Shown piece after piece: positions 1 through 53,443 of a stretch of DNA of 53,443 nucleotides (position 1 is the stretch's first letter; the number at the start of each line of letters is the position of its first letter). Source of the DNA: a virus; the IMG/VR virus record IMGVR_UViG_3300025446_000009, positions 1 through 53,443 of that record; one strand, given 5' to 3'. Made by a program: the position numbers and the translations under genes. The notes below the pieces were generated by a model. That model had not been told where the DNA came from and did no database searches. It saw nothing but the letters and a program-made list of their open reading frames with translations.

Positions 1-130
1 GGCTGCACCGGGCTGACGACGCTGGACCTGCCCGCCGCCACCTGGGTCTATGCGAGCGGCTGCACCGGGCTGACGACGCTGGACCTGCCCGCCGCCACCG
101 AGGTCGATGCGAGCGGCTGCACCGGGCTTC
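1..130 (+). repeat. 57-nt tandem repeat coding LRR units
   Basis: Units begin at 1, 58 and 115. The first two are almost identical, differing only in the codons after the PAAT motif, and the third diverges after about 15 bases. The near-identity points to recent unit duplication. The array continues off the left edge, so copy number is unknown. Confidence 0.85.
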
Positions 131-363
131 CCGGCTTCATCCACGGCGGCATCGACAGCCGTAGGTACAGTTTCGACAGCTTTCTAATGCGCGGGCAGCG
201 TCGCGTTTTCGCCGGCTGCCGGAACTATAATCTAGCCGAAGCCCTGGAGCACTGGGGTCCTGGCGGCGCGAGCGACCGGCCTGACTGCCTGCGAATCGTC
301 GAGAAGATCATTGCGCTCGCGGCGAACATGGCGCGGGCTGGCGGGGAGGCGGTCGATGGGTAA
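1..363 (+). CDS. Leucine-rich-repeat protein, C-terminal part (5' end outside window)
   Basis: The open frame runs in from the left edge and stops at TAA 361-363. The first ~45 residues are two near-identical copies and the start of a third of a 19-residue LRR unit (ASGCTGLTTLDLPAAT followed by two or three variable residues). The last ~75 residues are non-repetitive, with a CRNY...AEALEHWG stretch. Similar LRR-plus-tail proteins occur in phage early regions, presumably as protein-interaction scaffolds; that role is inferred. The stop overlaps the ATG of the next gene by 8 bases, so it belongs to the same operon. Confidence 0.7.
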   Translation, partial: GCTGLTTLDLPAATWVYASGCTGLTTLDLPAATEVDASGCTGLPGFIHGGIDSRRYSFDSFLMRGQRRVFAGCRNYNLAEALEHWGPGGASDRPDCLRIVEKIIALAANMARAGGEAVDG

Positions 364-571
364 GCTGTCAGCCTGGGAAGTGCGCCGCGCCATCGAGCAA
401 CTCGCCGACGTGCATGCCTTCCTGTATTCGCTGCGCGGGTCGGCGCACCTTGATCCAGGCAGGCTTGGCGTTGCGCTGGCCTTCGTGAAAATGCCGCGCG
501 ACATGCTGCTGCGTGCGTCCGTGGTGGACGTGGAAATCGAGCCGCAGCCTACACCGGAGACAGTCACATGA
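356..571 (+). CDS. Hypothetical protein, 71 aa
   Basis: The ATG at 356 overlaps the stop of the LRR gene (ATGGGTAA), and the gene ends in the ATGA overlap with the next start. A longer frame exists from TTG 311, but the ATG in the overlap is preferred. The protein starts MGKLSAWEVRRAIEQL and looks like a small soluble alpha/beta protein. No family is recognised. Context is an early phage operon of short overlapping genes. Confidence 0.6.
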   Translation: MGKLSAWEVRRAIEQLADVHAFLYSLRGSAHLDPGRLGVALAFVKMPRDMLLRASVVDVEIEPQPTPETVT

Positions 572-834
572 ATGACGATCTCGCCATCCCCGAGCGGCCG
601 CCGCCGGCATACGATCCCACATTCGCCGCCTCATACCCCAGGCAGGCCAAGCCCATCCCTCACCCCGAGCGCATCCAAGGCCCAGCGCGGACCAGCGATC
701 CGGGGGTGCGGGGCATCATCATCGGCCTCGCGATCTTCACCACCGCAGTCTGGATTGTCGGCGCGGCGCTGCTGGCGACGGTCGCGTGGGTAGGATTGCC
801 GAAGCTGCTGCATTGGTTGGGAGGGTTGCCGTGA
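568..834 (+). CDS. Small single-pass membrane protein, 88 aa
   Basis: The start overlaps the previous stop as ATGA. Residues 1-45 are Pro-rich and hydrophilic (PERPPPAYDP), followed by one long hydrophobic stretch, roughly residues 48-75 (GIIIGLAIFTTAVWIVGAAL), and a short tail. This suggests an inner-membrane protein with a cytoplasmic Pro-rich N-terminus. The function is unknown. Confidence 0.6.
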   Translation: MNDDLAIPERPPPAYDPTFAASYPRQAKPIPHPERIQGPARTSDPGVRGIIIGLAIFTTAVWIVGAALLATVAWVGLPKLLHWLGGLP

Positions 835-993
835 GCGACCATGAACAGGAAGCGCCGCATGGCCGAGCATCGAAAGGGAGCTGACGGCTGCGGGGGATGG
901 CGTGGGTGACAAACATTAGTTCTGTGATCTGCGCACATCCAGCTTGCGCCCTGCTCGCCGTGATTCTGCGCGGTAGGGCGGGGGGAGGGGAGA
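835..993 (+). other. Short gap with only doubtful mini-ORFs
   Basis: A GTG at 831 (GTGA overlap) opens 17 codons ending at 884. An ATG at 897 opens 34 codons ending at 1001, overlapping the next gene. Neither has recognisable protein character. A purine-rich ribosome-binding stretch (GGGGGGAGGGGAG) lies just before ATG 994. I would not call a gene here. Confidence 0.3.
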
Positions 994-1293
994 ATGGCTG
1001 ACTGGACCCCGCCAAATGCGATGGTGGAGAGGGTGGCGCGGGCGATCTGCCGAGCGCATTTTTTGCGGCGCGGTTGCCTGCCTGAGGACACGCCACAGAC
1101 AGTCGATGATCTTTGGCCGGTGTTTCGTGAGGCCGCGATTGACGCCCTCGCCGCGATCCCGCTCGCGGAGGCGATGCAAGCTCTCGGTTGGCTGTTGGAG
1201 CTTGTCGAGGAAGGCTACGACGAAGAAGAGCCGTCCATTGTCAATGCCCGCGCGCTGATGGCGCGGATGGGGGAGAAGGAAGATGGCGACTGA
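994..1293 (+). CDS. Hypothetical phage protein, 99 aa
   Basis: The ATG has a strong purine-rich Shine-Dalgarno. The protein is acidic and helical: an N-terminal VERVARAICRAHF stretch, then ALAAIPLAEAMQALGWLLELVEEGYDEE. Proteins of this shape (an AR-AIC helix followed by an acidic tail) are common, unnamed members of phage early regions. It overlaps the next gene by 11 bases, suggesting translational coupling. Confidence 0.65.
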   Translation: MADWTPPNAMVERVARAICRAHFLRRGCLPEDTPQTVDDLWPVFREAAIDALAAIPLAEAMQALGWLLELVEEGYDEEEPSIVNARALMARMGEKEDGD

Positions 1294-1516
1294 AATCAAA
1301 GCCGACGAAGCAATCCTTTGGCTTCGAAGCTATCATGCGGAGACCGTGTGCCTAGCGCTTGAGGGGTTCGGTCTTTGGCGCGACTTTGCCGAATGTTGCT
1401 CAAACATCGCCGGTGAAGACGGCTGGTCCAAGGCGCCGCAGGCCGTCAGAGATTCGCATCAACGCCTTGCTACGCGCATCGCTGAAATCCGCAAGTTGCT
1501 AGAAGACAGAAATTGA
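1283..1516 (+). CDS. Hypothetical protein, 77 aa
   Basis: It begins inside the end of the previous gene (11-base overlap) and stops at TGA 1514-1516, sharing a base with the next ATG. The product is a helical protein (MATEIKADEAILWLRSYHAE) with a paired Cys (ECCSN) near the middle. No family is recognised. Confidence 0.6.
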   Translation: MATEIKADEAILWLRSYHAETVCLALEGFGLWRDFAECCSNIAGEDGWSKAPQAVRDSHQRLATRIAEIRKLLEDRN

Positions 1517-1737
1517 TGCCTGACCCCGCGACGATCCTGATGGTGGTGGTGCTGGGCATCCCGCGCGCCGGCGACATCGACTCGTATCGGGTCGACGAAC
1601 GCACTGCGGCGCAGTGCGAGCAGCGCCGGGCGGCTGCCAAGCGGGACATGCGCGCGACACACACGCGGGGCTGGGCGACGTGTGAGGCGCCGGATGCGAT
1701 GGTGCCAGTGCCACCGATGGAAAGGACGAGGCGATGA
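1516..1737 (+). CDS. Hypothetical protein with hydrophobic N-terminus, 73 aa
   Basis: The start is set at ATG 1516, which shares its A with the preceding TGA (TGATG). The first ~20 residues (PATILMVVVLGIPRAG) are hydrophobic and could be a weak membrane anchor. The rest is Arg/Ala rich. It ends overlapping the MazG-like gene by 4 bases. The function is unknown. Confidence 0.5.
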   Translation: MPDPATILMVVVLGIPRAGDIDSYRVDERTAAQCEQRRAAAKRDMRATHTRGWATCEAPDAMVPVPPMERTRR

Positions 1738-2015
1738 AGCCAGAATACCGCCCGGTCAGCATCGACCAGAAACTCGGCTATCTTGTGGAGGAGTGCGGCG
1801 AAGTATTGCAAGCAGTGGGTAAGACTCAGCGCTGGGGACTCGAAAGTTTCAACCCCGAGCCGGGCGCCAGCCGAGAGACAAATCGCGAGTGGATTTTGCG
1901 CGAGTTGACCGATCTGGAGCAGGCGATCGAGTTCGTGCGCTGGGCGTTGGATGGTTCGATGGATGAAGCTGCGCCCACCCTCTCCCCGCCAGCCAAGCCG
2001 CAACCGCCGCGATGA
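1734..2015 (+). CDS. MazG-like nucleotide pyrophosphohydrolase, 93 aa
   Basis: This is an all-alpha NTP pyrophosphatase-like protein. The metal-binding EExxE-type motif is seen in LVEECGEVLQAVGK (residues ~17-30), with the partner acidic helix LRELTDLEQAIEFV (~55-68). Phage MazG-like proteins hydrolyse NTPs or alter alarmone levels during infection; that role is known for the family and inferred here. Length is typical of the short single-domain phage form. It overlaps both neighbours by 4 bases in the early operon. Confidence 0.75.
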   Translation: MKPEYRPVSIDQKLGYLVEECGEVLQAVGKTQRWGLESFNPEPGASRETNREWILRELTDLEQAIEFVRWALDGSMDEAAPTLSPPAKPQPPR

Positions 2016-2659
2016 AAAGCAACCGAGCGTCCACCAGCGACTTCATCCTTGCCGCGCGCTGCCCGTCCGCGATCAAGCCGCAGACCTTCGGGACATGGCA
2101 GATACAGCGGCTTCCGGATCGGCGCCGCTGGCCGATCTCGCGCGAAACAATCCAGGCCAAGTTCGGATTCCCCACCGTCACTCGCCTCTGCAAATTCAGC
2201 GAGGCGACTATCCATCAGGAGGTCGGCGACACCGTGATGGAGGACGGGTTGGTCGAACTGCGCCGCCACCTCCCGATCTGGCGCCATGCGAGCGGGCGCG
2301 TGCTCATCACTGGCCTCGGCCTCGGCTGCGTAGTGCGCGGGTTGCTGCTCAAGCCCGAAGTTGAACAGATCGACGTGGTCGAGATCGATGTCCAGATCAT
2401 CGGAATCGTCGGCAGCACAATTACCGACCCGCGCGTGCGGGTCCACCGCGGCGACGCGCTGACGCTCCCGTGGGGCAAAGATGATCGCTGGGACTATGCT
2501 TGGCATGACATCTTCTGTTCCAAGCATCTGAGCTTGGTGCAGCATCATTCAAAGCTGGTCGTGCGGTATTGGGATCAGTGCCAGGTGCAGGGCTTCTGGG
2601 GCGCGGGTGCTCGGTTCATGCGGGACCGTGCGCCGAAGGGACGGATGATCGCCGCCTAA
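2012..2659 (+). CDS. SAM-dependent methyltransferase / spermidine-synthase-like protein, 215 aa
   Basis: A Rossmann-fold SAM-binding core is visible. The glycine loop RVLITGLGLG is at residues ~96-105, the acidic residues ending strand 2 (DVVEID) at ~121-126, and RGDAL at ~147-150. The arrangement is that of spermidine synthase-like or class I methyltransferases. The substrate cannot be told. It is the last gene of the left plus-strand operon, and its TAA overlaps the stop of the convergent gene. Unlike the three DNA methyltransferases nearby it is intact. Confidence 0.65.
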   Translation: MKSNRASTSDFILAARCPSAIKPQTFGTWQIQRLPDRRRWPISRETIQAKFGFPTVTRLCKFSEATIHQEVGDTVMEDGLVELRRHLPIWRHASGRVLITGLGLGCVVRGLLLKPEVEQIDVVEIDVQIIGIVGSTITDPRVRVHRGDALTLPWGKDDRWDYAWHDIFCSKHLSLVQHHSKLVVRYWDQCQVQGFWGAGARFMRDRAPKGRMIAA

Positions 2660-2847
2660 CCACGAAACGCTAACACCGCCGCCACCACGACAGCAATGAC
2701 CCCCAGGACCAGCGCCGCCCCACCCCACCACGGCGTCCCCTGCGGCGCGTCGTCAGGCTCGACCTGCGCCATATCCGACTGCACGGCCAGGAAGTCGCCC
2801 GCGTCTTGATCGGGGTGGCGTGGGGAGAGGCCGAAGTGACGGGTCAT
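2656..2847 (-). CDS. Small membrane-anchored protein, 63 aa
   Basis: The start is placed at ATG 2847, in an ATGA overlap with the gene upstream; an in-frame GTG at 2886 is less likely. The N-terminal ~40 residues are acidic and polar, then one C-terminal transmembrane segment (GGAALVLGVIAVVVAAVLAF). It ends with TAG convergent with the methyltransferase gene. The function is unknown. Confidence 0.55.
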   Translation of the reverse strand: MTRHFGLSPRHPDQDAGDFLAVQSDMAQVEPDDAPQGTPWWGGAALVLGVIAVVVAAVLAFRG

Positions 2848-3104
2848 GCTGCCAAGGCCCGGAGCATCGACCGGCAATGGCCGCACGTCACGAAACGATC
2901 TGTGAGCGTCCAGGTCTGCGTCTTCATGTTAATTGCTCTCGGCGGCTCAAAACACAGCGCCGATACGTCACCGTTCTCATTAATCTTCGCAGCCTTGTGG
3001 ACCTTGCGGCGTTTCGGTGCTGGTCCAGGAATCCCGCCGTCGCTCACGCCGCACCGCCCGGCAGCAACGCTGTGGCTCGGAAGTTTGCTGCGGTCATCCA
3101 ACAT
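2844..3104 (-). CDS. Hypothetical small basic protein with single CxxC, 86 aa
   Basis: The start is taken at ATG 3104, directly preceded by GAGGAGA. The frame stays open to GTG 3161, but that extension is Pro/His low-complexity. A Lys/Arg patch (PKRRKVHKAA) lies mid-protein and a CGHC motif near the C-terminus could hold a metal with other ligands. It couples to the membrane protein downstream by an ATGA overlap. No family is recognised. Confidence 0.5.
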   Translation of the reverse strand: MLDDRSKLPSHSVAAGRCGVSDGGIPGPAPKRRKVHKAAKINENGDVSALCFEPPRAINMKTQTWTLTDRFVTCGHCRSMLRALAA

Positions 3105-3185
3105 TCTCCTCGAACAGGTCGGCGGTGCGTGGGGCGGGTGGGGCGGGGCGGTGGAGGGCACCAGCGCGGAGCATCAGTCCGCAGC

Positions 3186-3968
3186 TTACATAAATAGGTC
3201 AGGCGCATTGTCCTCTGCCGCCGCGAGATTGCGACATGCCACCTGCCAGTATGCTTCTTTCAGTTCGACACCGACAAACTTGCGCCGCTGTTTTAAGGCG
3301 ACGAAGCCTTCTGAGCCGATGCCCATGAACGGTGATAGGACGATATCGCCGGGGTTGGACCAGAGCAGGGTTGCACGTTCGATCAGGTCCAGCTGTAGGG
3401 GACAAAGGTGGCGCTCATCCTTGTCCTCGCGTGCCACCGCGACATTGAGCGTGTTCGTTTGCCGGATATCCATCCACACCGGCGATGCCCATTGCTGCCA
3501 CCGTTCGACGGGAAATTTGGCGCTGTCTTGGCCGACTGGTTCGGTATTCTCGCCGGGCGCACGGAACACCAGAAGATAGTCGGGCATTCCGGTGCGCGAG
3601 CGGGTGCTGTCCTTCTGCAACTGCTTGTAGAGCAGACCCAGCGCCTTCGTGCGCGTCATCTCGACAACAGGGTCCTTCCAGATCGTCACGCGCGAGTGCA
3701 GGACCCAGCCGGCCGCTTGGTGCGCGCGGATGATATCACCAGACAAGTCCTTGATGCCGATCAGACCGTCTTTCCATTTCTGTAAGGGTAGGTCCGAGCA
3801 ATGGACGGCGGATAACCGCCCCGGCTTCGTAACGCGCGCGAGTTGCGTCAGCAGGAATCCATAATGGCGGATGAACTCGCCGTCGTCCGTGCTGTTGCCC
3901 ATATCCGCTTCGGAGTCGGAGTAGCAGAACAGGTTGGAGAATGGCGGCGAGTAGACAGAGAAGCCCAC
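3186..3968 (-). CDS. DNA N4-cytosine/N6-adenine methyltransferase, main body (260 aa from GTG)
   Basis: This is a beta-class DNA methyltransferase. The catalytic SPPF motif lies near the N-terminus (YSPPFSNL) and the SAM-binding motif near the C-terminus (DIVLSPFMGIGSEGF, then FVGVEL and YWQVACRNL). This is the order IV...I known for the class, and SPP[FY] favours N4-cytosine. The gene originally began further upstream: translating back in the same frame gives a TAG at 3984-3986 and then a clearly homologous N-terminus to ATG 4064 (next entry). What remains could be made by re-initiation at GTG 3968, five codons after the TAG. The role would be protection from host restriction. Confidence 0.8.
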   Translation of the reverse strand: MGFSVYSPPFSNLFCYSDSEADMGNSTDDGEFIRHYGFLLTQLARVTKPGRLSAVHCSDLPLQKWKDGLIGIKDLSGDIIRAHQAAGWVLHSRVTIWKDPVVEMTRTKALGLLYKQLQKDSTRSRTGMPDYLLVFRAPGENTEPVGQDSAKFPVERWQQWASPVWMDIRQTNTLNVAVAREDKDERHLCPLQLDLIERATLLWSNPGDIVLSPFMGIGSEGFVALKQRRKFVGVELKEAYWQVACRNLAAAEDNAPDLFM

Positions 3969-3983
3969 CGACCTGTCCGGCAG

Positions 3984-4064
3984 CTACCGCACCAGATCAA
4001 CACAATCTGCGTGGTAGGCCGCGAAATTCTCTCCATGCAGTTCGTTCAGGCAGCGCACAGCCAT
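3984..4064 (-). pseudogene. N-terminal 26 codons of the DNA methyltransferase, cut off by in-frame TAG
   Basis: ATG 4064 has a good ribosome-binding site (AAGGAAGG, ~9 nt upstream) and starts inside the helicase gene's 3' end. It encodes MAVRCLNELHGENFAAYHAD and on to DLVR, then TAG (3986-3984), then LPDRSVGFSVYSPPF in the same frame. Family members have an unbroken sequence here, and a glutamine (CAG) would fit the position. One C-to-T change explains it. Either the gene is inactivated, the TAG is read through, or a shorter protein is made. Confidence 0.75.
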
Positions 4065-5461
4065 GTCGGCAACCTTCCTTCATGTTTTGGGTTGTAGGCA
4101 ACGCGGGTCCGATGCTCGGTCCCGAAGTTCCGCCGCGTCGCCGCGCGCATGGCGGCTTTCATCTCGGCATGCCCTTCCGCCTTGCGGTCTATTACGCGCC
4201 CAATCTGGTCTTCGCCTTCCGCCACGATAATATGCACGTTGACGGGCCGCAGCTGGCCGAAGCGCCAGCATCGGCGCACGGCCTGATACCAGGATTCGTA
4301 AGAGAAGGACCGACCGACGAACAGCATATTTGCGCAGTGTTGCATGTTGAGACCATAGCCGCAGATGGACGACTTCGTGACCAGCGGCGACGCCTCGCCG
4401 TTGAGAAACGCCAGGATTGCGGCCTCTTTCTTTTCGGCAGGCATTGAACCGCGGACCTCGACAGCGTGCGGGATGGCGCGGCGGATCGCATCGGCTTCAT
4501 GGTCAATGTCAACCCAGATCAGCCAAGGTTCCGTGCTCTCGCCCACGATATGCTGCGCTGCTTCGGCTCGCGCCTTGGTAGTCTGACGCTTCAAGTCGTG
4601 GATCGCCGTCGCGCTCACATCGAAGCCAAACAGCCCATCGGTCGGGATAATGGATGACGACGCGCGGTGTCGAACCACATTCATCGGCGGCAAGACGAAC
4701 CGCGAGCCGTCGAACCCCATATCTTCCGGGCTTTCCGCCATCACGGCCCATGAGGCGCACCAGTCCCAAAACGACTCGACGGCGTGACCTTTGAGGCGCC
4801 ATACGCCGGTGTCATTGCTGTCGTTGATGAACCACCGCACTAGCATTTCAGCCTGCGACATGACGCCAAGGAATTCGGCATGTGTGCCAAGCTCGATATG
4901 ATCGTTCGGCGCTGGCGTCGCGGTAGCGGCGAGACGGAAGGGCGTATCGGCAAAGGCATTGATCAGTGCGCGGGTCGTTTTCCCCATAAAACTTTTGAGG
5001 ATACTCGACTCGTCCAACACCACGCATCCGAACACTGATGGGTCCAATTTATCGAGCCGATCATAGTTGCAGATGTTGATGCCGCACTCGACTTCGGAAG
5101 CATCCCGCACCACGCGCGCCGAATAGCCGAACCGCTTGGCCTCGCGCTCAATCTGTCGCGCCACGGCGAGAGGCGTCAGGATCAGCGATTTGCCGTTCGT
5201 ATGGTCGCCGGCCTGATAGGCAAACTCCAATTCGCAGATCGTCTTGCCAAGGCCGGTATCGAGAAACAATGCCGCGCGCCCGCGACGTAGGCAGAACTCA
5301 GTCGCAGCCTTCTGAAAGTCGAATAGTGCCGAGTTGCACGCCCACGGCTCCATGCCACAGGACGCTGCGGTTGGCGCCTTGCTTGCGAGAAAGGCGGTGT
5401 ATTCATCCATTGTGTCATTCCCGTGACGCAGCGTCGCCGCCCCAATCCGTTCAACGCGCAT
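4046..5461 (-). CDS. SNF2/DEAD-box-like ATP-dependent helicase, 471 aa
   Basis: This is a superfamily 2 helicase. Walker A is DTGLGKT (residues 68-74), the Walker B/DEAH variant is VVLDESS (148-153), motif III is AATATPAP (178-185) and the motif VI region is QAVRRCWRFGQ near the C-terminus. ATG 5461 has a strong AGGAGG four bases upstream; an internal ATG 5410 (MDEYTAFLAS) also matches usual family starts. The extra first residues MRVERIGAATL resemble the start of a phage DNA methyltransferase. The likely role is DNA remodelling in replication or recombination. Confidence 0.85.
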   Translation of the reverse strand: MRVERIGAATLRHGNDTMDEYTAFLASKAPTAASCGMEPWACNSALFDFQKAATEFCLRRGRAALFLDTGLGKTICELEFAYQAGDHTNGKSLILTPLAVARQIEREAKRFGYSARVVRDASEVECGINICNYDRLDKLDPSVFGCVVLDESSILKSFMGKTTRALINAFADTPFRLAATATPAPNDHIELGTHAEFLGVMSQAEMLVRWFINDSNDTGVWRLKGHAVESFWDWCASWAVMAESPEDMGFDGSRFVLPPMNVVRHRASSSIIPTDGLFGFDVSATAIHDLKRQTTKARAEAAQHIVGESTEPWLIWVDIDHEADAIRRAIPHAVEVRGSMPAEKKEAAILAFLNGEASPLVTKSSICGYGLNMQHCANMLFVGRSFSYESWYQAVRRCWRFGQLRPVNVHIIVAEGEDQIGRVIDRKAEGHAEMKAAMRAATRRNFGTEHRTRVAYNPKHEGRLPTWLCAA

Positions 5462-5575
5462 ACCGCCTCCTACGTCGCCCGAGCGCGCGGCGATCGAGGA
5501 CGCGGGTCATGCCGGACCCGAACCGACAGGTGCGCTCTCGTCCATCGGCATTCCAGCCGGTCATCCCAGCCGTTC

Positions 5576-5743
5576 TTAGCCAAGAAAGCCATACATCCAA
5601 AGCAAGATGAAATATGAGCCACCTACAGCCGCTACCATAGCACCGAATGCTATAAGCCACAGCGTTCCAGATTGGCAGACATAAGCACGATGAGCGAGCC
5701 AGAACCAGCAACCCATAAGCAAGGCAAACCACCCAAGCGCCAC
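5576..5743 (-). CDS. Two-TM membrane peptide, 55 aa
   Basis: GTG 5743 has a consensus GGAGGA 5 nt upstream. Two hydrophobic segments are present (ALGWFALLMGCWFWLAH, then a second ending in VGGSYFILLWMYGFL). The frame is open further upstream, but only through the tRNA gene. The 5' leader carries a 12-base duplication (GAGATCGTGGAG) that repeats both the Shine-Dalgarno and a GTG, giving alternative in-frame starts. The function is unknown; small size and two TMs would fit a holin or membrane accessory protein. Confidence 0.5.
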   Translation of the reverse strand: MALGWFALLMGCWFWLAHRAYVCQSGTLWLIAFGAMVAAVGGSYFILLWMYGFLG

Positions 5744-5784
5744 GATCTCCTCCACGATCTCCTCCACGATCTCGGCCGCGATCT

Positions 5785-5858
5785 TGGCTGCCCCGCGAGG
5801 ATTCGAACCTCGGTTGCCGCAGTCAAAGTGCATGGTCCTACCGCTAGACGACGGGGCA
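5785..5858 (-). tRNA. tRNA-Gln(UUG), 74 nt with encoded CCA
   Basis: A full cloverleaf can be drawn. The acceptor stem TGCCCCG pairs with CGGGGCA, the D-arm is GTCT...GGAC, the anticodon loop is CTTTGAC with anticodon TTG, a 4-nt variable region follows, and the T-arm is CGAGG-TTCGAAT-CCTCG with discriminator G73 and genomic CCA. U1-A72 and G73 match known glutaminyl-tRNA synthetase identity elements. The anticodon stem has one mismatch (A27 with G43) and a U-G pair. It lies between the two TAG-interrupted DNA methyltransferase genes. Confidence 0.9.
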
Positions 5859-5867
5859 TTGCGCACG

Positions 5868-6044
5868 TCACTTCCCCGCTCCACACGCCGCCGGCTTCTT
5901 CAGCGCCATCCAGTCCGCCAGCCCGGTGATCCCAAGCTGCTCGGTCGTGCCAACCGTGCCCGCCACAGCGCCGATCATGGTCACGGTGGGGACGACGGCG
6001 GGGCCGCAGGAGGTCAGGGCGAGGAGGAGGATCACGCTGCGCAT
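5868..6044 (-). CDS. Small lipoprotein, 58 aa
   Basis: ATG 6044 lies inside the 3' end of the C5 methyltransferase gene (13-base overlap). Residues 1-13 form a lipoprotein signal, MRSVILLLALTSC, with Cys 13 as the probable lipidated residue. The mature part is short with a Gly/Thr-rich stretch and a C-terminal KKPAACGAGK. It probably sits in the periplasmic face of a membrane. The function is unknown. Confidence 0.6.
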   Translation of the reverse strand: MRSVILLLALTSCGPAVVPTVTMIGAVAGTVGTTEQLGITGLADWMALKKPAACGAGK

Positions 6045-6709
6045 GGCCGGAACGTCGCCCCGATGTGCCGGGCCAGCGGGTAAGGGATTTTGGCGATCAT
6101 GGCGCTGGCGGCTTTGCGGGTGGGAGACTTGCTGCTTGTCGTGACGCTGATCGACTCTGGATCGTGCCACCACGTGCCGCCCTGCTTCAGATGGTCGGGC
6201 ACCATTCGGTTGCAGGATATCAACGTGCCATTAGGGCGCCACCCTTTTCCGTCATGCTTAACACCATCTGGCAGAAGATAATGGAACGCCGCCGCCTCCT
6301 CTGGCGTGCTGGCAACGCGCTCGCTCCAATTTCTCGGAGCGCAGGAAGCCTGAGATTTCATCCGCTTGCCGCGCGCCAGAGGCATCAACGCCGGCACATC
6401 CCCCCAAAGATGATACGACCCAAACGCCCACCGCGACCGCCCTACCCAAGGCTGCGCGCCACGCACGTTCTCCACGATCAACGGCACCCGATGCCCCGCT
6501 GCGACCGAAGCCTGAGCCTGTATCCGAAAGCACGCATCGAACAGCGCCGTCAGGTCCGTCAGCATCTTGCCGGACGTATCAGCACGGATCGCAGCCGCCT
6601 TCGCCTTCGCGCGCGTCCATGGCATCGCCATGTAGGAAAATTCCTGGCACGGTGGCGACGCCACGATCAGCGCAGCGTCCTTGAACTGCGCGCCGTGCAG
6701 CGTCAGCAC
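6032..6709 (-). CDS. C5-cytosine DNA methyltransferase, C-terminal catalytic part
   Basis: The catalytic loop is VASPPCQEFSYM (motif IV, PCQ), motif VI is LIVENVRGA (ENV), and the C-terminal motifs end in AKIPYPLARHIG. GTG 6709 is only the first possible start after an in-frame TAG at 6713-6715. Motif I lies upstream in the same frame (next entry). Alone this part lacks SAM binding, so it works only if the TAG is read through or if the two halves assemble. Split C5 methyltransferases are known (M.AquI). Confidence 0.8.
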   Translation of the reverse strand: MLTLHGAQFKDAALIVASPPCQEFSYMAMPWTRAKAKAAAIRADTSGKMLTDLTALFDACFRIQAQASVAAGHRVPLIVENVRGAQPWVGRSRWAFGSYHLWGDVPALMPLARGKRMKSQASCAPRNWSERVASTPEEAAAFHYLLPDGVKHDGKGWRPNGTLISCNRMVPDHLKQGGTWWHDPESISVTTSSKSPTRKAASAMIAKIPYPLARHIGATFRPCAA

Positions 6710-6712
6710 GTC

Positions 6713-6859
6713 CTAGATCACCAGCGTCGCGGGGTAGCGATGCTCGCCATAGACGTGCCGCTCGATGTCGAAACCTACAACTCGGTATCCCTCCGCCAAC
6801 AGTCCTTCCGCCCACCCTCCCAAGCCGCAGTAGAGGTCGATGGCGAGCGGGCGCCCCAC
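6713..6859 (-). pseudogene. C5-cytosine DNA methyltransferase, N-terminal part ending at TAG
   Basis: GTG 6859 follows AAGGGG by 5 bases. The 48 codons encode MGRPLAIDLYCGLGGWAEGL (motif I) and on to HRYPATLVI, then TAG (6715-6713), then DVLTLHGAQF in the same frame. The intact family pattern has glutamine at the TAG. The restored codon would lie in ATCCAGGAC, so the changed base is the inner C of a CCAGG site, a classic position for 5-methylcytosine deamination. Total length with the TAG read through is 275 residues. Confidence 0.75.
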
Positions 6860-6861
6860 CG

Positions 6862-7182
6862 CTACCCCTTCGGCGCCCGCACCGCCGCCACCGTCGAGGC
6901 CGGCGCAGCGATGACGGGCGTCCCGGTGTTCAGCGCCGACGCGATCAGCGTCAGGCTGTTGGCATCCACCGCCGCGCAGGCCGGGCTGCTCACCAGCACG
7001 TCGGCGGCGGTCAGGGCCTTCGTGGCGTTGGAGCCGGTGGTGATCGAGGCCGCGACCGCGTTGTAGCACGGGAGCGCGGAGGCGGCGATGCTGAGCGCGG
7101 CCTGCTGCTGGGCGGTGGTGCAGGCGGCGAGGGCCAGCGCGAGGGCTGGGGCGGCGGCGAGGATGGTGCGGCGGGTGAGCAT
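6862..7182 (-). CDS. Lipoprotein, 106 aa
   Basis: ATG 7182 is preceded by AAGGAGA. The signal is MLTRRTILAAAPALALALAAC with a lipobox LAAC. The mature part is Ala/Ser/Thr rich (TTAQQQAALSIAASALPCYN...). Small lipoproteins of this type sit next to holin or lysis genes in many proteobacterial phages. It ends with TAG, three bases before the methyltransferase GTG. Exact role unknown. Confidence 0.65.
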   Translation of the reverse strand: MLTRRTILAAAPALALALAACTTAQQQAALSIAASALPCYNAVAASITTGSNATKALTAADVLVSSPACAAVDANSLTLIASALNTGTPVIAAPASTVAAVRAPKG

Positions 7183-7210
7183 GTGCGGGTCTCCTTGGGT
7201 CAGAGGCAAA

Positions 7211-7501
7211 CTAGGGGTAGGCGGTAGCAAGCTCGGCGTTAGTGATGTTCTCGTCGCACCACTGACACCATTGCATGTGAACGGCGATCGGGACGCCATA
7301 GACCGGCACACGAACCAAGCCAAAAGCGTCCCGCCAAACGATTTCTTCGCCGGCCGGTTCGATCAGGCCCTTATCCAACAATACCCGGAGTGTGTCGGCG
7401 CCAGCGAAGGCGTGCATACCGATCACAATTCGCTTGAACGCCGCGCGCTGAGCCTTGGTCAGTCCAGCGGTCGGGTTGCGTGTCGGCACATCATCCTCCA
7501 T
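7211..7501 (-). CDS. Hypothetical protein with C-terminal Cys pair, 96 aa
   Basis: ATG 7501 to TAG 7211. The N-terminal half is helical (LTKAQRAAFKRIVIGMHAF), then VLLDKGLIEPAGEEIVWRDAFG, which looks like a winged-helix hairpin. The C-terminus MQWCQWCDENIT has a CxxC. Proteins of this shape are common in phages as unnamed small DNA-binding candidates. Downstream are the lipoprotein and the C5 methyltransferase. Confidence 0.55.
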   Translation of the reverse strand: MEDDVPTRNPTAGLTKAQRAAFKRIVIGMHAFAGADTLRVLLDKGLIEPAGEEIVWRDAFGLVRVPVYGVPIAVHMQWCQWCDENITNAELATAYP

Positions 7502-7651
7502 CAGCGCGGTCCCGCCGCGCTCGGTCAGGCGGCAAGTTCAATGCACGACTCGCATCAGAAGATCGCGCACATCTCGGAGCGCGACCAGATAGCCGTCCGG
7601 CCTTCATCCCCAAGGCGCCGGACCGGTTGCCGGGAATGGCGAGCGGGTGCA

Positions 7652-8047
7652 TCACGGCCCCGCTGGCGTGGGGCCTGGTGCCGACTTCGGCAGGATCGAC
7701 GTGATCGGCCCCGATGCCACCCAGCGCGCGGCCAACATCAGCGCCACGGCTACCAACCCAGCAATCTCGTTGGTGGTCGCCGTATCCCAGCCAAGGCCGA
7801 ATTTCCCCACCGCCCATGTCACCGCATAGGATGCGATCGGTGCCCAAACCGTTTTGCTGCCGAGCGCCGACTGACCGGCGAGATACTGCGACAGGCCAGG
7901 GTCCAGCGTGGCAATCGCCTTCACCGCCTCGGGCACATCCTTGGCGCCATTGACGGCGGCGGTTTGCAGGTTGGCAACCAGGGTGGTGACGGTAGTCGCG
8001 CTGGCGATCGCGGCGTTGGTGGTGGCGGGGGCCATGGTGGTGCTCAT
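7652..8047 (-). CDS. Holin-like membrane protein, 131 aa
   Basis: The N-terminus is a polar Ala/Thr-rich stretch. A LSQYLAGQSALGSKTVWAPI segment is followed by two hydrophobic helices (roughly WAPIASYAVTWAVGKFG and EIAGLVAVALMLAARWV) and a short Pro-rich tail. This resembles small phage holins of alphaproteobacterial phages and lies among lipoprotein genes. No endolysin was recognised nearby, so the lysis role is inferred only. Confidence 0.5.
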   Translation of the reverse strand: MSTTMAPATTNAAIASATTVTTLVANLQTAAVNGAKDVPEAVKAIATLDPGLSQYLAGQSALGSKTVWAPIASYAVTWAVGKFGLGWDTATTNEIAGLVAVALMLAARWVASGPITSILPKSAPGPTPAGP

Positions 8048-8063
8048 GGGCGGGGTCCTTCGA

Positions 8064-8270
8064 TCAGTTCAACGGTATCGACTCAGCAGTCGCGGGCGCC
8101 GCTCGGTCTATCTGGCCACGCTCGACAAGGGCGTTGTGGAACGTGACGAGACGCTCCGTGATCATGGCCTGGATTTCGTCCTCAGTGGCGCCCGTCGCCT
8201 CCAGCCGCGCCGCGATCCGCTCCAGCGCGGCGGGGATGCGGGCGGCGGCCGTGGGGGTGCGGCGGGTCAT
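8064..8270 (-). CDS. Hypothetical helical protein, 68 aa
   Basis: ATG 8270 is in an ATGA overlap with the gene upstream. The protein is amphipathic helical (ARIPAALERIAARLEATGATEDEIQAMITERL), possibly a short coiled coil. It lies between a small accessory gene and the holin-like gene. The function is unknown. Confidence 0.5.
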   Translation of the reverse strand: MTRRTPTAAARIPAALERIAARLEATGATEDEIQAMITERLVTFHNALVERGQIDRAAPATAESIPLN

Positions 8271-8533
8271 GCGGGCGTGTCCTTCGGCCAGTAATACTCT
8301 ACATGCCGGATGACATCTTCGCACAGCCTACCGGTCCGCTGCCTCATCAACCAATTGTCGCGGCCAGGAAGATAGCAGCTATCGAACTGGTCGAACGCCT
8401 CACGGATGGCGTGCTCGACCGGCGACGTGACGCTGGAAACGAGCAGGCCACCGTTAACGCCGCCGTAGCGCGGCCCGAGTTCGACCACAGGCACAATGGG
8501 CAGATGTTCCGCGTCGGGCTGCGCCTCGCTCAC
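8267..8533 (-). CDS. Hypothetical protein, 88 aa
   Basis: GTG 8533 overlaps the previous stop as GTGA. The sequence is soluble, with HAIREAFDQFDSCYLPG and a C-terminal RLCEDVIRHVEYYWPKD. No family is recognised. It is coupled to both neighbours by 4-base overlaps. Confidence 0.5.
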   Translation of the reverse strand: MSEAQPDAEHLPIVPVVELGPRYGGVNGGLLVSSVTSPVEHAIREAFDQFDSCYLPGRDNWLMRQRTGRLCEDVIRHVEYYWPKDTPA

Positions 8534-8709
8534 TTCCTCCTCCCCGCCGCCTCGCGCGCCGCCAACACCCGCTCGGCATTCCGCAGCCCCGCGTCACGCA
8601 GCCAAGTGCTCGGCTTCGCGTTCGCCAGAGCGGCGGCAAGCCGGATCGTCTTGCGCTCGGTCGGCGTCAGGCGGGTGACCATCGTCACGGTGCGGACCTC
8701 TTTCGGCAT
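8530..8709 (-). CDS. Ribbon-helix-helix-like small protein, 59 aa
   Basis: ATG 8709 to TGA 8530, ending in the GTGA overlap. The sequence MPKEVRTVTMVTRLTPTERK, followed by a hydrophobic helix, S-T-W-L-RDAGL and an Ala/Arg-rich helix, has the beta-strand then two-helix pattern of ribbon-helix-helix/CopG-type DNA-binding or mobilisation proteins. It is the first gene of the minus operon and borders the divergent control region, as expected for an autoregulator. No clear Shine-Dalgarno precedes the ATG. Confidence 0.5.
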   Translation of the reverse strand: MPKEVRTVTMVTRLTPTERKTIRLAAALANAKPSTWLRDAGLRNAERVLAAREAAGRRK

Positions 8710-9048
8710 GGGGGCGTATTACATTATTGACGGGCGGGACGCAAGGGGGTATGGAGGGGGCGTTGCTGCAAGGCGGCCGACCAGCGTATCCTTCCGGGTC
8801 GTTAAACCAAGATGGAGTGGAGACCGGGAAACCGGCTCGCGTGCCCGACACATGGGCGGAACTGCGCCGCGTTGTGTGACTGCCGGGGAGAGCACCGGAA
8901 ACCGCCCGCGATTTCGGCATTGTCGCGGATTCGGTCAGTTCGCTGGGTTCTTACCCGGTGAGCGTGGGTTGCCGAGCCTGCCAGGCCATCGTGCCGCAAG
9001 CGCCGCTCAGGAAACTGGGCGGCGCTTCGCGTTGGGTAGGAGGACTGG
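8710..9048. other. Divergent intergenic control region
   Basis: This 339-base stretch lies between the start of the leftward operon (8709) and the rightward operon (9049). It holds one good plus-strand promoter candidate (8727-8755). An ATG-opened frame at 8751-8879 (42 codons) and an in-frame continuation after its TGA have somewhat coding-like composition, but that ATG overlaps the -10 element. I do not call it a gene. Confidence 0.45.
8727..8755 (+). promoter_or_regulatory. Candidate sigma70 promoter for the rightward operon
   Basis: TTGACG at 8727-8732, a 17-base spacer, and TATGGA at 8750-8755. It reads toward the genes starting at 9049. The -10 is close to those of the two HNH-gene promoters elsewhere in the window. 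Confidence 0.45.
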
Positions 9049-9228
9049 ATGGCCGATACCCCGAAGCCCAGCAACGTCGTCAAGCTCGCACCCTATGCAA
9101 CCGATCACGACTTTCTGCGTGCGGTCGAGGGCTACGGCCGGTGCCTAAACCCGGAACAGGAAGCGCGCCTGTCGCGTGAGCATCTTGAGCGGCTTCTGCG
9201 CATTGCGCGGCGCGCCTGTCCGAAATGA
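9049..9228 (+). CDS. Hypothetical protein, 59 aa
   Basis: ATG 9049 has a strong TAGGAGGA Shine-Dalgarno. The protein (MADTPKPSNVVKLAPYATDH...) is small, charged and helical, ending RLLRIARRACPK. It ends in an ATGA overlap with the next gene. No family is recognised; small basic helical proteins at this place are often regulators. Confidence 0.6.
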   Translation: MADTPKPSNVVKLAPYATDHDFLRAVEGYGRCLNPEQEARLSREHLERLLRIARRACPK

Positions 9229-9458
9229 GCCATCGCACCTTTGATGATCCGAACAGCATCGAGGCGCGGCAAGCGTTGCTGGACAACCGATGCGAGCACG
9301 GGCCAAAACGGCACCGGACGCGGCGCCGGTCCAAGAAACGGGCGAAGCTGAAACGCCAGCAAATGGCGCACAAGATCGTCGTCACCGCAGCTTCGCAACG
9401 CCGCTGGCACGCTGCTGTCGTGGCGTACTGGAGTGGCGCCCGCGAGGAACATCCGTGA
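9225..9458 (+). CDS. Small highly basic protein, 77 aa
   Basis: It starts in an ATGA overlap. The central part is very basic (GPKRHRTRRRSKKRAKLKRQQ), suggesting nucleic-acid binding. The C-terminus AASQRRWHAAVVAYWSGAR may be helical. The function is unknown. Short frames continue to the ATG at 9557 (for example 17 codons from ATG 9507), but none is convincing. Confidence 0.5.
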   Translation: MSHRTFDDPNSIEARQALLDNRCEHGPKRHRTRRRSKKRAKLKRQQMAHKIVVTAASQRRWHAAVVAYWSGAREEHP

Positions 9459-9556
9459 TGTCCATGCGCCTTCGCGGAGGAAACGTCCAAGAACGGAAAG
9501 CAGGCCATGGGCGTCGTCATCATCGCCCGCAAAGCCACAACTAGGAGCACCAAGCT

Positions 9557-9859
9557 ATGACCGATTTTGTCCAGCCAACCCAGGGAGAATGGTACCACGC
9601 GGCTGCCCGCAGCGCGAAAGCGGGCAGCCCGATGACGACCAGGGCGGTTCAACAGAAAATTGCACGCCTCGCGACGGGCGGCATGCCTCGGGTCCTGGAC
9701 CTGTTCTCAGGCTGCGGCGGCCTGTCCCTCGGCTTCAAAGCCGCCGGATTCGAAATACGGGCCGCCATCGAATTCGACCCCGAGGCCGCGCGCTCGCATG
9801 GCCGAGCGGTAGCCAATGCCGCTTGCGGAACAGGAACTTGTCGGAGGCGCGGATGGTGA
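9557..9859 (+). pseudogene. C5-cytosine DNA methyltransferase, truncated after motif I
   Basis: After a ~43-residue leader the SAM-binding motif I is clear: RVLDLFSGCGGLSLGFKAAGF, then IEFDPEAARSHG. Immediately afterwards homology stops and the frame ends within ~20 residues in a different composition (CGTGTCRRRGW). The PCQ catalytic loop and all later motifs are missing. The loss coincides with a minus-strand gene remnant that is also cut, so this is a recombination joint near 9805-9815 and not a point mutation. Confidence 0.75.
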
Positions 9860-9875
9860 AGGTCACGTCCCGCAT
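9735..9875 (-). pseudogene. Truncated minus-strand gene remnant
   Basis: ATG 9875 lies inside the 3' end of the upstream gene, the usual overlap in this operon. The first ~25 residues (MRDVTFTIRASDKFLFRKRH) look like a normal beta-strand start of a phage protein. After about position 9810 the frame merely reads the antisense of the methyltransferase fragment. It is probably the 5' end of a gene whose remainder was lost at the joint. Confidence 0.4.
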
Positions 9876-10030
9876 GCCTGGCACACTGCGACCGGCCCCT
9901 CATAGGCCGCCAGCATCGCGATCACCAACACGACGGCGGTCACGGCGAAGATCGCTGCCACCAGGACCCGCGCCGGCGTCAGGATTGGGCGCTGCGGCAA
10001 CGGCTCGGGCGGGGTGCAGTCGAAGGGCAT
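9863..10030 (-). CDS. Small membrane protein, 55 aa
   Basis: ATG 10030 shares its A with the previous TGA. The sequence is MPFDCTPPEPLPQRP, then one transmembrane helix (ARVLVAAIFAVTAVVLVIAML) and a short tail with CQAC. It sits at the end of the late operon beside other membrane and lipoprotein genes and may belong to a lysis module. The function is unknown. Confidence 0.5.
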   Translation of the reverse strand: MPFDCTPPEPLPQRPILTPARVLVAAIFAVTAVVLVIAMLAAYEGPVAVCQACGT

Positions 10031-10332
10031 CAGGGTGCCGACTTCTGCTTCGAGTCGTGCGTCGAGAGCGCCGCAGCATCGACCGCATCACGCCGATCGC
10101 GTTCGACCAGTGTCGCGGTCGCCGATGCTGCTTGGATGGATGCCGCGGTAGACCTCTCGATCAGCGCAATCATTTTTGACAGGTTGCCATCGAAGGTGAA
10201 TGACATGCTTTCGACCTTCCTTGCGACGTGCGCCATTTTCCAGAGTGCGATTCCTGCGGTGATGGCAGCGAGCAACCCGGCCACTGCACCAAAAGTGGAC
10301 GTTAGGAACGTTAGGAAGGAACCGCCTGGCAT
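10030..10332 (-). CDS. Membrane protein with C-terminal helical domain, 100 aa
   Basis: An N-terminal transmembrane segment (FGAVAGLLAAITAGIALW, residues ~14-31) is followed by a helical hydrophilic part (MIALIERSTAASIQAASATATLVERD). The topology of one TM plus a helical domain is seen in i-spanin-like and DUF-type phage membrane proteins. It follows a lipoprotein gene, which would fit a spanin pair, but the identity is not certain. Confidence 0.5.
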   Translation of the reverse strand: MPGGSFLTFLTSTFGAVAGLLAAITAGIALWKMAHVARKVESMSFTFDGNLSKMIALIERSTAASIQAASATATLVERDRRDAVDAAALSTHDSKQKSAP

Positions 10333-10338
10333 GGCTTG

Positions 10339-10497
10339 TTATCGATCCCAAAATCCAGGCTCGGCCGGCGGCAGCGGAGGCTCGGGCAATGGCTGCACCT
10401 GCTGGGTGCGCGCCGGCGGATGAGCCTGCTGCGGTGTTGTCCAGGACGGCACCGTGCAGCAGCCCCCGAGCGCGAGGAGCAGCGCGGAGGCCGCCAC
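10339..10497 (-). CDS. Pro-rich small lipoprotein, o-spanin (Rz1)-like
   Basis: From GTG 10497 the product begins MAASALLLALGGC, with a lipobox Cys, and continues as a Pro/Gln-rich tail (TPQQAHPPARTQQVQPLPEP) of ~50 residues total. A short Pro-rich outer-membrane lipoprotein is the pattern of Rz1-like o-spanins. The start is uncertain because in-frame ATGs lie upstream inside the neighbouring gene (10593, 10584). It ends with TAA seven bases before the next ATG. Confidence 0.45.
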   Translation of the reverse strand: MAASALLLALGGCCTVPSWTTPQQAHPPARTQQVQPLPEPPLPPAEPGFWDR

Positions 10498-10498
10498 G

Positions 10499-10939
10499 CT
10501 ACGGCACGTCGAAGCCGATCGGCACGCTCTTCCGTTCGCTAGTGCGTGTCCAGAGCCACAGGAACGGGCACGTCTCGGTGACATGATACTCATACGTCCA
10601 GCGTCCCGAGGCCAGCCCGGCGGGAAGGTCCCATTGCAGGGCGAAGTTGCCCGCATCTTGCGGCACCAATCCGGCCCCCGTCAACGGCAGGCCACGCCTG
10701 GCGCTGGCGCTTGTCAGGATCGCCTGCGTCGTCTTCGGGCAATCTGGCATTCCGGAGACGCGATGAAACTGCACGGTCAGCACGCGGGCGCCATTCACGA
10801 CAGCAACCGAGGCGCCGGTTGCGGAACTGACCACGCCGACCGCCCCCTGATATTGCCCGCTCACGAACACGGCCAGCAGCACGGCAGCTACCCCGCACGC
10901 CCACGCGCCGAGCAGCGAGCGCCAACGGCAGCATCTCAG
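10499..10939 (-). CDS. Membrane-anchored beta-rich protein, ~146 aa, probable CTG start
   Basis: One N-terminal TM (GVAAVLLAVFVSGQY) is followed by a periplasmic-type domain with two Cys-containing segments (SGMPDCPKTTQ, YHVTETCPFLW). There is no ATG or GTG at a sensible place. CTG 10939 forms a CTGA overlap with the previous stop, like the ATGA/GTGA joints elsewhere. A GTG at 10882 would delete half of the TM, and ATG 11041 overlaps the upstream gene by ~100 bases. The function is unknown. Confidence 0.5.
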   Translation of the reverse strand: MRCCRWRSLLGAWACGVAAVLLAVFVSGQYQGAVGVVSSATGASVAVVNGARVLTVQFHRVSGMPDCPKTTQAILTSASARRGLPLTGAGLVPQDAGNFALQWDLPAGLASGRWTYEYHVTETCPFLWLWTRTSERKSVPIGFDVP

Positions 10940-11286
10940 CGGCCGGCACCGCCATGGCCACTGAAAAGCCCCCGTAGGAATGATCCTATCCACGGTAGGC
11001 TGGCCATGAGTGAACCGATGCACGCAGATAGCAGCAGCCATGCTCCGCGTCCTCGCCGTTCTGCCCAGACCTCGGATCGTTCGGCCGCCTCCCTGGCATC
11101 GCGCTGGCGTTCCGACCACGCTGCCATGGCCTGCCGGTCGGTGGTGTCGATGCCGGCGTGCTCCAGTGCCCAGCGGACCGGATTGACTTCAAACGCTGCA
11201 ATAACGCTGGTTTGATGATCTGCGGCATGGCGTGCTTCCACGCGATCTTCCCAGCTTTCCCCCCCGGGCTTATCACTGTCTGCCAT
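10936..11286 (-). CDS. Membrane-associated protein, 116 aa
   Basis: A hydrophilic N-terminal domain (ESWEDRVEARHAADHQTSVI...) has a helical charged middle (MAAWSERQRDAREAAERSEVWAE), then a hydrophobic C-terminal helix (AWLLLSACIGSLMASLPWIGSF) and a short Gly-rich tail. This is a typical small late-operon membrane protein with unknown role. Confidence 0.5.
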   Translation of the reverse strand: MADSDKPGGESWEDRVEARHAADHQTSVIAAFEVNPVRWALEHAGIDTTDRQAMAAWSERQRDAREAAERSEVWAERRGRGAWLLLSACIGSLMASLPWIGSFLRGLFSGHGGAGR

Positions 11287-11334
11287 GCTCGGATATGAAG
11301 TAGGTCACACCATCGGCTCTTTTCCGTCGCCCCA

Positions 11335-11712
11335 CTACTCCCACACGCCAAGCACCGCTGCGCTTTCCGCCGCACTCGTCGCCACCAGCCCATAGGTGCC
11401 TGGATTCACCCCCGCCTCCGCAAGCTGCGTCGGCGAGACCATAGCCCGGATGGCGATGTAGAAATGCGTCGGATCGGTCCCGCCAGCACCACCAGGTTCG
11501 CCACACCATGCCGCCGTGCTGGTGCCGTCCGCGTTCGTCACCGCCGGGTTGCCAGCAGCGTCGCGCGCCGTGCCAAGCATGTTTGTGGGCACCTGACCAG
11601 CGCCAAGCAACCCAACGGCTCGCAGCGCGGCGAAACCACCCAACGCCAGAGCAAGGCCGGATTGCGGAAAGGAGTAGGTATAATCATAGAAACCCGCAGT
11701 GGCCTGGCTCAT
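11335..11712 (-). CDS. Hypothetical tail-region protein, 125 aa
   Basis: It starts in an ATGA overlap with the lectin-like gene and ends with TAG. The sequence has alternating aromatic and Gly residues (GFYDYTYSFPQSGLALALGG) and a segment HFYIAIRAMVSPTQLAEAGVNPGTYGLV that suggests a beta fold. No signal peptide, unlike the five genes upstream. No family is recognised. Confidence 0.5.
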   Translation of the reverse strand: MSQATAGFYDYTYSFPQSGLALALGGFAALRAVGLLGAGQVPTNMLGTARDAAGNPAVTNADGTSTAAWCGEPGGAGGTDPTHFYIAIRAMVSPTQLAEAGVNPGTYGLVATSAAESAAVLGVWE

Positions 11713-12806
11713 GGCGCTGCCCTCTGGAGCTGACCCGATGGCATTGCTTGGCGATAGACGACAAGGCTTTGGATAAAACCGCTGAGACCGCCTCCGCCGG
11801 GCACGTGACCGAAGATGAGCCTCGTCAGGCCTCCCGGCATCCCGGCTGTTGAACCCGAAATCGGCGTCCCACCATTGAGCACCACACTGGGGGAGGTGCT
11901 TCTTCCGAAGGAAATGCCGGCCGTAAACGCTGTGCCGGCAGAGACAGAACCACCAGATTCGCTATTCATGATTATTGTGCCGCCAACCTCGACATAGCCG
12001 TTGACATCCGAGTGGCCGCTTGCGTGGAAAATCGTGATCCAGTTGTTGTTGGTCGTATCATCGATTGACACGGTTCCCATATTTACTGTTGCGGAGATGA
12101 AAGGCCACATCACGGTGACGACCATTGTTCCGGCATTTGGGTTGAGCCAGCCCCCAGCAGTGATAGTGGCACTCTCCGCAGCCCGCGTTGCCGCACTGCC
12201 GGTCGTCGGTATGTAGGAGGTCGGAAAGGCCAGCGGCTCAAGCTGGTATCGCGTCAGCGTCCCGGTTTTGGTCACGACGACCGTGCCGCCCGTCGTGATG
12301 GTGAAGATATTAGGCGACCCAGCCGTTGCGGTGCCGGTCCCGGTGCCCAGGGCGGTCCCTAGCGTGACGGCAGCGGAGCCGCTGCCAATGACCCAGAGGG
12401 TGAAAGAGCCGGTGCCTAGAGTGATAATCTGTGTCGCCGTCGGCGTGTCGCTGTTCAGCAGATAGTTTTCGCTCGACTGCAACTCCCGCAGAAATCCCTG
12501 CGGCATCAGGCGAGGAACATTCGTCGGATAATTCGTGTAGCTCGACCCCGCAGCATCGGTGTAAAGCCCGCTTGTCGCGCCTGACGCCCGCGTGAACGTG
12601 ATGGTCGGGCACCTCGGCCCGACGCTGATCGAGCCTGGAATCTGATTGGATTGCGCGCCGGCAAGGAAGTTGCAGGACAGCGATGGACCTGAATTCGGAC
12701 TGACCGGCCAGAACTCAAGCGGCGAACTGGCCGACGCCGAGGCAAGCCCGGCTCCCGCGGCTATCGTTGCGGCGACGCACACCGAGAGAAGCCAGCGCCT
12801 CATCAC
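11709..12806 (-). CDS. Secreted lectin/tail-like protein with signal peptide, 365 aa
   Basis: Residues 1-26 form a Sec signal (MMRRWLLSVCVAATIAAGAG, cleavage likely after ASA). The middle contains the RYQLEPLAFPTSYIPTTGS segment common in phage tail and concanavalin-like modules. The C-terminal ~170 residues look like a LamG/ConA-like jelly roll. The start overlaps the previous stop (TGATG). Phage tail proteins are normally made in the cytoplasm without a signal, so this is unusual. Confidence 0.6.
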   Translation of the reverse strand: MMRRWLLSVCVAATIAAGAGLASASASSPLEFWPVSPNSGPSLSCNFLAGAQSNQIPGSISVGPRCPTITFTRASGATSGLYTDAAGSSYTNYPTNVPRLMPQGFLRELQSSENYLLNSDTPTATQIITLGTGSFTLWVIGSGSAAVTLGTALGTGTGTATAGSPNIFTITTGGTVVVTKTGTLTRYQLEPLAFPTSYIPTTGSAATRAAESATITAGGWLNPNAGTMVVTVMWPFISATVNMGTVSIDDTTNNNWITIFHASGHSDVNGYVEVGGTIIMNSESGGSVSAGTAFTAGISFGRSTSPSVVLNGGTPISGSTAGMPGGLTRLIFGHVPGGGGLSGFIQSLVVYRQAMPSGQLQRAAP

Positions 12807-13324
12807 TTGAAATCTTCGCCCTGAAAGTTGCCAGCGACGATACTGCCGCCCGTTACGGCCGTGGCCGAGTTGACGAGACCGAGCGTCCAGCCGCTCATGA
12901 TCTCGTGCACAGGGTTCCCGCTGGAGTCGAACGGCGGCCCGGTAAGGAGATTGGTAAGCGGTGGCGTCGTTCCATTCGTTCCGGCACCCGCTGCCAGAGT
13001 GAGCGCGTTTATGATATTGGAGATCGTCCCATTCGTTTCGACGAGTTGGATAGTATGTGCCACCGAGTCGGTGCTTGTGACTGTCACCCCATTGCAGATA
13101 GAGTTGTTTGCAGCGCCGACGATCCCCGGCACGAAAGTGCCAAGGGTAGTGACTTGGTTATTGGCAGCGTGCACCACTTGCGGAAACACCGGCGCTGCCG
13201 AAAGCGAAGTCTGTGCACGCGCCTCGTGCGGGAACGCCACCGCCCCGGCGAGGCCGGCGCAAACCAGGATGACCCCGGAGTTGATGTTGAGCAGATCGTT
13301 GAGCAGATCGTCTAGGTCGTTCAT
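12803..13324 (-). CDS. Predicted exported protein, 173 aa
   Basis: The N-terminus is acidic (MNDLDDLLNDLLNINS) and then has a hydrophobic core VILVCAGLAGAVAFPHEARAQ with an AxA-type cleavage site. This looks like a signal peptide with a non-standard leader; a 12-base duplication codes the repeated DLLN. The mature part is Thr/Asn/Ala rich and beta-like. It overlaps both neighbours as ATGA and TGATG. Confidence 0.5.
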   Translation of the reverse strand: MNDLDDLLNDLLNINSGVILVCAGLAGAVAFPHEARAQTSLSAAPVFPQVVHAANNQVTTLGTFVPGIVGAANNSICNGVTVTSTDSVAHTIQLVETNGTISNIINALTLAAGAGTNGTTPPLTNLLTGPPFDSSGNPVHEIMSGWTLGLVNSATAVTGGSIVAGNFQGEDFK

Positions 13325-14502
13325 GGCAGACTTCCTCCCATTGCCCCGTAGCCTCGGGACAGATACAGATTGATGTAGTTCAAGGAAGATGGAGGCGGGG
13401 GCACCTGCAACGCATAATTCCCCGCCGGCCCCCCGGAGTTCGAGAACGTCGCCGCCCCGTTCGCCGCCAAGCTGGTCAGCGTGGCCCCGGTCAAAGTCCC
13501 CCCGGACGGGGCCGCGACGGTGAGAGCGGTGATGATCTGGGTGGTGAAGACGGTGACGCTATGCCCATCCGCCAGAGCAGGCAGATTGACCGTCAGCGTC
13601 GCCAGCGTGCCGGCCGGAGTGAGGTAGATCAGCCCCGTGTTGACGGGGGCGGTGACGGTGCCACCGGAGGTCGGCGTGCTTGGATAACTTGCACCAAAGG
13701 ATGTACCACGATCCAGCGATAGTTCCGCAGCAGCCGGCCGGCGCTCAAACGGTGTCGCAAGAGACACCACACCGGGAACCAGAATTGGTGTAGGGGAGAT
13801 TTCGAGCTGCATCCCTTCAAAAATCACACCGTCTGTGGTTCCCGCCGTGCCAACGCCGTTGAAGCAGAACTGCACCGCCGCCCCAAGGGTAGAGACGGGC
13901 ACGTTGAAACCCACCTGATACCGCGCATACGATCCTGGCGTGGCCTGGAGGGCCTGAGCGGGGATGCCGCCAAGATTCTGCTGCCCAGTCCATGTGCCGG
14001 CGATCAATGACGCAGGCGTCCCGGCGGCTGCGGTGGACATGGTGAGGATGGGCTGGACGCCCGTTCCGGAGAAGTTTGCTGCGGGCGCCGCATAGTATGA
14101 GAGAATAACCGGCTGCCCCTGCATCTGCACGGCGGCTTCCGGGGTCAAGATATAGGCCAGGCAGAGCGCGGTGGTATTGGTGTTCCCGGCGGTGCGGGCA
14201 AGCTGTTCTCCCGCAGAGAAACCAATCGGCAGACCAGACGTGATGCGCGTCAGATACGCGGACGACGCCGACGTGTAGGCGAACCATTGATCGGCATGGT
14301 ACGTGGCGGTGGTGGTGATGCCGGTAACCGCGCTCGTGCCGAGCTGATACGGGTTCGTGCCGAAGTCTGACCCAACCAGCAGGTTGCGGAAGTTGGCTGG
14401 CGAGACATAGGACTGCGCTTGCGTTGACGGGGACGGCTGCGCCTCCGCGACGGCGGACAGCAGCGCCAGCAACGCCAGCGCAGGGAAGATGCGACGGATC
14501 AT
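13321..14502 (-). CDS. Secreted carbohydrate-binding-like tail protein, 393 aa
   Basis: ATG 14502 has GGGAG upstream. The signal peptide is MIRRIFPALALLALLSAVAEAQ. The mature protein has NLLVGSDFGTNPYQ... and DQWFAYTSASSAYL, a pattern seen in beta-sandwich carbohydrate-binding domains of phage fibres, then a Thr/Gly-rich beta segment. The C-terminus is SRGYGAMGGSLP. The role is inferred as glycan binding, either on the virion or exported. Confidence 0.6.
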   Translation of the reverse strand: MIRRIFPALALLALLSAVAEAQPSPSTQAQSYVSPANFRNLLVGSDFGTNPYQLGTSAVTGITTTATYHADQWFAYTSASSAYLTRITSGLPIGFSAGEQLARTAGNTNTTALCLAYILTPEAAVQMQGQPVILSYYAAPAANFSGTGVQPILTMSTAAAGTPASLIAGTWTGQQNLGGIPAQALQATPGSYARYQVGFNVPVSTLGAAVQFCFNGVGTAGTTDGVIFEGMQLEISPTPILVPGVVSLATPFERRPAAAELSLDRGTSFGASYPSTPTSGGTVTAPVNTGLIYLTPAGTLATLTVNLPALADGHSVTVFTTQIITALTVAAPSGGTLTGATLTSLAANGAATFSNSGGPAGNYALQVPPPPSSLNYINLYLSRGYGAMGGSLP

Positions 14503-14516
14503 CTGGAGACTCCCTG

Positions 14517-16691
14517 TCACGGCGTTGCCCATTTCTGCTGTGCCATCAGGTAGTGCGCCAGCAACGCCGATGGCGGCTCCTTGTCCGTGTAGATCGCGGC
14601 CATCGCGACGCATCCGGTAGCTGGATGCGCGATGCTGCCCATGCCCATGACGTACGTCCCAGAGCTATTGCCCAGTCTGTTCGTTCCGGAGAACGCCGTC
14701 GTGACAGGTGGTTGATTGTTTAGGCCGAGAACAAGGTTTTGGTTGGTCGAGGCATCACCTTGCCAATAGACAAAATTGGCTTGGTTCGCTGCCATTACCG
14801 CCGAAGTCAGGTACGTCGTCGAGCCGACAAAGTCGCCCAGAGTCACATAGCGAGGGGCGTTCGAGTCGAATTCCCACCCGTAGTATTGTCCGAAGAAGTT
14901 GCCGAGCGCCGTAGGAGTCGTTGGCGGCATGACCACCAGCTCCATCGTGGCGTTTTGGTATAGCGCGACGGCGGAGCTTTGCGCCACCGTCGCCCCCATC
15001 AACTGATCTGTGTAGAGCGCCGTTGTGCCAAGAGCAAAAATCCCGCTTGCTGAATTTTGCGCGACTGGCTCGCTCGTTTGATAGGTGCCGGTGCTGCCGG
15101 CCTCGCCACTCAGTTGGGAATAGATGACCTGTGGCGCGTACTCGTTGGGTACCTTGGTGATACCTGGCACTGGGATACTACCGCTGGCTATGGCCGTTAC
15201 GGTCAACACCCCCGTCGCCGCGAAGGAGCCGGTATATTGGGTAAGAGCCGTCGCGGTGAACTGGACGCACGGCTTGCTGTTCACGCCGGTAATGTTGAGC
15301 GTCGGTGGCACGCCTGGATTGCTGGATCGCATGCTCCAGTTGTGGCCGCTCTGATCGAACAGAACCGTGACGTTGCAGGTGGTGCCGAGGCAGTCAGCAG
15401 TCAGTGCGGTGACATCGGCCTCACAGCCCGAGGGCCAGATGTCAAAGCCGGCGCTGGTGTCCTGCCGCACGATGCGGAAAAGCGGGCCGCTGTAGTCGGC
15501 GTTCACGAGGCTCGTTGACCAAAGCGCCAGCAACGCCTTCTGGTTAAGCGCCGGAACCCCTGCATAGTTTGCCGGGGTAGCATGGCTCAGGGTTCCAAGC
15601 GGTGAGGCTGGCAACGGCGGCCCGTTGTTGACGCCGCAGCCAGATGGCCTGCGGGGAAAATGACTCTGTGCCAGTGAGTTAAGGACCGCGGAGTCTTCAG
15701 CAGTCGATGGGAAATAGCTCGTCTGCAAAACAGTCTGTATCCTGCCTCCATAATCGTTCGTGTCGCCTGTGTACCCGACGCCTATCGAGACAGGATACGG
15801 ATAGCCAGTATTGACAGTGTTGCCCCCGATCGGGCCATTCCAAGTCGTGTAGGTATCACAGGGCTGAGTGAGCGTCGGTACGCAGGCCGATGTAAGCAGG
15901 GACGCGTTGAAGCTCACCGCCGGCTGGTTGTATTTCCAAACTCCTGCGATCTGCGCAAAGCCGGCCGGAAACGTCCCGATACCGGAGTAAGACGCTCCGC
16001 CTAGCTGATTGTCTACATCTCCGCCGAAAAGTATCGACTGCTGGTTGTTGGGATAAGGCTGCTCCAGTTCGATATACCAGTTGCCGCCCAACGGTATGTT
16101 TGGGATGATCGCGCCGTAGCGAAACTCCCCCACGCTCGCAGACGCTGCGCCGCTATCGCTGACCATATAGGTTGCGCGCGACCCTGTAGTCGGCAGCCCG
16201 ACCGGCGCTAGGTTGTAGAGATACTGGCCAGCATAAGGGGCCGTGCCGGCAGAACCATCTTCATTGTTCCGTGTGATGATGATCTCGGGGAGACCGTTGG
16301 CTTTCCAACCGATCAACGGCCGATGGCCGGAGAATGGCGCCGTGCCGGCGTTGCTGGTCAGTGGGTTAAGCCCGAATTGGTCATACAGCGTCTGCACCCG
16401 GCAGTCGTAGCCGTCGCAGAACGCATGCAGGGCGTTGAGGTCCACCATCCCAGTCTGAGCGATGCTGCCGATCAACGCGGTCGCTCCTGCCGACGGCCCG
16501 CTGGTAAGTACGGCCTGAAATAGTGGACCGCTGTAGCTGCGCGTCACCCGCTCGACGACGGACCATGCGGAGAGGCAGCCCTGCGAGAGAAGATCGCAAG
16601 GTTCCGTGGGGATTGGAATCGGCGGCGGCGTCCGCGGCTGCGCCAGCGCGAGGCTTGGGAGCAGAAGCGCGAGGGCGATGAGGGCGCGCAT
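14517..16691 (-). CDS. Secreted protein with two arabinofuranosidase-B-like domains, 724 aa
   Basis: Signal peptide MRALIALALLLPSLALAQP. Two copies of an ArfB-catalytic-like pattern follow. Copy 1 (about residues 30-110): CDLLSQGCLSAWS, then YSGPLFQAVL and VQTLYDQFG. Copy 2 (about 400-480): ALLALWSTSL, then YSGPLFRIVRQ, CNVTVLFDQSG. Each is followed by a ConA-like beta sandwich (for example WNGPIGG in the first half). This suggests binding or cleavage of an arabinose-type or related surface glycan; enzymatic activity cannot be judged. The start overlaps the previous stop as TGATG. Confidence 0.6.
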   Translation of the reverse strand: MRALIALALLLPSLALAQPRTPPPIPIPTEPCDLLSQGCLSAWSVVERVTRSYSGPLFQAVLTSGPSAGATALIGSIAQTGMVDLNALHAFCDGYDCRVQTLYDQFGLNPLTSNAGTAPFSGHRPLIGWKANGLPEIIITRNNEDGSAGTAPYAGQYLYNLAPVGLPTTGSRATYMVSDSGAASASVGEFRYGAIIPNIPLGGNWYIELEQPYPNNQQSILFGGDVDNQLGGASYSGIGTFPAGFAQIAGVWKYNQPAVSFNASLLTSACVPTLTQPCDTYTTWNGPIGGNTVNTGYPYPVSIGVGYTGDTNDYGGRIQTVLQTSYFPSTAEDSAVLNSLAQSHFPRRPSGCGVNNGPPLPASPLGTLSHATPANYAGVPALNQKALLALWSTSLVNADYSGPLFRIVRQDTSAGFDIWPSGCEADVTALTADCLGTTCNVTVLFDQSGHNWSMRSSNPGVPPTLNITGVNSKPCVQFTATALTQYTGSFAATGVLTVTAIASGSIPVPGITKVPNEYAPQVIYSQLSGEAGSTGTYQTSEPVAQNSASGIFALGTTALYTDQLMGATVAQSSAVALYQNATMELVVMPPTTPTALGNFFGQYYGWEFDSNAPRYVTLGDFVGSTTYLTSAVMAANQANFVYWQGDASTNQNLVLGLNNQPPVTTAFSGTNRLGNSSGTYVMGMGSIAHPATGCVAMAAIYTDKEPPSALLAHYLMAQQKWATP

Positions 16692-17176
16692 CAAAATACG
16701 AACTCCACAGCGGTCGCCGTCCCAGTGCATGAGACAGTCGACGGCGTGGCAGCGGCTACGTTGTTCCAGTTGAACTGATATCCTCCGCCGTTTGCCTTGA
16801 TCGTGGTGCCATTGGTGCTCGCGACCGTATTCTCCGCGCATGTGCAAGTGCCTCCTTGGACGCAGATCGCAACGTCCGAGCCGCCATTGTCTGTCACGAT
16901 CAAGTTAGTCCAAGTTGTCGGCACCGCCCCATAGGTCACCTTCATCGTGTTGATCGCAACAGAGGATGTGACCGACAAGGAGCCGGCGCCGGTTTGCTGG
17001 AAGGGGACGGTGGGAACGCCGCTACCAGATGGTCCTGTCACCGGCAGCGGGGTCGTCGGCGAAACAGGCGTCGTTCCTTCCTTCGGCGTCGTGCCGTTCA
17101 TGTAATATGGCACGTTCTGTGCGGCGGCGGCATTCGCCAGCAGCACCCCCGCCAGCAACGCAATGACACGGATCAC
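16691..17176 (-). CDS. Small exported protein, 161 aa
   Basis: GTG 17176 is in a GTGA overlap. Signal peptide MIRVIALLAGVLLANAAAAQ. The mature part begins NVPYYMNGTTPKEGTTPVSP and is a Thr/Val-rich beta domain with three Cys in ICVQGGTCTCAEN plus one near the C-terminus (TVSCTGTA), compatible with disulfides outside the cytoplasm. First of the five signal-peptide genes in transcription order. Confidence 0.55.
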   Translation of the reverse strand: MIRVIALLAGVLLANAAAAQNVPYYMNGTTPKEGTTPVSPTTPLPVTGPSGSGVPTVPFQQTGAGSLSVTSSVAINTMKVTYGAVPTTWTNLIVTDNGGSDVAICVQGGTCTCAENTVASTNGTTIKANGGGYQFNWNNVAAATPSTVSCTGTATAVEFVF

Positions 17177-17484
17177 TTCCGCCTCCGCACGATGTCGATC
17201 AGCAGGCAGAACACCGCAAACCCCGCCAGGCCGATCAGTTGCAGTTCGCTCGGGTCGGGCAGCACCCGCGCCACCAGCAGCCAGACCGCCACGACAAGCC
17301 CCGCCGTGAACCCGATGCTGCCGAGGCGGGCTATCTCCATCGCGGTGCGCTGCGACAACGCGCGCAGGCTCAGCAGCAGGATATTGGCGTTGGCGGCGGT
17401 GAACAGCGGCTGCTTGGGCGGCGTTTCCGGCGCGGGAGCGTCTTCCTCGCCGATCAGGGTGAACTGGCGCTTGGAACCGGACAT
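17173..17484 (-). CDS. Two-TM membrane protein, 103 aa
   Basis: ATG 17484 shares bases with the preceding TAA (TAATG). A polar N-terminus (~35 residues) is followed by two hydrophobic helices (IGFTAGLVVAVWLLVARVL and LIGLAGFAVFCLLIDIV) and a basic end RRRK. The basic C-terminus and two TMs fit a holin or membrane accessory. It lies between the internal virion genes and the exported-protein run. Confidence 0.5.
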   Translation of the reverse strand: MSGSKRQFTLIGEEDAPAPETPPKQPLFTAANANILLLSLRALSQRTAMEIARLGSIGFTAGLVVAVWLLVARVLPDPSELQLIGLAGFAVFCLLIDIVRRRK

Positions 17485-17705
17485 TATGCGTGCCCTTCCT
17501 TCGACTTCAGGTTGTTGACCAGCTTGTCGAACGTCACGACGCCAGGGTCCTCGACGGGCTTGCCCTTGGCGATCTTCTTGTCGGCGAGGTGGTAATTCGC
17601 GACCGCCTTGAAGGTGTCGATCATGAAGTCCGGCGTGGCGCCCGGCTGGAGCGCGGCGGTCAGGAGTTTTTCGGCGAGTTTGGGGAGGTCGGATTTGACG
17701 GTCAT
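17484..17705 (-). CDS. Hypothetical protein, 73 aa
   Basis: ATG 17705 is in an ATGA overlap with the giant protein gene. A helical soluble protein: MTVKSDLPKLAEKLLTAAL, then FMIDTFKAVANYHLADKKI and a charged tail. No family is recognised. Its position directly after the 1005-aa gene suggests a small virion or assembly factor. Confidence 0.5.
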   Translation of the reverse strand: MTVKSDLPKLAEKLLTAALQPGATPDFMIDTFKAVANYHLADKKIAKGKPVEDPGVVTFDKLVNNLKSKEGHA

Positions 17706-20700
17706 TGGCCATATCTCTGCTGGTATTGATCCTGCCACCGCGTTGGCGTCGGGGGCGCGGCAGCGGGGTTGTCGTTCGCCGGCCCCACGAACGCCGAGCC
17801 GAGCGCGGCGCCCGCGACGCCGCCGCGCTGCATGTAGCGGTGGATCAGTGCCTTCGCCAACGCCTGTTCCTCGGGCGGCCCGCGTAGGGCGCCAGATATG
17901 AAACGGAACACCGTTGGGTTGGTATAGGCGTTGATGACGTGTTTTAGCACGACGCTCATCGGGATACGCACCAGCGGGGTCGGCACACCACGCAGCGCGT
18001 GCATGCCGGGGATCGGCGTGGAAGCAGGATGCGTCACCGCCGTGCTGGCAATAATCGACTTCCCCGCGTCGGTTCCCTCGCTCGCTGCCAGGATGTCGCG
18101 GACATTCTGTGCGAACAGGATGACATCGTCGGTCGAGCCGCCGAAGATCGCTTCCTGCTGCTGGCGTGTTAGTTTGCTCAGCCTGTCGGACAATCCCTTC
18201 AGACCGTACACATCCGGATGGGTCAGCACATCCTTGATGTAGGTTCGGGACAACAGCTTGAATTCCGGCGAGTCCACGCCGAACCGCTTGGATGCCGTTT
18301 CCAACAGTTGCGGATCGCGGACAATCCTCTGCGCGACGTTGGTCAGCATGGCATTCGGGTTGGTCAGCATCTGGCCGAGCGGGTCGGTCGAGTATTCCTC
18401 GGTGACGCCTTTCAGCGCCGCCTTCCGTTGCGCCGAAATGTTCTTCAGTTCGTCTTCCATCGCCTTGATCGGGTTATCCTTCGACAACTTCTCGATCCGC
18501 TGTGCCGCGTCATAGGCGTTCTGCATCGCCTGGGAGAACGTGTCGCCGCGCTTCGTCGCCATCGGCAGCGGCGCCTTGCCGCCGTCCGTCATCTCGGACA
18601 CGTACTGCGCCTGCTTGCGGAATTTTGCGACGACTTCGGGCGGATAGTCCGCCAGCACACCAAGCCGATCGCGCTTCTCGAACTCGCTGATGAACTTGGC
18701 CCCGTCTATCTCCCCCTCATAGATCGACTTGCTAGCGTCCAGCGCCGCCTGCATGTCGGCGCCGACTACCGCATCCCACACTGGCGCGCCCGCCAAGCCA
18801 CGGAGATAAGCCCGCGTCTCCGGCTCCGCCCCAATGACGGTGCGCGCGGCAGTCCCCGCTCCCGGCGGCATATTGGCCTCTGTCCAGTCCACCAACTTTT
18901 GCGCGGTCGGATCATGGAACGGCGCCATGTCGGTGCGGTAGCCGCTGTCCAGCGTGTCGAGCATCTTCACGCCGGGTTCGGGGAGGTTCTCACGCAATGA
19001 TTGGTCGATGACGCCACGGAAATACTTGATCTGGCCATTCTTGAAGGCTGGCGCGAGGGTCTGCCAGTTCGCCAGATCGCCAAGCATGGTGCGGATGTGG
19101 CGGAGTTGCCCTGTGGTAATGTCGGGAGCGACGCCCTCCTCTTCCTCGGCCTGATCCAGTTTCGTGATCGCGCGCACCAGCGCGGGATGATTGCGCTGCA
19201 CGTCCTCGGGCAGATCGCGCAGAAAGTCCCGCGCAGCCTGGGCGGGTGCGGATACATCGGCGACACGGCTACCGAAAAGCTGATCCCACTTGCTGTAGAG
19301 GTCCTGATACCGCAACCCGACCGCTTGGCGCGCAGCCGTGATCTTGCCCGACAGCGTGCGAACGAGATCGCCTGGGTTCTGCGTTGAAAGACCCGACTGT
19401 AGTTGTGCGATGGCGCCGCGTAAGTCTTGAAACCCCTGTTCCACTAACCCGCGCGTGATCGCTTGGTTTGCCTCCAGCGCTTTCTGCGCTTCAGCCAACG
19501 CGGACTGCCGGCCGACCTCGGCGCCCGTGCCGCCGCCGCGCGCAGCGGCCTCAGCAGCGTCGAATTTCGCCGCCACGTCGGCGTTGGACGCGTGCAGCAT
19601 GTCGGCATAACGGGCATAGAGCGCCTGCCCGGCTGGCGCGTAATCCACTTCGGCGGTGCGTTTCAAAGGTTCGCCAAGTTCCGCGCGCGGGATGCCGAGC
19701 GCCTCTGCCGTACTCGATATTTCACCTGACGCGTATTGCGCGAGGCTCGGCGTCACCGGGTCAATGTCGTAGCGTTTGCCGATGCTCGACAAAATCGGCA
19801 GGATGGGCGCGGCCGGATAGGCGACCTGCGGCGGCAGATGCACGCCTCTTTCGGCAAGCGGCCCGAACCGCGCCGCAGTTTCAGGCGTGACGCCGCCGAC
19901 GTAGCGCGCAAATCTGGGCAAGCCAGTCGCTTCGGCCACATAGCGCGCGCCATACTTCGCCGCCGCGGCGGCCTGTCCGGCAACACGCCCCGCTACTCGA
20001 CCCCCAGCCTCGAACAGCGCGCCCTCGGCCAGTTCGCCGGGGACTTTCTCAATCCCCATCCCCTCGTCGCCAAAGCCGGCCAGCGCCAGCAACGCACGAT
20101 TGGCTTCCTTGCCGGCGGCGTAACCGAGCGCCGACCCTGCCATACCGCCCGCCGCCGTACCGACTGGCCCGGCGCCGAATGTGCCAGCGCCACCACCGAC
20201 CGCAGCCCCGCTCGTAGCGCCCGCTACCGGCAGCGCCTGCGACACCACATCGGCGGCGCCGCGCGTCAGAGCACCAGTGATGCCGCCGCCCGCACTCGAT
20301 GGCCGTAGGCGTTGGCCGTTGACGGTGACGTAGAAGCCTTGCGAATCCTGCCGCACATTGTCGCCGTACATCGCTTGCAGGATTTTCTTCTGCTTCGCCG
20401 GGTCGCCCGCTGCCATGTCGAACAGGGTTTGTGTGCCGAGGCCGACGTTGTCGGATGTGGGCTTCGTCCGCTTCTGACCTTCGGGATCAAGATAGTCGGC
20501 GCCTTCCGGGATGGCGTCGTAGGTCTGCGGCTGCGCTGGATCGACGCGCCAGTACTTCGTCCGCTTCTGGCCTTCGGGGTCGAGATAATCCGTTCCGGGT
20601 TTCAGCGCCGCGTAGCCTGCGGCGTCGGCGATGCGTGGCAACTGCGCGGGCCGCGACCCGGCGGGAATGTCTGCCGACTGCGCTTCCTGGCTGGACAGGA

Positions 20701-20719
20701 TGGTAGCGAGGTCGGACAT
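17702..20719 (-). CDS. Giant internal-virion-like protein, 1005 aa
   Basis: A very large protein at the place where podoviruses encode internal core/ejection proteins. The N-terminus has two copies of a repeat ending DYLDPEGQKRTK (residues ~44-55 and ~75-86), then a Gly/Ala-rich hydrophobic zone (~145-205, SALGYAAGKEANRALLALAG) that may be membrane active, then a long helical part with many Gln/Arg. No lysozyme or protease motif was seen. The inferred role is DNA ejection channel or core. Confidence 0.55.
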   Translation of the reverse strand: MSDLATILSSQEAQSADIPAGSRPAQLPRIADAAGYAALKPGTDYLDPEGQKRTKYWRVDPAQPQTYDAIPEGADYLDPEGQKRTKPTSDNVGLGTQTLFDMAAGDPAKQKKILQAMYGDNVRQDSQGFYVTVNGQRLRPSSAGGGITGALTRGAADVVSQALPVAGATSGAAVGGGAGTFGAGPVGTAAGGMAGSALGYAAGKEANRALLALAGFGDEGMGIEKVPGELAEGALFEAGGRVAGRVAGQAAAAAKYGARYVAEATGLPRFARYVGGVTPETAARFGPLAERGVHLPPQVAYPAAPILPILSSIGKRYDIDPVTPSLAQYASGEISSTAEALGIPRAELGEPLKRTAEVDYAPAGQALYARYADMLHASNADVAAKFDAAEAAARGGGTGAEVGRQSALAEAQKALEANQAITRGLVEQGFQDLRGAIAQLQSGLSTQNPGDLVRTLSGKITAARQAVGLRYQDLYSKWDQLFGSRVADVSAPAQAARDFLRDLPEDVQRNHPALVRAITKLDQAEEEEGVAPDITTGQLRHIRTMLGDLANWQTLAPAFKNGQIKYFRGVIDQSLRENLPEPGVKMLDTLDSGYRTDMAPFHDPTAQKLVDWTEANMPPGAGTAARTVIGAEPETRAYLRGLAGAPVWDAVVGADMQAALDASKSIYEGEIDGAKFISEFEKRDRLGVLADYPPEVVAKFRKQAQYVSEMTDGGKAPLPMATKRGDTFSQAMQNAYDAAQRIEKLSKDNPIKAMEDELKNISAQRKAALKGVTEEYSTDPLGQMLTNPNAMLTNVAQRIVRDPQLLETASKRFGVDSPEFKLLSRTYIKDVLTHPDVYGLKGLSDRLSKLTRQQQEAIFGGSTDDVILFAQNVRDILAASEGTDAGKSIIASTAVTHPASTPIPGMHALRGVPTPLVRIPMSVVLKHVINAYTNPTVFRFISGALRGPPEEQALAKALIHRYMQRGGVAGAALGSAFVGPANDNPAAAPPTPTRWQDQYQQRYGQ

Positions 20720-22587
20720 CAGTGCAACACCAACGGATCAGTGGCCCAGGGCGCGGCGGGCGCTGGCGCGGCAGGCGTCGCGCCCGGCAACGGAGTTGTC
20801 AGTCCTGGCAAGTTCAAGGTCCGCCCGCTGCGACGGGCTTGGTTCTGCATGATCGACAAGTCTTGCTGGAAAATCGAGTTCAGGTTGTCCATCGCGGCTT
20901 GGACATTCGCGCGGCTGTCACCCCAACCTTCACCGCGGATAATTTTGTCCACCATCGCCTGATCGCCAGCAATCGCGCGGCTGGTCGGGTTGGCTTGCTT
21001 GAGCAACAGCGGCGCATTGTTGCGAAGAAACTCCAGCGCACTCTCGAAATCGGCGCGGTCGGTTGCGCTGTCGGCCCCGAGCATATTGCCCACTGCCTCG
21101 ATCTTCTCCAGCGGTTGCCCAAGCCGCGTCGCTATGCCGACCGCTTTGGGCAGCAATTCCTTGATCTTCTGCACCTGATCAAGTGCGAGTTTGAACTGCT
21201 GCGCACGGTCCTCCAGCGTGTTGAGTTGGTTGGCATTCAGAACTTGCTTGCCCTGCACGGTGGCGACGTAACTGCCGAGTTCTTCCGGCGTTGGCGGGCG
21301 GCCGTTCTGCGCGATGAACGTCTTTTCGTAATCAGCGGCATGCTCGGCTGTAAAGGCGGTCATCGACGTGCCAGGGACTTTCTTGGAGACCGCGATGATA
21401 TTGTTTGCCGCCGTATCAAGTTGTCCGGGCGTATATTCCGGGTGCTGTTTCGCAACGTCAGCCTTCACGTCGGCGATCTGCTGGCCCGCGACGCCGCCGC
21501 GCGACTCAGCGCCGACCTTTGACGCCCCGGCCAGATCAACCGGTAGATGTGTGCCGACTTCGTAAGCGACGCCGTTGCCGCCGATCTGGACGATCTTGGT
21601 CTTCCCGTCCGGCCATCTGTATTCCGATGGTTGCCCGAGATGTTCCGCCTCCGTCTTCCGCAAATTCATCGCGAGAGTCGGATCAATCGCCATCATCTTG
21701 CGGAAGGCGTCGTCCGTCAGTTTTCCGTCCTTGTAGGACGCCGGGTCGGCAGAGATAGCCCGTGCTTGGCCTTCCCGCTGCTGCGCAAGGAACGCGACCG
21801 GATCGCTGACCTCGGACGCCAGCCTAATCGCCGCGTCCATGTCCTCCGGCTTGCCAGACGCGATGGCTGCCGTTATCGCCTTGGCCGCCGCCGCCCTGGG
21901 CAACTCCTCGATTATCCGCAACTGATGCTCCTGCATCGCCGCCGCCGCCGCCGCGCTGGCCTGCATGTGCTGCGACAGCTTCTCGTATTCGCCCTCTTCC
22001 AGCAGTTTCGTCGCGATCCGATCATCAGCCGAGGCCGCAACTGCTTTCGCCATCGCGACGCCGGTTGAGAGATCGGTCTGCATCTTCTCCAGCGCCGCCT
22101 GCATATCGGCTGCCTGGAGTTTGTGCTTCTCGATCGCGAGGTCGGTGTTCTCCTTCCACTGCTTGTAGCCTTCCTCGTATGCCTTCCAGTCGTTTGCCTT
22201 GGTGGCGTTGATCGCCGATGCCATGCCGTTCATGGCATTGATCGCTGGCGTATGCGTCAGCGCCGAGGCCAGCATCGCGAAGATGCCGGCGGCCGAGGCG
22301 AAGCCCTTGAGCGGATCGTTCTCCGGCGGCGGCGGCGGCCTCGTCACTTCGACCGGCGTGTAATCGGCCTGCATCTTGTCCACGCGAGCCTGATCCTTGG
22401 CGACATCCTCCTTCATTTTCGCGTAAACCGGCGCCTGCGCGGCCTCTTTCTCGCGCTGCGCGGCCGCGATCGCGGCAACGTTCTGCTGTACCATCGCCGG
22501 CCCGTACACCGTCGCCCCCATCGCCACGGCGGGCGGGGGCATCTGTGCCCCGAGAGCGGTCGCGGCGGGGATGGCGCCAACCGACAT
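20719..22587 (-). CDS. Internal-virion-like helical protein, 622 aa
   Basis: ATG 22587 is in a TGATG overlap. The N-terminus has a Pro run and a hydrophobic segment (FASAAGIFAMLASALT), then long coiled-coil-like helices rich in Lys/Gln/Ala (KEDVAKDQARVDKMQADY, WKENTDLAIEKHKLQAADMQ). A C-terminal Pro/Ala tail follows NLPGLTTPLPG. It probably works with the 1005-aa and 415-aa proteins as ejection or core proteins; this is inferred from position and composition. Confidence 0.5.
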   Translation of the reverse strand: MSVGAIPAATALGAQMPPPAVAMGATVYGPAMVQQNVAAIAAAQREKEAAQAPVYAKMKEDVAKDQARVDKMQADYTPVEVTRPPPPPENDPLKGFASAAGIFAMLASALTHTPAINAMNGMASAINATKANDWKAYEEGYKQWKENTDLAIEKHKLQAADMQAALEKMQTDLSTGVAMAKAVAASADDRIATKLLEEGEYEKLSQHMQASAAAAAAMQEHQLRIIEELPRAAAAKAITAAIASGKPEDMDAAIRLASEVSDPVAFLAQQREGQARAISADPASYKDGKLTDDAFRKMMAIDPTLAMNLRKTEAEHLGQPSEYRWPDGKTKIVQIGGNGVAYEVGTHLPVDLAGASKVGAESRGGVAGQQIADVKADVAKQHPEYTPGQLDTAANNIIAVSKKVPGTSMTAFTAEHAADYEKTFIAQNGRPPTPEELGSYVATVQGKQVLNANQLNTLEDRAQQFKLALDQVQKIKELLPKAVGIATRLGQPLEKIEAVGNMLGADSATDRADFESALEFLRNNAPLLLKQANPTSRAIAGDQAMVDKIIRGEGWGDSRANVQAAMDNLNSIFQQDLSIMQNQARRSGRTLNLPGLTTPLPGATPAAPAPAAPWATDPLVLH

Positions 22588-22997
22588 CAGAATGCCCCAA
22601 GCGCCTGCGCAGCCGTCACCGCTGGATGCGACGCGCCCAGCAATCCGGACCAGATCGCGCTCCAATCTGGCAACGTGTCCGCAACCGGCGCGATTGGCGG
22701 GGTGGCAGTCGATGCTGGAGGCGTCACGGCCGGCAAGGCAGTTGCCGAGGTCGGCGTTGTCGATGTCCCCAGCGACGAAGCGGCCGGGGCGGCGCTGACC
22801 GGAGCCGCCGCCACTGGCGCGGGAGCGGCGGCCGGTGCGGCGCTCCCGCCGAGCCACGACGGCAACCCCGGCCAGCCGGATTGCTGGGCTGCCGTCGGAT
22901 TGAGCGACGCAACTTCGTTCGCGAAGACTCCGGCGACGCTCGGGCCTTGATCGAGGCCGGGCCAGTTAAATCCGGAGGGGGTGGCTGAGGTTGCCAT
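22587..22997 (-). CDS. Ala/Pro-rich protein, 136 aa
   Basis: It has conserved-looking ends, FNWPGLDQGPSVAGVF at the start and WSAIWSGLLGASHPAVTAAQAL at the end, joined by an Ala/Pro/Thr linker. It lies between two internal-virion-like genes. Low complexity makes any assignment weak; likely a virion accessory. Confidence 0.45.
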   Translation of the reverse strand: MATSATPSGFNWPGLDQGPSVAGVFANEVASLNPTAAQQSGWPGLPSWLGGSAAPAAAPAPVAAAPVSAAPAASSLGTSTTPTSATALPAVTPPASTATPPIAPVADTLPDWSAIWSGLLGASHPAVTAAQALGAF

Positions 22998-22998
22998 G

Positions 22999-24246
22999 CT
23001 ACGCCGCTAGTTTGATTGTGGTGCCGCCGCCCGCCAGCGCGCCGGCCAGCGCCGAAATCGCCTGTCCGGTCTGCGTGTTGAGCGCAGTGTTGGCGGACAC
23101 GAGGCTGTTGTAGAGTTCGCCCGATAGCTGCGTCTCGCTGATGCCCTGGGCGAGAAGCTGATCCGCCAGCGTGGCGCCTTGGATGACCGCCTGCTGCTGC
23201 AACACCGCGATGTCTTGCACTTCCTGCGAAGACCCCGGTGCGACACCCATGTTGGCATACTTCGCCTTGATCGCGGTGATCCCGTCCTGCGTGGCAGCGT
23301 TGATCGACGCCTGCACGGCGGGCGGAAGCGTGCCGGTTTCGAGGTAGCTTTGTAGAATTTGACCCTGGGCCGCAGAGGAAGAGGCGAGGTTTTGGATGTT
23401 CGACAGGCCGGGGATACTGTTGCCTTTCAGGAGGTCCATACCAAGACCCGCTGCCGCGATGCCGGCGCCGACCAACTTGCCGGTCGGCGAGCCGATCGCG
23501 TTGCCGATGGTATCGAGAATGCCGGTGCTCGGCGTCGTCGCCACGCCGCCAGGCCCGAGGGGCGCGCCGCTGGGCGTCGGCCCGACCGCCACGGCATTGG
23601 GGTTCGCCACCACCGAACCGTCTGGCAGCGTCAATTGTGGGCCGGTGTATGTCCCGGGATCAGTCAGTACGCCACCGCCAGCAACAGGGGTCGGAGCAGC
23701 GTCCAGCGCGGAGGCGGCCGGAGCGGCAGACGCGCCACCCGTCTCCGCGCCGACCGCGCTCGCGGTGCTCGGCGTCGCAAACCCAGCGGTTGGACTGGCG
23801 GCCGTCAGATCGACCGGGGCGCCCGCCGCGACGCCAGCGGGGCCGGCAACCGATGCGGCCCCCGGACCGGCGGTGGAGAGCGTCGGCGCGGCACCCAGGG
23901 CGGAAGCAGCCTCGGTTGCGCCGGGGATCGCGGTGCTGACGCCGCTGGCAAGGGCAGGGGTTGTGCCGGCCGACAGCAGATCGGTTGCGCCGCCGATCAC
24001 GGGACCGGCCGCACTCAAAGCGTCCGCGCCCAACCCGGCCGCAGCCGCGCCAGCAGCGGCATCGGCCGCGCCGAACCCAAGAGCCGTGGTGGCGTCGAAT
24101 GCGCCGGCGGCAAGGGGGGCCTCGACCGCGCCAGCCAGTGCGGCATCCGCCACCCCAGCAGCAGCGGCATCCGCCACCCCAGCAGCAGCGGCGTCAGCCG
24201 CCACCTCGGCTCCGGCCGCCGTGGCCGCTCCTACCCCCAGCCCCAT
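22999..24246 (-). CDS. Ala/Gly-rich internal-virion-like protein, 415 aa
   Basis: The first ~250 residues are extreme low-complexity Ala/Gly with short tandem repeats (AAAAGVADAA twice). A hydrophobic segment (KLVGAGIAAAGLGMDLL) follows, then a helical Gln-rich C-terminus (QDIAVLQQQAVIQGATLADQLL) ending in a Gly-rich stretch. The layout (membrane-active segment plus helices) fits podovirus ejection proteins of the gp14 type. It ends with TAG. The function is inferred. Confidence 0.5.
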   Translation of the reverse strand: MGLGVGAATAAGAEVAADAAAAGVADAAAAGVADAALAGAVEAPLAAGAFDATTALGFGAADAAAGAAAAGLGADALSAAGPVIGGATDLLSAGTTPALASGVSTAIPGATEAASALGAAPTLSTAGPGAASVAGPAGVAAGAPVDLTAASPTAGFATPSTASAVGAETGGASAAPAASALDAAPTPVAGGGVLTDPGTYTGPQLTLPDGSVVANPNAVAVGPTPSGAPLGPGGVATTPSTGILDTIGNAIGSPTGKLVGAGIAAAGLGMDLLKGNSIPGLSNIQNLASSSAAQGQILQSYLETGTLPPAVQASINAATQDGITAIKAKYANMGVAPGSSQEVQDIAVLQQQAVIQGATLADQLLAQGISETQLSGELYNSLVSANTALNTQTGQAISALAGALAGGGTTIKLAA

Positions 24247-24247
24247 C

Positions 24248-25339
24248 TCACGCCGCCTTCAGATCGAGTTTGTAGAGCATCCCGAACTCCTGAGCGCCCA
24301 TCCGGCGATACAGCGCCCCGAGCCGCGGCCCGTCGCCCCGAACGCCGGCACGTTGATACACCTCTCCGACGCCTCTTGCACGCGCCGCGTTGAGCGCGGC
24401 CTGCTGAAGTCGCCACCCCAGCCGCAACCCCTTCGCGTCCGGCGAGACAAAGAACGGTAACTGCGTTGCGGTCAGAACGTCGGCATCCTCCATCGACGGC
24501 GCCACGACATGGATCAGATAGCCCAGCATGCGCCCATTGAGCCTAGCCGTCACGATGTCGCCCGCGTTGATGTCTTCCAGCCGCTGGAACAGCGGCCAGT
24601 TCTTGCGCCGCCACCGATCTTCCGGCTCGCCGACCGCTTGGCAGTGCGCCGCCATCAGCGCCTGCCCGTCGCGCTCGAACGCCGCCAGTGCCTCGCGCTG
24701 GATCACCACCCCGTCCGCATCGGGTTCGGCGCGCGAGAGCGGCGCGCCCAGCGTGCGCCGGAACGCCTTGCGACAGGCCCGCGCCGCCGCCAGCATTTGC
24801 GGCTGGTGCGCGAAATAGTGCCGCATGGTCGCCGCCACGTCGGACTGGATATTGACCTCCGCCAACGCCGCCCAGTGATCGTGGTCGTGCGGATATGGCA
24901 GGCAGTGCTCGAACAGCCGGGCGCAGACGGACTCCTGAGCCAGATCGGCGAAATCGACCGTGAGGACGCCTGATTGCTGCGAAATCCGGTGAAGTGCGCG
25001 GTCGTTGCGCTGCATCTCGCGGGTCGTTTTCGCGCGGTCGAGTTGGCACACGCCACGCATGTCGAGTTTCAGGTAGCTCTCGACCACCTCCGCTACAGGC
25101 CGGCGGATCACGGCCATGCGGATGTCGGGACGGATATGGCGGATCAGCCGCCACCAGCGTGCCGCGGCGGTCTCGACAGTGCCGGTGCAGTCCTGCGCCA
25201 ACCAGGACCGGACATCGGCCATGCTGCGGATGTGGCGCATCTCGTCGTAGCCGCAGTGGTAGGCTTTGTGCGTGAGGAAACGCGCCGCCCAGGTGGAGCG
25301 GCTGCGACCGAGAGTGAAGATGATGAAGGGGGCGGTCAG
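24248..25339 (-). CDS. Sulfotransferase-like / GNAT acetyltransferase fusion, ~363 aa
   Basis: The N-terminal domain starts with the PAPS-type P-loop FIIFTLGRSRSTWAARFL and a second Arg-rich motif (MAVIRRPVAEVVESYLKL), as in sulfotransferases. The C-terminal ~110 residues have the GNAT pattern GDIVTARLNGRMLGYLI and the acetyl-CoA loop AKGLRLGWRLQQAALNAA. No ATG or GTG is available at the right place; CTG 25339 makes a CTGA overlap with the previous stop and follows GGGGAGGG. Lying in the virion operon, it may modify a virion or host molecule; this is unknown. Confidence 0.6.
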   Translation of the reverse strand: MTAPFIIFTLGRSRSTWAARFLTHKAYHCGYDEMRHIRSMADVRSWLAQDCTGTVETAAARWWRLIRHIRPDIRMAVIRRPVAEVVESYLKLDMRGVCQLDRAKTTREMQRNDRALHRISQQSGVLTVDFADLAQESVCARLFEHCLPYPHDHDHWAALAEVNIQSDVAATMRHYFAHQPQMLAAARACRKAFRRTLGAPLSRAEPDADGVVIQREALAAFERDGQALMAAHCQAVGEPEDRWRRKNWPLFQRLEDINAGDIVTARLNGRMLGYLIHVVAPSMEDADVLTATQLPFFVSPDAKGLRLGWRLQQAALNAARARGVGEVYQRAGVRGDGPRLGALYRRMGAQEFGMLYKLDLKAA

Positions 25340-25935
25340 TACACCCTCCCCAACTCCACATACCGCGCCTTCGTCGCGCGCGGCGTCTGCTGCATCCGGC
25401 GCGCAACGATGCCTTCCGGCACGTCGCTGTAGCGCGGGATGATGATCCGTGAAGCATTCTGGTGTGCCGCCCACGACGCCATCGCCGGATAGATCGAAGC
25501 CGCCTGCTCGGGCGCCTCGATGTCGTTCTCATCGTGCTGGCGCATGAACACGAAGAAGTCCTGCACCACCGGCTGTGGCTCCAGTGGGAGGCGGATCAGT
25601 TGCGCCAATCCGCACGCCTGTTCGGTGCGGACAAACCACCATTCGTTGCTGTAGATGCAGTTGCGCAGGAACCCCTTGATCTCCGCCGCCGCCGCTTCGG
25701 GGTGCCGCTCGTGCAGCCGGAATGCGAGCCAGTCCTGAAGTTGCGTCAGGTCGGGCAGTTCCATGCGCCGGATGATCGCCGGGTCCGGGGCGGCAATCTT
25801 TTGGGCCGGGACCCCGATGCGCAGATCGCCAATCGGAATGCCGGGGATTTCGACGGCCGGTGGGGCCGGGGGTGGTGGCCGGATCACTTGCAGGATCGCG
25901 CCGGCTTGGATGTTCTGGGGCGGGGCGTCGGTCAT
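25336..25935 (-). CDS. Hypothetical structural-region protein, 199 aa
   Basis: ATG 25935 follows directly after the TAG of the upstream gene. The N-terminus is Pro-rich (RPPPPAPPAVEIPG). The rest is alpha/beta with YSNEWWFVRTEQACGLAQLI and VQDFFVFMRQHDENDIEA. The pattern hints at a GNAT-like fold, but key motifs are not clear. It precedes the sulfotransferase-GNAT gene. Confidence 0.5.
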   Translation of the reverse strand: MTDAPPQNIQAGAILQVIRPPPPAPPAVEIPGIPIGDLRIGVPAQKIAAPDPAIIRRMELPDLTQLQDWLAFRLHERHPEAAAAEIKGFLRNCIYSNEWWFVRTEQACGLAQLIRLPLEPQPVVQDFFVFMRQHDENDIEAPEQAASIYPAMASWAAHQNASRIIIPRYSDVPEGIVARRMQQTPRATKARYVELGRVY

Positions 25936-26274
25936 CTAGCCAATCTCCAAAGCATTCGACTCCGCCACATGCAGGGTCGCGTTCAGTTGAATCCAGCCCT
26001 CCCGCTGCCCGGGGTCGTTCCAGTCTACATCCGTCAGGTCCAATGTGGAAATACCGAGGATGGCGTCGGTCGCGTTGTGAATCTGCTGATGCTGGTCAAG
26101 GAACGCCGCGGGGTCGGCGAGGTTGACCGGGTCGAGTACATATTCGGGCAATGCGATGTTGTGCTGCGCCAGCACCGCCGCCCGGATCAGGAAGTGCTCA
26201 TTGGCATGGTTGAAACTCCACGCCGCCATCTCATCGTCCGTTGTCGGCACGTTCCAGACGCTGGCCAGTCCCAT
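25936..26274 (-). CDS. Hypothetical structural-region protein, 112 aa
   Basis: ATG 26274 starts two bases after the TAG of the 819-aa gene. Sequence: MGLASVWNVPTTDDEMAAWS, then NHANEHFLIRAAVLAQHNIA and a segment DQHQQIHNATDAILG resembling small virion proteins that carry such His/Asn helices. A longer upstream frame reads only the antisense of other coding and is ignored. It ends in TAG. Confidence 0.55.
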   Translation of the reverse strand: MGLASVWNVPTTDDEMAAWSFNHANEHFLIRAAVLAQHNIALPEYVLDPVNLADPAAFLDQHQQIHNATDAILGISTLDLTDVDWNDPGQREGWIQLNATLHVAESNALEIG

Positions 26275-26276
26275 GA

Positions 26277-28736
26277 CTACCCCCGGTAACCTGCGGAAAC
26301 AGCGTCGCTCCCTGCCGAGATCAACGCAACATCGGCAGCCGAGGTCGAGATCGTAAATCCTAGCAACGCCCCCTGCTGCCCATTTGCTGTAGGGGGGGCA
26401 ACATACAACCCGTTCGTCAGCCCCACCGGATTCGGCGTGAGCGTCACTGGACTGGTCGCAACCTCGCTGTCCACCGCGAACGTGATGTTCGGGCTGCTGT
26501 CGGAATAGTACTGCGCTACCAGCCATACCCGGTTGGCGGTTTTCGTCACCATGTAGCCGCCCGGCTTTGCCCATAGTTTGGACTGCGCCGTCTTGGAGAA
26601 GGCTGTCGATGGGGTGGAAAACAAGGGATAGATGTTCGTTCCATTCGTCCCATAGGCCGTGATGACCGATGCGATTTCCTGATGCTGGCAGTAGATCAAA
26701 TTCACGTCCTGCTCGGTCGTGCACCATTTTTTCTGATCGGGTAGCCAGATGCACAGCTTGTTGACCTGCTCGCCGGTTATCTCGTCAATCACCGGGATCA
26801 ACAACGCCCAGATGCGCTTGCCGTAGAGAATCGCCTTGCACGCGCTGAGCTGGAAACCGCCAAAGGCGTTCGGCACGCTGTTGTAAAATCCATCGAGCGG
26901 TTCCGACACCTTCGACACCCGCCCACCATAGCCGACATGCACGCCGAACTCGTTGGCGAACACGATATTGCTGCCCAGCACGTCCACCGTCGCCGCGTAG
27001 GGGGTGCCAGTCTCCGGGTCGGCATTCTGGTTGGTGAAACTGGTCTGCGGCGGGGAGCCGCTGGTCGTCACGCCGCCGATGTAGTTTATCGAGCTGTCCC
27101 CGATCAGGTAAAGGAACCCGTTGGTCTGGATCGGCTGGACATAGGCAACGCGCAGGAACGAATCGTTCGAGGTGAAATCACCGCCGCCGACGGCGGTCGA
27201 GAAGTTCCACGGATCGCCCGGCCCGGTAAAATTGACCGTCCCGCCCGCGCCTTGCGGAGCCGTCGAGTAGGGATTCACCACCCAGACACGCGACTGGTAG
27301 GTCTCGACCGCCGAGCCGGAAATCCCGAACGGCATCACCTCCAGGATCGCGGCTGCGGCGTTGTTCAATCCCGTCTGCACCTCGATCGCCGGCACCGATG
27401 TAAACCCGGAGCCGCCGTTGCTGACGGCCACGGCAGAGATCGCCCCGGCGGTCACCGTCGCCACCAGCACCGCCCCCGTACCTCCCCCGCCCACCACGGT
27501 CAGGGTCGGCGTGCCATTCAGGTTCGTCCCCCCCTGGACGATGGTGACAGACGCGATGGCGCCCGGCGTGATGGCAGCCACGGCCACCGCCCCGCTGCCC
27601 GTGGGGAGGCTGACGGTTGGGGGGCTGGTGTAGCCGGTGCCGCCCGCGATCAACGTCGTGGACGCCACCACGCCCGAGGCGTTGACAGTGTAGGTCGCCT
27701 GAGCGCCGCTGCCGCCGCCACCCGAGAACGCCAGGGGGTAGGTGCCCGGCACATACCCGGAGCCGCCCGGACTGACGGACAGCGAATTGACGGCGGTTCC
27801 AGAGAGCGTAGCGGTGATGGAGGCGCCGGAGCCGGGGATCGGGAAGCTGACCGTGGGCGCGCCCGTGTAATTCGCCCCGCCGGCGGTCAAGGCAATGGAT
27901 TGAACGGCACCGCCCGATGTCGTGAACGTGCCCGCCGCGCCCGATCCCGCCCCGCCGGTGAAGCCGAGAGGGAATGTGCCGGTCGGGTAGCCGGTGCCGC
28001 CGGAGACCAGCGTGAGATACTGCACCACGCCGGTTGCCAGCACGGCTTCAAGGATCGGCGTCGTGTCGGTGCCGCCGCCGGAGAACGCGACCTGCACGAT
28101 ATCGCCTGGGAGGTAGTCGAGGCCGGGATTGGTGATGATCAGATTGGTGATCGAACCGTTGGTCAGGACTGGCACGAGTCTGACGTTGGTGCCCGCGCCG
28201 CCAAAAACGGTATAACCCGGCACGGAAGTATATCCCGCCCCACCGTCGATCAGTTGGCTCGGGTCGAACGGCGCGATCGAGCCTGGTTGATAGAACAGCG
28301 TGCCATCGGTCGCGAAGTAGCCGTTCTCCTGCTTTGACGTGATGATGATGACCTGACTGCCCCATTGCGTGACGCCGACGTTGCCACGCGCCGGATTGGC
28401 GATCGTGCCGTCGGGGGCGATGGTGATTTGCGCCAGCGTCTCGGTGTTCACCAGCCAGATGTCGCCATCGTCCTGCATGACCACGCAGTACGGCGTCTCG
28501 CCGACGTTGGCGAAATTGAAGAACGCGACGGTGCGGCCCGCCTCGCTCACCGTGAAAATCGGCGCTCCGATGCCTGGGATGGTGCGGAGATTCGAGTCGC
28601 CGAGCGGTATCCAGCCGTCCATCCACGAAGCCTCGGTATCCTTGATCCCGGGCCGGGAGGCGTTGGTGTTCAGGCCCGTGAAGCCCTCAAAGGCCAGTAT
28701 CTCGAAGGCTTCCTGCTGCTGTTGCGACCCGCTCAT
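26277..28736 (-). CDS. Large virion protein with GGxGY repeats, 819 aa
   Basis: ATG 28736 is in an ATGA overlap. Residues 1-150 resemble podovirus tail/stabilisation proteins (GLNTNASRPGIKDTEASW, PIGDSNL-like, VVMQDDGDIWLVNTETL). Residues ~165-455 contain seven or eight ~40-residue modules marked GGAGYTSVP, GGTGYPTG, GGANYTGAP, GGSGYVPG, GGTGYTSPP, GGSGFTSVP. The C-terminal half returns to a beta-propeller-like pattern (YQSRVWVVNPYS, KKWCTTEQDVNLIYC). Probably a tail hub or stabilisation protein with an inserted repeat domain. Ends with TAG. Confidence 0.6.
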   Translation of the reverse strand: MSGSQQQQEAFEILAFEGFTGLNTNASRPGIKDTEASWMDGWIPLGDSNLRTIPGIGAPIFTVSEAGRTVAFFNFANVGETPYCVVMQDDGDIWLVNTETLAQITIAPDGTIANPARGNVGVTQWGSQVIIITSKQENGYFATDGTLFYQPGSIAPFDPSQLIDGGAGYTSVPGYTVFGGAGTNVRLVPVLTNGSITNLIITNPGLDYLPGDIVQVAFSGGGTDTTPILEAVLATGVVQYLTLVSGGTGYPTGTFPLGFTGGAGSGAAGTFTTSGGAVQSIALTAGGANYTGAPTVSFPIPGSGASITATLSGTAVNSLSVSPGGSGYVPGTYPLAFSGGGGSGAQATYTVNASGVVASTTLIAGGTGYTSPPTVSLPTGSGAVAVAAITPGAIASVTIVQGGTNLNGTPTLTVVGGGGTGAVLVATVTAGAISAVAVSNGGSGFTSVPAIEVQTGLNNAAAAILEVMPFGISGSAVETYQSRVWVVNPYSTAPQGAGGTVNFTGPGDPWNFSTAVGGGDFTSNDSFLRVAYVQPIQTNGFLYLIGDSSINYIGGVTTSGSPPQTSFTNQNADPETGTPYAATVDVLGSNIVFANEFGVHVGYGGRVSKVSEPLDGFYNSVPNAFGGFQLSACKAILYGKRIWALLIPVIDEITGEQVNKLCIWLPDQKKWCTTEQDVNLIYCQHQEIASVITAYGTNGTNIYPLFSTPSTAFSKTAQSKLWAKPGGYMVTKTANRVWLVAQYYSDSSPNITFAVDSEVATSPVTLTPNPVGLTNGLYVAPPTANGQQGALLGFTISTSAADVALISAGSDAVSAGYRG

Positions 28737-30958
28737 GAGAACGTAACGTTCGATGAATTGAGTACCTGCCACGTCGTCGCGGAGGCCGAAATCATACTGG
28801 CGTAGGCGCCCGCAGCAGTGAATGTCGCGGTCGTATGGCCACCGCCGAATGCACCCGTCGTCGCTGCGGTTACCGTGTCGCCGCCGCCGCCGGTCTCCTC
28901 AGTGATGAACAGCGGGCGGCCGGCAAAGCCTGGGTCCGCGAGGGTGCAGTATATGTTGCCACTTGGCGAAGCCAGGACTGCCGTGCCTGCCTGGATCGAG
29001 AGGGTGCTATTGACGGTATATGGCTCTCCGACTGAGGCAAGGTTAACGGGCAGGAACTTGAACGGATAGTCCCCGAATTGTCCATAGAAGGCAAAGTTGT
29101 TCTCGATCTGGTAATTATCTATCGAGTAGTTCGGCGCGGGTGATAGGAGTTTGATTGCCAGAGGATCGGAAGGCGCCCCTGGCGTCACTATGTTGTCCAT
29201 GTTGAATTGGCATCCGATGACTTGTGTGCCATCTGCCTCGTAGGCAATCGAAATCCCTGCCGCGACACACGTCGGATATTCTGCCGGCAATGCAAACGAG
29301 CATCCAATGATCTGGACGCCTCGCGACCCCGCCGTGACCGAAATGTCAACTCCATCGGTGCCGTTCGCGTTGCGGGCGCCGCCGGCTGCATTGTTGCCAC
29401 TGAACGTGCAGCCGATGATCTGATCGAAATCGGTGGCCAATGTGCCGTTTCCGCACTGGAGGCCGGTGTTCTGGGCGTTCTGTATTTGTGCGCCTTGGAT
29501 GATGTTGCTGAAGCTTCCTTGGATGATGATGGTATTTTCGCCGTTGAAGAACGCGCCGCCGTGGAATTGGTGTGATCCGGCGGCGTAGGTCAGCGGCGTG
29601 CTGCTTGTTGTGCCCAGCAGGAGTTGCGCCACGCTGGCGGTCACTAAACTGGAACCGCAGGTGAGCATATAATGATACCAGTCGGTACTTTGGTTCTGAT
29701 ACCCTAGCGTTGTCGAATCGGCGATGTAGACATTCCACATCCAACCGGACTGATAGGTATTGCCGACCAGGATACCGTTGGCAAACCCCTGGAACAGCAC
29801 ATCACGCAGCGTCGGCCAACCCTCGTTCGGACCCGACGGCCGCAGCGTGTCAGACATCAGCAACCCGGTCTGGCCGGTATAGGTGCCAGGCACGCCAGCA
29901 AAGCCTATTTTTTCGAGCGTGATGTTGCCGGATGTCGAGTCCACCAGCGTCAGACCGGCGTTGTTGCCGTGGAAGACAATCATGCTCTCCTGGCTGATCG
30001 CGCTAGCCCCTGGCACAGCATAGTAGGACCCGACGCCGATGATGGTGTCGTTCTTCAGCGCGAGATTGCCGGTGTAGTTGGAAAATCCGCCTGGGTGGTA
30101 GATCGCGGGATTGCCGGCAAGCCGCGCTGCTGCGGTGCAGTTATTCCAGGGCGTCGTATCGTCGTGCCCGCCGACACCACTTTGCGTGCCGTCCAGATAG
30201 GCGCCGAACCAGCGGATCGACCAGCTCTTGCCGCCGGTCTCGCGATACCAGCTCCGCCCCGATGCATCGTTGATGATCGTGCCGCCGTTGGCCGTGGTCG
30301 GCGTGCCGAGATAGAACGGCCCCTCGCCGCCATCTCCTTTGGCGTAGAAGCCCTGGAGAAAAATCTGGTTGTTGGGCAGCGTGGTCGAGGTCGCCGCTTC
30401 CAGCGCCGCGACAGTCGCGACCACGAGTGGCATGGCAGTCGAGGCGATGCTGCTGTCCTTGATCAACTTGCCCGTCGTGCCGTTGAACAGCGCCAGATCG
30501 CCAGAGTTCGCCGCTGAGGGACCTTGCACGATGTTCGCTGCCAGGATGCCGCTGTCCTCGATGAGCCGGCCCGACGTTCCGTTGAAAGTGAGAATGTCGC
30601 CTGCAACGGCGGATGTGGGACCTACGACGTTGCCGGTCCCGCCGCCGCCTGGCACGTAGGCATAGGTCTGACCGTTGATGACGTAATTGAGTTGCACGCT
30701 CGGCGCACCGCCGAACGGGTTGAAATACATCGTGATGGTGCCGTCGTTGGAGACGGCCACGCCATACTGCACATAGGCCGCAGTCGTCGGCCCGCTGTTG
30801 ATCGCGAAGCTGATGTTGCCGTTGTTGGTAATCCCCACGCCCGTGAGGTTACCGCCAGTCGCCGGGCCGGCATCCTGCGCGACACCATCCGTCGTCCAGG
30901 ACAACGGATGCCCCGGGGTAACGACGCCGGATTGGAGGATGGGTTGACCTGCGCTCAT
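28733..30958 (-). CDS. Tailspike with right-handed beta-helix, 741 aa
   Basis: The N-terminal anchor GVVTPGHPLSWTTDGVAQDAG is shared with the fibre gene upstream. A neck with YAKGDGGEGPFYLG and SWSIRWFGAYLDG is typical of the entry to pectate-lyase-like beta-helix tailspikes, followed by repeated short strands with Asn/Gly turns (IIGVGSYY, GLTLVDSTSGNITLEKIGFAG, VQIIGCSFA, TQVIGCQFN). The role is recognition and possibly cleavage of a surface polysaccharide. Confidence 0.7.
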   Translation of the reverse strand: MSAGQPILQSGVVTPGHPLSWTTDGVAQDAGPATGGNLTGVGITNNGNISFAINSGPTTAAYVQYGVAVSNDGTITMYFNPFGGAPSVQLNYVINGQTYAYVPGGGGTGNVVGPTSAVAGDILTFNGTSGRLIEDSGILAANIVQGPSAANSGDLALFNGTTGKLIKDSSIASTAMPLVVATVAALEAATSTTLPNNQIFLQGFYAKGDGGEGPFYLGTPTTANGGTIINDASGRSWYRETGGKSWSIRWFGAYLDGTQSGVGGHDDTTPWNNCTAAARLAGNPAIYHPGGFSNYTGNLALKNDTIIGVGSYYAVPGASAISQESMIVFHGNNAGLTLVDSTSGNITLEKIGFAGVPGTYTGQTGLLMSDTLRPSGPNEGWPTLRDVLFQGFANGILVGNTYQSGWMWNVYIADSTTLGYQNQSTDWYHYMLTCGSSLVTASVAQLLLGTTSSTPLTYAAGSHQFHGGAFFNGENTIIIQGSFSNIIQGAQIQNAQNTGLQCGNGTLATDFDQIIGCTFSGNNAAGGARNANGTDGVDISVTAGSRGVQIIGCSFALPAEYPTCVAAGISIAYEADGTQVIGCQFNMDNIVTPGAPSDPLAIKLLSPAPNYSIDNYQIENNFAFYGQFGDYPFKFLPVNLASVGEPYTVNSTLSIQAGTAVLASPSGNIYCTLADPGFAGRPLFITEETGGGGDTVTAATTGAFGGGHTTATFTAAGAYASMISASATTWQVLNSSNVTFS

Positions 30959-32154
30959 ACCGTGAACCCCTGGGCGATCCCCACCACATCGAACAGCGTC
31001 CCGTCATTGGCGATCAATGTCAGCACGTCGCGCGCGGCAGCCGTAGCGGTTGCGGTGAAGGATGGGTAAGTTGTCCCGAAGTTGAACCCTGTCGTGAGAT
31101 GCCACGTTGCCGCGGTGGCGCCTTGCTGGATATTCAGCACCATCCGCTGATCTGGCCCATTAGCCGCACCGGCGTGCAACGTGATCGTGCCACCGGACGC
31201 CGGGCCGTTCACCAGAGCGTTCGTCACACCCAGCGTCGGCGTGATCGCGAACGTCCCGGTCGCTGTCGCTGCCACGGTGATCTGGCTGTTGCTGATCAGC
31301 GAGCCGTTGTTGAACGCCAGGAAATCGCCAAGGGCGGCGCTGCTCAGCAAAGTCCCCGCCGTCGGCAGCGTGATATCCGTCGTCCCCGTCGCCACCAGCG
31401 TCACCGGATGCGCCCCGGAGACCGTCACCGCGCCCCCGAGCGAGACGGCCTTGCCGCCAATCGACCCGACCGCGACCGCGCCCGTGTTGGAGATCGTCGC
31501 GTCGCCCGACATGGCGCGGGCCTGCGCGAACCCGCTGGAATTGCCCACCCAGATGTCGGCCGAGGCCAAGGCGTTCGCCAGCAGAGTCCCGGTGGTCGGC
31601 AGCGTCAGCGTCGTGTCGCCGGTGATGCCGAGCAGCAGGTTGTACGCGCCCGAGACCGTCACCGACCCGCCCGTGGCCAGCGGGCCACCGAGCGACACGC
31701 CTTTGCCGCCCACCGCCGTCACCGTCGTCTCGATCGTCCCCTCGGTGTTGACGCTGGTCACGTCGCCGGTCAGGTTCGCCACCGAGGCCGTCTGTCCGTT
31801 GGTGATCGTCCCGCCGTTCATCCCGGCGCCAGTGTACCACTCCGACATCGGCCCGAACGCGCCCAGCGTCGAGGTCACGCCGTTGAGCACGAACAGCAGC
31901 GGCAGCGGCGACTCGGTGCCGTAGTTCTGTACCGTCAGGATCGCGGCTTCCTCGGTGATGCCAAGGCTAAGCTGGCTGAACCCGCCGGTCGAGATCAGGT
32001 TGTTCTGGATCGTGAGCGCGGTCTGCTGGTCCGAGAGGATGGCGAAGCTGGTGGCTGCCGGCTCGGGCGCGGCGCCGCCGTCCTGGATCACGCCGTCCGT
32101 GGTCCAGACCGCGACGTGGCCGGGGGTGATGGTGCCGGTTTGGTCTACGCTCAT
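30955..32154 (-). CDS. Tail fibre protein with duplicated modules, 399 aa
   Basis: The N-terminus GTITPGHVAVWTTDGVIQDGG matches the anchor of the tailspike downstream. The centre has two copies of a module GGK[GA]VSLGG...TVSGA...TLPT[TA]GTLL (about residues 147-190 and 230-275). The C-terminus is beta-rich and ends FDVVGIAQGFTV. It shares a 4-base ATGA overlap with the tailspike gene. A receptor-binding fibre is likely. Confidence 0.65.
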   Translation of the reverse strand: MSVDQTGTITPGHVAVWTTDGVIQDGGAAPEPAATSFAILSDQQTALTIQNNLISTGGFSQLSLGITEEAAILTVQNYGTESPLPLLFVLNGVTSTLGAFGPMSEWYTGAGMNGGTITNGQTASVANLTGDVTSVNTEGTIETTVTAVGGKGVSLGGPLATGGSVTVSGAYNLLLGITGDTTLTLPTTGTLLANALASADIWVGNSSGFAQARAMSGDATISNTGAVAVGSIGGKAVSLGGAVTVSGAHPVTLVATGTTDITLPTAGTLLSSAALGDFLAFNNGSLISNSQITVAATATGTFAITPTLGVTNALVNGPASGGTITLHAGAANGPDQRMVLNIQQGATAATWHLTTGFNFGTTYPSFTATATAAARDVLTLIANDGTLFDVVGIAQGFTV

Positions 32155-32167
32155 GTCGCCACACCGG

Positions 32168-32195
32168 TTGACATGCGATGGAATACCGCTAGAGT
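32168..32195 (+). promoter_or_regulatory. Candidate sigma70 promoter for HNH gene
   Basis: TTGACA at 32168-32173, a 16-base spacer, TAGAGT at 32190-32195, reading into the HNH gene at 32264. The leader also carries a 7-bp inverted repeat (GAGCCTG 32200-32206 with CAGGCTC 32229-32235). Confidence 0.5.
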
Positions 32196-32263
32196 GACGG
32201 AGCCTGCCGGAGCGTTACCAGCGCCCGACAGGCTCCTACCAACGACCTGTATGAGAGGCCAAG

Positions 32264-33037
32264 ATGGGTAAGGGCAGCATACCACGCGCAATGACGGTTG
32301 GCGACCTGTTCGGCGAAATGCCGCCCGTGGCGAAAAAAACGCACGCCAGGGGCTGGAAGCGCGACGGGCGGTCGAAAGCGATCGTGTCATACGCCGGCAA
32401 AGAGAGACAGCGACTCCAAATTGAATGCCAGGTTTGCGGCAAGCCGTTTGTCGCCGTCCGGACGACGCGCTTGTACTGTTCGGCGTATTGTCGGCACGCG
32501 GCAGGATATACCCCTCGGACTCGGCCGACACGCAACTGCGAACAATGCGGGAAGGAGTTTGTCGCTTACAAAAAGACGAATCTTTGGTGTTCCCCTTTCT
32601 GCTACCAACGATATTACACCGAAAAAGACAGGCCGGGATATAACAGCCGGATGAGAGCGTTCCATAAACGCCACCGCACGGCGACGCCGTGGAAGCATCT
32701 TTTGTCGGGAGCGAGGGAGCGCGCTCGCAACAAGAAACTGGTTTTTGATTTGACAAATGAATGGGCCGCAGCGAGGTGGACCGGCAAGTGCGAACTGACG
32801 GGTGTCCAGTTTTCTTTGTCTCATGCTCACAGAGCCGCGGACTCCCCAAGCGTCGATCGTATCTCGCCGGCCGAGGGCTACACGCAGAAAAATTGTCGCT
32901 TCGTGCTTTGGGCTGTGAACAGCTTGAAAGCCGAGGGAACAGACTCGGATATGTACCGCGTCCTCCAGTCGGTACTGAATGGGAACGTTCCGGCATCGTT
33001 ACCACCTGCCATAGGGCGAGGTCGCCCGACCGGGTGA
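32264..33037 (+). CDS. HNH homing-endonuclease-like protein with zinc-finger repeats, 257 aa
   Basis: ATG 32264 with GAGAGG upstream. Two zinc-knuckle units (CQVCGKPFV...YCSAYCRHAAG and CEQCGKEFV...WCSPFCYQRYY) precede an HNH-like nuclease domain: KCELTGVQFS, SPSVDRISPAEGYTQKNC, VLWAVNSLKAEG. This is the free-standing phage homing endonuclease pattern. It lies on the strand opposite to the late operon with its own promoter, and its 3' end overlaps the adaptor gene antisense by ~40 bases. Selfish mobility is inferred. Confidence 0.75.
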   Translation: MGKGSIPRAMTVGDLFGEMPPVAKKTHARGWKRDGRSKAIVSYAGKERQRLQIECQVCGKPFVAVRTTRLYCSAYCRHAAGYTPRTRPTRNCEQCGKEFVAYKKTNLWCSPFCYQRYYTEKDRPGYNSRMRAFHKRHRTATPWKHLLSGARERARNKKLVFDLTNEWAAARWTGKCELTGVQFSLSHAHRAADSPSVDRISPAEGYTQKNCRFVLWAVNSLKAEGTDSDMYRVLQSVLNGNVPASLPPAIGRGRPTG

Positions 33038-33931
33038 TACGTATGCCCGGAAGTTCTTCATCCTCTCATCGTAGAGGTCTTTATACATCCGAGCGGCGTT
33101 GCCATTCTGCAGCCCGAGATAAGCCAAGTGGGCCATGAAATAGGGCACCGCATCGGTCCAGGGGTCTGCAATCGCTTCAACGCTTTGGTCGTCTATCAGG
33201 TCTTGCGGGAGGCACTGACAATCCCACTCTTGCTGGTATAGCTGCGATGCAGGCGGGTACATGAACAGTGTGCCACTAGTCCCCTGGCCAAACTGAGCGG
33301 CGTAGGCCGGCACATACTGGAACTGGCCTGCTACATATTGACGAATGAGGGCCTGGAGAGAAGAAAACGAGTAAACCGGGAGACTATACCGGTAGTTAGA
33401 GAATATGACCGATATGCTCCGCACCATATAGATCGACCGGACGCCCGGCCACGGAGAAAGATCGACTGCGGAAAATGGGTACTGCTCCTGGCCTTGGTTC
33501 AACGTATTCACCGGCGCCACCGCCAGCGCGCCCTCGAACCCCGTCCCAGTCGGGTCGCTGATGCTGATCTGTGGCTGGAAGTAGCCAGCCCCGCCGTACT
33601 CGATGTTCACCGAGACGATGACGCCGCCGATTGCCGTGGCGCTTGCGGTCGCCTGCGCGCCCTGTGGCAGCGGCAGAAAGCCAGAAGGCGAGTCTGGCGG
33701 GGAGATCGTGACCGTCGGATCGGTGTAACCCACACCACCGTTGAGAATCTGGCACGAGACAATCGGATTGCTAATCGCGGGCAGAATACGCACGCACTGA
33801 CTTCTCATCGCGGTCTCACGCCGCGCTTGATTGCAGTATTCGATCAGGTCTCCGTCGTCTTCCAGCTCCATGTTTCCATCACGGAGGAAGCGGCGGCACT
33901 GCTTCAGGTACGTGTAGAGGGATGCTGGCAT
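32999..33931 (-). CDS. Head-tail adaptor-like protein, 310 aa, with GGxGY insert
   Basis: It is paralogous to the next gene (253 aa): both have a helical N-terminus, a central beta part and the conserved C-terminal WTDAVPYF...HLAYLGLQNGNAARMYK. This resembles podovirus tail-tubular/adaptor proteins. The insert carries GGVGYTDP and GGAGYFQP as in the 819-aa protein. ATG 33931 follows the TAG of the upstream gene directly. Confidence 0.6.
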   Translation of the reverse strand: MPASLYTYLKQCRRFLRDGNMELEDDGDLIEYCNQARRETAMRSQCVRILPAISNPIVSCQILNGGVGYTDPTVTISPPDSPSGFLPLPQGAQATASATAIGGVIVSVNIEYGGAGYFQPQISISDPTGTGFEGALAVAPVNTLNQGQEQYPFSAVDLSPWPGVRSIYMVRSISVIFSNYRYSLPVYSFSSLQALIRQYVAGQFQYVPAYAAQFGQGTSGTLFMYPPASQLYQQEWDCQCLPQDLIDDQSVEAIADPWTDAVPYFMAHLAYLGLQNGNAARMYKDLYDERMKNFRAYVSPGRATSPYGRW

Positions 33932-34693
33932 CTACGCCGCCGCCCCGCGCTGTGGCGCCACGCCCAACTGGTTCGCCCGCGTCGGGTTCGGATTCTGCGG
34001 GTAAATCCCCGGCAGCGTAAGCGGCGTCGAGGCCCGCCGTGCCCGGTCCACGAACTCCTGATACAGCCCGAACATCTGCTTCGCGTATTCAAGCCGCGCG
34101 TTGGTCTGGGCGGACATCAGCGCGAGGTAGGCAGCGAAATATGGAACGGCGTCAGTCCAGATCACGGGCACCGCCTCTGGCGTGGTGTCGTCCGCCAGCG
34201 GAATTGGGATACACACCGCGTCAACGGGAACTGTGTACGCGATGTCTGGTAGGGGCGAGAGATACAATGACCCGCCCCCGACTGGGTTGGGCGATGTCTG
34301 CGCCGCCGCCCCCTGGCCGAATTGGGAATACACGGTAGGTGGGCCGGAAGTCGGAGTCGGATTGGACAATTCGTATCTCGCGAACCAGCCCCATGGTCTC
34401 GGTCTCACCCACTTCATTCCTGCCCCGACACTATACCATAGTGTTTCAATCTCCCACACGCCCAGGATGCCGTTCACGCCCGCGTTGGGGATGACGATGC
34501 TGCTGAAGGCGTAGTTGTTCACGCCAATCGAAAGTGTGAGGTTCCCCATGGCGCGAATGCACTTCGCCTCGCCGGCCAGTTGGTTGCGCGCTGAATTGAT
34601 AAAGGTCGTCAGCAGGGCGGGCGGATAAAGCGACGCCGGGGCCGCTGGGTTCTGCAAAAGCGACTGCGTTGCGGCGAGATACTGATTCAGCAT
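33932..34693 (-). CDS. Head-tail adaptor-like protein, 253 aa
   Basis: N-terminal helix MLNQYLAATQSLLQ, SARNQLAGEAKCIRAMG, then a beta part, and the C-terminal WTDAVPYFAAYLALMSAQTN shared with the 310-aa paralogue. Located right after the capsid-region genes, where podoviruses encode gatekeeper and adaptor proteins. It ends with TAG followed at once by the next ATG. Confidence 0.6.
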   Translation of the reverse strand: MLNQYLAATQSLLQNPAAPASLYPPALLTTFINSARNQLAGEAKCIRAMGNLTLSIGVNNYAFSSIVIPNAGVNGILGVWEIETLWYSVGAGMKWVRPRPWGWFARYELSNPTPTSGPPTVYSQFGQGAAAQTSPNPVGGGSLYLSPLPDIAYTVPVDAVCIPIPLADDTTPEAVPVIWTDAVPYFAAYLALMSAQTNARLEYAKQMFGLYQEFVDRARRASTPLTLPGIYPQNPNPTRANQLGVAPQRGAAA

Positions 34694-34702
34694 CGCGCCA
34701 CC

Positions 34703-34875
34703 TCACGGCCGGCGGCGCTCTTCCTCCACATGCCGATCAATCGGCGCCCCAAACGGCACCATGAGCGCGCGCAAGCCGCCCTGCTTCCAGTGGTGATCCG
34801 CTGAGCGGCTACCAGGAACGCGCGGACGGAACGCCCCTTAGACCCGACGCCAGAGTTGAGTGAGGCGACTGCCAC
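34703..34875 (-). pseudogene. Small gene (~57 aa) with a one-base frameshift
   Basis: GTG 34875 has GAGAGG upstream and encodes MAVASLNSGVGSKG. Shifting -1 within AAGGGG, the reading continues AFRPRVPGSRSADHHWKQGG, then LRALMVPFGAPIDRHVEEERRRP and TGA at 34703. The two parts together read like a normal small phage protein, and one more G in the run would restore the frame. It could be a sequence error, a real mutation, or programmed slippage. Confidence 0.5.
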
Positions 34876-34906
34876 GGCGGACCACCTCTCTCATAACGAA
34901 GTTGCA

Positions 34907-36046
34907 TCAAAGGGGCTGAATCATCACAACGTCGTTCAGATTCCCCAAGGTCAGCGCAATCGAGGCCAGCGTGGTCGGCACCGCTCCGCCCGGCAGAATG
35001 ACCGCCGACGGGGCCGTGAGGAACAGGCCGGGGTCGATCACCACCGGCGCCGAGAGGCCACCCAGCGAGGATGTGACCACCGTGATCGCGCCGGCCCGCG
35101 GCTTGAAGTTGGTCATCTCGACCGCGGGGTTGATGATCGCGGACACGCTGGTCGTGCCGCCGCCGCCCGTCGTGATGACGCCGGCGGGTTCCGCGACGTT
35201 GCCCCAGCCGGCACCGGCCGCCACCGCGGACGCCGCCGTGATGGTCTGCATGACCAGCGGCGTGATCGTGGCGCCGGCTCCGGCACCGCCCGCCGCCGTC
35301 AGCGTCAGCGCCGAGATGGTTGAAAGCGGCGCGCCGTTGTTGGTGCAGAGCGCGCCGGTGATGACGCTGGCGTTGCCCGCGTTCAGGATCAGCGTGACCG
35401 TCGCCTGGGTGATCGTGCCGGCGTTCGGATCGAACGGGTTCGGCAGGATCACGCACGGCACCGTCGAGGTCAGGTAGCCGGCCCCGAAGTTCGTCAGGCT
35501 GACCGTGGTGACCGAGGTGCCGGTGAGCGCGCAGTAGCCGGTCGCCGGGATGCCAGGCGACGGCGGCAGCGTGATGTGCAGAATCGGCGGCAACGAGTAG
35601 CCGGACCCGCCCGCGTTGATGGTCGAGACCGACAGCGACCCGCCGACGATCGCCTGCCACGTCGAGCCGCCCACATTGGCCGTGATGGTCGCCGTCGCGG
35701 TCGCGAACCCGGTGCCGCCGCCGGCGACGATCGCCGCGACCGGGCAGCCCGTCAGGTTGGCGATGCGGCGCGTGAACCCGTCCGAGGTGATGTGCTGCAC
35801 GCCGCCCGTGACGCGCCGTTCGAGGCGCCAGACGCCGGTAACCGGGTCGAGCCATTCCAGGACGCTGTTCGCGCCCGTGTCGAACAGGATGCCGTTCGTG
35901 CCCGTGGCGGGCAGCACGATCGAGCCACCCGGCGGCAGGCCGAAGAAGTTCGACTGCACGTCGTATGGGGCCTGATTCAGATTCGGAGGATAAAGGGGTG
36001 CTGGTGTCGGAAGCGGAACCCCAGGCCCAGAGATAATTTGTGCCAT
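34907..36046 (-). CDS. Beta-rich head or head-completion protein, 379 aa
   Basis: ATG 36046 has GGGAG upstream, 15 bases after the capsid stop. The N-terminus is Pro-rich (PGVPLPTPAPLYPPNLNQ), then GGSIVLPATGTNGILFDTGAN and VLEWLDPVTGVWR, followed by Gly/Thr/Ala beta repeats including GGGTGF, GGSGYSLPP and GAGYLTS like those in the 819-aa protein. A decoration or head-fibre protein is plausible from position. Confidence 0.6.
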   Translation of the reverse strand: MAQIISGPGVPLPTPAPLYPPNLNQAPYDVQSNFFGLPPGGSIVLPATGTNGILFDTGANSVLEWLDPVTGVWRLERRVTGGVQHITSDGFTRRIANLTGCPVAAIVAGGGTGFATATATITANVGGSTWQAIVGGSLSVSTINAGGSGYSLPPILHITLPPSPGIPATGYCALTGTSVTTVSLTNFGAGYLTSTVPCVILPNPFDPNAGTITQATVTLILNAGNASVITGALCTNNGAPLSTISALTLTAAGGAGAGATITPLVMQTITAASAVAAGAGWGNVAEPAGVITTGGGGTTSVSAIINPAVEMTNFKPRAGAITVVTSSLGGLSAPVVIDPGLFLTAPSAVILPGGAVPTTLASIALTLGNLNDVVMIQPL

Positions 36047-36061
36047 TTGTTTCGCTCCCGA

Positions 36062-37117
36062 TCAGTACGCGTTTCCGCCAAATCCGTACACCCACGCCCC
36101 CGACACGCTCTTCGCCGAAATGAAGTCGTATCCGAGCACGACGATACCCTGCTGGCCGATCTGACCCAGCGGCACCAGCGAATAGAAGCCGGAGAAGTCC
36201 AGGGCGGCATCCTCCGAGATATAGATGCCACTGTACTTGCAGTCGCACGCGAACAGGTTCCCAACCGGCGTGAAGTGATCCGCGAAGATCGGAATCCCCG
36301 AGACATTCAGGTTCGGGAACGATGAGCGGATCGGCGTGTCGGCGGTGTAGGCGCGGCCCGGCGTGGTGAACGCTTCCTCGATCCCCTGGAAGTCGTTGTT
36401 CAGCGTCGAGTAGTCGGCGGGATTCATCACCACGAAGGTCGGGGCCTCGCCGCCGGCTGTGTCGGTGATCTTCGACAGCAGCGACGACATCGCCTTGCGG
36501 TTCCAACCCAGCGTCGCCGTGCTGTAGGTCGTGTTCCAGGTCGAACTGGAACCCGCGTTGATGTACTGGCCCTGGAACGCCGAGTTGCCAGAGGCGGTGC
36601 GGTTGATGCCGCCGTAGGTCGGGACGTTGGTGCCGTTGTCGAACGCGTCGATGAAGCTGTTCGGATACGTCGGCTGCGCCGAGTTGTTCGTATACAGCAG
36701 CCGCGCGATATTCTGGCGCGTCACCGCGTAGGCGTCGTTCATGCGGACCTTGAGCAGCGACACCTCGCGGTCGGTCGCCTGGAGGATGGTCTCGCCGAAC
36801 GGCAGCGGGATCGGAACAACCCAGTACGCCAGGTTCCACTGGCCGTTCTGGACGCCGGGGGTTACGACTGGCGAATTGAATCCGCCACCGTAATTTGTGA
36901 AAGAACCTTGCACCACGCTTTGCCCTTGCAAAGGTATGGTTACCTGGTTCAAGCCGCCGGCGGCCTTCTGCGCGTTCCCCCAGAGATAGAACAACGATGG
37001 GGAAGCGAAATAGATCTGTACGAACAATTTTCTGACGAAAGCGCGCCTGGTGACCGAGGTCAGCTCATTGTAGACTGAACCAGCGGAAGGGGCCACACCT
37101 ATGCCCGGAAGCGGCAT
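36062..37117 (-). CDS. Major capsid protein, 351 aa
   Basis: Located between the scaffold and adaptor genes, the standard capsid position. The protein is rich in Asn/Gly/Tyr and lacks low complexity. Recognisable pieces are RRAFVRKLFVQIYFASPSLFYLW at the N-terminus, ILQATDREVSLLKVRMND, FVVMNPADYSTL and a C-terminal GQIGQQGIVVLGYDFISAKS. HK97-type folding is assumed from context, not shown. A homing-endonuclease gene is inserted directly upstream. Confidence 0.75.
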   Translation of the reverse strand: MPLPGIGVAPSAGSVYNELTSVTRRAFVRKLFVQIYFASPSLFYLWGNAQKAAGGLNQVTIPLQGQSVVQGSFTNYGGGFNSPVVTPGVQNGQWNLAYWVVPIPLPFGETILQATDREVSLLKVRMNDAYAVTRQNIARLLYTNNSAQPTYPNSFIDAFDNGTNVPTYGGINRTASGNSAFQGQYINAGSSSTWNTTYSTATLGWNRKAMSSLLSKITDTAGGEAPTFVVMNPADYSTLNNDFQGIEEAFTTPGRAYTADTPIRSSFPNLNVSGIPIFADHFTPVGNLFACDCKYSGIYISEDAALDFSGFYSLVPLGQIGQQGIVVLGYDFISAKSVSGAWVYGFGGNAY

Positions 37118-37135
37118 TTAATTATACTCCCACTG

Positions 37136-37164
37136 TTGACATAGTCATCCCAGCTTCGTATGGT
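37136..37164 (+). promoter_or_regulatory. Sigma70-type promoter for HNH gene
   Basis: TTGACA at 37136-37141, exactly 17 bases, TATGGT at 37159-37164, then AAGGAAA before ATG 37197. It is one of the best promoter matches in the window and faces against the late operon. Confidence 0.65.
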
Positions 37165-37196
37165 GCGGGCGTGACCACCGAACCAAGGAAACTGAG

Positions 37197-38033
37197 ATGC
37201 CTATGAAGAGTTACGTGTCCACTCGCCCTTGCGCGCAGTGTGGGGCGATGTTCACCACCACCCGACACCGCGAGCTCGAACGGAGATTCTGCGCTAGGGC
37301 CTGCGTCCTTGCTTACGAGACGGCCCACGGTCGCGAGGCCGCTCGCAAAGAACCTGTTGAGTTCACCTGCAAACAGTGCGGCAGCCCATTCTCGATGAAG
37401 CCGTCGTACGTTGCGGAGTACCGTCGGCGTTTCGGAAAGGACCCGATGTACTGCTCGATTCCATGCAGCGCTCTCGGTCGCAAAGCCGATACGATGGCCC
37501 GGAGCACTTTCGTCTGCCTCGAATGCGGGAAAGAGAACCCGATGAAGCGGTACGAGGGTGAGGGCCGCACGGTCTATTACCGGCAGCAGAAGTTTTGCGA
37601 TCAGGTCTGTAAGTCCGCCTACCAGGCTACCGCCGCCAAAACTCGTTTTGAGGCTGGAGACTACAGCAAGTTCACTGACGACCGCGGTTACGTGCAAATC
37701 CACGTCCCGACCAAGGTCGAAGGCAAGAAACGCTCCGCTCTGGAGCATCGGCTGGTCATGGAAAAGCACATCGGTCGGCGTTTGTTCCCAGAGGAAACGG
37801 TTCACCATATCAACGGCCAGAGGGGGGATAATAGGATTGAGAACCTCTGCCTGTTCTCCTCCCGTCACGGCCCCGGCCAGCGCGTCACCGACAAGATCGC
37901 CTTCGCGATCGAGATGCTGCAACTCTACCCCGAGTTCGCCCGCGAAGCCGGCTGGATGTTGGTTCCCGTGGAACATCCTACCGCCGCGACCCCTGTTGCT
38001 GCTGCGCCCGGAAGTCCTTCAACGCCGCATTGA
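37197..38033 (+). CDS. HNH endonuclease with zinc-knuckle repeats, 278 aa
   Basis: Three Cys-rich units (CAQCGAMFT...[19 protein letters not shown]...[18 protein letters not shown]...[10 protein letters not shown]) are followed by an HNH nuclease motif: [44 protein letters not shown]. It is a homing-type nuclease inserted between scaffold and major capsid genes. It is on the opposite strand, with its own promoter; its 3' end overlaps the scaffold gene antisense by 56 bases. Confidence 0.8.
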
Positions 38034-38631
38034 TCTCGGCGTTCAGCGCGCCCTCGTCCTCGCCCTTGGACGCGATCATCGCCTTGACGAACTTGTCGTC
38101 GTCCGGGATGTTGTCCATGAAGCCCCAGGAGCCGGTCGAGTTCGGCTGGACCGGTTCGGCCGGCGGATGCAGCTTCTCCCAGTGCGCGGCGGCGATTTCG
38201 AGATCGGCGATGCCGTTCTTCTCGGCGTGCGCCACGATCTCGGCGATGCCTTCGTCGCGCCAGCCTTCCTGGCGCAGCGCGGCCTTCTGGCGCGTCCAGT
38301 TGGCCTCGAAGTCGGCGACCAGCTTGGCCTGCCGTTCGGCTTCCTTCTCCGCCTCGCGCGCGGCCTTCTCCGCCTCGCGCTCGGCCTTGGCGGCGGCACG
38401 TTCGTCGGCGGCGGCCTGCTTCTCGGCCGCCATCGCCGCGCGGATTTCGTCCAGCGTGCTGTTGATCGGGGCGGCGGCGTCGATCTCGGGGATGACGGCG
38501 TTCGGATCGGCGGTCTTGCGGGCCTGAAGCAGCAGCTTGCGCGCCGCCGGATTGGCCAGCATGCCGTTGACGGCGCGGATCGTCGCCTGGCTGGCGAGGA
38601 ATTCCGACTCGTCTACTTCGCGGGTGGCCAT
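37978..38631 (-). CDS. Capsid scaffold protein, 217 aa
   Basis: ATG 38631 is in a TGATG overlap. A long charged coiled coil rich in Ala/Glu/Lys/Arg ([21 protein letters not shown]) fills the middle, and the end is a basic/Gln tail ([14 protein letters not shown]), as scaffolds often have for capsid binding. It lies immediately upstream of the major capsid in transcription order. Scaffold function is inferred from position and shape. Confidence 0.7.
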
Positions 38632-38951
38632 CAACGACTCCCTGCATTGGCCATGGCATAGACCTCCTCGGCCATTTTCACTCTGGCAAAGTCATCATCA
38701 GTCCGCGCCACACCATCGACATGCGACGCGACCGGAACCTTCTGCCGGGTCTTTGTCAGCAGCGCGTTGCGATACACTGCGCAGGCGTCCTTGAACCGAG
38801 CCTCGGCGTATTCCTGCGTCTCGGCTCCGGACATTGCCAGTGGGCAGATGAACATCTCGGGATCGCCCGGCCGCTTGATGACGACCCACCAATTCGAGTC
38901 GTCGGGCGCCGACCTGATCTGCTCATCGATGCTGCCGGTGTAGTCGGCCAC
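38631..38951 (-). CDS. Hypothetical head-region protein, 106 aa
   Basis: GTG 38951 (MADYTGSIDEQIRSAPDDS). Acidic soluble protein with WWVVIKRPGDPEMFICPLAMSG, then a helix with AETQEYAEARFKDACAVYR. No family is recognised. It is translated just before the scaffold and is probably an assembly accessory. Confidence 0.55.
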   Translation of the reverse strand: MADYTGSIDEQIRSAPDDSNWWVVIKRPGDPEMFICPLAMSGAETQEYAEARFKDACAVYRNALLTKTRQKVPVASHVDGVARTDDDFARVKMAEEVYAMANAGSR

Positions 38952-38954
38952 CGG

Positions 38955-39128
38955 TTAGCCCTTCGATCCGGCGTTCGGGACGTGCGAGATCGCCATATCG
39001 CCGGACTTCTCGCCCGCCGGCAGGTGCGACTTGCGGCCACCGATGTCGAGCTGTTCCATGTCCACGCGGACGATCTGCTCGTCGGACTTCGGGACGGATT
39101 TTGTACTATCCTGAAAGATATTTACCAT
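38955..39128 (-). CDS. Hypothetical small protein, 57 aa
   Basis: ATG 39128 to TAA 38955. Sequence MVNIFQDSTKSVPKSDEQIV, then VDMEQLDIGGRKSHLP and SGDMAISHVPNAGSKG. The normal composition and tight packing between two head-region genes (14 and 3 base gaps) support it as real. The function is unknown. Confidence 0.6.
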   Translation of the reverse strand: MVNIFQDSTKSVPKSDEQIVRVDMEQLDIGGRKSHLPAGEKSGDMAISHVPNAGSKG

Positions 39129-39141
39129 TCGTATCGTCCTC

Positions 39142-39543
39142 CTACGCTGCCATCGCTGGCGAGGGGGTCGGCGGCGGTGCGCCGGGCGGTCTCTGCGCGC
39201 CCGCGACGGCGGCCTGCTGCGGCGCCATCTGGGTGTGGCGGAGTGCCATCTGCTTCATGAAGTTCTGCTCGCCCTGTGGCGAGGCGGCGCCGGGCGGGAT
39301 GTTCTTCCCGACATCGGCGATGGCTTTGTTGAGCGACTGGCCGAGCGGCGTCTCCGGCCCGACCATGGCCATCACCATCGCCATGCCCTTCAGCAGGGCG
39401 CCCGCCGCTTGGATTCCCTGCGCCATCTTCCCGAGGTTCTGGGACGGTCCTGTCGCCGGGGAGGAGCCGATAGGCGGCTGACCCGGTTGAGGTGCCCCAG
39501 GCGGGGTTGCTGGCGCGGCGGCGGACGGCTGCGTTCCGGACAT
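39142..39543 (-). CDS. Pro/Ala-rich head-region protein, 133 aa
   Basis: Pro/Ala/Gly-rich ends flank a helical hydrophobic centre (MAQGIQAAGALLKGMAMVMAM, then LGQSLNKAIADVGKNIPPG). This kind of protein occurs between portal and scaffold genes in several podovirus-like genomes, with unknown job. Confidence 0.55.
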   Translation of the reverse strand: MSGTQPSAAAPATPPGAPQPGQPPIGSSPATGPSQNLGKMAQGIQAAGALLKGMAMVMAMVGPETPLGQSLNKAIADVGKNIPPGAASPQGEQNFMKQMALRHTQMAPQQAAVAGAQRPPGAPPPTPSPAMAA

Positions 39544-39569
39544 GGCGGGTTGGTGGTTGGACTCAGGGC

Positions 39570-39660
39570 CTACTTGCGGCCCTTGCGGTGCATCTTCCGC
39601 TTCGCGCGGACGCCGAAATCAGCGGCCACGACGGTGAGACTTGCGCTTGTAGCGGATCAT
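39570..39660 (-). pseudogene. Very small basic peptide gene, frame broken
   Basis: ATG 39660 has a consensus AGGAG 8 nt upstream and encodes MIRYKRKSHRRGR, then TGA. In the +1 frame the sequence goes on DFGVRAKRKMHRKGRK to TAG at 39570. The two halves together would be a ~29-residue Arg/Lys-rich peptide like small DNA-binding or capsid-lining peptides. Either only the first 13 residues are made, or one base differs from the functional form. Confidence 0.4.
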
Positions 39661-39859
39661 GGTTGATCTCCTACTTGGGTTGCACGATGCCCAGGCGCTC
39701 CTCGTTATGCCGCCACCCGGACCGGACCCCGGCTCGGGAGACTCATCACTGTCTGGGCGCGCGTAGTTGCGGACGGGTTGTGGCGGGTGGCAAACGGTTT
39801 GGCGGCATGTCGCGCCTATGGGGCTTGTGCGGCTTATTGAGACGGGTTATTGTGGGGGT
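39661..39859. other. Divergent intergenic region before the plus-strand island
   Basis: 199 bases without a gene lie between the minus-strand basic peptide start and the plus-strand HTH gene. No strong promoter match was seen; a weak TTGTGC/TTATTG pair lies shortly before the HTH gene. Control elements for both directions are expected here. Confidence 0.3.
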
Positions 39860-40057
39860 ATGACGAGGCCGAGCGCGGCAGACCCCGAGCAATACCTGAC
39901 GCCGAAACGCGGCGCCCACCTTGCCGGCATTTCGGTCCGGTCGCTCTACACGCGGTTACGCGGGCCGAACCCGCCGCCGTTCAAGCGCCGGGGGAAATGC
40001 TATCTGTTGCCGATTCGGGAATTTACGGAATGGGCGATGCAGGATTGTATCGAGTGA
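39860..40057 (+). CDS. HTH (excisionase/AlpA-like) DNA-binding protein, 65 aa
   Basis: ATG 39860 follows GTGGGGG. The sequence QYLTPKRGAHLAGISVRSLYTRLR is a winged helix-turn-helix of the excisionase/MerR type, with wing KRRGKCYLLPIREFTEWA. These small proteins bind DNA as directionality factors or regulators. It is the first of three coupled plus-strand genes inside the minus-strand late operon. Confidence 0.65.
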   Translation: MTRPSAADPEQYLTPKRGAHLAGISVRSLYTRLRGPNPPPFKRRGKCYLLPIREFTEWAMQDCIE

Positions 40058-40287
40058 TCCCCCTCCGAATCGCCGGCGCCAACTGTGTGATGAAAGCGGC
40101 GCATGGGCAGGAAGACACCGTGCGCGACCTCCACGTCATCATAACGGACGGATGTTGCGTCTCGCGGTGGGAGCCGACCCCCGATGAACTCGCCAAACTA
40201 AATGCTGGTGGCAGCGTTGAATTGTGGGTTCTTGGCCGACAACCGCCAGTGTTTCTTGGCGTCGCTGACCATGTGGGCACAGAATGA
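40054..40287 (+). CDS. Hypothetical protein, 77 aa
   Basis: GTG 40054 is in a GTGA overlap with the HTH gene; stop in an ATGA overlap with the next. Sequence includes VRDLHVIITDGCCVSRWEPT and GGSVELWVLGRQPPVFLGVA, a small beta protein pattern common in phages. The function is unknown. Confidence 0.6.
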   Translation: MIPLRIAGANCVMKAAHGQEDTVRDLHVIITDGCCVSRWEPTPDELAKLNAGGSVELWVLGRQPPVFLGVADHVGTE

Positions 40288-40640
40288 CCCAACGCTCCGC
40301 CCTCCCCATCCACGGCACCTACACGCCAGCCAACTACCCGCGCACCCACCGTCGGCAACTGAGCGGCATCTACGTCTACAAGGACAAGACGCTGGTGTCC
40401 TACCACCATCCGGGACACAAGAAGCGGTTCAGCATGAAGTTGGCTGACTGGAACCAGTGGGTGAGGACGGCGGGGGCAGTGTGCGAGCCGTGGAGGCCGC
40501 CCGCGAAAGAACGGAAACCGCCCGCGCTATCGCCCGACGCCAGTCCGGTTGCTGACGCATCTCAATCGCCATCCAGCCCTGATATCGAACCTCTTCCAGC
40601 GCCTCTGCCGCTTCCCAGTGCGCCGACAGCGGCGCCTTGA
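40284..40640 (+). CDS. Hypothetical protein, up to 118 aa, C-terminus doubtful
   Basis: The first ~70 residues (MTQRSALPIHGTYTPANYPR, GIYVYKDKTLVSYHHPGHKK, ADWNQWVRTAGAV) look genuine. The Pro/Ser/Ala-rich rest runs antisense to the TIM-barrel gene from about 40429, so either this frame or the 3' end of that gene is non-functional tail. Third gene of the plus-strand island. Confidence 0.5.
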   Translation: MTQRSALPIHGTYTPANYPRTHRRQLSGIYVYKDKTLVSYHHPGHKKRFSMKLADWNQWVRTAGAVCEPWRPPAKERKPPALSPDASPVADASQSPSSPDIEPLPAPLPLPSAPTAAP

Positions 40641-41265
40641 AATCTCCCAGGTCTGGCTGCGAGGCGTGATAGTGCGCCAGCACGTCCGCCGAATCGCGGA
40701 TTGCGGTCCCGATAGAGTCGCCAGCCAGATCGACGCACGCGGTATCGAGATGCACCCGCAGCCCGGGACGATCGACCTCGCGCACCATCTTCCAGACCTC
40801 GAACCAGTGCGTCAGGAAATCCCCGCCATAGATTTCCGGCACCGGTTCCAGCCCGATCACAACGCCATGGGCGGCGTCGGCGAGCGACCGCAGCTTGGCA
40901 ACCGCCCGGTCCCACGCGACGCCCAGAGGTAGGTTCCCGCGCCTCCGGTTGGCCGGCGCGCCGAACACCATCACGCCGGCACCGAGGGCGTGCGCGACCT
41001 CGGCCATCCGGGCGAAATGGTCGCGGAGCAAGAGCATGTCGCCGAATAGTTGCAGATCGGGGCGCTTGTGGAGGATGGCTTGGAGGGAGGATACCGCCAG
41101 ACCGGCATCCGCAACTTGGTTACGGTACTCGGCCGGCGGGCATGGCAGGCGGGTGGGGGCTACCTCGACGCCCTGGACGCCGAGGCTGGAGAGCAGTTCC
41201 AGGGCGGCGGGGGTTTGCTGACATCCTCTCGACCCCTGAAGGGCCGAGGTTCCTAGGCGGCTCAC
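40429..41265 (-). CDS. Sugar isomerase/epimerase-like TIM-barrel protein, 5' end replaced by transposon end
   Basis: Xylose-isomerase/AP-endonuclease-2 type barrel: ALELLSSLGVQGVEVAPTRL, LHKRPDLQLFGD, LGAGVMVFGAPANRRRG, VVIGLEPVPEIYGGDFL, VHLDTACVDLAGD, WMAIEMRQQPD with Glu/Asp/His metal ligands. GTG 41265 overlaps the tnpB stop, but the first ~17 codons read through the transposon end hairpin; the expected first beta strand is missing. The extreme C-terminus is also uncertain, as it overlaps a plus-strand gene. Confidence 0.65.
   Translation of the reverse strand: MSRLGTSALQGSRGCQQTPAALELLSSLGVQGVEVAPTRLPCPPAEYRNQVADAGLAVSSLQAILHKRPDLQLFGDMLLLRDHFARMAEVAHALGAGVMVFGAPANRRRGNLPLGVAWDRAVAKLRSLADAAHGVVIGLEPVPEIYGGDFLTHWFEVWKMVREVDRPGLRVHLDTACVDLAGDSIGTAIRDSADVLAHYHASQPDLGDFKAPLSAHWEAAEALEEVRYQGWMAIEMRQQPDWRRAIARAVSVLSRAASTARTLPPPSSPTGSSQPTSC
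41228..41248 (-). repeat. Right-end hairpin of the stand-alone tnpB element
   Basis: Read on the minus strand, CTCGGCCC-TTCA-GGGGTCGAG forms a stem with a small bulge and TTCA loop, followed by GAGGATGTCA. This is the usual right-end shape of IS200/IS605-group elements. The omega/reRNA of TnpB would end here, with guide sequence taken from bases just beyond, inside the TIM-barrel gene. Confidence 0.6.
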
Positions 41266-42470
41266 GCTGCCAACTCCAGGATGGTTCCTGCTTCAACGGG
41301 CCGCTTAGTGCGGTGCCCCTCCACAGGCTTCAACGCGCAGTCCGCGCGCCGTAGTATGTTGATCGCCGCGTTCGTGTCGGCATTGGCTTCGTGGGCACAA
41401 GCGACGCACACAAACCGCGCCTGATCGAGCCGACTGGCGATATCGACCACGCCGCACTCCGAACAAGTCTGGCTGGTGTAGGCCGCTGGCACTTCAATTA
41501 GTCTGCCGCCACGATCCGCCAGCTTGTAGCTGAGGAACCGGCTGAACATGCCCCATCCTTGATCGAGGATGGCGCGGTTCAATCCGGCCTTCTGCCGCAC
41601 CTTTCGGCCGGGTGCCTCTGCTGTGCCTTTCGCAGATGCGGACATGTTCCGCACCTTCAGCGCCTCCACAACGACGATACCGTGGTTCTTGGCAATGTCG
41701 GTTGAGACCTTGTGGAGAAAGTCCTTGCGGGCGTTCGCCACCCGCAACTGTATCTTGGCAACGCGACGGATAGCCTTGCGCCGGTTGGACGATCCGCGCC
41801 GCTTGCGGCTCAGTACGCGCTGAGCGCGCCGCAGCGACCGCAGCGCCTTCTTGCCGTGGTTGGCGGGTGCAATAGATGTGCCGTCGCTCAGAGCAGCGAA
41901 CACGGCTATGCCGCGATCTATACCGACCGATGGCAGTTCGCTCGGCGCTAGTTCAGCCGCTTTCTGTTCCCACTGAATAGCGACGTGCCATTGCCCCGCG
42001 CAGCGGGAGACCGTCGCGTTGCAGATATCGCCGGGTATTCCATACCACCCACGAAGGCTGATCCAGCCGAGCTTCGGCAGTTTGATCCGGCCAGATGATT
42101 TGCCGGTGCGCTCAACTTTGATCGAGATGGGATCGGGAAACCGGAAGCTATCGTTGACGCCCTTCTTGCGGGGCGTCGGCGCCTCGGCACGACCTGCCCA
42201 CCAATTCATATAGGCGCGATCGAGGTCCTTCAGCGCCTGCTGTAGCGTATGCACCGGGCACGCCTTCAGCCAGCCCACCTCGGCCCGCAGCATGGTGACT
42301 TCGCGACATTGGCTGGCGAAGGAGAACTTGCGGCCGGGCCGATACCAGTCGCGGCGCTGCTCCAGGGCGACGTTGTAGACGAACCGGCAGGCGCCAGCGA
42401 TCTGCGCCATCTGAGCACCTTGCTCTGACGTGGGATACAGCCGGAAAAGATTGGCCTTACGGTCAACCAC
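41262..42470 (-). CDS. tnpB: TnpB RNA-guided nuclease, 402 aa
   Basis: The start is GTG 42470 with GGAG upstream (MVDRKANLFRLYPTSEQG). RuvC triad: Asp in VGIDRGIAVF (~185), Glu in IVVVEALKV (~269), Asp in ADTNAAINI (~365). Between the last two lies the zinc ribbon CSEC...CVAC. All catalytic residues are present, so the nuclease may be active. TnpB cuts DNA guided by an RNA from the element's right end. It is cotranscribed within the phage late operon. Confidence 0.85.
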   Translation of the reverse strand: MVDRKANLFRLYPTSEQGAQMAQIAGACRFVYNVALEQRRDWYRPGRKFSFASQCREVTMLRAEVGWLKACPVHTLQQALKDLDRAYMNWWAGRAEAPTPRKKGVNDSFRFPDPISIKVERTGKSSGRIKLPKLGWISLRGWYGIPGDICNATVSRCAGQWHVAIQWEQKAAELAPSELPSVGIDRGIAVFAALSDGTSIAPANHGKKALRSLRRAQRVLSRKRRGSSNRRKAIRRVAKIQLRVANARKDFLHKVSTDIAKNHGIVVVEALKVRNMSASAKGTAEAPGRKVRQKAGLNRAILDQGWGMFSRFLSYKLADRGGRLIEVPAAYTSQTCSECGVVDIASRLDQARFVCVACAHEANADTNAAINILRRADCALKPVEGHRTKRPVEAGTILELAA

Positions 42471-43404
42471 CCACAATCTCCAATACCCGGTCCGCCGCCA
42501 TGAAAATCCCGCTGATTTTGCCTGAGAGCACCGATATCACCTTGCCCTGCTGGAAAACACGGCACGCCCTGCCTTCCGATAGTCCGGGCATCTTGGTTTT
42601 GTCCGAGATTTGCGGCCCCACGAAGCGGAAGATGTCGTGAAACGTCGGGAAGTGGCGGGCGACCTCATCCTCCATGGCGGCGCGTTTCGCTTCCACGTCC
42701 ACGACCCCGTCCACCGGCGTGTGCCGCACCGACGCCAGCGTGAAAATATCCGGCTCCTCGGTCGGATAGATCGCGCACAGCGGACCGTAGACCAGCATCA
42801 CCGCGGGGAATGGCTGATTTGCGTGGTAGCGCAGCAGAATCGCCTGTTCATAGAAGATTTCTATCGGAACCGGGCAGAGATGGCCGTAGGTCGCATCGAC
42901 CACGCGATCGAACGCCGCGACATCGGCCAGCGACACCGCACGGCCAAATTGCGCGACACCCGCCAGCCGGCGGGTAAAGTGCGCCCGCGCCTTCGCGGTC
43001 AGGATCAGCCGTTCACTGACCTGGATGCAGCCTTCGATGCCGGTCAGGAAGTCCGGCGCCGGCACGATGGTGAATGGCAACCCCGCCGCCTTCATGATCG
43101 TGCAGTAGGTCCGGAAGTCGAGCAGCGAGTCCCGCTCCGGCACCGCGTACAGGTTGACGGGAATCTCCCTGGTCAAGTGCGGGTAGGCTTGCATGAACCG
43201 ATAGAAGCCGGCCCATGCCTGGACGCGCGTCTCGTGGTTGCAGGGGTAGTGGAAGCCTTGATGAAGGCGGAACTGGTTGTTGCCGGACGCCTCGTGCAGC
43301 AGTTCGTGGTTGCGCTCGAACAGCGTTACGTCGTGATTGTGGTCCAGGAGGATGGTGGCGATGTGCGCGCCGAACCAGCCGCCGCCGATGATGGCGATGC
43401 GCAT
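42463..43404 (-). CDS. FAD-dependent oxidoreductase, 313 aa
   Basis: N-terminal dinucleotide fold MRIAIIGGGWFGAHIATILL with Glu at the end of strand 2 (VTLFERN), then FRLHQGFHYP, typical of D-amino-acid-oxidase or GlpO-type flavoproteins that also include UDP-galactopyranose mutase-like members. The end AADRVLEIVGG is the usual C-terminal FAD segment. ATG 43404 overlaps the portal TAA (TAATG). A flavoenzyme next to an isomerase suggests modification of a small sugar-like molecule; the substrate is unknown. Confidence 0.7.
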   Translation of the reverse strand: MRIAIIGGGWFGAHIATILLDHNHDVTLFERNHELLHEASGNNQFRLHQGFHYPCNHETRVQAWAGFYRFMQAYPHLTREIPVNLYAVPERDSLLDFRTYCTIMKAAGLPFTIVPAPDFLTGIEGCIQVSERLILTAKARAHFTRRLAGVAQFGRAVSLADVAAFDRVVDATYGHLCPVPIEIFYEQAILLRYHANQPFPAVMLVYGPLCAIYPTEEPDIFTLASVRHTPVDGVVDVEAKRAAMEDEVARHFPTFHDIFRFVGPQISDKTKMPGLSEGRACRVFQQGKVISVLSGKISGIFMAADRVLEIVGG

Positions 43405-45191
43405 TACCGCCGCCGCCCCCCGCTGTGTTCGAGTAATTTTGCGTAAGCTTCCGGGTTCGACTGCTGCAACTGCGCCAACAGTTGCGCTTGCCGTTCCTCT
43501 TTCGCACGCAGCCGCGTCAGCAGGATATCGCGGTTCTGGAACGGCGCCTGCTCGATGTAAGACTCCGGATCGACCACGCCCGCCTTCAGCCCGTTCGTCA
43601 GCAGGTTGAGGTGGTCATTCGCGAAGATCGGTGACGTGGTATGGCCATCGACCACCATCCGGCCGTCGTCAGGGATGTCGCCCAGCAGGAACTGCGTCTC
43701 GACGGGCTTCTTACGGTCGGTCCAGTAGGCGCGGCCGTCCTTGACCTGCGCGACATGGAACAAAAGATCGGCGGCCGACGCGCACTGTCGCTCGGTGATG
43801 AGCGCGCGGTCGCCGATCGGCGCGCCCGCCGTCTTCATCATCGGCGTTGCCTGCACGCCGGAGCGGACGCCGCTCTCGCCGCGGCCCGAAAGCATGTTGT
43901 CGAAGCCGCTGATTTGTTCCATTAGTTGAATAATCTTGTCCACCAGCGGCAGCGCCTCGGCGGGGAACTTCGGCGTGAGGTCGTTGACCGACCCGCCCTG
44001 CCCGAGATTGAGGAATCCAGCCTGCCGCATGGCGTCGTACTGCTCGTCGGTGATGCCGTCGCCCACGATCGCCAGGAACTTGTCCACCTGCAACCCGAAC
44101 AGCCGGCGGATGTCGGCGGCGGTCGTGGAGAGGAAGTCCTGCGGCGCGATCAGGTCGTTGATCTCCGACCGCCCCCAGATGCTGCCATGCGTCTGGTTCG
44201 GCTGGATCAGCGTGTAGGGGTGCAGCCCGGACTCGATGCCAGAGACCAGCAGGTTGGACCGCTTGTAGCGCGGCGCGATCAGGATATCCGGCTCGATGAT
44301 CTGGATCGTGGTGTAATCGTTCTCTCCCCACATCCAGAGTTCGTGCATCAGCACACCCAGCGCGGCGTCGGTCGGCCCGATGCCGCCGAATGTCGGGTCC
44401 TGGTTGAGTTGCACGATGCCGCCGACCGTGGGCCGCGTCGGCCCGCCGATGCCGGTCTGGATTTGCGAGGTCGAGAGAACCTGGTGGAAGAAACTGTTGT
44501 TGATGTCCGACGACGTGCCGGGTGCCGCATGCTGCATGATGCGGTCGAACAACTGCCTTGCGTCCGGCATGTGCCAGATGCGGCGCCAGACCTCGGGCAT
44601 GGTGAGATAGATCGTCTCGACCATTGCCGCCTGGGCATCGAGGCTCGCCATGCTCGGCTTGTAGACGCCGAACTGCCACGGCATGATGAGGCCGGAGCTA
44701 TAGACCGGCACGCGGTCCGGGCCTTCCTGCTTGACAGTTTGCTTGAGGATCGCGGCGCCGTATTTCAGCGATTCGAACACGCCCTGGGCGAACAGGATGT
44801 CGGTGTTGCTCCGCTCCCATGACCGCGCCACCAGCCGCGACGCCACCATGCCGCGTTGTAGGATTTGGTCGTCGTACTCGTTCTCGAAATCCATCGCGAA
44901 GCGGATTTCGGTGGGGGAGAACAGCAGCGAGGACAGCCGGTCAACCATCCGGTACAACAGGTTGAGCATCGACCGGGCGCCGTCCGACCGGCCGGTCTCG
45001 ATGACTTGGTTGAGCGCGCGGTAGTAGGCGGCGCGCGCTGCCGAGTCGGAGCGGCAGGTTTCGATGATCTTGAGGGCTTCCCGGACAAGTTGGCGGTTGT
45101 CGGCGGGGAGTTCTACGAACGCCTCGGGCCGCGCCGCCATGGACTTGCGGCGGGATTCGAAGGGGATGATCTCGGCGGTGGTGGTGCTCAT
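43404..45191 (-). CDS. Portal protein, 595 aa
   Basis: A large protein directly downstream of terminase-linked genes. Segments: RSMLNLLYRMVDRLSSLLFSP, IRFAMDFENEYDDQILQRGM, then a long middle with PTDAALGVLMHELWMWGEND, IIEPDILIAPRYKRSNLLV, and ISGFDNMLSGRGESGVRSGV, a pattern of portal C-terminal halves. It ends in a Gln-rich helix and GGRRR. It forms the DNA entry/exit ring of the capsid. ATG 45191 in an ATGA overlap. Confidence 0.75.
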   Translation of the reverse strand: MSTTTAEIIPFESRRKSMAARPEAFVELPADNRQLVREALKIIETCRSDSAARAAYYRALNQVIETGRSDGARSMLNLLYRMVDRLSSLLFSPTEIRFAMDFENEYDDQILQRGMVASRLVARSWERSNTDILFAQGVFESLKYGAAILKQTVKQEGPDRVPVYSSGLIMPWQFGVYKPSMASLDAQAAMVETIYLTMPEVWRRIWHMPDARQLFDRIMQHAAPGTSSDINNSFFHQVLSTSQIQTGIGGPTRPTVGGIVQLNQDPTFGGIGPTDAALGVLMHELWMWGENDYTTIQIIEPDILIAPRYKRSNLLVSGIESGLHPYTLIQPNQTHGSIWGRSEINDLIAPQDFLSTTAADIRRLFGLQVDKFLAIVGDGITDEQYDAMRQAGFLNLGQGGSVNDLTPKFPAEALPLVDKIIQLMEQISGFDNMLSGRGESGVRSGVQATPMMKTAGAPIGDRALITERQCASAADLLFHVAQVKDGRAYWTDRKKPVETQFLLGDIPDDGRMVVDGHTTSPIFANDHLNLLTNGLKAGVVDPESYIEQAPFQNRDILLTRLRAKEERQAQLLAQLQQSNPEAYAKLLEHSGGRRR

Positions 45192-45415
45192 GTGGTCATG
45201 CCCCAGCGCCCGTTGACCGTGGTGCCGTTATATTCGACGAACGGCGACGCCTTTCGAGCTTCCAGCAGTTTCACGTCGGGCTGTCCCGTGCAAACCGGAC
45301 AGTAGCGCGGCGCCACCCCGATCGTCGTAGTGTAGTGCCCGCACGTCCATTGGACCGATGTGCACAGCACCGTCTGTTTCATGCCAGACAGGGAGTCTGA
45401 ATCGGTGGCGCTCAT
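45188..45415 (-). CDS. Small Cys-containing protein, 75 aa
   Basis: ATGA overlaps at both ends. CGHYTTTIGVAPRYCPVC looks like a small zinc ribbon. The C-terminus SPFVEYNGTTVNGRWGMTT is beta-like. Placed before the portal gene; function unknown. Confidence 0.55.
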   Translation of the reverse strand: MSATDSDSLSGMKQTVLCTSVQWTCGHYTTTIGVAPRYCPVCTGQPDVKLLEARKASPFVEYNGTTVNGRWGMTT

Positions 45416-45642
45416 CCGATGAACCGAACTTCTATGCGCCGCGCCGGCACCACGATCTGTGCCAGTTCACCAACGGGCGTGTTTGCTGGCGTCAGACCAA
45501 GCATGGTCCAGTGACTGTCGAACGCAACGGCCGGCGCTCCAAAGGACGGGGGCCACATCGGTAGAATACGGCGCAATTCTGCCTCTTGCGCGACGACCAA
45601 ATCACGGCACGCATGGGCGCAGAAAGTATCGATATCGCTCAC
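45412..45642 (-). CDS. Hypothetical protein, 76 aa
   Basis: GTG 45642 (GTGA overlap). Starts MSDIDTFCAHACRDLVVAQE, followed by FDSHWTMLGLTPANTPVGEL. No family is recognised; it belongs to the terminase-portal operon. Confidence 0.55.
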   Translation of the reverse strand: MSDIDTFCAHACRDLVVAQEAELRRILPMWPPSFGAPAVAFDSHWTMLGLTPANTPVGELAQIVVPARRIEVRFIG

Positions 45643-46256
45643 CGCACCCTCACCCGATACCCCGGCTGCTGGGTCTCCAGCGCCGGCACCGACGAAATCT
45701 TCGTCCCGACATGCCTTGGATCGGCCGTGTTCTGCACATGCGCCTCTCTGACCGCCTTCTGGGTCCGCGCCCCCATGTTCGGGAACGGGCCGGAAGAGAC
45801 CGGTCCCGAGTAGCCTACACCCTGCCCGCCCTGAAAGCCAAAATATCCTGGGGGGGCGCTTTCCATCAGCCGGGAGATGTCGTTGTTGACCGGGACATCA
45901 GAGGTGTCGCCGGGGCGGAGGCCGTCCTTCATGTCGCCGAGCTTCATGACCGCGGCGTCCTGAGCGTCGAGACCGAACTGCTCCTGCGCCATCTGGGCGC
46001 GAAACTCGGCGCCGGCTTCCATGTCGCGGTGCAACGTGTCCACGACCCCTCGGATGGACTTGCCGATGTGGGGGAGGGTGAGCGCCGGGGTGGGTTCCTC
46101 GCCCTCACTATCCCAGCCGCATTTTGGACAGTAGCGTGGCACCGGGTCGGCTTCCAGGTTCGGATGCGCAAGGTGGGTGAACTGGTGCGGCATCCGGAGG
46201 ATGGGGTTGTGGTGCGCTGGGTTGCCTTCGCAGGCGAATGTGTAGGCTTTGGTCAT
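45639..46256 (-). CDS. Hypothetical protein with zinc-ribbon-like N-terminus, 205 aa
   Basis: MTKAYTFACEGNPAHHNPIL then RYCPKCGWDSEGEE gives a possible zinc site. The middle is helical (SIRGVVDTLHRDMEAGAEFR), the end is Gly/Pro-rich. An IS200/IS605 element now sits directly upstream; the GGAG before its ATG lies at the IS boundary, so expression may depend on the insertion. Confidence 0.55.
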   Translation of the reverse strand: MTKAYTFACEGNPAHHNPILRMPHQFTHLAHPNLEADPVPRYCPKCGWDSEGEEPTPALTLPHIGKSIRGVVDTLHRDMEAGAEFRAQMAQEQFGLDAQDAAVMKLGDMKDGLRPGDTSDVPVNNDISRLMESAPPGYFGFQGGQGVGYSGPVSSGPFPNMGARTQKAVREAHVQNTADPRHVGTKISSVPALETQQPGYRVRVR

Positions 46257-46274
46257 AGGGGACTCCGCGGGAAA

Positions 46275-46294
46275 CCGCTGCCTTCAGGCAGCGG
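46275..46294 (+). repeat. Left-end hairpin 1 of IS200/IS605 element
   Basis: A perfect 8-bp stem CCGCTGCC / GGCAGCGG with TTCA loop. The shape and loop match the end hairpins bound by TnpA, and the loop is the same as in the other tnpB element's right end. Confidence 0.7.
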
Positions 46295-46305
46295 AGGGAT
46301 AGCGG

Positions 46306-46322
46306 GGCGAGCAACGCTCGCC
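46306..46322 (+). repeat. Left-end hairpin 2 of IS200/IS605 element
   Basis: A perfect 7-bp stem GGCGAGC / GCTCGCC with a 3-base AAC loop, 11 bases after hairpin 1. It may be a second TnpA site or part of tnpA leader control. Confidence 0.55.
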
Positions 46323-46360
46323 ACACTTGCTATATATCTGACGGGTGTATAAGATGCGGC

Positions 46361-46765
46361 ATGTCCACCGAACCGCGATACAGAACCAGTGCAGGGGCGG
46401 TTTTCAGCCTGAAGTATCACCTTGTCTGGTGCCCGAAATATCGGCGCAAGGTGCTGGTCGCTCCGGTTGACTCCCGCCTCAAGGAACTGATCGTCGAGAC
46501 AGCCGAAGAACACGGCATGACCGTCCACTCGATGGAAGTGATGCCCGACCACGTGCATCTGTTCGTCGAGGCGGACCCGACCTTGTGCGTGGCCGAGATC
46601 GTCAACCGGATCAAAGGCCGTTCCAGCCGTATTCTCCGCCAGGAGTTCGCTTCGCTGCGGTCCCGCCTTCCAACGCTTTGGAGCCGCAGCTATTACGCCG
46701 GTTCGGTTGGCGCCATGTCCGAGTCTGTCGTACGCCGCTACATCGAAGCGCAGAAGGGCGCCTGA
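46361..46765 (+). CDS. tnpA: IS200/IS605 transposase TnpA, 134 aa
   Basis: Y1 HUH transposase: FSLKYHLVWCPKYRRKVLV at the N-terminus, HUH motif MPDHVHLF (His 64 and His 66), the region IVNRIKGRSSRIL and the catalytic tyrosine in RRYIEAQ (Tyr 127). Full length and intact. It acts as a dimer on single-stranded DNA. tnpB follows 3 bases later. Confidence 0.9.
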   Translation: MSTEPRYRTSAGAVFSLKYHLVWCPKYRRKVLVAPVDSRLKELIVETAEEHGMTVHSMEVMPDHVHLFVEADPTLCVAEIVNRIKGRSSRILRQEFASLRSRLPTLWSRSYYAGSVGAMSESVVRRYIEAQKGA

Positions 46766-46768
46766 CCG

Positions 46769-47902
46769 ATGAAGCTCGTCGCCTCCGTTCGTCTGCTTCC
46801 GACACCAGAACAAGCCGGTCTTTTGCGTGCCACGCTTGAACGGTGCAACGCCGCTTGCGATTGGCTGGCGCGGCTTGGCGCGGACACGAAGACTACGCGG
46901 CAATACGATCTGCACAAGATCGGTTACGCCGAGATGCGCGCCCGCTTTGGTCTCGCCGCGCAGGTTGCCGCGCGGTGCATCGGAAAGGTCGCCGACGCGT
47001 TCAAGGTTGGCGATAAAGACGAGCCCCGCGAGTTCCGGCGCCACGCCGCACAGCCTTACGACGAACGCATTTTTCGGTTCCTGCCTGGACAAGATGCGGT
47101 CTCGATCTGGACGATCGCCGGGCGCCAACACATTCCGTTCGTCTGCGCCGACGCCCACCGCGAATTGCTGGCGAGCGCCAAGGGACAGGTCGATCTGATG
47201 TTCGTCCGCGGCAAGTGGATGCTCGCAGCGACTTGCGACGTTGAGGAAGCCCCGGTCTACGTTCCGACCGATGTTCGAGGCATCGACCTCGGCGTCGTCA
47301 ACCTCGCCGTACACGATTTGGGCCGCACGTTTACCGGCGCGCAAATCGACAACGTGCGGCGTCGCCAACACTCTCGCCGCCGCGCCTTGCAGAAGGTCGG
47401 CACTCGTTCCGCGAAGCGCGCGCTCAGGCGCGCTTCCGGCAAGCAGGCGCGCTTCCAGCACCACACCAACCACGTCCTGAGCAAAGCGATCGTTCTCGAC
47501 GCCGAACGCGGCCGATGTGCGGTAGCCCTCGAAGACCTCGAAGGCATTCACGATCGGGTCCAGGCCAACAGGCGCCAGCGGAGACGATTGCATAACTGGG
47601 GCTTCCATGAACTGCGCTGCCTGATCGAGTACAAGGCGCGGCTGAGGGGAGTTCCAGTCGATCTTGTCGATCCACGCAACACGAGCCGGGAGTGTTCGTG
47701 CTGCGGCCTGATCGACAAGCGGAACCGGCCGAGCCGGGATAAATTCGAGTGCATCGGCTGCGGCGTTGCTGCGCCAGCCGACCACAACGCGGCGGTCAAC
47801 ATCCGGCAACGGGCGCTGACCGCCAGGGGCATTGTAGTGCCGCCCCAGGTGGCGATCCGGCTTTCCGGTCGTGTCAGCCACGAAGAAAGCTGTCTGCTTT
47901 AG
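46769..47902 (+). CDS. tnpB: TnpB RNA-guided nuclease, 377 aa
   Basis: RuvC residues: Asp in GIDLGVV (173), Glu in VALEDLEGI (255), Asp in ADHNAAVNI (338). Zinc ribbon CSCCGLIDKRNR...CIGC at ~309-331. It starts after a short gap from tnpA and ends with TAG close to the terminase stop. The guide RNA would come from its 3' end and the adjoining right end. Confidence 0.88.
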   Translation: MKLVASVRLLPTPEQAGLLRATLERCNAACDWLARLGADTKTTRQYDLHKIGYAEMRARFGLAAQVAARCIGKVADAFKVGDKDEPREFRRHAAQPYDERIFRFLPGQDAVSIWTIAGRQHIPFVCADAHRELLASAKGQVDLMFVRGKWMLAATCDVEEAPVYVPTDVRGIDLGVVNLAVHDLGRTFTGAQIDNVRRRQHSRRRALQKVGTRSAKRALRRASGKQARFQHHTNHVLSKAIVLDAERGRCAVALEDLEGIHDRVQANRRQRRRLHNWGFHELRCLIEYKARLRGVPVDLVDPRNTSRECSCCGLIDKRNRPSRDKFECIGCGVAAPADHNAAVNIRQRALTARGIVVPPQVAIRLSGRVSHEESCLL

Positions 47903-47913
47903 CTGACAGTGCA

Positions 47914-49824
47914 TTACCTCGCACTCCCCCAACTATTCCGCCGCGCCGCCTGCAACGCCCGCCGCCGGGCCGTCTGCTGCCCGTTCAGGAACGTCTGAAA
48001 CAGGTTATCACGAAACATCTGGTGCTGGTCGATGATCGACAGCCTCCGCCGGGCCGTCTCGTACTCGCGGGTGCGCTTGGCGGTGATGAGGCCGCGCCGG
48101 GCGCGCTCGTCCCAACACCGCACACCCAGTGCCAGCGAGAATACGCGATCATCCTTGGCCGATCCCTGCGCCTCGATGGAGTCGCCGTCGCGGGTGATCG
48201 TGCGGCATTCCTCCAGCGTCTCCTGCGACCGGATGCGCAGCATGCCGTTGTTGGTGAAGTCGCGGAGGCGCTCGAAGATGGCGACCTTCAGTTGCTGCGT
48301 GGTTTTCCACATGGCCGCGTGGCCAGGGGTCATGCTGTCCGAGCGGGTGTAGAAATAGTTGCGCACGTTCTGCTGGATGCGCGCCAACCCGCGCTCCTCA
48401 CCGGCCTTGCCGAAATACCCGAACCTGAGTTGCTGGCGCAATGACACGAGTTCCCGCCACGTCGCCTCGCCCGGCCCGTTGATCTCGATGATCCGGTACA
48501 CCTCGGATTTGTCGCCGGCATACCAGCCCTCCAGCGAGGCGATCACCCAAGCGAACTGCCGCGAGTCGATCAGCGGCCATGCGTACTCCGCCACCTGGTC
48601 GATGCCGTCCGCGAAGCAGCGGAGCACCTGGACGGCGGAGCGGTCGTTGTATTCGCTGTGGCCGAAGGCCACGTCCGCAGCGACGACGTAGACGGATTCC
48701 TCGACGGGTTCTTCCCAGACTTTTAGCTGAACACTTTTCTGATTCGGTGCCGGGAAGACACGGAAGTCGGTGAACTCGGTGCCGGTGACATAGCTGTAGG
48801 TTTTGTATTTTCTGCTGACATTAGTGTGCGCCTGCTTCCCGAGAGATTCGCTGTCAAAGAAGACCGCGCCGGTCATCTGCCATGCGTCTTCTTCGGTCCA
48901 TGGCTGATTTTCGAGTCTGCCTGCATCGCCCGTGAAGTCCGGCTCCGCATCGCCGTCCACATCGGCAGTCGGGTTCATCTCGCGCCTGATCCACGCGAGT
49001 TGTTCGGGCGTGATGTCGTGACCGTATTGGGCCTTGACCTGCCGAATCTTTACGATTTCCTCGCGGGTGCAAGGGAAAAGGCCGTATTTAGCGAAGTCGG
49101 GGTCGTCTCGGTCGATCTTCTGCGAGGGGTGGCTCCACCAGCCCGCAAACAAGGTAATACACCTGTGGTCTTTTTTCCCTTCTTCGTACACCTCGTGCCA
49201 GTACCCATAGCCTTTAGCGGTCGATTCATCAATGAAAAGGCGGTTCGGGTTCGTGCGAGCGAGCGAATGTCGGTATCCTTCCAGCCCAGCGGTGTTGCCA
49301 TAACTGCAAAGCTCGGAACGGTGGGCAAACGCAATAGCAGACGAACTACCGAGCGCCTTACCACCCTTGGACTCCTTCACACCAACTGATAGCAGATTGA
49401 TGCGCGATCGGTTCTCTAGGGATAGGCTGTATCTATTATCTCGCGCCTTCCGGGGAAACTTGAAACTCTCCGGCATACGCTCCAGCATATCAATAAGCTC
49501 CTGGCGGGCCTCATCGAGATGTTGCGCGGTGTCGAAGAGGAGTGAGCCGGTCATTTCAAAAACACCCAGCCAGAATAGCCCGAGTGCGCGTATAATAGTA
49601 GATGATCCTAACTGCCTAGACTTAAGTATTTTGAAGTCATGAATGTCTCGCCCAAGTCCCTCGAAGATAGTTTCAATAATCATAACCTGGGCGCCGTACA
49701 AGTTCTCACGGCTGAGCGTTATCCATCCAAGCTCCTTGCTCTTAACCCAAGTATGGGACAGAAACTCGTAGAAGGTCTCCTTCATCCGCTCCGCGTACTC
49801 GGGGGACCAGCGTTCGTTAGCCAT
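47914..49824 (-). CDS. Terminase large subunit, 636 aa
   Basis: N-terminal ATPase half: KILKSRQLGSSTIIRALGLF (adenine/Walker A-like KSRQLGSST), then Walker B-like acid in NRLFIDESTAKGYG. C-terminal nuclease half: YVVAADVAFGHSEYNDRSAV (first Asp of the RNase-H-fold site), then IIEINGPGEATWREL and a conserved Asp region KDDRVFSLALG. It packages DNA into the procapsid. ATG 49824 overlaps the HNH gene by 8 bases. The small subunit was not identified. Confidence 0.8.
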   Translation of the reverse strand: MANERWSPEYAERMKETFYEFLSHTWVKSKELGWITLSRENLYGAQVMIIETIFEGLGRDIHDFKILKSRQLGSSTIIRALGLFWLGVFEMTGSLLFDTAQHLDEARQELIDMLERMPESFKFPRKARDNRYSLSLENRSRINLLSVGVKESKGGKALGSSSAIAFAHRSELCSYGNTAGLEGYRHSLARTNPNRLFIDESTAKGYGYWHEVYEEGKKDHRCITLFAGWWSHPSQKIDRDDPDFAKYGLFPCTREEIVKIRQVKAQYGHDITPEQLAWIRREMNPTADVDGDAEPDFTGDAGRLENQPWTEEDAWQMTGAVFFDSESLGKQAHTNVSRKYKTYSYVTGTEFTDFRVFPAPNQKSVQLKVWEEPVEESVYVVAADVAFGHSEYNDRSAVQVLRCFADGIDQVAEYAWPLIDSRQFAWVIASLEGWYAGDKSEVYRIIEINGPGEATWRELVSLRQQLRFGYFGKAGEERGLARIQQNVRNYFYTRSDSMTPGHAAMWKTTQQLKVAIFERLRDFTNNGMLRIRSQETLEECRTITRDGDSIEAQGSAKDDRVFSLALGVRCWDERARRGLITAKRTREYETARRRLSIIDQHQMFRDNLFQTFLNGQQTARRRALQAARRNSWGSAR

Positions 49825-50443
49825 TTACGGCCCCCGCCAATGCTCGCTCAACCGACCACCCGTACACGTTAACGCGCTGCACCACAGTCCCATAGCGAAC
49901 GCCAGCAGCGCGCGCCGCTTGTGCCAGCGTCATCCTCTGGCCCCGATATTCGACGATGCGGTTGGTCCGACGGTTATTGGCTTGCACTTGCCTGTCTGCC
50001 CAGATGCAGTTGTCAGGTGTATATCCCCTCTCGTTATCTTGCCGCTCGATGGTCGAGTCCGCCGTTGGCTTGCGCCCCATATTGACGAGAAAGCGATCAT
50101 ATCCGCTGGGTCCGAGCCATTCCTCGCAAACGGAGATGCCGCGCGCTCCGTAGTCCGGGTATGACGGGTTCGCGGGGTTGGTGCAGCGCTGAATGATTTT
50201 CCGATAGGTATCGTATTCTGGCGAACCGATGTCTCCGTGTTTGGTGTTTGCTGCCTGGGTTTGCTCGACCATAAAGCAACCGCAACTTTGCGTGTGGCCG
50301 GATTTGAGATTGGTGGCAAGAACCACAGTCTCCCGTCCGCACTCACACTCACAGCGCCACATCCCGTGGCCGTTGGCAGATGAGCCGACATCCTCGGCCA
50401 CCCGCAACCGACCGAAGGTCTGGTGCAACAGATTTGCTTTCAC
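49817..50443 (-). CDS. HNH/AP2-type homing-endonuclease-like protein, 208 aa
   Basis: GTG 50443 in a GTGA overlap. N-terminal zinc-like CECECGRETVVLATNLKSG...CGC, then YRKIIQRCTNPANPSYPDYG, GISVCEEWLG, STIERQDNERGYTPDNC, the typical phage HNH core. A DNA-binding C-terminus follows with YRGQRMTLAQAARAAGVRYG. Unlike the other two HNH genes it lies on the operon strand, directly before terminase. Confidence 0.75.
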   Translation of the reverse strand: MKANLLHQTFGRLRVAEDVGSSANGHGMWRCECECGRETVVLATNLKSGHTQSCGCFMVEQTQAANTKHGDIGSPEYDTYRKIIQRCTNPANPSYPDYGARGISVCEEWLGPSGYDRFLVNMGRKPTADSTIERQDNERGYTPDNCIWADRQVQANNRRTNRIVEYRGQRMTLAQAARAAGVRYGTVVQRVNVYGWSVERALAGAVNG

Positions 50444-50709
50444 CGCCTCCCCCCACCAAACCCGAACCCCCCAGCCTGGGCCTGCTGGTTAGCCTCCAAT
50501 TCCGCCAGCGCGATTTCGGATTTCGTTTTGACTATGGACCAGAAGCTCGCCTCATTCGCCGCCTCGTCGATCATCAGCGTCGCCCACACCTTGCCGCCCG
50601 GGTCCACGATGACGAACGCGCCCGCGAACCCGTTGTCGCGGTTCGTGTCGATCTTGCCCGCCATCGCGCGGAACGGGGCGGCGTGGTCGGGGGTGGGGAG
50701 GTCGCTCAT
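50440..50709 (-). CDS. Hypothetical protein, 89 aa
   Basis: It has APFRAMAGKIDTNRDNGFAG, then VIVDPGGKVWATLMIDEAAN and a helix with SEIALAELEANQQAQ, ending in a Gly-rich tail. The position before terminase could suggest a small subunit, but no DNA-binding motif is seen. Overlaps both neighbours by 4 bases. Confidence 0.55.
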   Translation of the reverse strand: MSDLPTPDHAAPFRAMAGKIDTNRDNGFAGAFVIVDPGGKVWATLMIDEAANEASFWSIVKTKSEIALAELEANQQAQAGGFGFGGGRR

Positions 50710-51065
50710 GCGACGCTCGCCGGCACTTCGCAGAGATCGGGCGACGTGAGGGCAGCCTCCTTGCTCGGATAGATCAGCGTCTCCCCGCCCCGCATCACCT
50801 GATACGCCTCTGCCCCGAACGGGTGACGCCGCGGCCCTGCCACCAGTTGCTGCAACTCCGCAGCCGACTTAGGCCGCGCGGCGTCCTTGGAGAGCGCGAG
50901 CCACGCTTCATCCTTCCACTGGCCGGCGACGACGTAGGGGGGGAGATCAGTGGCATTGGGTCGGAACGGCCGATCGCACTTGCCGCAGGTGAACTCGGTA
51001 AGCACGATCTCGTGCTCGGTGATGTCGCCGCAATGCGGGCACTCAACCAGCGTGGTCTCGCTCAT
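50706..51065 (-). CDS. Zinc-ribbon protein, 119 aa
   Basis: ATG 51065 in an ATGA overlap. N-terminal zinc ribbon: CPHCGDITEHEIVLTEFTCGKC. The remainder has WLALSKDAARPKSAAELQQL and GAEAYQVMRGGETLIYPSKE, a small alpha/beta domain. The function is unknown. Confidence 0.6.
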   Translation of the reverse strand: MSETTLVECPHCGDITEHEIVLTEFTCGKCDRPFRPNATDLPPYVVAGQWKDEAWLALSKDAARPKSAAELQQLVAGPRRHPFGAEAYQVMRGGETLIYPSKEAALTSPDLCEVPASVA

Positions 51066-51727
51066 AACCCATTCACCTTCAAAAACTCCCGGCAAACCCC
51101 CGGCTCCGCGTGCGTGATCCAGTCGATCCCGTTCGGATATACCACCCTCATGTTCCGGGCGGTAATCTGCCTGAGATCGTTCCGCAACCCCCTGAGCGGC
51201 AGGGTGAATAGGTCCTCCCGCACCAGCCGCTCCAGCTTGACCTCCGGCCAGTCGTCTGGCTTCAGGCTCTGCCAGTCGTAGCGCCGGATCAGGTCGGCCT
51301 CGCGGATGAACGGCACGGCGATGAACATCAGGGCCGTCTCGATGAACTGGTGCGGGTAGGCCATCGGCGCGGCCACCTTAACCCCCGAACGGGCCATCCT
51401 GTCCAGCGTGGGCGCCGCTGGCCGGGCGAGCAACAAGTCGGTCTCGACGTGCACCACCCAGTCATAGCCACCCTCCACGGCCCGTTGCAGGCCCGCGCAG
51501 AAGGCCCGCCCCCAGCCGTCGCGGCCCGTCTTGGTCAGGTGGCCGATGTTGTCACCGAGTTGCAGAACCTGGGCACGTCCGGTGTCGGGGAGGTCGGGCG
51601 AGGCGCTGTCTACCACCAGGATGTCGGCGTCAGGGTTCAATCGGGTTACGAGGTCGAGCCATTGCCCGAACAGGTAGCGGGCGGGCTGACCTTCACAATA
51701 CGATGTACCAAAAATGAGAACCCTCAT
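51062..51727 (-). CDS. Glycosyltransferase-like protein, 221 aa
   Basis: Related to its upstream neighbour. N-terminal strand MRVLIFGTSYCEGQPARYLF, RLNPDADILVVDSASP, DNIGHLTKTGRDGWGRAFCA, then a DxD-like VVHVETDLLLARP. This pattern fits a GT-A fold nucleotide-sugar-dependent transferase. ATG 51727 in an ATGA overlap. Acceptor and sugar are unknown. Confidence 0.55.
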   Translation of the reverse strand: MRVLIFGTSYCEGQPARYLFGQWLDLVTRLNPDADILVVDSASPDLPDTGRAQVLQLGDNIGHLTKTGRDGWGRAFCAGLQRAVEGGYDWVVHVETDLLLARPAAPTLDRMARSGVKVAAPMAYPHQFIETALMFIAVPFIREADLIRRYDWQSLKPDDWPEVKLERLVREDLFTLPLRGLRNDLRQITARNMRVVYPNGIDWITHAEPGVCREFLKVNGL

Positions 51728-52428
51728 ACGAGCTGTCCCCACCCATGCCCCCGCAGGAACGCCTCATACTCCCTCCGGTCGGCGTGCGTCAGCCAGTCCA
51801 GGCGCCCGCACTCCTCATGGGATACCCGGCTATCGTTCATCCGGGTGCCGCGATAGCCGAGCATGTGGACCGCGCCATCCGTCAGGTCCATCAGCTTGCG
51901 TTCCGGGCACGGATGGCCGTCGCACACCGGACGGGCGGCGCGCCAGTCGTACCGCTCCACGAACCGTGACTCCCGCAGCCACGCCACATCGGCGAAGAAC
52001 AGGTCGCTCTCGCGAAACCCGCGCGCCGGCGTGAGGGTCTGAGCGAAGTGCTTGCCGGCCGCGCGCATCGCGGCGATCGGCTCGGCAACCGAACGGGCGA
52101 ACAGAAGGTCAGTCTCGATGAAGGCGACCGAGTCGTAATCCTGGGCAATGGCTTGCTCGATCCCGGCGCACATGCCCCGCCCCCAGCCGTCGCCGGGCAG
52201 TTCGCCGGGCTTCTCCGCAAGGTGGCCGATGTTGTCAGGAAAGCGATGGACGATCACGTCGTCGGTCACATCGGGCAGCATCGGAGAGGCCGCGTCGAAC
52301 ACCACGATGTCATTGTCGGGGTTGAGGCGGCGTGTGAGGCGCGCCCAGTGTTGGACGAGCCAAGCACGTTCGGGGGTGGCGCAAAAACAGCCGCCATAGA
52401 TCAGCGTCCTCTCAGGCATTTTTAACAT
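51724..52428 (-). CDS. Glycosyltransferase-like protein, 234 aa
   Basis: A paralogue of the next gene: RTLIYGGCFCATPERAWLVQ, RLNPDNDIVVFDAASP, DNIGHLAEKPGELPGDGWG, VAFIETDLLFARS with the DxD-like ETDLL. It carries an extra Cys-rich loop (CDGHPCPERK). ATG 52428 has GGAGGAG upstream. Probably a GT-A transferase that modifies a virion or host glycan. Confidence 0.55.
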   Translation of the reverse strand: MLKMPERTLIYGGCFCATPERAWLVQHWARLTRRLNPDNDIVVFDAASPMLPDVTDDVIVHRFPDNIGHLAEKPGELPGDGWGRGMCAGIEQAIAQDYDSVAFIETDLLFARSVAEPIAAMRAAGKHFAQTLTPARGFRESDLFFADVAWLRESRFVERYDWRAARPVCDGHPCPERKLMDLTDGAVHMLGYRGTRMNDSRVSHEECGRLDWLTHADRREYEAFLRGHGWGQLV

Positions 52429-52431
52429 TTA

Positions 52432-52659
52432 TCACTCCTCCGACAGATAGCGGTGTGGGTAGAATTTTTTTACGTCCGCCGTCAGCGCCTTGCCGACGGA
52501 CCATGCGTTCATCGTGGCGTCGGCAACGGCCGGCGGGACACCGCTGTAGATGCTGGTCTTGCCGGTGTCTTGCCACTGGACGTGTAGTTCCTTTGTCTCG
52601 GCGTCGTAACCTATGCGCCCGACATGACTCGAATAGACGTCACGCATCACTGGTGGCAT
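52432..52659 (-). CDS. KTSC-domain protein, 75 aa
   Basis: Contains a KTSC domain: SSHVGRIGYDAETKELHVQW, YSGVPPAVADATMNAWSVGK, FYPHRYL. ATG 52659 has GGGAGG upstream. KTSC proteins are widespread small proteins, often in phages, with no proven function. Confidence 0.7.
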   Translation of the reverse strand: MPPVMRDVYSSHVGRIGYDAETKELHVQWQDTGKTSIYSGVPPAVADATMNAWSVGKALTADVKKFYPHRYLSEE

Positions 52660-52915
52660 CCTGCGCCTCCCACCCCCTCACCCAGGCCGCCTGCGCGTCC
52701 GGCGAGGCGAACAGCGGCTCGAACCACATGCCGATGCTGCCGCACGCTTCTTCATCGGCCCGCATCTCAGCCATCGTGTGGTGGCGGATTTCGGGCGGGT
52801 CTCCCGGAGGATGCTTGCTCGTGGGATGCAAGCAGCCGGCCGCCAACACTCGTCCGTCATCCTGCCGGCCGGCGTGCCGGCAGTTCCGACAGTCCCGCCA
52901 CGACCTATCCTTCAT
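52640..52915 (-). CDS. Hypothetical Cys/His-containing protein, 91 aa
   Basis: DCRNCRHAGRQDDGRVLAAGC near the N-terminus suggests a metal site. RADEEACGSIGMWFEPLF and AQAAWVRGWEAQD follow. It overlaps the KTSC gene by 20 bases. Confidence 0.55.
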   Translation of the reverse strand: MKDRSWRDCRNCRHAGRQDDGRVLAAGCLHPTSKHPPGDPPEIRHHTMAEMRADEEACGSIGMWFEPLFASPDAQAAWVRGWEAQDATSDA

Positions 52916-53174
52916 CTTCCACCTCCCCTTCGATCGTCACCCCGTCGAATGCGCTCGGCGGGCGTGTCTCGCGGATCATGGTGCGCAGTTCGCCATCCTC
53001 GAAAGCCGCCAGGGCTTCCTGCCCGGCCGGGGTGCGGCGGTAGTATTGCCCGGAGAGGTGGCGCGCGTAGCCTTTGGCGGTCAGGCCCTTGGCGATGTCC
53101 TCCCAATCGCCGAGGGCGAGGAAGTCGCCGGCGGCCATGACTTCCAGGCAGGTGGCTTCCTTGTCACTCAACAT
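52905..53174 (-). CDS. Hypothetical winged-helix-like protein, 89 aa
   Basis: MLSDKEATCLEVMAAGDFLA, WEDIAKGLTAKGYARHLSGQ, then YYRRTPAGQEALAAFEDGEL has the helix-turn-helix-wing layout of small wHTH proteins, in which the phrase RTPAGQEAL follows the wing. Acidic C-terminus. Ends with TAG. Confidence 0.55.
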   Translation of the reverse strand: MLSDKEATCLEVMAAGDFLALGDWEDIAKGLTAKGYARHLSGQYYRRTPAGQEALAAFEDGELRTMIRETRPPSAFDGVTIEGEVEDEG

Positions 53175-53443
53175 AGATATCCGGGAGTTTCCCGTCCTCT
53201 GCGCGAGGCCACAGAACGATGTCGCCGTTGCCGCGCACGGCGTAGAGGCATGGATGGCCGCGAATCAGGTCGTCGGCGCCTTCCTTCGTGAACCCGTCGA
53301 TCATCGTTTCGTCCACCCGGATCAGCCGATGGAGAACGCGAAGTCTGGCCTTCTCAGCCTCGGCAACCAGCCTATGTAGCCGCTGCACGTCGCCCAGGAC
53401 TTGCTTGACGGTCGGTTCGTCAAGCCCGGGCGCGGACGGCGCC
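53164..53443 (-). CDS. Hypothetical protein, 5' end outside window
   Basis: The frame is open to the right edge without a clear start (an internal GTG is at 53388). Visible part: VKQVLGDVQRLHRLVAEAEK, HRLIRVDETMIDGFTKEGAD, then LYAVRGNGDIVLWPRAEDGK. A helical N-terminus and a small alpha/beta end. No family is recognised. Confidence 0.5.
   Translation of the reverse strand, partial: APSAPGLDEPTVKQVLGDVQRLHRLVAEAEKARLRVLHRLIRVDETMIDGFTKEGADDLIRGHPCLYAVRGNGDIVLWPRAEDGKLPDIYVE

Follow-up and report, generated by a model that had tools for sequence, protein, structure and literature searches.

Predicted signal peptides mark a variable cassette of candidate adhesion proteins at the tail-fiber position of an uncultured phage family

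The assembly of tailed phages is taught as purely cytoplasmic; their known fibers fold inside the cytoplasm and, as a rule, are not rich in disulfides. Why, then, would consecutive genes in the tail region of a virus encode N-termini that look like Sec signal peptides (SPs)? We addressed this question for a 53,443-base virus record from IMG/VR (GC content 63.5%, genes mainly on the minus strand), the whole of which is called the window in the following (Table 1). A sequence-only reading had described a run of five coupled genes of 161, 724, 393, 173, and 365 residues with Sec signals throughout, and all of these ORFs were found where it had placed them; three of their four junctions are overlaps (1, 4, and 4 bases) and the remaining one is a 14-base gap. 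A gene for a 103-aa protein with two transmembrane segments (2-TM) lies upstream and shares 4 bases with the start of the first gene, and the last gene is coupled to an SP-less 125-aa gene for which the family comparison gave no homologue.

Table 1. Features of the window (a slash marks the predicted cleavage site; Cys counts refer to the mature part).
Feature	Position	Strand	Remarks
Two small lipobox ORFs	5868-6044; 6862-7182	-	located downstream of the cassette; may encode lipoproteins of the outer-membrane spanin type or of another kind
125-aa gene	11335..11712	-	coupled to the run; without SP
365-aa gene	11709..12806	-	GTG start; predicted Sec SP, ASA/S; 2 Cys; C-terminal domain matching phrog_5939 tail protein
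173-aa gene	12803..13324	-	atypical SP-like N-terminus: acidic n-region, hydrophobic core, ARA/QTS
393-aa gene	13321..14502	-	predicted Sec SP, AEA/QPS; 2 Cys
724-aa gene	14517..16691	-	predicted Sec SP, ALA/QPR; 12 Cys; ArabFuran-catal-like stretches (partial profile)
161-aa gene	16691..17176	-	first of cassette; GTG start; predicted Sec SP, AAA/QNVPYY; 4 Cys; PVSxxxPLPV motif in mature part
103-aa 2-TM protein	17173..17484	-	conserved anchor adjoining the cassette upstream
73-aa small gene	17484..17705	-	second conserved anchor
1005-aa protein	17702..20719	-	upstream of the cassette
408-aa tail-block protein	24248-25474	-	hydrolase-type and acetyltransferase PHROG matches; GNAT domain
741-aa protein	28733..30958	-	same N-terminal motif as the 399-aa protein; without SP; weak EPS depolymerase PHROG match (1e-5)
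399-aa protein	30955..32154	-	N-terminal motif QTGxITPGHxxxWTTDGVIQDGG; without SP
Major capsid protein	36062..37117	-	query that found the family
Three genes, apparently inserted cargo	40429-43404	-	between portal and next structural genes
Adjacent pair of similar-looking ORFs, 221 and 234 aa	51062-52428	-	starting MRVLIFGTSYCEG and MLKMPERTLIYGGCFCATPERAW; no Pfam match

The signal-peptide prediction that had been suggested as a check was run with a Sec score written for this analysis, which combines n-region charge, hydrophobic core, and the -3/-1 rule (cutoff 11), and a lipobox filter was applied to the resulting SP set. Cleavable-type signals with a basic n-region, a hydrophobic core, and small residues at -3/-1, as required by Sec and signal peptidase I, were called on four of the five genes, i.e., those of 161 (score 12.6), 724 (12.4), 393 (13.4), and 365 residues (13.1). 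The fifth part of the claim held less well: the 173-aa protein has a weaker leader that falls short in its acidic n-region (MNDLDDLLNDLLNINSG...; residue 2 is K in a sibling contig) and was not called by the score, and its mature cysteine count of one is odd. Among 96 SP proteins, around half have Gln at +1 after an AxA site, and two relatives (L118 and L134) contain twin-arginine-like leaders.

The same score called no gene of T7, where nothing tested rose above 9, and correctly called the truly exported Lom protein of lambda; its other calls in lambda were the lipoproteins Bor and Rz1 and the signal anchor Rz. Only 3 of 1561 internal protein fragments scored as SPs, the 96 calls fell to 2-8 when N-termini were shuffled, and distant relatives without SPs at the same locus serve as a further negative control alongside T7. 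On the basis of these controls, we rejected chance or mis-called start codons as a source of the signals.

The major capsid protein of the window has 98 relatives in IMG/VR, with the best 80 of 98 at 66-85% identity, compared with only two uncultured records at 33% identity in a phage collection and two metagenome-assembled (MAG) contigs, labelled Acetobacteraceae and Verrucomicrobia, in one scan of bacterial genomes. The family consists of uncultured phages, mostly from soil, apparently without any cultured member. For around 30 relatives, we compared the region that follows the 1005-aa gene or the capsid gene. The gene order of the family runs from the capsid via adaptors, a nozzle-like gene, large proteins of ejection type, and a pair of small conserved genes to the cassette and, in some relatives, a phage lysozyme. 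The 1005-aa protein has a homologue in 22 of 41 relatives, and the L131 protein at the corresponding position has a PHROG match to a DNA ejection protein. The cassette occupies the place of the T7 tail fiber between ejection proteins and lysis genes. At this slot, distant SP-less relatives encode small non-SP genes that by eye look like beta domains. One of them also has a similar 70-aa 2-TM gene (again judged by eye), which makes it doubtful that the 2-TM anchor is an export-specific partner of the cassette. As a separate observation, the cargo-like trio beyond the portal encodes a xylose-isomerase-like TIM barrel, an IS605 OrfB/TnpB-type transposase (with a Cas12f1-like TNB domain), and an FAD-dependent oxidoreductase.

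Predicted signals are concentrated in this slot, with 70 of 139 genes in 24 cassettes called as opposed to 1 of the 127 genes that lie upstream at these loci and 6 of 1086 capsid-flanking genes. A few of the 70 probably encode transmembrane, holin, or porin-like proteins; the cassette of L141 has no SP gene at all and that of L111 only a holin-like one. The search for the same cassette in other genomes recovered SP genes in the same slot of relatives but not the five genes themselves, which lack any detectable homologue there while the two adjacent anchors have 29 (103-aa protein) and 22 (73-aa gene) distinct family sequences. This implies that the leader goes with the slot and not with one gene family. 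Peptide-pattern scans of IMG/VR with the 724-, 393-, and 365-aa proteins yielded only one hit, an almost identical sibling contig matching the 365-aa protein; cultured phages gave no homologue of the 724- and 393-aa proteins, and the 365-aa protein has C-terminal matches only, in 9 phage records. PDB sequence searches with the 724-aa protein, the 365-aa protein, and the spike of L105 returned no match, and an AlphaFold model of the 365-aa protein alone reached a pLDDT of 35. Over 7.7 kb, the sibling contig matches the window at 99.96% identity; inside the final 54 bases of the 393-aa gene, it then continues into another gene body, whose C-terminal tail (INLYLSRGYGAMGGSLP) is that of the 393-aa protein. 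This switch may reflect a natural swap or, given its location at a contig end, an assembly join. Downstream of the cassette, L106 (7175-7948), L110 (8397-9149), and L113 (7694-8500) encode other SP proteins that begin with AADMPVKAPP or AADLPPP after the leader and resemble, by eye, rhizobial porin-type outer-membrane proteins, without a Pfam match.

Hydrophobic N-termini of virion proteins can insert into membranes, and the leaders might on this general ground be membrane or virion anchors instead of cleaved Sec signals. We regard this as most improbable because of the frequent AxA sites followed by Gln, the twin-arginine-type leaders, and a cysteine pattern that becomes even only once the predicted SP is removed. 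Exported proteins of Gram-negative bacteria favor even cysteine numbers (PMC7678975), and the mature SP proteins of the cassettes have even counts in 55 cases and odd counts in 4 (55/59; p = 2e-12, a value inflated by relatedness of the proteins, with cluster representatives at 21:5 and p = 0.002), compared with 19:21 for non-SP cassette genes; where the SP itself contains an odd number of cysteines (23 proteins), the mature part always has an even number or none. In a broader SP set, the ratio is 64:5 for mature proteins and 42:27 for precursors. This parity can be read as a sign of real export that is independent of the leaders. Together with the family-wide positional pattern and the negative controls, it strongly supports the earlier proposal that the run is exported. 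As a class, the cassette proteins are thus, with high probability, exported, cleaved, and disulfide-folded, where cleavage by signal peptidase I, disulfides, and periplasmic folding are what we infer from their sequences.

Exported proteins encoded among tail genes could also be lysogenic-conversion genes that a prophage expresses to alter the surface of the lysogen, as suggested by the position of the SP-bearing lom gene in the tail region of lambda and by the moron-like variability of the cassette. We consider this very unlikely for the present family, given that the cassette is coupled into the late structural run, that a Phage integrase family match occurs in only 2 of 42 records (many of them fragments) and not in the window, and that the two MAG contigs of the bacterial-genome scan offered no prophage setting. 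A prophage origin is likewise unsupported by this integrase survey and genome scan.

Domain matches bear on what the proteins might do. The label of glycan-binding proteins, which the sequence-only reading had given to the entire run, can be retained only for the 724-aa protein, with its ArabFuran-catal match (Pfam E 1e-19) over a partial profile (the best stretch against Alpha-L-arabinofuranosidase B covers only profile positions 1-104 of 315), and for the 365-aa protein, whose C-terminus matches the tail-protein PHROG at E 1e-23 and is the only fiber or spike domain among the five. Cassette proteins of relatives have tail-spike and fiber PHROG matches and include pectin-lyase-type, GDSL, and ArabFuran-type members, and in L131 an SP protein is the only tail-spike match among ten structural proteins. 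S74 chaperone domains were found three times in 42 records, always on cassette proteins with SP-type leaders (one of which scores 10.75, i.e., below the cutoff) and never in the window. Taken together, the SP proteins of the cassettes are very probably exported, cleaved, and disulfide-bonded fiber, lectin, or glycosidase proteins.

A shared N-terminal motif, QSGxVTPGHxxxWxTxGVxxDGG, links exported and non-exported proteins of the family. It lies 4-16 residues from the initial Met in 18 proteins without an SP and 21-31 residues in, right past the predicted cleavage site, in 22 proteins with one. The SP-bearing fibers with this motif have even cysteine counts in 18 of 18 cases (4-32 Cys), and among 17 non-SP proteins with the motif, cysteine is absent from ten, odd in number in five, and even in two. 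The 1320-aa chain of L105 combines SP, motif, and a C-terminal S74 chaperone (Pfam 3e-14). None of the five run proteins of the window has the motif, and its two non-SP motif proteins (399 and 741 aa) adjoin the nozzle-like gene. Non-SP spike-like or motif proteins are also found in or near the slot in L114 and L125. In the 67-kb subgroup of L114, L115, L117, and L121, a non-SP spike-like protein (ca. 814 aa, FGPFASWSNLKRDYGAKGDG) is encoded beside SP genes, so that exported and non-exported adhesin candidates coexist. An AlphaFold model of a family protein with the motif (160 aa; pLDDT 72) gave weak PDB matches (best E 7e-3) with a Bdellovibrio MAT fiber domain (C-terminal domain of Bd2133) on top, and its best viral matches were uncharacterized phage proteins.

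The sequence-only reading had offered three roles, i.e., coating of the host surface, a block to superinfection, or a structure assembled in the periplasm, and the slot, the tail-spike and S74 domains, and the shared motif make us lean towards the last one in the form of a periplasm-folded adhesion apparatus. The exported, cleaved, and disulfide-bonded proteins could instead act free and not as virion parts, by binding or trimming surface glycans of dying and neighboring cells, by opening the matrix, or by masking receptors such that superinfection is blocked and progeny are not trapped on debris, as proposed for T5 Llp. The evidence for export fits this equally well, exported receptor blockers have a phage precedent in Llp of T5/BF23 (PMC4728585), small SP proteins resembling lectins or glycosidases lack the fiber motif (the five of the window included), and the non-SP motif proteins beside the nozzle of the window could be its virion fibers. 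However, Sec alone leads to the periplasm and not to the surface, and the cassette SP proteins (lipobox filter; C-termini inspected by eye) revealed neither a lipobox or outer-membrane anchor nor an autotransporter; with a negative lipobox filter and no barrel-like C-termini noticed by eye, they do not resemble Lom or Llp in this respect. S74, the tail-spike PHROG matches, and the shared motif also suit virion fibers better. We put action in free form somewhat below an even chance and, on the basis of slot, spike domains, and motif, favor adhesins that join virions after lysis, with free action as a close rival. For the window itself, the lack of the motif in all five proteins makes an accessory role just as probable as a virion role, and the position of non-SP motif proteins near nozzle or slot means that a cytoplasmic fiber could be the real virion adhesin.

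In the account that we favor, a variable cassette of adhesion-type proteins (fibers, spikes, lectins, and glycosidase-like proteins) would be made late from the tail-fiber slot and pass through the host Sec system or, in some relatives, apparently through Tat. Signal peptidase I would cut the leader, usually leaving an N-terminal Gln, and the mature proteins would fold in the periplasm with disulfides, some of them trimerizing with the help of S74. Lysis would then free them together with the virions, and at least the large fiber would dock on virions outside the cytoplasm via the motif that it has in common with non-exported proteins of the structural block; smaller members may be accessory glycan binders or hydrolases. 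The cassette would then probably be part of the adhesion equipment of the phage that is made outside the cytoplasm. Leaders, position, turnover, parity, and domains back this as the best explanation, i.e., an exported cassette most likely serving adhesion to the next host, and we judge the chances of the whole, including the docking, to be evenly balanced.

The closest precedent in design is the MAT fibers of Bdellovibrio bacteriovorus, in which an SP is followed by a conserved beta-rich domain of ca. 130 aa, the fiber, and S74 or other tips (PMC10769870). They may share with the cassette proteins an SP followed by a beta-rich region, a body like that of phage tail fibers, variable tips of S74 and non-S74 kinds, and glycan recognition, but they are bacterial genes of a predator and not phage genes in a tail-fiber slot. 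Given that the phage family has SP and motif but only the weak fold match to Bd2133 and no demonstrated sequence homology, and that the trimeric MAT fiber with an S74 or alternative tip compares with S74 in 3 of 42 records here, we take this analogy as a lead and not as membership. Podovirus fibers and spikes such as T7 gp17 or the S74 endosialidase spikes resemble the cassette in slot, spike/fiber PHROGs, and, for three relatives, S74, but the T7 proteins lack SPs when judged with our Sec score. Lambda Lom, T5/BF23 Llp, and spanins are phage-encoded with real export signals (Lom even in the tail region) but are usually single outer-membrane proteins or lipoproteins, unlike the runs of two to six large, variable fiber or lectin proteins described here. 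Similarly, the gp40 esterase of Xanthomonas phage PBR31 is an SP protein resembling tail-associated hydrolases but a lone enzyme discussed as a lysis aid (PMC10975493). Phages in the papers that we consulted had 0-2 SP genes, and we found no report in open PMC literature of SPs as a trait of a tail-fiber gene family or of an exported tail-fiber cassette.

It is possible, if less than probable, that this family builds its receptor-binding fibers outside the cytoplasm, with Sec or Tat export, disulfides and trimers formed in the periplasm, mounting on tails only at lysis, and host range swapped as an exported module. Export signals that outlast the total turnover of gene content, combined with disulfide-type cysteine pairing, make it directly testable whether phage adhesins are assembled or act outside the cytoplasm, and in the cassette family the exported phage-like fibers of Bdellovibrio would have their counterpart among phages.
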